34,581 bases of DNA, taken from contig JANYBN010000184.1 of the NCBI GenBank assembly GCA_025360785.1, positions 1-34,581 of the forward strand, given 5' to 3'. The translations under genes and the position numbers were made by a program. This DNA comes from Geobacter sp. GTDB lineage: Bacteria > Desulfobacterota > Desulfuromonadia > Geobacterales > Pseudopelobacteraceae. Below are positions 1 to 34,581 of this stretch, in pieces (the stretch's first letter is position 1; every line of letters starts with the position of its first letter). The notes under the pieces were generated by a model that did no database searches, had not been told where the DNA came from, and worked only from the letters and a program-made list of their open reading frames with translations.

Positions 1-331
1 GGCTGATCCACGCTGCTACGCATACCGGCTGTCGGCCAGAGTGGTTTTTACGGCAAGCGCTTTTTTAGATTGATTCAGGTAAATTTATAAACTGTAAACA
101 ATTTACAATACTTCGTAACAGCTTGATATCTGTAGTTTGTCGTTATAACACCTTCACATTCCTGCCCTGCCCTGCCCATACACTTTCCAGCCACAAACAT
201 TCACCACACATGTAACTATACGAATTTTAAACATAATTACATTAATAATGTTGGCATGTTTTATGATAGACAAAGTGAAGGAGACTTTAGGCAGACAGTA
301 GTTTGCATATAAATTCATTGGAGGAGGAATT
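1..331. other. Gene-free leader upstream of the OmpA-family gene
   Basis: I see no convincing coding region in these 331 bases. The stretch is AT-rich from about 60 onward and probably carries the promoter of the OmpA-family gene. A loose inverted repeat GTAAAT/ATTTAC lies at about 79-106. A TATAAA at about 308 could be a -10 element, but no good -35 accompanies it. A strong ribosome binding site (GGAGGAGGAA) stands just before the ATG at 332. Confidence 0.4.
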
Positions 332-1702
332 ATGAAAAAAATAATTGGAAGTATCCTGACAACCTGTCTGCTTGTATCTGCAACAGCGGCATTCGGGGGA
401 GTCAAGGCCGAGAGTTTTTCAATAACCCCTTTGATTGGCGGTTATAGTTATGTAGATGATCCAAGTGAGGATACCGCTTTCGTGCTTGGCGCACGGGCAG
501 GCTACAACTTCACCAGGTCATTCGGCATTGAGGCGGTGTATGACTATGCTACAAAGGTAAATGATCTCTCTGGGTCTTCATTTTCCCTTCAACGGCTGGG
601 GGGACAGGCGCTCTATCACTTTTTCCCGGATAGTGTGCTTGTTCCTTATCTGGCCGCCGGCTATTCAGGGGTAACATTAAAAGGAGCGAACTTTGATAGC
701 AAGACTCGCGGCGCATTCGATTACGGTGTAGGCGCAAAGTTTTTTATGACTGACAACATTGCCCTGCGAGGTGACGTCCGCCATATTTTTTACAAATATA
801 ACTCAGGGAACATGAACAACGTCGAATTCACGCTGGGAGCCTATTTACAGTTCGGCGCCCCGGAACCTGCCGCTAAGGCGGTTACTCCTGCTCCTGCTCC
901 TGCACCGGAACCGGTTAAGGCCGAGGTTGTACCGGTTCCGGTTCCAGTTCCAGTTCCAGTTCCAGTTCCTCCGGCCGACTCGGATCATGACGGAGTAATT
1001 GACACCCTCGATAAGTGCCCCGACACACCGACTGGAGTGGCTGTTGACAGCAACGGCTGTCCGCTTGATACTGACAAAGACGGAGTGCCTGACTATCTTG
1101 ACAAGTGCCCCGACACTCCCTCTGGAGTAGCGGTTGATGTCAACGGATGCCCGCTTGATTCCGATAAGGATGCGGTGCCGGACTATCTTGACAAATGCCC
1201 CGACACTCCGACCGGAGCAGCGGTTGACCTCAATGGATGTCCGCTTGACACCGACAAAGACGGCGTTCCGGATTACCTGGATAAATGTCCTGACACACCA
1301 ATCGGAATCGTAGTTGACGCTACCGGCTGTCCAGTGGAAGCCGCCAAGCGATTCTGCGACAAACCGGCTGTTATTGCCATTACATTTGACACCAGCAAAG
1401 CAGACGTCAAGTCCGAATACCACGCCGAACTTGATAATATTGGAAATTTCCTGAAAGATTTTCCCAATTCAAAAGGAACAATTGATGGGCATACCGACTC
1501 TGTCGGAAGCAAGGCTGTAAACCAGAAACTGTCACAGGCTCGCGCCGAAAACGTGCGCAGTTACATTATCGATAAATTTGGAGTCGACGGCAGCCGTATT
1601 TCTGCGAAGGGGTATGGATCAGCCAAACCGGTGGCATCCAACAAAACCGCTTCCGGTAAAGCAAAGAACCGCCGTATAGAAGCAGTTTTCAGCTGCGAAT
1701 AA
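332..1702 (+). CDS. OmpA-family outer-membrane porin with TSP3 repeats
   Basis: This is a 456-residue outer-membrane protein built like OprF/OmpA. A signal peptide at residues 1-26 ends near AFGGVKA. An eight-strand-type beta-barrel domain follows to about residue 175 and ends in aromatic-rich strands. A Pro/Ala/Val linker (about 180-215) leads into four 30-residue thrombospondin type-3 repeats (216-335) with the DxDxDGVxDxxDxCPDTP calcium-binding pattern. The C-terminal OmpA domain (about 345-456) has the peptidoglycan-binding helix region IDGHTDSVGS and NRRIEAVF near the end. The protein would anchor the outer membrane to peptidoglycan and form a small pore. The ATG at 332 has GGAGGAGGAATT just upstream. 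The gene appears monocistronic, with a hairpin following it. Confidence 0.93.
   Translation: MKKIIGSILTTCLLVSATAAFGGVKAESFSITPLIGGYSYVDDPSEDTAFVLGARAGYNFTRSFGIEAVYDYATKVNDLSGSSFSLQRLGGQALYHFFPDSVLVPYLAAGYSGVTLKGANFDSKTRGAFDYGVGAKFFMTDNIALRGDVRHIFYKYNSGNMNNVEFTLGAYLQFGAPEPAAKAVTPAPAPAPEPVKAEVVPVPVPVPVPVPVPPADSDHDGVIDTLDKCPDTPTGVAVDSNGCPLDTDKDGVPDYLDKCPDTPSGVAVDVNGCPLDSDKDAVPDYLDKCPDTPTGAAVDLNGCPLDTDKDGVPDYLDKCPDTPIGIVVDATGCPVEAAKRFCDKPAVIAITFDTSKADVKSEYHAELDNIGNFLKDFPNSKGTIDGHTDSVGSKAVNQKLSQARAENVRSYIIDKFGVDGSRISAKGYGSAKPVASNKTASGKAKNRRIEAVFSCE
934..969 (+). repeat. Hexanucleotide repeat encoding the Val-Pro linker
   Basis: Six tandem hexamers (GGTTCC twice, then AGTTCC four times) encode an alternating Val-Pro linker between the beta-barrel and the TSP3 repeats. 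Because the unit is six bases, slippage would change linker length by two residues without shifting the frame. Confidence 0.85.
977..1336 (+). repeat. Four 90-bp tandem repeats encoding TSP3 units
   Basis: Four imperfect 90-bp units each encode a 30-residue thrombospondin type-3 repeat with one internal Cys pair (DKCPDTP and NGCPL). The third unit has Ala where the others have Gly in the DKDG motif. The repeats are coding and belong to the OmpA-family gene. Confidence 0.9.
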
Positions 1703-1729
1703 GAACAGATCTAATATGCTGAATCAGCG

Positions 1730-1763
1730 GAGGACTCTTTCAGGTAACGGCGAAAGGGTCCTC
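1730..1763 (+). terminator. Hairpin after the OmpA-family gene
   Basis: A 12-bp stem with one G-T pair (GAGGACTCTTTC against GAAAGGGTCCTC) encloses a 10-base loop 28 bases after the stop codon. Only a weak T-rich tail follows (TTCTGCTCT), so it may be a modest terminator or an mRNA-stabilising hairpin. Confidence 0.6.
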
Positions 1764-1814
1764 TTCTGCTCTGATACAGTGTGAAATAATATAACTTAAC
1801 AGGAGGACATCGCC

Positions 1815-2210
1815 ATGAGCATGCTTAAAGAGTTTAAGGAGTTTGCAGTAAAAGGAAATGTCGTTGATATGGCGGTAGGTATAATCATCGGGGCGGCTTT
1901 TGGTAAAATCATCTCTTCCCTTGTTGGCGATGTGATTATGCCGCCAATCGGCGTCTTATTGGGAGGAGTCGATTTCACCAATTTGTCGATTGTTGTCCAG
2001 GAGGCCATTGATAAAAAGCCGGCTGTTGTAATCAGCTACGGAAAATTTCTGCAAACGATTGTTGATTTCATAATTATCGCATTCGCCATATTTATGGCTG
2101 TAAAGGCAATGAATACTCTCAAAAAAAAGGAAGCTGCTGCACCGGCCGCCCCACCAAATCAAGAGGTGTTACTTGCAGAGATTCGGGATCTGCTCAAGGA
2201 TAAAAAGTAA
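1815..2210 (+). CDS. mscL: Large-conductance mechanosensitive channel MscL
   Basis: This 131-residue inner-membrane channel releases solutes during hypo-osmotic shock. The N-terminal amphipathic helix ([20 protein letters not shown]) is followed by the pore helix TM1 with the glycine-rich gate [17 protein letters not shown] periplasmic loop, TM2 (about residues 73-95) and a charged C-terminal bundle helix ([12 protein letters not shown]) complete it. Length and order match the MscL family (about 130-150 residues). The ATG at 1815 has AGGAGGACATCGCC upstream; the Met at codon 3 is a less likely start. It converges with the minus-strand gene ending at 2218. Confidence 0.97.
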
Positions 2211-2217
2211 CCTCGCA

Positions 2218-2460
2218 TCAGTGATTGTTCTGGCGTCCGGATCCTTTCCTCATGTTTGAAATGCGCTCTTTTACCATGACCAGAAGCTTCTTGGCCCATA
2301 TGAATTCGGTGGCAAGGATCGCCAGCCCGACCGGGATAACAACTATCGCCGGCCCCGGCAGCACGATCATGGCTACGCCCGCAGCCAGGATCGTGAAACC
2401 GATCACTATTACAATCAGGCGTTTGGCCTGCACCAATGTTTTGAAGACAATATGCTTCAC
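2218..2460 (-). CDS. PGPGW-type small membrane protein
   Basis: This 80-residue protein has two closely spaced hydrophobic segments (about residues 14-35 and 37-53) joined by the motif VLPGPAIVVIPVGLAILATEF. That arrangement is typical of the putative transmembrane PGPGW family, whose function is not known. A basic tail (KKLLVMVKERISNMRKG) would lie in the cytoplasm. It starts 17 bases after the UPF0182 gene on the same strand and has its own TAAGGG ribosome binding site, so it is probably the last gene of that operon. Confidence 0.75.
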   Translation of the reverse strand: MKHIVFKTLVQAKRLIVIVIGFTILAAGVAMIVLPGPAIVVIPVGLAILATEFIWAKKLLVMVKERISNMRKGSGRQNNH

Positions 2461-2477
2461 ATCATTACCCTTACATG

Positions 2478-5153
2478 CTACTTCGCCATCTGCTTCAGAA
2501 CCTGCTCCAGCTTGCGCAGTTCCTCGCCATAACCAGACCAGTTACCCTGGCGCTGCAGGTTAATCGCCTTTTCATAGAGGCTCATCGCTTCCTTGGCCAG
2601 CGTCGATGGTGAGGCCTTAGAGTCTACCGGAGCAGTCCCGGCAACAACGGCGGCAGCTTTTTTCCCACCAAACAGGCGCTGCAGGGCAAGTTCCAGATTT
2701 TCCTCCATGACAACCTGATCGCCGAAGGCAACTATTACCCGCTTCAGTTCAGGCAGCCCGGCTTTGTCGGCCGCAAGGAACAGCGGCTGTACATAGAGCA
2801 GTGATTTTTCTATCGGAATCACCAGCATGCTTCCCCGGATAACCTCCGAGCCGCGCTGGTTCCAGAGCGTCAGCTGCTGGGATATGAAGGAATCCTGGTT
2901 GATGCGGGCATCAATCTGTTTAGGCCCGTAGATCAACCGGTCACGCGGAAAGGTGTAGGCGCGGATCTTTCCGTAATTTTCCCCGTCACAACGGGCCGTC
3001 AGCCAGGCCGCCAGGTTGTCCCGCTTTGAAGGAGTAAACGGCAGCAGCAGGATGTACTCTTCCACTTTTTCACCCGGCAGTTTCATGATCGTATAGTAGG
3101 GCTCCATCGGTTTTTCGCCCAGCGAAGGAACCTGCCAGAGATTCTCCTTGTTGTAGAACACCTTCGGATCGGTCATGTGGTAGGCGGAAAACATCGCTGC
3201 CTGAAGCTGAAGGAACTGATGCGGGTAACGTATGTGCCGGCGCAGATCATCCGGCATTGCGGTCAGCGGCTTGAAAAGGCCCGGGAATATCCTGGCGTAA
3301 ACCTTTGCCAGGACATCATTCGGATCGCTGATATAAAAGCTGACGGAACCGTCGTAGGCATCAACAACAGCCTTGACAGAATTGCGCATATAGTTGATGC
3401 CACCCTGGATCGGCTTTGAATAGGGGAGGCGATCAGAATATGTGTAGGCATCAATTATCCATTTGAGCGTACCTTTTTCGTCCACCACCATGTAGGGATC
3501 GCCATCGAAACGGAGGAACGGCGCAATCGCCCTGACCCTCTCGTTGATATTGCGGTTGTAGATGATGCGGCTCTCAGCGGTTATGTCTGAAGAGAGCAGG
3601 ATTTTTTCTGTTTTAAATGTGGCGGCGAACATTGCTTTTTTGAGGAGTGAATCAATGGAAACTCCCCCTTTACCTGCATACGTCGTGTTGATATTACCGG
3701 TAGCGGTCGGATAGCTGAATTCCGGGACCTTAGTCTTGACAATCACATATTCGTTGGACAGCTCACCGAAATAGATTTCAGGCCTGGTTACTTTGATGTC
3801 AGCCAGGCTGACCGCCGGGATATCCTTGACGAAAAACTCAGGCAAACCTTCCTTACTGATCCGACTGACAGGACCGAAGGTAATGCCGTTACCATGGGTG
3901 AATATAAGGCGCTCGTTGATCCAGTTTTTACTGGGAAGATCGGCGTAGGAAAGTTCACGCGGGGACAGCATTACCTGGGTGTACTGGCCGTTCACCTTGT
4001 AACGGTCATTGTCCACATCGAAAAATTTGTAATAGGTTCTGATCTGCTGCAGCTGGCTGTAGGTCTTTAGCAGAGGCGCATGATCCCAGAGTCTGATGTT
4101 TTTAATAGTCGCATCATTGTTGGCAATATCGGCAGCTGAGAGCTTCGTATCGACATCGAACGACACGGTTTCAATCTTTTCAAGATCGTAGCCGAAACGG
4201 GTAAATTTAAGGTTGTTTTCTATGTACGGTGTCTCAAGGGCCAACTCGTTCGGCGCAACCTTGAACTTCTGTAGCACCCCGGGATAGACACGGATACCTA
4301 TAAAATACAGCGCAACCACTACCGCCGGCGGCAGCAGCGCCGAACGCCAGGCGCCTTTCCAGATCCCCACCGCCAGCATCGCTCCAGCCAACGGCGTCAG
4401 AAACGTCAGTACCCGGTAAGTCAGCAGCCGGGAGTGGACATCCACGTACCCTGCGCCATAAAAGGCGGTGTTACCGGAATAAAGCAGGCCAAAACTGTCC
4501 AGATAGAATCCGGCAGCAGTTACGCAGGCAAAAGCACCGGCCAGAAGCGCCAGATGATGACGTACCTTTGCGTCCACCGACGCACCGCGCTCTGTCAGGA
4601 TGATGCCGCCACGAACATAATACACCGCTGTGGCCAAAGCTGTGGCCGCCAGCATGGCAAATCCGGCAAAACCTTTAAGCACTTCCAGGAACGGCAGACT
4701 GAACAGATAAAAGCCGATATCCTTGCCGATGACCGGATCAACTGTGCCGACGTTCACCTTGTTTGTGAAAAGCAGCACCTCTTCCCATTGCATGGAGCCC
4801 CAGTTCCCGGCAAAGAGCGCCAGAACGGCACATACCAGCATGCTTACCGGTTTGGCAAGGCGAGCTGCTTCATCCCTGTTTATCCGGAGGGCGCCACTAC
4901 CCACGATGAATATGCCGGAAAGAGGAAATTGTGCCCTGTTGGCATAGTGAAGATTGATCATGACAATAACAAACAAAAGCGTGCCAAAAAGCAGCCCTAC
5001 CCCGGTCTTTGCATACAGCGTCGTAGTAAAGACGGATGAGAAACCGGTCTCGACGAAAAAGAGCCAGTCGGTGTAGTAATTGAGTATTGATGACACAAAA
5101 GGCAGCACGACCAGGAGCAGAATCAGAATAAGAATGAACTTGTTTTTAAACAT
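2478..5153 (-). CDS. UPF0182 family large membrane protein
   Basis: This 891-residue protein has about seven N-terminal transmembrane helices (to about residue 310) followed by a long soluble domain, presumably outside the cytoplasm. It matches the UPF0182/COG1615 family by layout and by stretches such as APNELALETPYIENNLKFTR and IDAYTYSDRLPYS. The C-terminal 60 residues form a low-complexity Ala/Ser linker and a helical tail (TLAKEAMSLYEKAINLQRQG) as in many family members. No biochemical role is established. I chose the ATG at 5153 because AAAGGGG stands six bases upstream. An in-frame ATG at 5180 overlaps the previous stop codon (TGATG) and would add nine residues. Confidence 0.88.
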   Translation of the reverse strand: MFKNKFILILILLLVVLPFVSSILNYYTDWLFFVETGFSSVFTTTLYAKTGVGLLFGTLLFVIVMINLHYANRAQFPLSGIFIVGSGALRINRDEAARLAKPVSMLVCAVLALFAGNWGSMQWEEVLLFTNKVNVGTVDPVIGKDIGFYLFSLPFLEVLKGFAGFAMLAATALATAVYYVRGGIILTERGASVDAKVRHHLALLAGAFACVTAAGFYLDSFGLLYSGNTAFYGAGYVDVHSRLLTYRVLTFLTPLAGAMLAVGIWKGAWRSALLPPAVVVALYFIGIRVYPGVLQKFKVAPNELALETPYIENNLKFTRFGYDLEKIETVSFDVDTKLSAADIANNDATIKNIRLWDHAPLLKTYSQLQQIRTYYKFFDVDNDRYKVNGQYTQVMLSPRELSYADLPSKNWINERLIFTHGNGITFGPVSRISKEGLPEFFVKDIPAVSLADIKVTRPEIYFGELSNEYVIVKTKVPEFSYPTATGNINTTYAGKGGVSIDSLLKKAMFAATFKTEKILLSSDITAESRIIYNRNINERVRAIAPFLRFDGDPYMVVDEKGTLKWIIDAYTYSDRLPYSKPIQGGINYMRNSVKAVVDAYDGSVSFYISDPNDVLAKVYARIFPGLFKPLTAMPDDLRRHIRYPHQFLQLQAAMFSAYHMTDPKVFYNKENLWQVPSLGEKPMEPYYTIMKLPGEKVEEYILLLPFTPSKRDNLAAWLTARCDGENYGKIRAYTFPRDRLIYGPKQIDARINQDSFISQQLTLWNQRGSEVIRGSMLVIPIEKSLLYVQPLFLAADKAGLPELKRVIVAFGDQVVMEENLELALQRLFGGKKAAAVVAGTAPVDSKASPSTLAKEAMSLYEKAINLQRQGNWSGYGEELRKLEQVLKQMAK

Positions 5154-5179
5154 TGCGTACCCCTTTGCTGGTTGACTCA

Positions 5180-5617
5180 TCAGCGGCCATAAGGATTAGA
5201 GGAGTTTTCTGCTCTTTTCTTTTTTATATACCGGTAAAGGAGGTAGCCTCCACCTGCCAGAAGAATAATCTCAAACAGGCCGATACCGCCACCGCCACCG
5301 CCCATACCGCCACCCGCCCCGGCAGCGCCGCTGAACAGCATGCTACCCAGCATACCACCTGCGAGTCCGCCAGCCATGCTCCTCATGAAGCCGCCGCCGG
5401 CTGGCTGCTGAAAGCCGCCCGGCGCAGGCGCAGCCTGCTGCCGTGACTGGCTCGGCTGGTAAGAAGGGCTGGCGGGCTGCGAGTAGCTGCGTGACCCGCT
5501 GCTCCCCATGGAGCGGCTGCCGCCAGCCCTGGCGTAGGCGTTAAGCTCCAGCACTGCGATGCTCATAATCAGCACGGCTGCAATAACGGTAAATACTTTA
5601 ACAACTCGATTTTTCAT
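5180..5617 (-). CDS. Gly/Ser-rich protein resembling a Tim44-like N-terminus
   Basis: This 145-residue protein has an N-terminal signal or anchor helix (VVKVFTVIAAVLIMSIAVLE), then a Gly/Ser/Gln/Pro-rich stretch (ARAGGSRSMGSSGSRSYSQP), then a glycine-rich segment with a second hydrophobic helix (GLFEIILLAGGGYLLYRYI) and a basic tail. The stretch just after the signal and the following membrane helix look like the N-terminal half of bacterial Tim44-like lipid-binding proteins, but the soluble Tim44 domain is absent. The ATG at 5617 has AAGGAGATCAAA upstream, better than the ATG seven codons earlier. It is probably cotranscribed with the UPF0182 gene. Function unknown. Confidence 0.7.
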   Translation of the reverse strand: MKNRVVKVFTVIAAVLIMSIAVLELNAYARAGGSRSMGSSGSRSYSQPASPSYQPSQSRQQAAPAPGGFQQPAGGGFMRSMAGGLAGGMLGSMLFSGAAGAGGGMGGGGGGIGLFEIILLAGGGYLLYRYIKKKRAENSSNPYGR

Positions 5618-5719
5618 TTTGATCTCCTTGTGCAGCATACCCGGCTGAGCCGGGGGTGTTTGACTTAATATTTGAGATATTTGAATTGCGATACGCGAAT
5701 ATTTTTCTCATCCCTCATC

Positions 5720-6457
5720 CTAATGTTCCAGGTGTGGTTCATGTAGCTTTACCGGCGTACCTCGCCTGAGCCTCAGGTTGAGCATCTCGACCATTACTGA
5801 GAAGGCCATGGCGAAATAGATGTACCCCTTGGGGATATGCATGTCTAAGCCGTCTCCGATAAGCGCCACACCGATCAGAAGCAGAAAGCTTAAGGCCAGC
5901 ATCTTGATGGTCGGATGTTTTTCAACAAAGGCGCTGATCTTTCCCGAAAAGAGCATCATGAATCCGACCGCGATGACAACCGCCGCAATCATTATGGCAA
6001 GCTGGCTGGCCATTCCAAGAGCGGTGATGATCGAATCAAGAGAGAAGACAATATCCAGCAGCAGGATCTGTACTATCACCGCGCCAAATGTTGCTCCGAC
6101 GCGGGCGGATGGAATCTCTTCATCCCCTTCAAGCTTCTCGTGAATCTCCATCGTACTTTTCCAGAGCAGAAATATTCCGCCGGAGATCAGAATCAGGTCA
6201 CGACCGGAAATCGCATTACCCAGGACAGTAAACAGAGGTGACGTGAGTCCCATCAGCCATGTTAGCGAAAAGAGCAGCGCGATGCGTATAAACATCGCCA
6301 GCCCGAGCCCCAGAAGCCTGGCTTTCTCCTGCTGATTTGCCGGGAGCTTGCTCGCCTGAATGGAGATAAAAATAATGTTATCAATTCCCAGGACAATTTC
6401 AAGCGCACTCAGTGTAACCAATGCCATCCAGACCTGCGGATCCGTCATCCATTCCAT
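5720..6457 (-). CDS. terC: TerC family membrane protein, likely Mn2+ exporter
   Basis: This 245-residue inner-membrane protein has about seven transmembrane helices. The TerC signature acidic motifs are visible: SALEIVLGIDNIIFISI near residue 18 and LLDIVFSLDSIITALGMA near residue 133, both carrying the Asp residues thought to bind metal. Family members (Alx, YkoY, YceF) act in manganese efflux or metal loading of exported proteins. The Mn2+-sensing riboswitch upstream supports that role here. The ATG at 6457 has AAGGAGGCATCAATAC upstream. The next gene on this strand (5617) follows after about 100 bases that include a small GC-rich hairpin (5640-5654) without a T tract. Confidence 0.93.
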   Translation of the reverse strand: MEWMTDPQVWMALVTLSALEIVLGIDNIIFISIQASKLPANQQEKARLLGLGLAMFIRIALLFSLTWLMGLTSPLFTVLGNAISGRDLILISGGIFLLWKSTMEIHEKLEGDEEIPSARVGATFGAVIVQILLLDIVFSLDSIITALGMASQLAIMIAAVVIAVGFMMLFSGKISAFVEKHPTIKMLALSFLLLIGVALIGDGLDMHIPKGYIYFAMAFSVMVEMLNLRLRRGTPVKLHEPHLEH

Positions 6458-6503
6458 GTATTGATGCCTCCTTTATTCCTTCTGTTATTTCTAATTTGAC
6501 AAA

Positions 6504-6554
6504 TAAAAAAGACCTTTACCCACGGCGTGACTATACGCATTGGATAAAGGTCTT
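6504..6554 (-). terminator. Riboswitch expression-platform terminator
   Basis: On the minus strand AAGACCTTTATCC pairs with GGGTAAAGGTCTT (one mismatch or wobble), enclosing a loop of about 21 bases. The stem is followed directly by a run of T. It is a textbook intrinsic terminator placed about 45 bases before the terC start, and its 5' arm overlaps the aptamer. Confidence 0.88.
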
Positions 6555-6650
6555 GCTTGCGACTATATCGTTCCCGGCCCGAGTCTTGCGACTGTGTTGA
6601 CGGACGCGGGATCAGCCATGTCTCCGGCTGATAGCTACTCCCCTTTATGG
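6508..6650 (-). promoter_or_regulatory. yybP-ykoY family Mn2+ riboswitch upstream of terC
   Basis: Read on the minus strand, this leader holds the conserved AAAGGGGAGTAGC at 6650-6634 and a central GTCAACA segment. Its 3' side has AAGACCTTTA, which also forms the 5' arm of the terminator stem. These are hallmarks of the yybP-ykoY aptamer, which binds Mn2+ and typically sits upstream of TerC or other metal-export genes. The arrangement suggests that Mn2+ binding sequesters the shared strand and prevents termination, switching terC on when manganese is high. No experimental evidence is available here. Confidence 0.88.
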
Positions 6651-6747
6651 AAGTAATAACTCTAATTGAACTGTTCCCCGCTTGTCAAGCAATCATTTAA
6701 CCGTAGATGCATCGATATACTGCGCGCCGCTTGACCATATGATTTAT

Positions 6748-7287
6748 TCACTCCTGCGGAGGAGGCCTGCCGGTTCTGGTTACAAACTCAAGATCTTCCT
6801 TTTTTTGGGCAATGCTTTCAGCGCAAAAAGTCCAGATCCGATAGCTTTCAATGCCCAGAATCGTTATGCCTGCTCCGAATACCGCCCAGTAATTTTCTTC
6901 AAGAGACTTGCCGTAATAATAAAAAAGGAAAAAGGCGGTAAGATAACCAACATGGCTGAAACTGCTGCGATGCTCAAGACCTGAGGCCATACGGGAAAGG
7001 CTCAGTATTATTGCGGAAAAAGTATAAAGCAGGAGCACAATACTGATGATACCCGCAGTTGGAGGCTTACCAAGTAAAGTGATGACGGCCTCCGGAGCGG
7101 GAAGAAAGACAAACCCCCACCAGGCAAGGATACTGACGCCCAGAAACAACGCAAGCGCCAGAATGCCGCGGATGGAAAAGCGGTTCAACCGGTTTATTTC
7201 CTTCTTCAATTCCTGGCGAAGCATGTCAGCGCTATCCCGGGTTTCATTGATATCAGCCGACAGTTGATGTTCACGCATGCCTGTCAT
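6748..7287 (-). CDS. Membrane protein of unknown function
   Basis: I do not recognise this 179-residue protein. The N-terminal 40 residues are charged and could form a coiled coil (RDSADMLRQELKKEINRLNR). Four hydrophobic segments follow at roughly residues 42-62, 76-97, 113-126 and 133-152. The C-terminal tail is polar (ESIAQKKEDLEFVTRTGRPP). It is the last gene of the minus-strand run that begins with the cytochromes and lies 56 bases after the truncated haem sensor. The start at 7287 has only a weak GGGGAT upstream; the Met at codon 4 is an alternative. Confidence 0.65.
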   Translation of the reverse strand: MTGMREHQLSADINETRDSADMLRQELKKEINRLNRFSIRGILALALFLGVSILAWWGFVFLPAPEAVITLLGKPPTAGIISIVLLLYTFSAIILSLSRMASGLEHRSSFSHVGYLTAFFLFYYYGKSLEENYWAVFGAGITILGIESYRIWTFCAESIAQKKEDLEFVTRTGRPPPQE

Positions 7288-7343
7288 TCAATCCCCGATA
7301 GCCTTATCCGTTTTTTAGTAGTTTGCAAAGTCAGGCTCATGAA

Positions 7344-8072
7344 TCAGTGCGAGGGTGGATCAGGGGCATCGTTCTTTTCTGTCGAAATATCCGCATAATT
7401 CCGCATTCTCTGTACCGGAAGAAAAAGATTTTTCCTCAACAGAGCGGTAACGCCGCCAATGGTAATTATGAGGCTCATTATTGTAAAGATGATCATCTGG
7501 ATGCGAAGCATTGCCAGCGATCTGGCATGTTCCGCCCTCGACAAGCCGATGTCCAGCGTCCCCAGAATTTTCTGTCCGGGGAGATGAACATGACATGCCG
7601 CAGATGAACAGTCCGGCTCGTTGTAGATCGGTGCAGTAATCGCTATTACATCCAGGCCATCCGGATTTCTGAACGTACGGGCTTGCTGCATCGTCCCAAG
7701 ATTCGTGACCGGGACAGCTCCTTGATGACAGACGATGCACCCTTCTGCATTCTTATCCACCTGACGGTCCAGCTCACCCGGCTTGGCAGAAAAACGCACG
7801 ATACCCTTCTTGTTAAATATCCTGATATGATCTACGCCGCGCTGCTCACCTACGTTCCGGATGATTGTAGCCAGCGTGTCGCGATCGGATTTGTGCATGG
7901 CATAGCGGGTGGACTTGAGTATGGTGTCGGCAAGATTGGAGGCATACACGATCTCGCTGCGATGAAAATCTTCACGAATAACGGAGTACAGAATCAGACA
8001 ACAGACCACCATAAATCCGGTAACGGCAAGACCAACCGGAACCAGGGCTTTTCCCGCAAGTGTGGCAAACAT
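7344..8072 (-). CDS. Haem-binding periplasmic sensor protein without a kinase
   Basis: This 242-residue protein has an N-terminal membrane helix (about residues 9-30), a periplasmic sensor domain and a second helix (about 190-211). The sensor has one CxxCH haem motif (CIVCH, residues 112-116) and a C-x4-CH motif (CSSAACH, residues 155-161). It ends at residue 242, about ten residues into what would be a HAMP domain (LFLPVQRMRNYADIS). The same sensor layout heads the complete histidine kinase at 17369-18928. No HAMP, kinase or output domain follows in any frame. The ATG at 8072 has GGAGGGATGAT upstream. It lies 92 bases after the 9-haem cytochrome gene and could report the redox state of that pathway or act as a haem protein itself. 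Confidence 0.82.
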   Translation of the reverse strand: MFATLAGKALVPVGLAVTGFMVVCCLILYSVIREDFHRSEIVYASNLADTILKSTRYAMHKSDRDTLATIIRNVGEQRGVDHIRIFNKKGIVRFSAKPGELDRQVDKNAEGCIVCHQGAVPVTNLGTMQQARTFRNPDGLDVIAITAPIYNEPDCSSAACHVHLPGQKILGTLDIGLSRAEHARSLAMLRIQMIIFTIMSLIITIGGVTALLRKNLFLPVQRMRNYADISTEKNDAPDPPSH

Positions 8073-8122
8073 ATCATCCCTCCAGAGATGGCTTCCATTA
8101 TCTCATAAAAACTGTTCATTAC

Positions 8123-8146
8123 CGCAAAGACGCAAAGCTCGCAAAG
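8123..8146. repeat. CGCAAAG short direct repeats
   Basis: Three copies of CGCAAAG lie within 24 bases between two operon genes. They look like a degraded dispersed repeat. I see no gene here. Confidence 0.4.
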
Positions 8147-8164
8147 AAGTCGCCGTTCATCCAA

Positions 8165-8929
8165 TTACATCTTGTGACATGCCTCGCATTTATCCTTTAC
8201 ACTGAATGCGGTTTTTCCGTCGTGGCAACTACCGCATGACTTACCCTTCTCCATATCCTGCATCGACACTTTTGCCTTGCTGCGGGTTGTTTTGTATCGT
8301 GCGATGTGGCAATCTCCACAGGAGTAAAGGCCGGTATGAAACTTGTGGCTGAAGACAGCATTGCCGGTACTCTTCTCCTCAAAAACAAGCTCACGCACCG
8401 GATGACATTTGGAACACTCTTTTACAGAAAAAGCCTCTTTGGAGTTATGGCATGCGCCACATGACTTCCCCTTTTCCATGGCGGCCATACCGACACGCCT
8501 GTTCTGCTGATTCGCGGCATACAACGCAGGATGACATTTAGCGCATTCGGCAACCGCAATATGGATTGCATGGCTGAAACGCGTGGGACCGGTCTCTTTC
8601 ACCTTGAAGACAATCTCCTTTACCGGATGGCAGGTGACGCATTTATCAACGCCAAAGGCTTGTTTACCGTTATGACAGACGCCGCACGATTTTCCATTTT
8701 TCATATCTGCCATGGAATAATGTTTTTTCTTCTTCAAATCAAAGATCGTATCGTGACAAGCCCGGCAATTTTGGTACATCCTTTTCTTGTTTATATGGTC
8801 ACCATGCCTGAATATCACCTTGCCCACATTTTTGGTCGAAAAAGTCACATCCCTTATAGTGACTGCAGACGCGGAATTCTGGAATAACAAGGACATTGCA
8901 AGAAGGGAGAATATAAGACAGCATTTCAT
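8165..8929 (-). CDS. Nine-haem cytochrome c, triple c7-type
   Basis: This 254-residue periplasmic protein has a signal peptide ([20 protein letters not shown]) and nine CxxCH motifs in three near-identical modules of about 75 residues. Each module has the pattern FSH-x2-H, CxxCH, M-x-x-M-x-x-GKSCGxCH, then CxxCH. A three-haem unit with extra ligand histidines is what the c7/c3-type family shows, so this is probably three fused c7 domains carrying nine bis-His haems. It would carry electrons across the periplasm. The ATG at 8929 overlaps the cytochrome b stop codon (ATGA) and has GAGGAC upstream; a longer start inside the upstream gene is unlikely. Confidence 0.9.
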   Translation of the reverse strand: MKCCLIFSLLAMSLLFQNSASAVTIRDVTFSTKNVGKVIFRHGDHINKKRMYQNCRACHDTIFDLKKKKHYSMADMKNGKSCGVCHNGKQAFGVDKCVTCHPVKEIVFKVKETGPTRFSHAIHIAVAECAKCHPALYAANQQNRRVGMAAMEKGKSCGACHNSKEAFSVKECSKCHPVRELVFEEKSTGNAVFSHKFHTGLYSCGDCHIARYKTTRSKAKVSMQDMEKGKSCGSCHDGKTAFSVKDKCEACHKM

Positions 8930-9597
8930 AAGATGTCCTCTGTTTTTTTGACAGGATTGATTTCTTCGACCGTTTCTTCCTCCCACCCGTTCCACATTGG
9001 CTTGAAATGCGCCAGCGGGGTATGTCCGAGAGTGGCCAGATAGATATGCACGAAGAGAAAGGCGGTAAAACAGCAGGCCAGCAAAAAATGTGACCCTACC
9101 AGTATTTTTATCCCCCCCAGCAGGAGAAGCAGCTCGCGCAACGGCGCGACATACATCAGAAGCGCTCCGCTGAAAATAACCAGAGGCAATAGTATAAACA
9201 TGATTACCAGATACGCAGCCTTCTGCAGCGGGTTGAACTTGCTGTCCGGTGTGCTGTGATGCGGATTGGGCCTGCCGAAAAAGTAGGTAAGGAAATAGAA
9301 GTACGCCTGACGGAAGATGCCTGATTCAAGATCTTCCAGGGTCGGCACATACAGCTTCATCAGGCTGCGCGCCACGACGATGTAATATGTCAGCCAGAGC
9401 ATGTACGAGATGGAAACGACCACACCGGCGGTATCATGAAGCCTGATGGCGGCTTTATAGGCGCCAAAAATATTAATGTAATCGGGAAACCTTATCTGCA
9501 GCCCGGTGACGCATAAGGTAACGATTCCGAAAGCATTCAGCCAGTGCCAGATTCTGACCGGCATGGGTGTCATGTAAACCATCTCTTTATGCTTCAT
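8926..9597 (-). CDS. Cytochrome b membrane subunit
   Basis: This 223-residue inner-membrane protein has about four to five transmembrane helices. It belongs to the b-type cytochromes that connect the quinone pool to periplasmic partners (the thiosulfate/formate dehydrogenase gamma and HyaC group). The N-terminal motif [20 protein letters not shown] supplies a likely haem-ligand His. Further candidates are [15 protein letters not shown] and the [14 protein letters not shown] segment near the end. It overlaps the 7-haem cytochrome by 11 bases and the 9-haem cytochrome by 4, so the three are almost certainly translated together as a quinone-linked electron conduit. Direction of flow cannot be told from sequence. 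Confidence 0.88.
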
Positions 9598-10705
9598 GAT
9601 CGTTCTCCTTTCTGTTCTTTCTGGTCAGAAAGCGGAAGAAGCCATGCCCCACCGGCATAGACAAACCCGCTAAAACGATCAAAGCGCCGATAATGTTAAG
9701 CGGGGTGCTTCTGGTCGTGCCAAGCATGTAAAAATCCGGAGTGCCGTAAAGAATATCAAGGATGGCTCCTTTTTCTACAGGAACCCTGGAATACCCGCCG
9801 TTTTTTTCCGGAAAAGCGACAAAGCTCTTCTGCATGGCCTTTGGGCCGGAAGTGTGGCAGAAAGTGCAATCCCAGCGGTTGTCAAGAATCTGATAACTGT
9901 GGGTAACTACTTCCGGAGTCATCATGCCCCATAACCGCATATTCTTCCCGCGAAGCTGGTGATTGAACTCCCGCAGTTCCTTAAGTGAGACAAGATGGTC
10001 CCCGTTCTGGTCTATCACTCTGCTGATGTCTCCGCCGGTAGTAAGTTTGGCAAGTTCTTCATATGTAGCATTTTTGAAGTCACCTCCGGAGCCGGGCAGG
10101 CGACTTTCAATGGACATTGTGATGACATAATCCTTTGAACCGGTATGACAGGTAATGCAGGGGAGCGAATCGATATGCAGATCGGCCTGAGGCAGCCATT
10201 TGGAATGGCTTTGAATGGTTTTTCTGGTGTCATGGCACCTGGCGCACTTGCTGTTAATGTCTTCACCTGACACAAACAGCGGCAGCCTTACTTCATGCGG
10301 ATTATGGCAGCCGGTGCAACCGGCTTTTGAGCCATGAAGGCTTATTGAATACTCCTGATATATGGGGCCGTGGCAGTCTCCGCACGTCGCCCTGGAGGGG
10401 GCATAACCGTCACCGGGATGACCGGAGGAAACCCGGTCATGACAGGAAGTGCAGCCGACAACAGAATGCGTTGTGGCCCCGAACTTGTCCGGATCGATAT
10501 ATACGTGTTTATCGGCCGGACTGATAATTGCTCTCTGACCATGGCAGCGCATACACCTGTCATTATCAGTACGTAAGAGACTGTTTTCAGTTTCGCTTAC
10601 GAACTTATCCTGTTTATCCGGGCCTGGAACTGTTGCAGTAACGATTGCAGTCGAAAACAGGAAAACAGCCAGAAACGACCAAATGGTTCTGATATACACA
10701 AGCAT
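9587..10705 (-). CDS. Seven-haem cytochrome c with EF-hand-like loop
   Basis: This 372-residue membrane-anchored periplasmic cytochrome has a signal or anchor helix at residues 5-24. Seven CxxCH motifs begin at residues 51, 85, 108, 130, 154, 183 and 280. A C-terminal transmembrane helix (about 336-353) is followed by a basic cytoplasmic tail. Between haems 6 and 7, residues 232-243 ([12 protein letters not shown]) fit an EF-hand calcium loop with D, N, D, S and E at positions 1, 3, 5, 9 and 12. The ATG at 10705 has GGGAGAGGGAG upstream and gives a clean signal peptide, so I prefer it to the ATG 18 codons earlier. It is the first gene of the cytochrome operon. Confidence 0.88.
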
Positions 10706-10753
10706 GGCCTCGACTCCCTCTCCCTGCCGACTGAATTTGAAGTGGCTGCAACC

Positions 10754-10769
10754 GGGCATTAATATGCCC
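10754..10769. promoter_or_regulatory. Palindrome upstream of the cytochrome operon
   Basis: GGGCAT and ATGCCC form a perfect inverted repeat around a 4-base centre, 49 bases upstream of the 7-haem cytochrome start codon and on the far side of the divergent regulator. Position and symmetry fit a repressor or activator site, but no binding protein can be named. Confidence 0.4.
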
Positions 10770-10827
10770 CTCTATTCTTGTAACACGTATATTTAATCTT
10801 TCAACCCGATCACAGAAATAAACTTCT

Positions 10828-10840
10828 CCGGATATTCCGG
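10828..10840. promoter_or_regulatory. CCGGA-TAT-TCCGG inverted repeat in the divergent promoter region
   Basis: A perfect 5-bp inverted repeat with a 3-base centre lies just upstream of the -35 element of the regulator gene. It could be an operator for either divergent operon. Short palindromes occur by chance, so support is limited. Confidence 0.35.
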
Positions 10841-10851
10841 CAGGCACATGT

Positions 10852-10879
10852 TTGACTTGTCATAAAAAACTGGTAGATT
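10852..10879 (+). promoter_or_regulatory. Sigma-70-type promoter of the NtrC-family regulator
   Basis: TTGACT (10852-10857) and TAGATT (10874-10879) are separated by 16 bases, and the start codon lies 29 bases after the -10 element. This is a credible housekeeping promoter. Confidence 0.55.
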
Positions 10880-10908
10880 TAATCAGGACAAAAATTAAAG
10901 GACCCCAA

Positions 10909-12318
10909 ATGGAAAACAGCAGACTTCTTATTGTTGACGACGAGGTGGTAATCAGGGATGGATTAAAACGCATCCTTGAAGGAGAGTCCTTTGAAGTTGA
11001 GACCTGTTCAAGCGGCTTTTACGCCATCGAAATCATGCAGCAGCGTGAATTCGACCTCATCATAACCGACCTGAAGATGCCCGGAATGAGCGGTATCGAA
11101 GTTTTGAAAAGTGTCCGGACTCTTCAGCCAGATATTCCGGTAATTCTGATTACAGGTTATGCCTCCGTTGATACGGCTGTGGAAGCCATGAAAAACGGCG
11201 CAGCGGATTACATAACAAAACCGTTCGCACCCGATCTGTTGCTCGAAAAGGTACGGAACGCTCTCAGTCAGCGCCTTATCACTCCTGATGAAATATGTTT
11301 CAAAGAGGAGATCACTCTGCACCACGGCTTTCATCAGTTTATCGGGGAAAGCAAGGAGATGCAGAAAGTGTATCACCGGATCATACATGTTGCCGCCACC
11401 AACAGTACGGTTCTTATCACTGGAGAAAGCGGTACCGGCAAAGAACTGGCGGCCCAGGCAATTCATGAGAACAGTCCACGAAAGGAAAAGCCTTTCGTAG
11501 CGGTGGACTGTTCTTCCCTGGCGGAAACATTGCTTGAGAGTGAATTATTCGGCCATGTCAAAGGCTCTTTCACCGGCGCGGTTCAGGCAAAGACCGGGCT
11601 GTTTATGGTTGCCGACGGCGGCACTCTTTTTCTGGATGAGGTTTCAAACATCAGCCTGTCTACACAGGCAAAACTCCTGCGGGCCCTGCAGGAGCGCAAG
11701 ATCACTCCAATTGGCGGCACCCAACTGCTGTCTATTGACATTCATCTTGTTGCCGCAACAAATAAAGACCTCAAAACCATGGTACATGAAGGAACGTTCC
11801 GGGAAGACCTGTATTTCCGCCTGAATATAATCCCTATCGAACTCCCTCCGCTTCGCGACCGCAAGCAGGATATCCTGCTCCTGATACGTCATTTTCTGAA
11901 AAAATATACTATCGAAATCGGTAAAGAAATCAGGGGAGTCGCGCCCGATGTGATGACATTCCTGGAGAGTTATGCATATCCGGGAAATGTCAGAGAGCTG
12001 GAGAATATGATCGAACGGGCGGTAGTGCTTGCGGAAGGAGATATTATCCGCAATGAGGACCTCGAACTGTGGGATAGTACGGATGATTCTTCAGTGAGGT
12101 TGATCGAGCATATTCCGCTGAATGCAGAAGAGCTGAAAGAGATGAAGCGTAATATTCGCGATCATGCGATGGAGTCGCTGGAAAGCGTATTTGTGCAGAA
12201 TGCCCTTGAACGTAACAACTGGAATGTAACCAGAGCAGCAGAAGAGACAGGAATACTCAGGCCGAATTTCCAGAGCATGATGAAAAAACTGGGGATTTCG
12301 GCACGGGGGGAACATTGA
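10909..12318 (+). CDS. NtrC-family sigma-54 response regulator
   Basis: This 469-residue transcription activator has a receiver domain (acidic pair D10-D11, phospho-acceptor D54 in [11 protein letters not shown], conserved Lys in the YITKPF segment). A sigma-54 AAA+ domain follows with Walker A GESGTGKE, the sigma-54 contact loop GSFTGA and GGTLFLDEV. The C-terminal Fis-type helix-turn-helix ([14 protein letters not shown]) contacts DNA. It would activate -24/-12 promoters after phosphorylation. The ATG at 10909 has AAAGGACC upstream; a start 19 codons earlier would overlap the promoter. It is divergent from the cytochrome operon. The haem-sensor kinase at 17369-18928 is a plausible partner, though the two genes are not adjacent. 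Confidence 0.95.
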
Positions 12319-12379
12319 AGGACTGCAATTCAACAGATTCCATATAAGACAACTCCCCGCAGAAGACATATTACAGGCT

Positions 12380-13951
12380 TCACCGTGCCGCCTTCTTCCG
12401 GGCAAGAGCGCGTTCCATAAGATTAATCACGTCCTTATCATTAGGACTTATGCGCATTGCCTCCCGGTATTCCAGGAGCGCTGCATCCAGATAACCCTTC
12501 CTTTCAAGAGCGAGTCCCAGGTTCTTACGCGCATTTGTGTAACCAGGATTAATCCGGAGCGCCTTATGGTATTCAAGAATAGCCGCATCCGGATCCCCCA
12601 CACTGTAAAGTGCCGCCCCCAGGTTGTTATGAATTAGATCATTTTCTGTAGTGACGCCAAGTGTATGCCGGTAGAGAGATATGTTGTTCTGCCAGCGGCC
12701 TAGCTGTTGCCACGTCAGTATGGCTGAAGCGGTTATAACGGCACCGAAGAGCAGAGCAAGTATGGCCTGCCGCTGCTTCAAGCGCTTTGCCAGATCCGGA
12801 ACGCCCCATGCTGCCATGATGAACAGTCCGATCACGGAGATGTAAGAGTAACGATCCGCCATTGACTGCCCTCCCATCTGTACCAGGCCGATCACGGGCA
12901 GAAGGGTTATGAGAAACCAAAACCATCCCACCGCAAAATATGGTATTCGACGCATGCCCCGGATAGCAGCAGTGGAGATGATAAGCAGGATGAACAGTGA
13001 AAAAACTACTTGCCAGAGCGGGATATTCGAAGGAAATGGGTAGTAGACGGCTAAGTTGTCGGGCCATATTGTTTTACTGATATACTTTGCATACGCAATC
13101 AGTGAATTTCCAATACGGGTTGGCAAGGGCTTTACATTAAGACTGGATATCGCTCCTAACATCTCCTGAGCATAGAGGGTAACGAGACCTGATAAAAGTG
13201 AACAGGCAAAGAACGGGATTTTCTCTACGACAAGGGATATTACTCTACCTGAATACCAACGTTTTCCTGGTTCCTGATCTCCGTATTGGCAGCGGCCGAG
13301 AGGCCAGTAATCCATCAGCAGCATTATCAGGGGAAGTGTTACGAGCATCGGTTTGGACATAAGGCCCAACACGAAGAAAAAGAGCGAGAGCACGTACAGT
13401 GATGACTTCTTCTCTGCGACATACCCGGAATAAATGAAGAGCGTGAGGAACCAGAAAAACGCGCTGAGTACATCCTTGCGTTCTGCCACCCACGCGACCG
13501 ACTCCACATGCAAAGGATGCAGAGCAAATAAAGCGGCGACGAATAAACTCTGCCACAATGCACTGGTCACCCGCAGAAGAAGGAGGAAGAGGATCAGTGC
13601 GGAGATCGTGTGAATAGCAACATTGGTGAGATGATGGCCGCGAGGATTCAATCCGTACAACTGAGCGTCCGCCATATGCGATAGCCAGGTAACCGGGTGC
13701 CAGTTGTAGGCCTGAACAGATGTAAAGGCCCAAACGATATTTTCGCCTGAAATGCCGTTGACTACATGAGGGTTATTCGTAACGTAGGTCCCGTCGTCGA
13801 AATTCAGGAACTGGTGGCTTCCCACCTGCATATATACAGCTAAAATAATGACGACCAGCAAAACACAAAGTAAAGCGATGAAACCCGCGTAACTGTTTTG
13901 CCTTGAAGGCTTTCCGACAGACTCCGGCACACGGTCAATTAGTCTTTTCAT
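12380..13951 (-). CDS. TMTC/GT-C-like membrane protein with TPR tail (copy 2)
   Basis: This 523-residue protein has about ten transmembrane helices and a C-terminal tetratricopeptide tail of about two and a half repeats (NNLGAALYSVGDPDAAILEY and following). The first periplasmic loop has the FDDGTYVTNNPHV motif with paired Asp, and WHPVTWLSHMADAQLYGLNP and HPLHVESVAWVAERKDVL stand further on. This layout matches bacterial relatives of the TMTC O-mannosyltransferases (GT-C fold), so transfer of a sugar from a lipid carrier to an exported substrate is likely but unproven. A GTG at 13966 is possible, but alignment with the adjacent paralogue favours the ATG at 13951. Confidence 0.8.
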   Translation of the reverse strand: MKRLIDRVPESVGKPSRQNSYAGFIALLCVLLVVIILAVYMQVGSHQFLNFDDGTYVTNNPHVVNGISGENIVWAFTSVQAYNWHPVTWLSHMADAQLYGLNPRGHHLTNVAIHTISALILFLLLLRVTSALWQSLFVAALFALHPLHVESVAWVAERKDVLSAFFWFLTLFIYSGYVAEKKSSLYVLSLFFFVLGLMSKPMLVTLPLIMLLMDYWPLGRCQYGDQEPGKRWYSGRVISLVVEKIPFFACSLLSGLVTLYAQEMLGAISSLNVKPLPTRIGNSLIAYAKYISKTIWPDNLAVYYPFPSNIPLWQVVFSLFILLIISTAAIRGMRRIPYFAVGWFWFLITLLPVIGLVQMGGQSMADRYSYISVIGLFIMAAWGVPDLAKRLKQRQAILALLFGAVITASAILTWQQLGRWQNNISLYRHTLGVTTENDLIHNNLGAALYSVGDPDAAILEYHKALRINPGYTNARKNLGLALERKGYLDAALLEYREAMRISPNDKDVINLMERALARKKAAR

Positions 13952-13965
13952 GAAACTGGATTCCA

Positions 13966-15444
13966 CTATTTACTGACCTCCGGCACCATTTTCAGAACAA
14001 GAGCAAGTCCCAGTTTGTTACGCGCCTCCACATTATCGGGCCTTATCCGAAGTGCTTCACGGAATTCCTGAATCGCCGGTTCCAGGTCCCCTTTACTGGC
14101 AAGAACTGATCCCAGGCAGGTATGAATAAAATAGTTGTCTGTAGTGACCCGGAGAGAATGCCTGTAAAGAGAGATGCTGTCTCGCCAGTAGCCGAGCTGT
14201 TGCCATGTTAATACGGTTGACATGGTTATAACCGTCACAGCCAGCAGAGCAAGTATGCCATTCTGATGCCGCAAGCCATTTGTAACAACCGGAACGCCCC
14301 ATGCGGCCATGATAAAAAGTCCTGTTATGGGAATGTAAGAGTAGCGGTCCGCCATAGATTGGTCTCCCACCTGAACTAAACCGATAACGGGTACAAGGGT
14401 AACAATGAACCAGAACCATCCCACGGCGAAGAAGGGGTGTCGGCGCCCGACACGTATAGCTGCCGCAGTCAGGACGAGCAAAACTAACAGTGAACAGATG
14501 GCCTGCCAGAGAGGAATAGACAAAGGCAGGGGGTAGTAGACGGCTAAGTCGCTAGGCCAGAATGTTTTGCCGATGTACCTGACATACGAAATCAGGGCGT
14601 TTTCAATGCGGAACCAAATGGATAACTCATTAAGGCCACTCATCGCCCCTCCCGCATGCTGGGCGTATATGGCGACTAAACCTGAAAAGATCGAGCAGGC
14701 AAAATAGGGGATTTTTTCTTTTACAAGGGCTATTGCCCTGTTTAAAAGTTGATGCGGTCCTTGTCCCTTTTCCCAATGCCGGAATCGGTTAAGAGGCCAG
14801 AAATCCATCAGGAGCATGACTACAGGAAGGGTTACAAGCATCGGTTTGGACATTAATCCCAGTATAAAGGCAAAGAGAGAAAAAACGTACAGCGCGGGTT
14901 TTCGTTTTGCCACGTATTCGGAATATAAAAGGAGTGTGATGAACCAGAAAAGCGTACTGAGAACATCCTTGCGTTCCGCCACCCATGCAACCGACTCCAC
15001 ATGCAGAGGATGGAGCGCGAACAGGGTGGCGACGAATAAACATTGCCACAGCGTACCGGTTAATCTGAAAAGAAGGAGGAAGAGGAACAGAGAGGAAACT
15101 GTATGGATGAAGACATTAGTTAGATGGTGGCCGCGAGGGTTCATGCCGTAAAACTGCACGTCAGCCATATGCGAGAACCAGGTGATCGGGTGCCAGTTGG
15201 CTGCATCAACGGAAGTAAAGGCCCAGATAATATTTTTGCCGGTTATACCGCTTGTTATGTGGGGGTTATCCATAACATATTCACCATCGTCGAAATTCAG
15301 GAACTCATGATTTCCCACCTGCATATAAACAGCTGACACAATGACTGCCAGCAGCACGCAAAGGAAAACCGTGGAAGCAGCATAACTGTTTTTCCCTGAA
15401 GTCTTCCCGACAGACGCCGGCATATGGTCTACTAATATTTTCAT
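13966..15444 (-). CDS. TMTC/GT-C-like membrane protein with TPR tail (copy 1)
   Basis: This 492-residue paralogue of the next gene starts with nearly the same N-terminus (MKILVDHMPASVGKTSGKNS) and carries the same FDDGEYV, NWHPITWFSHMADVQFYGMN and HPLHVESVAWVAERKDVL motifs. Its TPR tail is shorter, about one and a half repeats (CLGSVLASKGDLEPAIQEFR and following). The two genes lie head to tail and touch, which indicates a tandem duplication followed by divergence. The likely role is the same, GT-C-type glycosyl transfer at the membrane, possibly on different acceptors. The ribosome binding site upstream of the ATG at 15444 is weak. Confidence 0.8.
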   Translation of the reverse strand: MKILVDHMPASVGKTSGKNSYAASTVFLCVLLAVIVSAVYMQVGNHEFLNFDDGEYVMDNPHITSGITGKNIIWAFTSVDAANWHPITWFSHMADVQFYGMNPRGHHLTNVFIHTVSSLFLFLLLFRLTGTLWQCLFVATLFALHPLHVESVAWVAERKDVLSTLFWFITLLLYSEYVAKRKPALYVFSLFAFILGLMSKPMLVTLPVVMLLMDFWPLNRFRHWEKGQGPHQLLNRAIALVKEKIPYFACSIFSGLVAIYAQHAGGAMSGLNELSIWFRIENALISYVRYIGKTFWPSDLAVYYPLPLSIPLWQAICSLLVLLVLTAAAIRVGRRHPFFAVGWFWFIVTLVPVIGLVQVGDQSMADRYSYIPITGLFIMAAWGVPVVTNGLRHQNGILALLAVTVITMSTVLTWQQLGYWRDSISLYRHSLRVTTDNYFIHTCLGSVLASKGDLEPAIQEFREALRIRPDNVEARNKLGLALVLKMVPEVSK

Positions 15445-15494
15445 TAATCAGCTTTTTAGTTCAAAATTTGTATTGAAGTGAAATCACACCTTAC

Positions 15495-15671
15495 TCAGGG
15501 TTTTCCCGCAGCACGAATTTTCCGACTTTTCAGTCCGCAACCCGGACACCGCTTTTCTGGGACCAGCTGTCTACAGGTCTCGCACCAATAAGGCAGGAGC
15601 ATTTCGCTGACACATTTCCGGCACTCCATCTCAGATGTTTTCTCACTGCAACTGCATTCCTTATTATCCAT
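15495..15671 (-). CDS. 58-residue cysteine-pair (zinc-ribbon-like) protein
   Basis: This short reading frame encodes 58 residues with four cysteine pairs: CSC at residues 6-8, CRKC at 17-20, CETC at 30-33 and CPGC at 42-45. The tail is basic (GLKSRKIRAAGKP). Two CxxC pairs with this spacing would bind one zinc as in small zinc ribbons. The ATG at 15671 has GAAGGT upstream, and a TATAAT lies about 40 bases before it. It sits just upstream of the TMTC-like pair on the same strand. No function can be assigned. Confidence 0.6.
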   Translation of the reverse strand: MDNKECSCSEKTSEMECRKCVSEMLLPYWCETCRQLVPEKRCPGCGLKSRKIRAAGKP

Positions 15672-15710
15672 GATCGCTTTACCTTCAGTAGAATCTCGCC
15701 CTATGGATAA

Positions 15711-15716
15711 ATTATA
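15711..15716 (-). promoter_or_regulatory. Possible -10 element for the zinc-ribbon gene
   Basis: A perfect TATAAT on the minus strand lies 40 bases before the start codon. No good -35 at 16-18 bases is visible, so this is tentative. Confidence 0.3.
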
Positions 15717-15780
15717 CTCTCAACTTATCACGCTGAACATTGGCAAATCCGGCAGCTTTTACGGATGCTATCCTGCTATT

Positions 15781-17319
15781 TCATCTGCCGCTCAACTCAC
15801 CCAGATCAAAAAGTACCCAAAGGTTATCAACAACAAACGATCGCACGCCGGGAGTCAGCGAAAGCTCACGCATAAACGGCCGCCATTCTTCTAAATTGGC
15901 ACAAAGTACATAGCGGGAACTGAAGCGTTGGCGAACAAGCTCCGCCGAATCGGGGGCCGGTTCACGAGGAATCCTGAACCACAGCCGGTACAGCTCCGGA
16001 TCCTTCTCATAGAAATAGCTGGGATTCAGCGCTACGATAAAACGCCTGTCCGGCAATGCCAGCATCAGTGTCCCTGTCAAACGCCAATCGGGAAAAAATA
16101 CTTGTGAACCCGGTGGAACAGCCTGCCGCAAGAAATTCAACGATGCCGGCGGCATATCATCAGGGCGTTTTGTCATCTCCTGCATATCGCTGAAATTGAG
16201 TGAAAATGTATAGATCACTGAAACTATCATGATGATATGCGGCAGGAAACGCCATTCCTTTAAACGTGTTGCAAGCGCAATGGCGACAACCGAAAACGGT
16301 ACGAAATATTCGACAAACTTATATGTTTTTATCGTAAGAGCGCCGAAAGCCAGCGCAGTCAAGGCAAATGCAAGGGAAGTGGAATCCTGTTTCCGGTTAC
16401 GCCAGACAAAAACAAGGGCAAAAACCGCCATCAACACGCATAACAGGAAACTATGAGCCCAGACGTAGAGCGGAGTGGGGGAAAGCTCCGCCCCCATCTC
16501 GAAACCGGCTTTATGTTCCCATGCGTTCCTGAAAAGTACCCTGACAATCTCTATCCATGTCAGGCGGACCAGATTCATCGTATTCGGATGAAGCAAAAGT
16601 CCGGCGACAATGCCTGAAAAGCTGACCAGCAGCGGCTTACAGCGGATACGCTCGGATGATAAAAATCTGGCGGTTTCCGCAATACACACCAGTATGACCG
16701 GCAGGTGCCAGGCCACGTAAGTCAAAGGATAGAGCGCGGATGCGACAGCCAGAATCAGCAATCGGCCTCGGGCTGCCGACCAAAGGACGACAAAGGCCAG
16801 TGCGATTGAAAGCAGATAAGGACGAACCAGGGCAAAGCGGTAGATGAACTCGAAGGAAGCGGCAAGAGGGAGAAGTGCCCAAAGCCATGGAACCCGCACT
16901 TTCTCGGCGCGCAGGATGAAATAGATTGTCAGCAGAATGGTTGTACCCGCCAGGGTGCCAACGACCTGTGCAGCAGTGGTCCAGTGCATCCCCCCTGCAA
17001 GCGGCACAAATAGCAGGTGGAAGAGCAGTTCCTTATCAGCATAATGATCGGCAAGCCAGCTGAAAGGAGTCCATGGGAACGCATATAAAATCCCATGCTG
17101 GCGGATGAGTTGCCCAACGGCGGCATGGTAGGCCGTGTCGGCATCGAGCGGATAGGGAATGGAAAATTGAATGGCGCCTGCTACGAGGATAAAGACTAAC
17201 GTCCAGACGGCAATTGACCAGCGAGGTGTCATCGGCATGCGTAAGAGCGTTTCGGCATGATTGGATTTCCAATATCGTACATTTATTTTTTCCTGACAGG
17301 CCGGATGCTTCCGTAACAT
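15781..17319 (-). CDS. Polytopic GT-C-like membrane protein
   Basis: This protein of up to 512 residues has about ten transmembrane helices. An early periplasmic loop contains PYPLDADTAYHAAVGQLIR, whose Asp residues and position recall the first loop of GT-C glycosyltransferases (dolichol-phosphate-mannose-dependent type). A soluble C-terminal part (about 390-510) begins after SLNFSDMQEM and contains FFPDWRLTGTLML. I cannot name a specific substrate. The start is uncertain: none of the candidates (17319, 17238, 17232) has a clear ribosome binding site. Its stop lies about 110 bases before the zinc-ribbon start. Presence beside two TMTC-like genes suggests a small cell-surface glycosylation cluster. 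Confidence 0.7.
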   Translation of the reverse strand: MLRKHPACQEKINVRYWKSNHAETLLRMPMTPRWSIAVWTLVFILVAGAIQFSIPYPLDADTAYHAAVGQLIRQHGILYAFPWTPFSWLADHYADKELLFHLLFVPLAGGMHWTTAAQVVGTLAGTTILLTIYFILRAEKVRVPWLWALLPLAASFEFIYRFALVRPYLLSIALAFVVLWSAARGRLLILAVASALYPLTYVAWHLPVILVCIAETARFLSSERIRCKPLLVSFSGIVAGLLLHPNTMNLVRLTWIEIVRVLFRNAWEHKAGFEMGAELSPTPLYVWAHSFLLCVLMAVFALVFVWRNRKQDSTSLAFALTALAFGALTIKTYKFVEYFVPFSVVAIALATRLKEWRFLPHIIMIVSVIYTFSLNFSDMQEMTKRPDDMPPASLNFLRQAVPPGSQVFFPDWRLTGTLMLALPDRRFIVALNPSYFYEKDPELYRLWFRIPREPAPDSAELVRQRFSSRYVLCANLEEWRPFMRELSLTPGVRSFVVDNLWVLFDLGELSGR

Positions 17320-17368
17320 GGAATGTTTGCTGATGTATCAGAATTTATACTGTAATTCCGGATTCCAA

Positions 17369-18928
17369 TCAAACGGAAACCGGCAGCATGACAATAAACG
17401 TTGCCCCCTCCCCAGCCATGCTCCTTACCTCGATCTTCCCGCCATGATTTTCGATAATCCCGTACGAGATTGACAGCCCCAACCCGGTGCCTTGAGGTTT
17501 GGTTGTAAAGAAGGGATCAAAAATCCTGGCAAGATTCACATCACTAATACCTTCACCGCTGTCTTTAAGAGCGGCACAGACATGCTTCCCGTCGGCTGAC
17601 CGACTGGTGGATATTTCCAGAGCCCCGCCATGAGGCATCGCATGACCTGCATTGATTACCAAATTCATGAATACCTGCCGGATTTGATTGGGATCGACTG
17701 ATATCTGCGGCAGATCGCTGCCGTAGTTTCTTATGAGGACGATATTGCTGAAGTCCGGCTGTTTGTGAAAAAAGGTAACGACTTCTTCGAGGATCGCCTC
17801 AAGGGTGATCACTTCTTTTTCCGGTGTAGATTCCCGGCTGAATTCGAGTAGATCTTTCACGATGCCGGCGCACCTCTGAGTCTCCGAAATTACTCTCTCC
17901 ACATCTGGCAGCAGCAAGGGATCAAGCCTTTTGTCGCTGTTCAGGATTGAAGCGTACAACAGGATACCGGTCAGCGGATTGTTAATCTCATGGGCAACTC
18001 CGGCCGAGAGAGTACCGAGGGAAGCCAGCTTCTCCGAGCGCCGCAGATGTTCCTCCATTCGCTTGATCTCGCGACTGCGCTCTTCCACCTTGTTTTCCAG
18101 GATATCCGCCCACCCCTTCAACTCGCTATCGGCCCGGCCGAGGCTTTCGGTCATGCGGTTGACAGATTCCGACAGCTCTCCGAGCTCATCCCGACTGGTG
18201 ACCGGCACCCTGGAGTCAAGATCACCGGCTGCAACCAGAGCGCTGTGCCTGACAAGACGCTGCACCGGAATATCCACGAGATAATGGGTCAGAATAGTTA
18301 CCAGCATGCCGATAATCAACAGGAGCAGACAGGTCAGCATGACAAATTCCAGGCGGTATTCATGGGATTTCTGTCTGAGCATTTCCAGGGAAATTGATAT
18401 ATCAAGCAGTCCCAGCACCTTGTCATTCCTGCCATGAAAATGACAGGATGCCGAAAAACAGGCCGGTTGGTTATAAATCGGCTTGGTAAAGCCAAGCGTT
18501 TCTTTCCCCGACCGGGTGGTAATTATCCGGCTCCGGTTCATTGATGATGTCGATACGCCGGAGTTTACCGTGCTGTGGCACATCGTGCATTCATCAGCAT
18601 GCTTGCCTATTACGGAACCGACTTCACCCGTTATGTTTGAAAAAACCACCTTCCCTTGCGGGTCAATCAACCGGATGTGCTCGATGTTCCTGCTTTCGGC
18701 AATTCTCCCGATCATATGATAAAGGCTGGCTTTATCATTCTTCATCATGGCGTCATAGGCGCTCTGGCTGATTATGTCGGCAACTTCCTCCGCATTTGAA
18801 ACAGCGTAATCTATCATCACCTTTCTGAAGTTTTTGAGATTGATATTGTCCAGCAGCCCCATGAAAACCAGCAGGATCAGAGATGTGGCAAAGGTAAGTT
18901 TTGCGATGAGCGATATGCGCATCTTCAT
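17369..18928 (-). CDS. Sensor histidine kinase with haem-binding periplasmic domain
   Basis: This 519-residue NtrB-like kinase has a TM helix at residues 5-26 and a periplasmic sensor with CTMCH (114-118) and CFSASCH (157-163), so probably two c-type haems. A second TM helix (about 194-216), a HAMP domain (about 217-270), a coiled coil and a HisKA domain with phospho-acceptor H313 (AGVAHEINNPLTG) follow. The ATPase domain has N-box QVFMNLVINAGHAM and G-boxes DSGEGI and GTGLGLSISYGI. It should sense redox state or a haem ligand. The sensor is homologous to the protein at 7344-8072. The NtrC-type regulator at 10909 is a plausible partner. AAGGA precedes the ATG at 18928. Confidence 0.93.
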   Translation of the reverse strand: MKMRISLIAKLTFATSLILLVFMGLLDNINLKNFRKVMIDYAVSNAEEVADIISQSAYDAMMKNDKASLYHMIGRIAESRNIEHIRLIDPQGKVVFSNITGEVGSVIGKHADECTMCHSTVNSGVSTSSMNRSRIITTRSGKETLGFTKPIYNQPACFSASCHFHGRNDKVLGLLDISISLEMLRQKSHEYRLEFVMLTCLLLLIIGMLVTILTHYLVDIPVQRLVRHSALVAAGDLDSRVPVTSRDELGELSESVNRMTESLGRADSELKGWADILENKVEERSREIKRMEEHLRRSEKLASLGTLSAGVAHEINNPLTGILLYASILNSDKRLDPLLLPDVERVISETQRCAGIVKDLLEFSRESTPEKEVITLEAILEEVVTFFHKQPDFSNIVLIRNYGSDLPQISVDPNQIRQVFMNLVINAGHAMPHGGALEISTSRSADGKHVCAALKDSGEGISDVNLARIFDPFFTTKPQGTGLGLSISYGIIENHGGKIEVRSMAGEGATFIVMLPVSV

Positions 18929-19052
18929 ACACGTAATTCCTTGTGATTAATCCCGGAATATATCTGTTTATAAACCATATACACCTGATTCAGGCCGCAC
19001 TGTCAGGATAAAACATTTCCAGGAGCGTTTTCAGGATGCTGATGAGCTTCCT

Positions 19053-19073
19053 AAGTATAACTTTTCTATACTT
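19053..19073. promoter_or_regulatory. AAGTATA-N7-TATACTT inverted repeat, candidate enhancer site
   Basis: A perfect 7-bp inverted repeat with a 7-base spacer lies about 130 bp upstream of the predicted start of transcription from the -24/-12 promoter. That is the usual distance for an NtrC-type activator site. It also lies about 125 bp upstream of the divergent kinase gene, so it might serve either side. The 308 bases between the kinase and the miniprotein gene hold no coding region that I can support. Confidence 0.5.
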
Positions 19074-19177
19074 TCCGCCTGATTCGGAAAACAAAATAAA
19101 TACATCACGTGCCGCCACATTACGTAACATTATGGAATCACAGACTTAATAAAAAATCACGTACTACCGGCGACCTT

Positions 19178-19193
19178 TTGGCATGCTCGATGC
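19178..19193 (+). promoter_or_regulatory. Sigma-54 (-24/-12) promoter of the miniprotein gene
   Basis: TTGGCATGCTCGATGC has the invariant GG and GC with exactly ten bases between them and matches the TTGGCA half of the sigma-54 consensus. The -12 half reads TGC. The start codon is 44 bases downstream, which leaves room for a short leader with GAAAGGAG. Confidence 0.75.
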
Positions 19194-19236
19194 TATTAAA
19201 AAACCATACAAAGAACATACTTGAAAGGAGTAAGCC

Positions 19237-19452
19237 ATGAGAACTTTAGCCACTTTAATAGGAACAATAGCCCCGGCTACCGCCTTTGCAGCCGCCAATG
19301 TCCCCGCAGTAAACGATGGTATTTTCGTCTGGATCTTCCTCGGCTTCTTCGCAATGGTAGTAATCGGACAGTTAATCCCGGCCGTCATGCTGGTTGTAGG
19401 GCTGGCCAAGGGAATGGTTGCCAAACCTGCGGCAGAAATTGAAGCACGGTAG
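19237..19452 (+). CDS. 71-residue membrane miniprotein (copy 1)
   Basis: This 71-residue protein starts with a cleavable-looking signal (MRTLATLIGTIAPATAFA). After about ten polar residues a long hydrophobic segment follows (GIFVWIFLGFFAMVVIGQLI and on to LLVVGLAKG-type residues), broken by a Gln-x-x-Pro, so it may form one long or two short membrane helices. The short tail is Lys/Glu/Ala-rich. A second copy at 34305-34523 shares the signal, the IFVW-FLGF-AM core and the QxIPA motif. I do not recognise the family. GAAAGGAG precedes the ATG, and a sigma-54 promoter lies 44 bases upstream, so expression is likely conditional. Confidence 0.8.
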   Translation: MRTLATLIGTIAPATAFAAANVPAVNDGIFVWIFLGFFAMVVIGQLIPAVMLVVGLAKGMVAKPAAEIEAR

Positions 19453-19468
19453 TCGCCGGCTACCTGTG

Positions 19469-19497
19469 GCGCGGGCTGGGAAAAAGGTCCGCGCTTT
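19469..19497 (+). terminator. Possible attenuator hairpin between two small genes
   Basis: GCGCGGGC pairs with GTCCGCGC (one G-T pair) around a 10-base loop and is followed by only three T. It could reduce read-through from the miniprotein gene into the next gene. Support is modest. Confidence 0.45.
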
Positions 19498-19530
19498 GAG
19501 CGTAATAATAAAACCTCAAGGGGTTTAATC

Positions 19531-19764
19531 ATGTGGCAGCCAAGTGAAAACTTATTTATAAAATTTCATATAGCAGGCTCGATCGCCACGCTTGTCTGTG
19601 GATTGAGCATTATTATTATCTGCCTCTCCCCCACTTTATTTCCCGGCATTTACAGATTGCTGGTCGATGACCGCATCGCCATTGTCATACCCTACCTGCT
19701 GTTTATTGCGCTCGGAGAATCAATTTTTTCGATCCTGTATTTTCTCGTCAGGAAGAGAGATTAG
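19531..19764 (+). CDS. 77-residue membrane protein, unknown
   Basis: This protein has two hydrophobic segments, about residues 11-41 (IAGSIATLVCGLSIIIICLS) and 49-70 (IAIVIPYLLFIALGESIFSI), and a basic end (LVRKRD). I do not recognise it. The ATG at 19531 has AAGGGG upstream. It follows the sigma-54-driven miniprotein by 78 bases on the same strand and may be cotranscribed with it. It converges with the ATPase operon, which ends at 19791. Confidence 0.6.
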   Translation: MWQPSENLFIKFHIAGSIATLVCGLSIIIICLSPTLFPGIYRLLVDDRIAIVIPYLLFIALGESIFSILYFLVRKRD

Positions 19765-19790
19765 TAAGCGATTTAATTCCCGGTCCGCCA

Positions 19791-20414
19791 TCAGACTGCA
19801 CGTTTCATATCCCTGAACCGCTTCAGCCGAAATGAGGATTCCCGTTCCCGCTCCCCCAGAAACTGGGCAATCGTCTTCACCTGGTTCTTCAGCTCCGGCA
19901 GAACCCGCTCCTCCAGAACCCTGATACGCCGCGTGACCCGCACCACCTCCTGCCCGAGCCGTTTGAGCCTGCTTTCATAGGCGGCAATCTCCAGCATATC
20001 CTGCAGGATCTGTTCGAAATGACGCAGGGCCTCCTCCAGACGGGATGTGGTGACCCGGTAATCGTAGCCCCGTCTATCCGGATGCCTGAGCGGCGATTCG
20101 CGCACGCTGACCTCCCGGTAATGCAGCCCCATCACGCTCCGCTCTCTGACCTCCACCCCCAAATCCCGTTCCGCCACGGCGGCTATTGATGCCATCATGT
20201 CATCTCCCTCGATGGCTTGAGAGAGCGCCAGTTCGCGTACGGCCAGGCCGTAGGCGGTCTGGACCGCGTCGCGCGACGCCAGAAACGGAGCGGAGGCGGC
20301 CAGCAGTTCCTTGATCAGCGCCTGCCGCCTCGCCTTGAGGATACCGTTGCTGTTCTGCACCGAGCGGCTTTTTTCCTTGAGCAGCAGCAGGTTGGTGCGC
20401 GTGGGATGGATCAT
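19791..20414 (-). CDS. atpD: A/V-type ATPase subunit D (central rotor)
   Basis: This 207-residue subunit forms the coiled-coil axle that turns inside the A3B3 head. The N-terminal motif PTRTNLLLLKEKSRSV and the C-terminal RLKRLGQEVVRVTRRIRVLE followed by LKRFRDMKRA are typical of the family. Its length is close to the usual 200-220. It is the last gene of the nine-gene ATPase operon and starts 13 bases after the stop of subunit B, with GGGGAG upstream. Confidence 0.95.
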   Translation of the reverse strand: MIHPTRTNLLLLKEKSRSVQNSNGILKARRQALIKELLAASAPFLASRDAVQTAYGLAVRELALSQAIEGDDMMASIAAVAERDLGVEVRERSVMGLHYREVSVRESPLRHPDRRGYDYRVTTSRLEEALRHFEQILQDMLEIAAYESRLKRLGQEVVRVTRRIRVLEERVLPELKNQVKTIAQFLGERERESSFRLKRFRDMKRAV

Positions 20415-20426
20415 CGCCGTCTCCCC

Positions 20427-21746
20427 TCACCCTTCCAGCGCAAAGCGCTGCATCAGCGCCAGCCCGGTATCCAGGCTTTCCGAGACCGTACGCCGCGTAC
20501 CGCCTTGATGAACCAGTTCCAGTTCGAAGACATCGGCAAAATCCAGCATCTGCCGATCCTGCCCGCTCAGGCCGTCCCGCCCGACGATCGCCTCCAGGCG
20601 GCGCAGGTCGCGCCCCCTGGCATAGTGGCGGTAAAGACGGTTGGCCAGCTGGCGGTGATCGGAGCGGGTGCGCCCTTCACCGATCCCTTGCTGCATCAGG
20701 CGCGACAGGCTGGGGAGCACGTCCACCGGCGGAAAGATCCCCTGCTGATGCAGTTCGCGCGACAGCACGATCTGCCCTTCGGTGATGTAGCCGGTCAGGT
20801 CGGGGATCGGGTGGGTTATGTCATCCTCGGGCATCGTCACCACCGGCAGCATCGTCACCGAACCGGCAAGGCCGCGGATGCGCCCGGCCCGTTCATAGAG
20901 AGATGACAGGTCGGAGTAGAGATAGCCGGGATAACCGCGCCGCCCCGGCAGCTCCTCGCGGGCGGTCGAAACCTCCCGCAGGGCGTCGCAGTAGTTGGTC
21001 ATGTCGGTGATCAGCACCAGCACGTCCATGCCGTGGCAGAAAGCCAGGTATTCGGCCACTGCGAGCCCGAAACGCGGCGCCAGCAGGCGTTCTATGACCG
21101 GCTCCCCGGCGCGGTTGATGAAGGCGGCGAAACCGCCCTGCATCCCGGCCAGCACCTCCATGTAGTAGGAATATTCGTGATGGGTCAGTCCCAGCGCCAC
21201 GAATACCACCACGAACCGGCCGCCACCCGCGAGGCGGGCGTTCTTCAGGATGCCGGCCGCCATCTCCTTGGCGGGGAGACCGGCGCAGGAGAAAATCGGC
21301 AGTTTCTGGCCGCGCACCAGGGTGTTGAGGGCGTCGATGGTGCTGAAACCGGTCTCGATGAAATCCTGCGGCCGGGCCCTGGCCACCGGGTTGATCGGCG
21401 CACCGGAGATGGCCCCCCACCGTTCCGGGATATATGGCGGCTCGTTGTCCAGCGGCGCGAACGAGCCGCTGAAGACCCGGCCGACCACCTCCACCGAGAG
21501 CGGCGCCCGCTTGACCGCATCGCTGAAAATTACGGTCGAAGCGGTATCCAGGCCGCGGGTCTCCCCCATGACCTGCACCAGCACCGTATCGCCGTCGATC
21601 TTGATCACCTCGCCCTCCAGCGGCTTCCCCTCTGGCGGGATGATGCGCACCACCTCGCCGAAGCGGACCTCCCGCACCCTGTCGAGGAAGATCAGGGGGC
21701 CGCGGATCGAGGAGACGGTGCGGTAGGCATGTTCACTGAGACGCAT
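20427..21746 (-). CDS. atpB: A/V-type ATPase subunit B (regulatory head)
   Basis: This 439-residue non-catalytic head subunit has the N-terminal barrel (GPLIFLDRVREVRFGEVVRI) and the family segment FSCAGLPAKEMAAGI at the place where the catalytic subunit has its P-loop. YCDALREVSTAREELPGRRG and YPGYLYSDLSSLYERAGRI also match. There is no Walker A, as expected. The ATG at 21746 overlaps the end of subunit A by 14 bases and has GGGGGGAG upstream. Its length is slightly below the usual 460. Confidence 0.96.
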   Translation of the reverse strand: MRLSEHAYRTVSSIRGPLIFLDRVREVRFGEVVRIIPPEGKPLEGEVIKIDGDTVLVQVMGETRGLDTASTVIFSDAVKRAPLSVEVVGRVFSGSFAPLDNEPPYIPERWGAISGAPINPVARARPQDFIETGFSTIDALNTLVRGQKLPIFSCAGLPAKEMAAGILKNARLAGGGRFVVVFVALGLTHHEYSYYMEVLAGMQGGFAAFINRAGEPVIERLLAPRFGLAVAEYLAFCHGMDVLVLITDMTNYCDALREVSTAREELPGRRGYPGYLYSDLSSLYERAGRIRGLAGSVTMLPVVTMPEDDITHPIPDLTGYITEGQIVLSRELHQQGIFPPVDVLPSLSRLMQQGIGEGRTRSDHRQLANRLYRHYARGRDLRRLEAIVGRDGLSGQDRQMLDFADVFELELVHQGGTRRTVSESLDTGLALMQRFALEG

Positions 21747-23367
21747 GTTCACTCCCCCCCTTCCTGAGCGCGACCTCAAGGGTATCGCCCCCGGCCAGGC
21801 ACGCCTCTAACCGGTCGTAATCGGCCAGGATTGCTTCGATCATCGCCATGATCTGTGCTGGGGCGCTGAAGGCATCTTCGCTGTAGGCGTTCTGACAGAG
21901 GAACTCCAGCCTGATCCGTTCCGCGCTGTGCAGGATCAGGCGGTCTTTTTCCTGCATCCCTTCAAGCCCCACGATCTCGGCCACCTCGCGCAGCGCCTCC
22001 TCCCGCTGGAGCAGGGTCCGGCAGCGCTGACGCGCCTCGCTCCATCCGGCGGCGACGCTGCGGGAAAAATGCTGTTCCATGGTCTGTTCATAAAGGGAAT
22101 AGCTCTGAAACCAGTTGACGGCCGGAAAATGACGGCGATGGGCCAGTGAAGCATCCAGCATCAGAAACGCGCCGGCGGTGCGCAGGCATGCCTGGGTTAC
22201 CGGTTCGGTGAAATCCCCGCCGGGGGGCGAGACCGAGAGAATCATACTCAGGGAGCCGATCGTGCCGTTCATGTTTTCCACCACCCCGGCCCGCTCCATG
22301 AAACCGGCCATGCGCGAGGCAAGATAGGTCGGATACCCCTCTTCACCCGGCATCTCCTCCAGCGACGACGAAATCTCGCGCAGCGCCTCGGCCCAGCGGG
22401 AGATACTGTCCGCCAGCAGCAGGACGTGGTACCCCATGTCCCGGAAATATTCGGCCATCGTGACGGCTGTATAGATCGAGGCCTCGCGGGCCGCCACCGG
22501 CATGTTGGAGGTGTTGGCCACCACGATGGTGCGCTCCATCAGCCGTCGTGACGTCCAGGGGTCGTGCAGTCCGGCGAACTCCTCCAGCAGTTCAGCCATT
22601 TCGTTGCCCCGCTCGCCGCAGCCGACGTAGACCACCAGATCCACGTCCGAGAACTTGGCCACGGACTGCTCCAGGATCGTCTTGCCGGTGCCGAAACCGC
22701 CGGGGATGATGGCGGTGCCCCCCCGCGCCAGCGGATAGAGGAAGTCCACCACCCGCTGCCCGGTCACGAGCGGCTCGGTCGGTGAGAGTTTACGCAGGCA
22801 GGGGCGCGGACGGCGGACCGGCCACTCCTGACAGACGGAGATCGGGGTCCCGTCGACATAGTTCCCCACCACCCGGCAGACGCTGTAGGAACCGGCGGTC
22901 ATGGCGGCAATCTCACCGTCACGTGGTGCGGTCACCAGGTGGTGGAAGGCGCCCTCCTCGACCCGACCGATGATATCGCCGCTCAGAACCCGATCCCCCT
23001 GGCGTTTATCCGTCGTGAAACGCCACTCGCGGGGGGAATCGAGAAGCGATGCGCTGCTGCCGCCGCTGATGAACGGGCCGTCCCGTTCCAGGAGCTTTTC
23101 CAGCGGGCGCTGCAGTCCGTCGAACATCCCGCTCAAGAGTCCCGGCCCGAGCTGGGCGGTGAGCATGCGCGTGGTGCCGCGCACCGGCTCACCCACTGCC
23201 AGGCCGCGAGTATCCTCGTAGACCTGCACCACGGCCCGCTCCCGCTCCAGTCGCACCACCTCGCCGGTCAGTCCGGACCTCCCCACCAGGACGATCTCAT
23301 AGAGCCGCAGCCCCTTCAGATCGACGGTCACGGTCGGTCCCGCTATACCGGTAATCCTGCCTGTCAT
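21733..23367 (-). CDS. atpA: A/V-type ATPase subunit A (catalytic head)
   Basis: This 544-residue catalytic subunit has Walker A GGFGTGKT, the catalytic-Glu segment GCGERGNEM, Walker B-type LLLADSISRWAEALREIS and the conserved EMPGEEGYPTYLASR. It hydrolyses ATP (or makes it when run in reverse) at the A3B3 head. At 544 residues it is somewhat shorter than the 575-590 common in archaea and Thermus; the difference seems to lie mainly in the N-terminal third and the C-terminus. The ATG at 23367 overlaps the stop codon of subunit F (ATGA), which rules out the longer start within that gene. Confidence 0.96.
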   Translation of the reverse strand: MTGRITGIAGPTVTVDLKGLRLYEIVLVGRSGLTGEVVRLERERAVVQVYEDTRGLAVGEPVRGTTRMLTAQLGPGLLSGMFDGLQRPLEKLLERDGPFISGGSSASLLDSPREWRFTTDKRQGDRVLSGDIIGRVEEGAFHHLVTAPRDGEIAAMTAGSYSVCRVVGNYVDGTPISVCQEWPVRRPRPCLRKLSPTEPLVTGQRVVDFLYPLARGGTAIIPGGFGTGKTILEQSVAKFSDVDLVVYVGCGERGNEMAELLEEFAGLHDPWTSRRLMERTIVVANTSNMPVAAREASIYTAVTMAEYFRDMGYHVLLLADSISRWAEALREISSSLEEMPGEEGYPTYLASRMAGFMERAGVVENMNGTIGSLSMILSVSPPGGDFTEPVTQACLRTAGAFLMLDASLAHRRHFPAVNWFQSYSLYEQTMEQHFSRSVAAGWSEARQRCRTLLQREEALREVAEIVGLEGMQEKDRLILHSAERIRLEFLCQNAYSEDAFSAPAQIMAMIEAILADYDRLEACLAGGDTLEVALRKGGSEHASQ

Positions 23368-23681
23368 TTTCTCACCTTTACCTGATATCCGACGGCCCTG
23401 CGGATAAGGCGTGTCGCATAATCCTCGCCGGCCCCGCTGATGCCGGGGGCCGGGAGCACCACCAGCACCCCGGGCCAGCGCCTCTCGCACGATTGCAGCA
23501 TCTCCTCGCCAACCTCCTCCACCAGTCGTTCATCAAGTATCACAACGCCGCTACCGGCCTCATCCAGCGCCCGCTCCAGGGTTTCGGCAACCTGCCCTGG
23601 GGACACGGCGTGCTGGATCGCCCCGCAGCAGGCAAAACCGTTGTCGGCATCGGCCGGAGTCAGCGCCACGATCATGTTCAT
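23364..23681 (-). CDS. atpF: A/V-type ATPase subunit F
   Basis: This 105-residue subunit sits on the central stalk. The fold is visible as alternating beta strands and helices: IVALTPADADNGFACCG, SGVVILDERLVEEVGEEMLQ and VLVVLPAPGISG, with the typical Pro-Gly loop. The length is normal. It overlaps the stop of subunit C and the start of subunit A by four bases each, so the three are translationally coupled. Confidence 0.88.
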   Translation of the reverse strand: MNMIVALTPADADNGFACCGAIQHAVSPGQVAETLERALDEAGSGVVILDERLVEEVGEEMLQSCERRWPGVLVVLPAPGISGAGEDYATRLIRRAVGYQVKVRK

Positions 23682-24658
23682 CGCCGCAACTCCATGCCGG
23701 CAGCTTCGATCCCCGCCGTTTCCAGGCGCTCCAGCAGGCCGATGTTGGCCGCCTCGTTGCCGCAGCGCCAGAGGTAATCAAGGACCATCCCGATGTCGTC
23801 TTCGCGGGCCAACCGGCGCATGACCCATCGCTGCGCTTCGTACAGCACCCGCTCCAGGTCGGCTGTCTCGCTAAAGGGAGCCTGCCCTCCCAGGCGCATG
23901 GCAAGATGCAGCAGCCACGCACTGTCCCGGTGCTTGAACAGTTCTGTCAAACGCGGCAGAGGCAGGGCGCCGCCTTCCAGCAGCGGGGGAATTGCGCTCA
24001 TCTGCCAACGCATCCGTTTGGCGACGGTGATCAGATTGCGGCTGTCAATCACCAGCGCAAGATAGCAGCGCATCTGCGGATTGACCCGCATGCGGGCCAG
24101 ACTTTGCAGCGATATTTCATACAGCGCCGACTCGACTGCGCCGGGACCGCCGCTGCGGTAAACATCCGTCAGCCCGGCAAAGCGTGGATCGTACCCGGAC
24201 AGGAGATCCGCCAGTTCCGCAACCGCCCTGGCACTGCCGTCTGAGTTGCGCAGCAGATCCTTTATCCCGCCCGCAAGCAGACTATTCCGCAGCAAAGTGT
24301 CGAGATCCGCTGCCACGGTCAGGAGCCGCAGACAGACGGCCAGCGTTCGTACCTCCGCCAGCCAGAAAAAGGGGGCTGTGGCACGACGCATCGGTTCGTC
24401 CATGCGCGAAAAAGCCCAAAAACACTCCTTCTGCAGGGCACAAAGGTGCCAACCCTCCGCGCCGGAGCGTGCCTCTCTCCAGGGAGCTGCGGCAAGCGTT
24501 GCCAGCGGCTGGCGGGCCAGCAGCAGCCGGTCCCAGTCGCGAACCAGAAACGAGCGGCGCCCTCTGATGCGGGTCAGCAGGCAATCTGCCGGCACCCCGG
24601 CCGGCATGTCGCGCAGTAGTGACCTCATGCCGGTTTCAAGAGGTTTAGCTTGACTCAT
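23678..24658 (-). CDS. atpC: A/V-type ATPase subunit C (d-type, rotor cap)
   Basis: This 326-residue all-helical subunit links the central stalk to the c-ring. The sequence is weakly conserved, as expected for this subunit. Family-like features are DPRFAGLTDVYRSGGPGAVE and QMRCYLALVIDSRNLITVAKR (the segment around the conserved D-x-x-N). The position between E and F supports the call. The ATG at 24658 overlaps the stop of subunit E (ATGA). Confidence 0.85.
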   Translation of the reverse strand: MSQAKPLETGMRSLLRDMPAGVPADCLLTRIRGRRSFLVRDWDRLLLARQPLATLAAAPWREARSGAEGWHLCALQKECFWAFSRMDEPMRRATAPFFWLAEVRTLAVCLRLLTVAADLDTLLRNSLLAGGIKDLLRNSDGSARAVAELADLLSGYDPRFAGLTDVYRSGGPGAVESALYEISLQSLARMRVNPQMRCYLALVIDSRNLITVAKRMRWQMSAIPPLLEGGALPLPRLTELFKHRDSAWLLHLAMRLGGQAPFSETADLERVLYEAQRWVMRRLAREDDIGMVLDYLWRCGNEAANIGLLERLETAGIEAAGMELRR

Positions 24659-25221
24659 ATCCGGCGCCCCCGCAATTCGGCCATCAGGTGCGGCAACAGG
24701 TCGGGCCACAGCCTCTCCAGCCGCACCTCCATCGTGTTGTCAACGGTCAGGCTGTCGTCTGCAGCCGCGACTTTAAGTCCACCGGACACCGTTTCATCGG
24801 CAATGATCGTCGCACCTGGAAAACGGCCGGAGGCCTGTGAAATATCGCCGGGGTTGGTCCGGACGGTCTGCCACGACACTTCCGGCAGTTCGGCCGCCAG
24901 AATGAGGAAGAGCCGTTCACTGTCGTCCGATCGCAGACGTTTCAGGCAGATGCCGGCGCGCTCAAACAGCCGCAGCGACAGGGCATGCTCGGTCCTCAGG
25001 CGGATCAGGGCCGCCTCGCGGGCTGCCTTGGCCATGAGCACCTGCTTCCGGGCGCTGCAGAGAAGTTCACGCTGCTGCTCGTGTGTCCGCCGCAGCTCTT
25101 CGCGGCGCTCCTCGGCCCGGGACCGCAGCTGTTCCTCCTCCGCTTTCCCCCGTGCGGCAATGGCGGCCATCTTTTCACGACCCTCGCGGCGCAAGGCCTC
25201 AAGCAGTTCACGCCGGCCCAT
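24655..25221 (-). CDS. atpE: A/V-type ATPase subunit E (peripheral stalk)
   Basis: This 188-residue protein begins with a long charged helix (LLEALRREGREKMAAIAARG through to about residue 105) that pairs with the G/H subunit. A globular C-terminal domain follows, with GATIIADETVSGGLKVAAAD and NTMEVRLERLWPDLLPHLM matching the end of the family. It anchors the head against rotation. It lies ten bases after the c subunit gene. Confidence 0.9.
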   Translation of the reverse strand: MGRRELLEALRREGREKMAAIAARGKAEEEQLRSRAEERREELRRTHEQQRELLCSARKQVLMAKAAREAALIRLRTEHALSLRLFERAGICLKRLRSDDSERLFLILAAELPEVSWQTVRTNPGDISQASGRFPGATIIADETVSGGLKVAAADDSLTVDNTMEVRLERLWPDLLPHLMAELRGRRI

Positions 25222-25230
25222 GAATCCGGC

Positions 25231-25443
25231 TCACTTGTTGAGGATCATGGTGGCGACCACGAACCCCAGGATCACCATGGTTTCCGGGATGGCCAGCAGA
25301 ATGATGACCGTACCGGTCAGTTCCGGGCGTTCGGCAATGGTGCCGGCCCCGGCCGCACCGATCCGTGACTGGGCCCAACCGGTGGCAATGGCGCACAACC
25401 CGACAGCCAGTGCGGCGGCAAAACAGATCAGAACCTTTTCCAT
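25231..25443 (-). CDS. atpK: A/V-type ATPase subunit K (c-ring proteolipid)
   Basis: This 70-residue two-helix hairpin forms the ion-carrying ring. The first helix runs to GWAQSRIGAAGAG, the loop is AERPELTG, and the second helix has the ion-binding E54 in IPETMVILGFVVATMIL. Q25 lies at the place of the Gln ligand in Na+-type rings, and T55 follows E54, so an ion site of Gln, Glu and Thr is possible. A single two-helix unit, as in F-type and many archaeal rings, is present rather than a duplicated four-helix one. AAGGAGGGACACGT before the ATG is the strongest ribosome binding site in the operon, fitting the need for many copies. Confidence 0.94.
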   Translation of the reverse strand: MEKVLICFAAALAVGLCAIATGWAQSRIGAAGAGTIAERPELTGTVIILLAIPETMVILGFVVATMILNK

Positions 25444-27326
25444 ACGTGTCCCTCCTTGGTAGTTTGTGCCTGCTTGTGCAACGGTTCGAACCGTTTACCC
25501 CCCGGTTCGATGAACTTGCTGAAAAACTCGACGAAATGAAGCCTCAGAGCATGGATTGCGGGCGCGAACAGCCCTAGCACGATGGCCACGGCATGCAACA
25601 CAATTGCGGCCAGCGTGCCGAGGATCAGGTCGCCCGACAGCCCCGCCAGATGGTTGGCCGCGTTGGCCAGCAGCGCCGAGCTGAGGCCGATAGCCATGAT
25701 CCTGGCATAGGAGATGATGTTGCCGACCGTCTTGATCATCTCCAGAGGTGCCAGCAGGCCGCCAGACAGCACCAGCAGCGGCAGCAGCAGTCCGGTCAGC
25801 AGCAGGATCGGCCTGGTGAGCAGCCAGGGAGACGGGAACAGCTGGGAAGTCGCCAGGTACGCCAGGCAGGCGATTAGCGCGATGGTGATGATGCGGACTG
25901 CGGCCTCGCCACGCTTGCGGCGTTTGACAGCCGTTATCACCCCCAGCAGCAGGCCGAACACCACATGGGAGGCCCCGAGCGCCAGCGAAAAGATCAGCAT
26001 CGGCATGACTGCCCGACTCCGTTCCGGAAGCAGCGGCGTCAGGTGCAGCAGTCGTCCTCCGGCCTCTCCGAAAAACTCTCCGAACAGGATGCCGAACAGT
26101 ACCGCGTAGCTGGAGGAGATCAGCAGGATGCGTGCGGCATCTCCGGTCGCCCCCTGCGGCCGCCGCCACAACAGCAGCAGGGACGCCGCCAGCAGGACCA
26201 GACCGTGCCCGGCATCGCCCAGCATCATGCCGAAGAAGAGCGGGAAGAATATCGCGATAAACGGGGTCGGATCCCGGGAGGAATAGCGTGGAAGCGGCAG
26301 GAGACGTGTGAAGAGCTCGAACGGCCTAAAATAGGGAGGATTACTGAGCGCCACCGGAACCTTCTCCAGATCCTGCTCCAGAATCGCGCGCTGCTCCACC
26401 GCGACCCGGCCGCCGAACTTTTCGTTCAGGCGCTCCGTCAGGGGGGCGGTGGCATCCGTCAAGGCCCAGCCATGGATCAGAAAACACATGCCGGTCTTGT
26501 GGACCGAACCGGTCACCGTCAGCAGCGCAATACGCTCTGCCAGCCACTGATCGATCCGGCGGTAAAAGGCCAGCCACCGCCGGGCAAAGCGTTCCTGTTC
26601 AGCCTCTATTTCCGCCATGCCGAGGCGGGTTGTCGCAAGACGATTCTCAACAAAGCTGATCCGTTCCGGCAGGGAGAGGTTGTTCAGGGATTCCGGGAAG
26701 GGAAATTCGGGCAGCTGTTCGTCGCTCAGGGCTTTCTTGATAGCCATGCTGCGTGAAGGTGGCGTGGCAATCAGCCCGATCAGGGTGCCGTCGGCGGCAA
26801 CAGCCGTGGTAAGGGTGCACTCTCCGTCCACAAGATACGCCAACACATCGCGCAGCCGTTCGACAAACGAGGCGTCGCGCAGGGTGATGCCGATAAACTC
26901 CAGGCCGCTGCGCACGTCCCGATCCTCGATGAGCCTGTCAATGGCCGACAGCAGCATATCGTAACGTTCAAGCTCATCCAGGTCCCGGCGCAGGGTTTCA
27001 AAACGTTTGGCCAGTTCGCGGCAGGTGGTCAGGTGTCTCGTGGCGGTTGCGGCGATGGTGTCCAGGATGGTCAGCGGGTCGAGCCAGCTCTCGCGGGTTT
27101 CCAGCGGCGGCAGGAGCGAAATGATTTCGCCGGTTTGAAGGCGCATATTCTCAAGAAAAAGCCTCTGAACCACGGTCCGATCATCGGAAAGCTGCGCCCG
27201 CTGACCGTCGCCGGCGACACCCGCCTCTTCCGGCTGGAAGGCGCCCTGTTCCCTGATGACCTCCAGCACATCGAGGAGAAGTTCCTTGGGGCCGGCAATT
27301 TCAAGTTTGCTCATCCTGACGATCAT
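25428..27326 (-). CDS. atpI: A/V-type ATPase subunit I (a-type membrane stator)
   Basis: This 632-residue subunit has a cytoplasmic N-terminal half (to about residue 300) with coiled-coil stretches, then about seven to eight transmembrane helices. The membrane half begins with DPTPFIAIFFPLFFGMMLGD and contains GDAGHG, then FGILFGEFFGEAGG. The helices near the end include SYARIMAIGLSSALLANAAN with the conserved Arg that faces the ring Glu. It forms the ion half-channels. The ATG at 27326 has GGAGGG upstream and overlaps the stator gene by 26 bases; a second Met four codons later is less likely. Confidence 0.94.
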   Translation of the reverse strand: MIVRMSKLEIAGPKELLLDVLEVIREQGAFQPEEAGVAGDGQRAQLSDDRTVVQRLFLENMRLQTGEIISLLPPLETRESWLDPLTILDTIAATATRHLTTCRELAKRFETLRRDLDELERYDMLLSAIDRLIEDRDVRSGLEFIGITLRDASFVERLRDVLAYLVDGECTLTTAVAADGTLIGLIATPPSRSMAIKKALSDEQLPEFPFPESLNNLSLPERISFVENRLATTRLGMAEIEAEQERFARRWLAFYRRIDQWLAERIALLTVTGSVHKTGMCFLIHGWALTDATAPLTERLNEKFGGRVAVEQRAILEQDLEKVPVALSNPPYFRPFELFTRLLPLPRYSSRDPTPFIAIFFPLFFGMMLGDAGHGLVLLAASLLLLWRRPQGATGDAARILLISSSYAVLFGILFGEFFGEAGGRLLHLTPLLPERSRAVMPMLIFSLALGASHVVFGLLLGVITAVKRRKRGEAAVRIITIALIACLAYLATSQLFPSPWLLTRPILLLTGLLLPLLVLSGGLLAPLEMIKTVGNIISYARIMAIGLSSALLANAANHLAGLSGDLILGTLAAIVLHAVAIVLGLFAPAIHALRLHFVEFFSKFIEPGGKRFEPLHKQAQTTKEGHVWKRF

Positions 27327-27645
27327 CGGCACCCTCCGGGAGGATACGGGCAATATGGTGAAGCACGACTTTGTCCAGCTCCTGGCTATCCAGCTGTTCC
27401 AGCCGCAGGGCAAAGGCCCTGGCCTCGGCCAGCAAAGCATCCGCTTCCTGCTGCGCGCCCTGACCGGCCTTGATTTCGGCTTGTGCCAGCTCGGCCTGCA
27501 GAGCCGCGGTCTCGTCGCCCAGCATCCGGTCTAGCTCCCGGCGGAGCGTTTCCAGCCGTTCCGCCGTTTGCTGTTCCAGGGCGTCTAACTGCAGGCAGAT
27601 ATCACGTTCGGCGGCGAGTATGTCTGACAGCAGTTCGTTATCCAT
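27301..27645 (-). CDS. A/V-type ATPase G/H-like stator subunit
   Basis: This 114-residue charged protein is almost entirely helical (AAERDICLQLDALEQQTAER and on, with ALQAELAQAEIKAGQGAQQE), as expected of the G/H-type subunit that pairs with subunit E in the peripheral stalk. It is the first gene of the ATPase operon, the usual place for this subunit. The ribosome binding site before the ATG at 27645 is weak (GGGTG). Sequence identity in this family is low, so the call rests on length, coiled-coil character and position. Confidence 0.8.
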   Translation of the reverse strand: MDNELLSDILAAERDICLQLDALEQQTAERLETLRRELDRMLGDETAALQAELAQAEIKAGQGAQQEADALLAEARAFALRLEQLDSQELDKVVLHHIARILPEGADDRQDEQT

Positions 27646-27714
27646 TATCGGCACCCGATTTGAGATGGAGCTGGCTCTGCGCATACATTTGAATTCTACC
27701 AAACTTTTATGATT

Positions 27715-29454
27715 TTACAGGATGGCTGCAGAAGTTTTTCCTGACAGAGGCGGCGATACAGTCTCGGTCCTACCTGGCTTGGGGCGAATCAGCGCGGTAA
27801 AGCACTTGAACAGATGGTATCTCTTCCCGATCACGCTCCAGTCCAGCTCGCGCTTTCCGCAGAGCGAATCGAGCCCGTTCAACTGCTGAATTTCCTTCGC
27901 CAGGTCAGGACCGATAGTGCCGGCTTGATCAAGCAGTGCGACAACCTTACGGGCCATGGCGATATGCTCCTTGATCTCACGGGCGTCCGCTGCCGGCACC
28001 AGTCCGTGACGCAGCTTGAGATCGATGAGCGCCTCCGCGCCGTCATAGGTGGCATTGACGATATCATCGCGCGACATCCAGTCGGTCTCGTAGTTCAGTC
28101 GCTGTTTCCAGCCAGGCATCAGCATGGCCTGACGGTGTTCGCCCAGGGTGTGGTACAGCAGGTGATAGCCCATTTTCCCGGGTTCCTGGAAGATCCTGCT
28201 GCCGGGATCGACAAAAGGCGCCAGCGGGGCGATCATCGGGAGAAGCTTGCTGCCGTATCGATTCAGGAGTTCCCCGCAGTAGGCCACCGCATCCATCACC
28301 GAACCGTATGTCTGGAAGGGCAGCCCGACCATAAAGAAGAGGTCTATCCGTTTGCATCTGCTCGCGACAAGGCTTTCAAGCGCTGATTCCAGCTCAAGGT
28401 TGTCGAACTGCTTGCCGAAGGCACGTCTGACACGGAGGTCGTGCGACTCGGGCGACAGCTCAACGTTGAAATTAACCACACTCTCCTCCAGCAGCCCCAC
28501 AAAACGGCGGGACGGAGGTTGAAAGAACTCGAAGGCCAGCTCGTTGGGGATATTGTGAAGACGGATGGCTTTGAGGAAGGTTTCTGCATACTCCTCACCC
28601 CCCTGGAGCAGGTCGCCGATGATCATGATCGGCACGCCGCTGTATCCGGCGATGGCGGCGATATCTTCAGCCAGGAGCTGCGGCGAGCGGAAGGCCGGTT
28701 TCGATCTGGTGCAGGTACTGCTGAAGGCTGATGATGAGCCGCCGCAGGTGGAACAGTCGTGCAGACAGCCACGACACGTAAATACCGCAAGCACCGGATG
28801 TTCGAACCAGTTGGCGTAGGGGAGATACCCCACCGGGTCGCGGTGTTTGACGAGCATACGGAAGATGTGGGAGTAATCGAAACGGACATGGTCCAGGGTA
28901 TCGGGGATCCAGGAAATCCCGTTATCAACCACCACGCCGTTGTCGCGCCACACAAGGTTGGGCACCTGCTTGAAATCTCCGCCGCTCCGGATAGCTTCCA
29001 TCAGCAGGCGCAACGGTTCCTCAGTGGAATCACCGCAAACGACAAAGTCGATACAGGGATAATCCCGCATCAATTCGTCCCGGAAATAGGTGGCCGACAG
29101 GCCGCCCACAATCACAGGGATATCCGGATGCTGCCGTTTGAGCTGCGCGGCCAGACTGAGGCAGCCGTCCACATGCGGCAGCCAGTGCAGGTCAATGCCG
29201 AAGGCGTGTGCCGAAAGGCCTGCGGTAAAATGTTCCGCGTCGAAAGAGAGGGCGCGAAGCATTTTGAGGGCCAGATTAACGATCCTGACCGAGATGTCAT
29301 GCCTGGTGAGGTACTCCGACAGGGTCAGGAAACCGATCGGATACCCCTCGAAAATAGATGTGGACGGAATGACGTCGCTGACCGGACCCATAAAACAGGT
29401 AAGTTCGCGGAAGCGGAATATGCTGGGCGGGTGCAGCAGGATCAGGTCGGTCAT
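27715..29454 (-). CDS. B12-binding radical SAM protein
   Basis: This 579-residue protein has an N-terminal cobalamin-binding-like domain (YPIGFLTLSEYLTRHDISVR, VIVGGLSATYFRDEL, IDFVVCGDSTEEPLRLL). A radical SAM domain follows with CLHDCSTC, the CxxxCxxC cluster motif, preceded by another Cys pair (FTCRGC). Later segments FNVELSPESHDLRVRRAFGK and IDLFFMVGLPFQTYG fit the radical SAM barrel. Members of this class often methylate or rearrange carbon skeletons, but the substrate here is unknown. The start is the ATG at 29454 with AGGAAA upstream; a GTG two codons earlier is an alternative. It lies 69 bases upstream of the ATPase operon on the same strand and may be cotranscribed with it. Confidence 0.85.
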   Translation of the reverse strand: MTDLILLHPPSIFRFRELTCFMGPVSDVIPSTSIFEGYPIGFLTLSEYLTRHDISVRIVNLALKMLRALSFDAEHFTAGLSAHAFGIDLHWLPHVDGCLSLAAQLKRQHPDIPVIVGGLSATYFRDELMRDYPCIDFVVCGDSTEEPLRLLMEAIRSGGDFKQVPNLVWRDNGVVVDNGISWIPDTLDHVRFDYSHIFRMLVKHRDPVGYLPYANWFEHPVLAVFTCRGCLHDCSTCGGSSSAFSSTCTRSKPAFRSPQLLAEDIAAIAGYSGVPIMIIGDLLQGGEEYAETFLKAIRLHNIPNELAFEFFQPPSRRFVGLLEESVVNFNVELSPESHDLRVRRAFGKQFDNLELESALESLVASRCKRIDLFFMVGLPFQTYGSVMDAVAYCGELLNRYGSKLLPMIAPLAPFVDPGSRIFQEPGKMGYHLLYHTLGEHRQAMLMPGWKQRLNYETDWMSRDDIVNATYDGAEALIDLKLRHGLVPAADAREIKEHIAMARKVVALLDQAGTIGPDLAKEIQQLNGLDSLCGKRELDWSVIGKRYHLFKCFTALIRPKPGRTETVSPPLSGKTSAAIL

Positions 29455-29686
29455 GGCCACAGTTTCCTGAATGCAAAGAATGTGATGACGTTATGAACAT
29501 GGGAAAATTTGACGCCTTTTCCGAGATGATAGCAGTATTTACCCTGATTTCAATGCAGGATGAATTATTTTTTACGGACGGCTTGCGGAGTCAAATATGG
29601 GGGATATACTTTCATTCACAGATGGGTATATCAAAATAAAAAACCATTGCCATGCCGTTACAGCCGGCAGAGAAAGGGAGGGCACC

Positions 29687-30889
29687 ATGCTCGGATCACC
29701 CTTTGACCTCTGGAAGGATGATGAGTCATGTAGCGAATATCTTGCACGTCAGGGGGTCAGCCGGCGTCAGTTTCTGACTCTGTGCGGCCGGGTCGCCGCC
29801 GTGCTCGGATGCGGGGGACTGGTGGCCGGTGGCCGGACTAAAGCACTGGCCAAAGAGGTTGCCGACCGCTTGACCGGCGCCAGGCGGCCGGTTGTGGTCT
29901 GGCTGCAGCTGCAGGAGTGCACCGGCTGTCTTGAAAGCGCCCTGCGCTCCGGCGACAGGACCATAGAGAACCTGATCCTGAGCATGGTCTCCCTCGAATA
30001 CAACGAACTCCTGATGGCTCCCTCGGGAGAACAGGCCAACGCAGCTTTGAGCAAGGCCATTGAGCAGCCGCACCTGCTGGTAGTGAACGGGTCGATACCG
30101 CTTAACGACAAAGGGGTCTACTGCGTGATCGGCGGAGAAACCTCCGAAGCGCTGCTGCGCAGGGCCGCCGTAAATGCCGTGGCGGTGCTGGCGGTGGGAG
30201 CCTGCGCCCATTACGGTTGCATCCAGGCAGCCTCCCCGAACCCGACCGGCGCAGTCGGGGTGGCGAGCATCATCAAGGACCGCCAGGTCGTAAATTTAGC
30301 AGGCTGTCCCCCTATCGGCGAGGTAATCACCGCCACGCTGCTCTACTACCTGGTATACGGCCACACGCCACCGGTTGATCACGACGGCCGGCCGCTGTTT
30401 GCCTATGGCCAGCGGATTCACGACAAGTGCCCGCGCCGTGCCCACTACGATGCCGGACAGTTTGTGGCCAGCTTTGACGACGATAATGCCCGCAAGGGGT
30501 ATTGCCTCTACAAGATGGGCTGCAAGGGGCCGGCCACTTTCGCCCCCTGTCCGGTTATCGGCTGGAATCAGGGCACCGGATTCCCGATAAGGGCCGGGCA
30601 TCCCTGCCTGGGGTGCACCGAGCGCCACTTCTTCGACCAGATGACCCCCTTCTATAAGCGCATCCCCGATCTTGATGTGCCTGGAATCAGCGTGGAACTC
30701 ACCGCCAACAGAATCGGCGCCGCCATGGTGGGCGCCTCCGTGGCAGGCGTAGCCGTGCATAGCGCCGCCACGGTGCTGCGCAAGTACCGGACCCGCAAGG
30801 AAGAGCAGGAGCCGGAATCCCTGCCGCTGGCCGCTCTGGGAGAGGAAGACACCCCGGGTCAGGATAACGATACGACTAAATCAAAATAA
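29687..30889 (+). CDS. hyaA: [NiFe] hydrogenase small subunit (Tat-exported)
   Basis: This 400-residue electron-transfer subunit of a group 1 uptake hydrogenase has a Tat signal with SRRQFL (25-30) and three Fe-S clusters. Proximal-cluster candidates are C78, C81, C173 and C207, with an extra C178. Distal-cluster ligands are H245, C248, C273 and C279. The medial cluster has C288, C307 and C310 with P300, so probably 3Fe-4S. A C-terminal membrane helix (about 340-358) anchors it to cytochrome b, followed by an acidic tail. The ATG at 29687 has AAAGGGAGG upstream; the longer start would place 30 odd residues before the Tat signal. The 230 bases before it hold no gene that I can support and no convincing promoter. 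Confidence 0.96.
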   Translation: MLGSPFDLWKDDESCSEYLARQGVSRRQFLTLCGRVAAVLGCGGLVAGGRTKALAKEVADRLTGARRPVVVWLQLQECTGCLESALRSGDRTIENLILSMVSLEYNELLMAPSGEQANAALSKAIEQPHLLVVNGSIPLNDKGVYCVIGGETSEALLRRAAVNAVAVLAVGACAHYGCIQAASPNPTGAVGVASIIKDRQVVNLAGCPPIGEVITATLLYYLVYGHTPPVDHDGRPLFAYGQRIHDKCPRRAHYDAGQFVASFDDDNARKGYCLYKMGCKGPATFAPCPVIGWNQGTGFPIRAGHPCLGCTERHFFDQMTPFYKRIPDLDVPGISVELTANRIGAAMVGASVAGVAVHSAATVLRKYRTRKEEQEPESLPLAALGEEDTPGQDNDTTKSK

Positions 30890-30928
30890 GTACCAGGCGG
30901 CAAGGAGAGTGACAAGAAAGGAGCGATC

Positions 30929-32647
30929 ATGGCAACCCAGCGAATAGTCATCGACCCGATCACCCGCATCGAGGGGCATTTACGGATAGAACTTGAAACC
31001 GACGGCGACAGGATCAGCAACGCCTGGTCCTGTACAACCCAATTCCGCGGCATCGAGAAGATCATGCAGGGTCGCGACCCCCGGGACGCCTGGGCCATGG
31101 TCCAGCGGATCTGCGGGGTCTGCACCGGTGTGCATGCGGTGGCCTCGATCAGGGCGGTGGAAGACGCCCTCAAATACCCCATCCCCAGGGCCGCCGAACT
31201 GATCCGGGATCTGATGATGGAAATGGGAACAGTCCAGGATCATGTGATCCATTTCTATCATCTGCACGCCATGGACTGGGTCGATGTGGTCAGCGCCCTC
31301 AAGGCGGATCCGGCGCAGACCGCCCGCCTGGCCGCATCGCTGTCCGATTGGCCGACCAACTCCGCCGCCCATTTCAGCGCGGTGCGCAAAAAGCTGCAGG
31401 AGTCGGTGGCCGGCGGGCAGCTCAGCATTTTCAGTAATGGTTACTGGGGACACCCGGACTACAAGCTTCCCCCCGAAGCCAATCTGATGGCCGTTGCCCA
31501 CTACCTGGAAGCTCTGGAGTGGCAGCGCGACGTGATCCGTCTGCAGACAATCTTCGGCGGCAAGAATCCGCACCCCAATTTCCTGGTGGGAGGCATGGCC
31601 TGCTCCATCAATATGGATAACCAGCTGACGATCAATCAGGTTTCGCTGGCGCAGCTGGAGGGAATGGTGCAGCGCGCCAGGGATTTTGTCGAGAAGGTTT
31701 ATTGCCCGGATGTGATGGCGATCGCTTCGTTCTATAAGGAGTATGCCGACATCGGCATCTCCAGCCCGCACCTGATGGCGGTCGGAGAGTCAGGTTATTC
31801 CAGCGCCGGAGCCCCTGCCGGACAGTTGAAACCTGGCTTCGTCACGGACGCCGATATCAGGAAACTGACCCCTTTCGATCTCAACAAGATCTCCGAATAC
31901 ATCACTTCCTCCTGGTATGCCTATCCGGACGGCGACAAGGCCGGCCGCCATCCCTGGAACGGCGAAACCACGCCGCGCTACACCGGCCCGACGCCACCCT
32001 ATAAGCACCTTTCCGACAATCAGAAATATACCTGGTGCAAAGCGCCACGTTACGACGGCATGGCGATGCAGGTAGGCCCGAATGCCCGGCTGATGGTCGC
32101 CTATTCCCAAGGACACGCCGAAACGGTGAAACTGCTCGATGACGCCATGCTGAAGCTCGGCATCAGGCCGTCACAGCTCAACTCCACGCTGGGGCGGACT
32201 CTGGCGCGTGTTCTGGAAACCCAGCTCCTGTCCCGGCGCATGACGGAAACGTTCGCCAAGCTTGTGGAAGGGATCAAGCAGGGGGATGTAAATACATTTA
32301 ATCCGGTGTTCTGGGATCCTGATTCCTGGCCGAAAAGCGCCCAGGGGGTGGGGTTTGTCGAGGCTGCACGCGGGACTCTCAGCCATTGGGTTCAGATAGA
32401 AAACCGTAAGATCGTGCGCTATGAATGTGTAGTGCCCAGCACCTGGAACAGCTCGGGCCGTGACCCTCAGGGGCAGCTGGGGCCGTACGAGCATGCCCTG
32501 GCCGGCAACGGACGCCATCCCCTGCGTGACCCGCAGCGCCCGCTGGAGGTTTTGCGAACCATACACTCATTTGATCCGTGCCAGTCCTGTGCGGTGCACC
32601 TGACCGATCTGCGCGGCTCTCCCCTGGGGGAGGTGATTGCGCGATGA
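30929..32647 (+). CDS. hyaB: [NiFe] hydrogenase large subunit
   Basis: This 572-residue catalytic subunit has the N-terminal DPITRIEGHLRIE and the L1 motif RICGVCTGVHAV, giving two of the four Ni-binding Cys. The C-terminal L2 motif DPCQSCAVH gives the other two. The protein ends 15 residues after that His (TDLRGSPLGEVIAR), so it is made as a precursor that a maturation protease must trim. It oxidises H2 and passes electrons to the small subunit; both are carried out together by the Tat system. AAAGGAGCGATC precedes the ATG. No maturation protease or hyp gene lies in this window. Confidence 0.97.
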   Translation: MATQRIVIDPITRIEGHLRIELETDGDRISNAWSCTTQFRGIEKIMQGRDPRDAWAMVQRICGVCTGVHAVASIRAVEDALKYPIPRAAELIRDLMMEMGTVQDHVIHFYHLHAMDWVDVVSALKADPAQTARLAASLSDWPTNSAAHFSAVRKKLQESVAGGQLSIFSNGYWGHPDYKLPPEANLMAVAHYLEALEWQRDVIRLQTIFGGKNPHPNFLVGGMACSINMDNQLTINQVSLAQLEGMVQRARDFVEKVYCPDVMAIASFYKEYADIGISSPHLMAVGESGYSSAGAPAGQLKPGFVTDADIRKLTPFDLNKISEYITSSWYAYPDGDKAGRHPWNGETTPRYTGPTPPYKHLSDNQKYTWCKAPRYDGMAMQVGPNARLMVAYSQGHAETVKLLDDAMLKLGIRPSQLNSTLGRTLARVLETQLLSRRMTETFAKLVEGIKQGDVNTFNPVFWDPDSWPKSAQGVGFVEAARGTLSHWVQIENRKIVRYECVVPSTWNSSGRDPQGQLGPYEHALAGNGRHPLRDPQRPLEVLRTIHSFDPCQSCAVHLTDLRGSPLGEVIAR

Positions 32648-33810
32648 ACGCCCCATCAAATGAAGATATACATGTCTCCCTGGGCCTTCCGATTACGTTT
32701 GAAGGAGAGAAAAAGCGAAACCTGCTGGTGGCGGCTGCACTCGGAGCCCCGGCAGGCACGCATGATCCGGTCGATCTGGCGCTGCTCAGTGCCGCCTCCC
32801 GTCAGGAGGATTTGCGGCACTATCAGCAACTGTCTTACTCGCCTCCCGACCCGCAATTCAAGCGGAGCATTACCCGGATTCGCCATTTGGATACCGGCCT
32901 GGAGGAGATGATTGCCCGTGGCGATCTGGAGTCGATCCTCTACCTCTGCCGGGCCGGTGAATCGACCCGTTATCATGCCGGCAAGGAGGCGTACCTGCAA
33001 GAAGTTGACGACTTTCGGGTGATCGGTGTTGCGCATGGCAGCGCGCAGCCGGACGGCGGCGAGCAGTGGGCTTTTCTCGGTTTTATCCCGGTCAAGGCCA
33101 CCCGCCGCAAAGCCGGTCGCAAGGAGGCGCCCAACGCCTACCGCTATGTGCCAGTGTGGGATTGGCAGCTCCGTTTCCTGCATTGGGCGGCCTTCGTTAC
33201 CATCCTGACGCTCTGCCTGACCGGCTGGCTGATGGGAAGCGCCCGGCTGGCCTATGCCGGTACCGACGGCGTTCCATATTTTATCGGTTATCTGCGGCTG
33301 GTACATTTCACGGCAGGCTGGCTGCTGGTAAGCCTGGGAATCCTCAGGATTGCCGGCCTCTTTCTGGCGTCGACCAAATACCAGCGCTGGCGGGCCCTGT
33401 TTCCGATCTCTGTGAATGATCTTAAAAACCTGTACCGGGTCGGGCGCAATTACCTGTTCTGCATCTTCGAGCACGGCCCCCACTATATCGGTCACAATCC
33501 GCTGCAGCAGGTCGCCTACACAGGAATTTACCTGATGGCGCTGCTGGCAATAACGAGCGGTTTCTGCCTCTACTCCGCCTATGACGCCAACTTCTGGCTG
33601 TTCACTCCTTTCACCTGGCTGAACGGCCTGATCGGACTCCAGTACATGCGCCTGATTCATCTCTTCATGATGTGGATCTTCCTGGCGTTCATACCTATCC
33701 ATGTCTATCTGGCCATCCGGTCCGATACAATCGAACGGGAAGGTTCGATCTCGTCGATTTTCAGCGGCGGGCGGTGGTGCCGCAAGGGAACCAAGTTTGA
33801 AGACGGATAA
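32644..33810 (+). CDS. hyaC: Hydrogenase cytochrome b with P-type-ATPase N-domain fusion
   Basis: This 388-residue protein is a fusion. Residues ~165-385 are a standard HyaC: WQLRFLHWAAF (H180), RLVHFTAGW (H221), GHNPLQQVAY, and RLIHLFMMWIFLAFIPIHVY (H339, H353) in four helices. It passes electrons from the small subunit to quinone. Residues ~10-155 resemble the N domain of P-type H+/cation ATPases: SLGLPITFEG, LLVAAALGAP, DPVDLALL (41-48), SPPDPQFKRS (66-75), ARGDLESILYLC (91-102), FRVIGVA and WAFLGFIPV. The DKTGT phosphorylation motif and the P domain are missing, and the KGAPE lysine position reads ARGDLE. Normal HyaC has about 220-240 residues. The ATG at 32644 overlaps the hyaB stop (ATGA) and has GGGGGAGG upstream. 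Confidence 0.9.
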   Translation: MNAPSNEDIHVSLGLPITFEGEKKRNLLVAAALGAPAGTHDPVDLALLSAASRQEDLRHYQQLSYSPPDPQFKRSITRIRHLDTGLEEMIARGDLESILYLCRAGESTRYHAGKEAYLQEVDDFRVIGVAHGSAQPDGGEQWAFLGFIPVKATRRKAGRKEAPNAYRYVPVWDWQLRFLHWAAFVTILTLCLTGWLMGSARLAYAGTDGVPYFIGYLRLVHFTAGWLLVSLGILRIAGLFLASTKYQRWRALFPISVNDLKNLYRVGRNYLFCIFEHGPHYIGHNPLQQVAYTGIYLMALLAITSGFCLYSAYDANFWLFTPFTWLNGLIGLQYMRLIHLFMMWIFLAFIPIHVYLAIRSDTIEREGSISSIFSGGRWCRKGTKFEDG

Positions 33811-33924
33811 TGATGTCGCTCCAAAATATTTTCCCGGGGAAATACGTTTTAGATCTGGTACATTTCAGAAAAAAGGGTTAGGAGGAGATTGCAAATTCGC
33901 ATATGGCAACGCGGGAGGAAGTAA

Positions 33925-34260
33925 GTGGAGAAGAGTCAGCTCGAAGCGATTGCGTATATGAATGTCCTGAAAAAAACGAGAAGGCGCCGCAAATATTTTT
34001 TCTTCACTGTACTGATTTATATTCCGGCCTTATTGATTGTCCATCAAATCTCTCCTACCAACAGAGCCATGGGCACTCTGTTTGGAGTATGGCTGGTAAT
34101 ATTGTTCATAGTCACTTTTCTGGTCGCCCTGAGCAAATGTCCAAGATGCGGCAACTATTTCCATCTTCACGGCATGACTCTTCTGATTCTGCGTAAATGT
34201 CTTCACTGTCAACTTCATATAAAGGAAAATGAATTTGCACCAACTAAAAGGCCACTCTAA
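33925..34260 (+). CDS. Membrane protein with C-terminal zinc-ribbon motif
   Basis: This 111-residue protein starts with GTG; the ribosome binding site GGGAGGAAGTAA just before it decides the start. A basic N-terminus (KKTRRRRKY) precedes two hydrophobic helices (about 24-41 and 50-68). A short cytoplasmic domain follows with CPRC (72-75) and CLHC about 17 residues later, likely one zinc site. I do not recognise a family. It follows the hydrogenase operon by 114 bases on the same strand and may be an accessory gene, but no direct link is visible. The stop codon lies inside the loop of the terminator hairpin. Confidence 0.7.
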   Translation: MEKSQLEAIAYMNVLKKTRRRRKYFFFTVLIYIPALLIVHQISPTNRAMGTLFGVWLVILFIVTFLVALSKCPRCGNYFHLHGMTLLILRKCLHCQLHIKENEFAPTKRPL

Positions 34261-34271
34261 GGTGGCCTTTT
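34246..34271. terminator. Terminator overlapping the end of the zinc-ribbon membrane gene
   Basis: AAAAGGCCAC pairs perfectly with GTGGCCTTTT around a 6-base loop. The T run on the plus side and the A run on the minus side make it usable in both directions, fitting its place between convergent genes. Confidence 0.88.
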
Positions 34272-34304
34272 AAACTTTTTCCTTTTTCATGTGCTCCCCC
34301 TTTG

Positions 34305-34523
34305 TCATTTCTTAGCCGGAGCCATTTCTTCTTTCACAACAGAGGTGATTCCTTTGGCCATTCCGAACATCAATAAAATTGCCGGAATTATCTGTGCTAC
34401 TACAATCATTGCGCAAAACCCGAGAAATACCCATACAAAGATCCCGCTGCTGTCTTCACGTGCTCCTGCGGCGAATGCTGTTGCCGGTGCGATGATTCCC
34501 ATTAACGTAGCTAATACTCTCAT
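34305..34523 (-). CDS. 72-residue membrane miniprotein (copy 2)
   Basis: This is a paralogue of the protein at 19237-19452. It shares the signal (MRVLATLMGIIAPATAFA), a polar gap of similar length, the hydrophobic core GIFVWVFLGFCAMIVVAQII, the PAILL and MAKGI-type segment, and a charged tail (VVKEEMAPAKK). The two differ at many nucleotide positions, so the duplication is old. AAAGGGGGATGTC precedes the ATG at 34523. Its promoter lies mostly beyond the window, and the 58 bases available show no -24/-12 element. Function unknown. Confidence 0.8.
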   Translation of the reverse strand: MRVLATLMGIIAPATAFAAGAREDSSGIFVWVFLGFCAMIVVAQIIPAILLMFGMAKGITSVVKEEMAPAKK

Positions 34524-34581
34524 GACATCCCCCTTTTGATTATCTTGTCGTCCAATTGCTCTTGCAGATCTTATTTGCATA

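Follow-up and report, generated by a model that had tools for sequence, protein, structure and literature searches.

A P-type proton-ATPase N domain fused to the cytochrome b of a [NiFe] hydrogenase in Geobacterales

The window, by which we mean the whole stretch of 34,581 nucleotides of Geobacter sp. DNA analysed here, carries a three-gene [NiFe] hydrogenase operon in which the cytochrome b has an N-terminal extension. Family profiles assign the window genes, in order, to the small subunit, the large subunit and the cytochrome b, and the same order holds in the fusion loci inspected. The features are as follows.

29687..30889, + strand: [NiFe] hydrogenase small subunit, HyaA-like (PF14720, PF01058; TIGR00391 above cut-off), Tat-type (SRRQFL), with a C-terminal hydrophobic helix followed by a tail
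30812..30841, + strand: small-subunit tail motif PESLPLAALG, 3' of the codons for the C-terminal helix, a proposed docking peptide
30929..32647, + strand: [NiFe] hydrogenase large subunit, HyaB-like (PF00374, E 2.5e-216)
32644..33810, + strand: HyaC-like cytochrome b with an N-terminal P-type ATPase N domain, 388 residues
32668..33099, + strand: P3A-type ATPase N domain, about residues 9-152 (sequence profiles, alignment, model fold)
33100..33153, + strand: basic linker, about residues 153-170 (pLDDT < 50 at 155-172; 7 Lys/Arg in 151-172)
33154..33768, + strand: b-type cytochrome domain, residues 171-375, with four predicted transmembrane helices (PF01292, TIGR02125, 4gd3)

The small subunit is given from 29687, the start suggested by its homologues (MLGSPFDLW or MPGSPFDLW in L031-L033); the listed open reading frame begins at 29597. 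The ATG of the fusion gene overlaps the stop codon of the large-subunit gene as ATGA, with GGAGG upstream in the window, and all 19 fusion genes inspected start with this ATGA. The genes flanking the three-gene operon vary between lineages in the seven fusion loci inspected, and no maturation gene beside the operon was recognised by eye in seven loci.

The C-terminal part of the fusion protein scores 131.9 bits against TIGR02125 (cut-off 121.5), matches E. coli HyaC (4gd3) and, in the window protein, has histidines at positions 180, 221, 339 and 353, which we take to be haem ligands. Lysines and arginines number seven in the linker, five in loop 2 and five in the C-tail, with one in loop 1 and none in loop 3. 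Because of this charge pattern and the predicted helix positions, we infer that the N-terminus of the protein and its N domain lie in the cytoplasm. As is established for this family, a small subunit of the Tat type means that the catalytic part faces the periplasm. As modelled, the linker is probably flexible. Unfused cytochrome b frames of the order are mostly 220-270 aa long, and unfused cytochromes b are at most 41% identical to the fused one among the order matches listed and at most 37% in the phylum sample; 19 genomes gave a full match to the fused form, and 13 of these have an unfused cytochrome b as well.

Pfam assigns residues 171-375 of the 388-residue protein to cytochrome b561, with a weak second match to DUF4405 inside that span, and this leaves the first ~165 residues anonymous to Pfam. 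The original prediction, made from the DNA letters, had read these residues as the N domain of a P-type ATPase, excised and joined to HyaC, a reading that is now strongly supported. The motifs on which it was based (GLPITFEG, DPVDLALL, SPPDPQFKRS, ESILYLC, FRVIGVA and WAFLGFIPV) are all present in the 32644-33810 translation. When the first 166 residues were searched in 141 genomes of the order, the matches fell into two classes, cytochrome b fusions and long frames. The window sequence alone has matches at 17 places in these 141 genomes where the open frame is 790-972 aa long (E 2e-14 to 3e-4), and a 16-row profile of the fusion matches such long frames in the phylum sample down to E 1.5e-23, best over positions 12-152. 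Since DKTGT and DPPR occur in all 16 of the long frames translated (ten from the single-sequence search, six from the profile search), these are P-type ATPases. An alignment of 20 fusions with 16 pumps is nearly gap-free between the strand that follows DKTGTLT and the one that precedes DPPR, which agrees with the proposal that the match begins just after DKTGT and ends at the return to the P domain. Both the DKTGT motif and the P domain are absent from the window protein and from 20 fusion proteins; the phosphorylation motif is missing, as had been stated.

The profile search that had been proposed as a check succeeded with TIGR01647, with a profile search of the PDB and with hhalign, but not with Pfam, which gave no ATPase match for the N domain of the window or of any of 16 members. 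The NCBIfam model TIGR01647 (proton-efflux P-type ATPase) matches 13 of 13 fusions, a count that omits the contig-end fragment L042. On the window it aligns residues 20-150 with profile positions 312-439 (E 8e-8), and its scores lie far under the whole-protein cut-off, as expected for a single domain. Against the PDB, a fusion profile matched three sequences, all of them plasma-membrane H+-ATPases (E 1e-4 to 6e-4), and hhalign against eight ATPase N domains gave 99.8% (E 6e-28), with the match to the fusion's own cytochrome part, the negative control, limited to 9 columns shared by construction. A single-sequence phmmer search of the PDB with the window returned a chance-level match only; as this search and Pfam both miss the domain, profiles are required for its detection.

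The predicted fold leads to the same assignment. An AlphaFold (AF2) model of the N domain from 14 sequences (pLDDT 85, pTM 0.81) had Pma1 as its top Foldseek match (E 2e-9), and VIA-align placed it on Pma1 (9ugb) with Z 20.1 and rmsd 3.2 over 156, on the plant pump AHA2 (5ksd) with Z 18.0, and on an isolated Mg-ATPase N domain (3gwi) with Z 14.7, in keeping with the N-domain fold that had been expected. The position of the domain relative to the membrane part is not fixed by the 388-residue model (pTM 0.41). We conclude that residues ~9-152 are almost certainly a complete P3A H+-ATPase N domain, cut between the DKTGT-side and DPPR-side hinges.

A search of 277 genomes of the class gave the fusion in 20, each at E 2.3e-88 or better; all 20 belong to one order, Geobacterales, in which they are spread over three families and six genera. 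With up to 12 candidates per genome scored in the class search and up to 8 in the phylum search, the next-best class matches were 8e-18 and weaker, in frames of 586-972 aa. Within the order, 20 of 141 genomes (the window's included) carry the fusion, at 48-81% identity outside the window, and a phylum sample of 395 genomes drawn from a larger group has it in two, both of the same order; other HyaC proteins with the same extension, for which a search had been suggested, do exist. Two peptide patterns run against a collection of species genomes gave 13 loci, from Geomonas (5), Citrifermentans bremense (1), Geobacter sp. (4), Desulfuromonadaceae bacterium (2) and Deltaproteobacteria bacterium (1), in a scan blind to divergent relatives without those peptides. 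A scan of viral contigs gave no relative of the fusion, and the long cytochrome frames L087 and L088 gave no N-domain match in the order search. Other short-frame candidates for N-domain fusions (G141, G506, G238) were rejected, as their frames contain DKTGT and look like cut, shortened or broken pumps. Short N-domain frames in G221 and G143 end at contig ends within the domain.

In a tree with pumps, the fusion N domains form one clade (support 100/100) that clusters with the majority of P3A pumps (96/94) and is reached by a stem of 2.29 changes per column. The P3A and P2 labels on this tree were assigned by whether a row passed the TIGR01647 cut-off or from its sequence, and are in part our own assumption; five divergent rows with the P3A label do not cluster with the rest, and the tree program warns of long branches. 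Left out of the tree were L081 and L082, which lack DKTGT, L084, whose frame is broken, the over-long L114 and L115, and identical rows. One clade on a long stem suggests, on this tree, a single origin and fast early change followed by constraint. P3A pumps over the TIGR01647 cut-off were found in 20 of the 141 genomes of the order, five of them fusion genomes (Fisher p 0.16), and given these counts and the long stem beside the pumps, no donor can be named.

The N domain is under purifying selection. Across 13 pairs, hand-chosen from 171, its dN/dS is 0.086-0.197 and that of the cytochrome part 0.025-0.173, with weaker constraint on the N domain than on the cytochrome part in 10 of the 13, and 44 columns are invariant in 14 fusion sequences. 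A structural relic had been offered as one reading of the domain; in the sense of decay, this is unlikely at N-domain ratios of 0.09-0.20 in 13 pairs.

What selection has kept can be compared with the ATP site of the pumps. According to passages of PMC3203174, Phe487 and Arg560 of SERCA anchor the nucleotide in the N domain, and passages of PMC10654040 describe an N-domain lysine conserved in P-type pumps except P1B and P6. Both the Phe and the Lys are kept in 16 of 16 pumps. In contrast, the adenine-stacking Phe is lost from all 20 fusions (Leu in 13, Pro in 6, His in 1), and every one of the 20 has Arg where the pumps have the KGA lysine (Arg92 in the window), a replacement that had been picked out in the original prediction. 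SERCA numbering was carried over to the fusion through an alignment with pumps and, in part, through presumed equivalence. The counterpart of Arg560 (window Arg125) is kept in 19 of 20 fusions and is Lys in one; a Lys beside the Phe loop (window Lys73) is less well kept, with Ala in 11, Lys in 5, Arg in 3 and Cys in 1. Asp44 and Gly93 are found in 20 of 20, so that Arg92-Gly93 is invariant, and new invariant positions have arisen at Thr39, Ala51, Asp56, Arg58, Arg78, Ala91, Tyr100, Ala116 and Glu140, with Ala152 and Arg154 on the linker side. To judge from these residues, the domain appears to have been re-purposed under selection, with predicted ligand binding that would be weakened and not surely lost; ATP sensing is possible but weakened.

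Given the loss of the P domain and of the adenine-stacking Phe, the domain presumably no longer drives transport. On the evidence above, a hydrogenase cytochrome b gained the N domain of a P3A proton pump at its N-terminus once, in one order, and selection then preserved it. The role that we judge likeliest, and put forward tentatively, is that the domain serves the hydrogenase as a docking or regulatory module in the cytoplasm. In the most specific form of this proposal, it would hold the cytoplasmic tail of the small subunit at LPLA[AV]LG and would thereby fasten the cytochrome b to the membrane anchor of the catalytic dimer. Such a tie may control assembly or the passage of electrons from haem to quinone, and Asp44/Arg92/Arg125 may retain some binding of a nucleotide or other anion.

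The tail motif, newly noted here, suggests itself as a candidate docking peptide for the N domain on the strength of its distribution. Tails of the fusion-operon small subunits are 37-49 residues long, counted from HS[AV]ATV near the helix end, and were available from 18 of the 20 fusion genomes, as the short contigs of G016 and G074 do not include one. LPLA[AV]LG is found in frame in 17 of these 18. In 16 of the 17 it lies in PE[ST]LPLA[AV]LG[DE], with SEPLPLAVLGD in L086, and the 18th (L035) has PETVPLAILGD in a neighbouring frame, so the draft record appears frame-shifted there. Against this, the motif occurs in none of 33 unfused small subunits, comprising 14 ordinary ones of the order, recovered by word pattern from 20 regions and four of them from fusion genomes (G037, G046, G094, G124), and 19 of the phylum, where 21 small subunits were recovered from 30 loci and two were of fusion operons. 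Nor was it seen in 200,000 shuffled tails. The window's own genome has a second hydrogenase small subunit (G000:C160, 52%).

The tail motif and the N domain mark the same clade, however, so that an interaction is suggested only, and their joint occurrence may be a single event of descent. The unfused small subunits among the matches listed reach 52% identity at best, which leaves no close unfused sister for comparison. The motif could also bind something else, such as the conserved C-tail of the cytochrome or a maturation factor. The weaker constraint on the N domain than on the cytochrome part, and a full-length model that leaves its placement against the membrane unfixed, likewise count against docking. 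With these points weighed, our best explanation as a whole, a P3A N domain gained by a hydrogenase cytochrome b, kept, and acting as a docking or regulatory module, falls somewhat short of an even chance.

The invariance of Asp44 and Arg92-Gly93 and near-invariance of Arg125 are what would be expected of a ligand site, which argues against docking and in favour of a nucleotide or energy-state sensor, in which the domain would still bind ATP, ADP or another phosphorylated ligand and modulate electron flow from H2 to quinone. The modelled fold is intact and the change from Lys to Arg is conservative. P1B and P6 pumps do without the conserved lysine, according to the same passages of PMC10654040, so its loss need not abolish binding. 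Yet the stacking Phe is gone from every fusion and only a quarter keep Lys at the position of Lys73, and we consider a sensor doubtful. Similarly doubtful is the more general proposal that the N domain gates H2-derived electrons to quinone, whether by binding a ligand (nucleotide or other anion) or the small-subunit tail; if it did, an energy-coupling enzyme would be controlled by a piece of a proton pump.

The tail could instead be engaged at an earlier stage. If the domain were an assembly or maturation checkpoint, it would act no later than Tat export, by binding the small-subunit tail or a cytoplasmic chaperone, and not in the finished enzyme. This would suit a Tat-type small subunit with a conserved tail and an operon next to which no maturation gene was recognised by eye in seven loci, but in those loci no partner gene adjoins the operon across all lineages, and we regard a checkpoint as improbable. 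A rather remote alternative is that the captured domain is a structural passenger, which folds but has neither partner nor ligand and does no more than space or stabilise the N-terminus of the cytochrome. This would accord with the changes at pump-specific positions, the long stem ahead of the crown and the weaker constraint than in the cytochrome part; against it stand dN/dS values that are still low, the 44 invariant columns, the occurrence in three families, and the fact that unfused cytochromes b of the order manage without the domain. Finally, an artefact (an assembly join, a frame error or a chance likeness), for which one might cite the window record being one contig of a 229-contig draft and the lack of an ATPase match in Pfam, is scarcely credible: it is refuted by the same fusion in 20 genomes, including single-contig ones (G031, G038, G040, G046, G124) and named isolates, by the ATGA start in 19 of 19 genes and by the agreement of profile and fold evidence, so that the assembly join, which would have refuted the original prediction, can be dismissed.

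To our knowledge, P-type N domains are known only within pumps. Here one has been transferred whole to an unrelated respiratory complex of the membrane, where selection has retained it, a natural test of what the fold can do without phosphorylation chemistry. The docking or regulatory role that we favour would make it a possible cytoplasmic control point on a hydrogenase that works on the far side of the membrane, and because named strains of Geomonas and Citrifermentans, bacteria from the environment, carry the fusion, its function is directly testable.

In a literature search by title and the opening of the abstract, mostly outside the subscription journals, we found no description of the fusion. 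Papers on Geobacter hydrogenases describe, in the passages seen, the uptake enzyme GSU0782-0785 and a subsurface-clade enzyme (PMC2825233), a CO-dehydrogenase-associated hydrogenase (PMC2996986), and Hya GSU0120-23 together with further hydrogenases (PMC7894505); those passages, and the ones cited above from PMC3203174 and PMC10654040, make no mention of the fusion.

Compared with the P3A H+-ATPases (Pma1, AHA2; TIGR01647), the fusion domain has the same whole fold and the same order of elements, and shares with their N domains a DP[IV]D-like motif, a P-x-D/E-P loop, the Gly after the KGA lysine, [FY]R..GVA and W.F.G..P. Unlike these pumps, it is without P, A and transmembrane pump domains and without DKTGT, has Leu, Pro or His for Phe, Arg for Lys and RG[DEN][LV][DE] for KGAPQ, and is joined to a cytochrome b. 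HyaC of group 1 [NiFe] hydrogenases (E. coli Hyd-1, 4gd3) likewise has four helices, the histidines and a place in a hydrogenase operon, whereas the fusion adds ~165 N-terminal residues that form the ATPase N domain. The ordinary Hya-type hydrogenases of the order, which we take to be of the kind of G. sulfurreducens Hya (GSU0120-23), have small subunit, large subunit and cytochrome b in a row, as in the fusion operon. In contrast to it, they have no N domain, their small-subunit tails are without LPLAxLG in 14 of 14, and Asp or Asn replaces a Cys of the fusion small subunit, again in 14 of 14.

The V/A-type ATP synthase genes of the window lie a short way upstream of the hydrogenase genes, and a B12-binding radical SAM gene (TIGR04190 above cut-off) separates the two sets. 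Judged by eye, the same order of ATP synthase, radical SAM and hydrogenase genes is found at L032, another fusion locus, and at a further such locus, L033, the radical SAM gene is present, split over two frames. The features discussed here are:

2478-5180 (-), UPF0182 membrane protein, 900 aa, function unknown (PF03699, E 1.5e-293)
8165-8995 (-), cytochrome c7-like multihaem protein, adjoining the unfused cytochrome b561
8926-9597 (-), cytochrome b561, second in the window, unfused (PF01292)
within 19791-29460 (-), genes for subunits D, C/AC39 and I and for two alpha/beta-type subunits of a V/A-type ATP synthase
33925-34257 (+), small ORF past the hydrogenase operon, 111 aa, weak zinc-ribbon matches

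The stretch holding the 111-aa ORF has a lower G+C, 0.44. From its gene content, 8165-10759 (-) is a predicted b-type/multihaem electron-transfer cluster, in which a 390-aa gene had no NCBIfam match at 1e-10. The cytochrome b561 in this cluster lacks the N domain and serves as an internal control within the window.

At the fusion locus L035, a metagenome record, the small-subunit tail motif (LPLA[AV]LG elsewhere, VPLAILG here) sits in a neighbouring frame (4902-5250), pointing to either a one-base frame shift or a sequencing error in that record. Among the ordinary, unfused Hya-type operons of the same order (L120-L139), the 14 recovered small subunits carry C[AT]G[DN][TS]E in place of the ECTGC of other small subunits, and therefore have Asp or Asn for one cysteine at this position.
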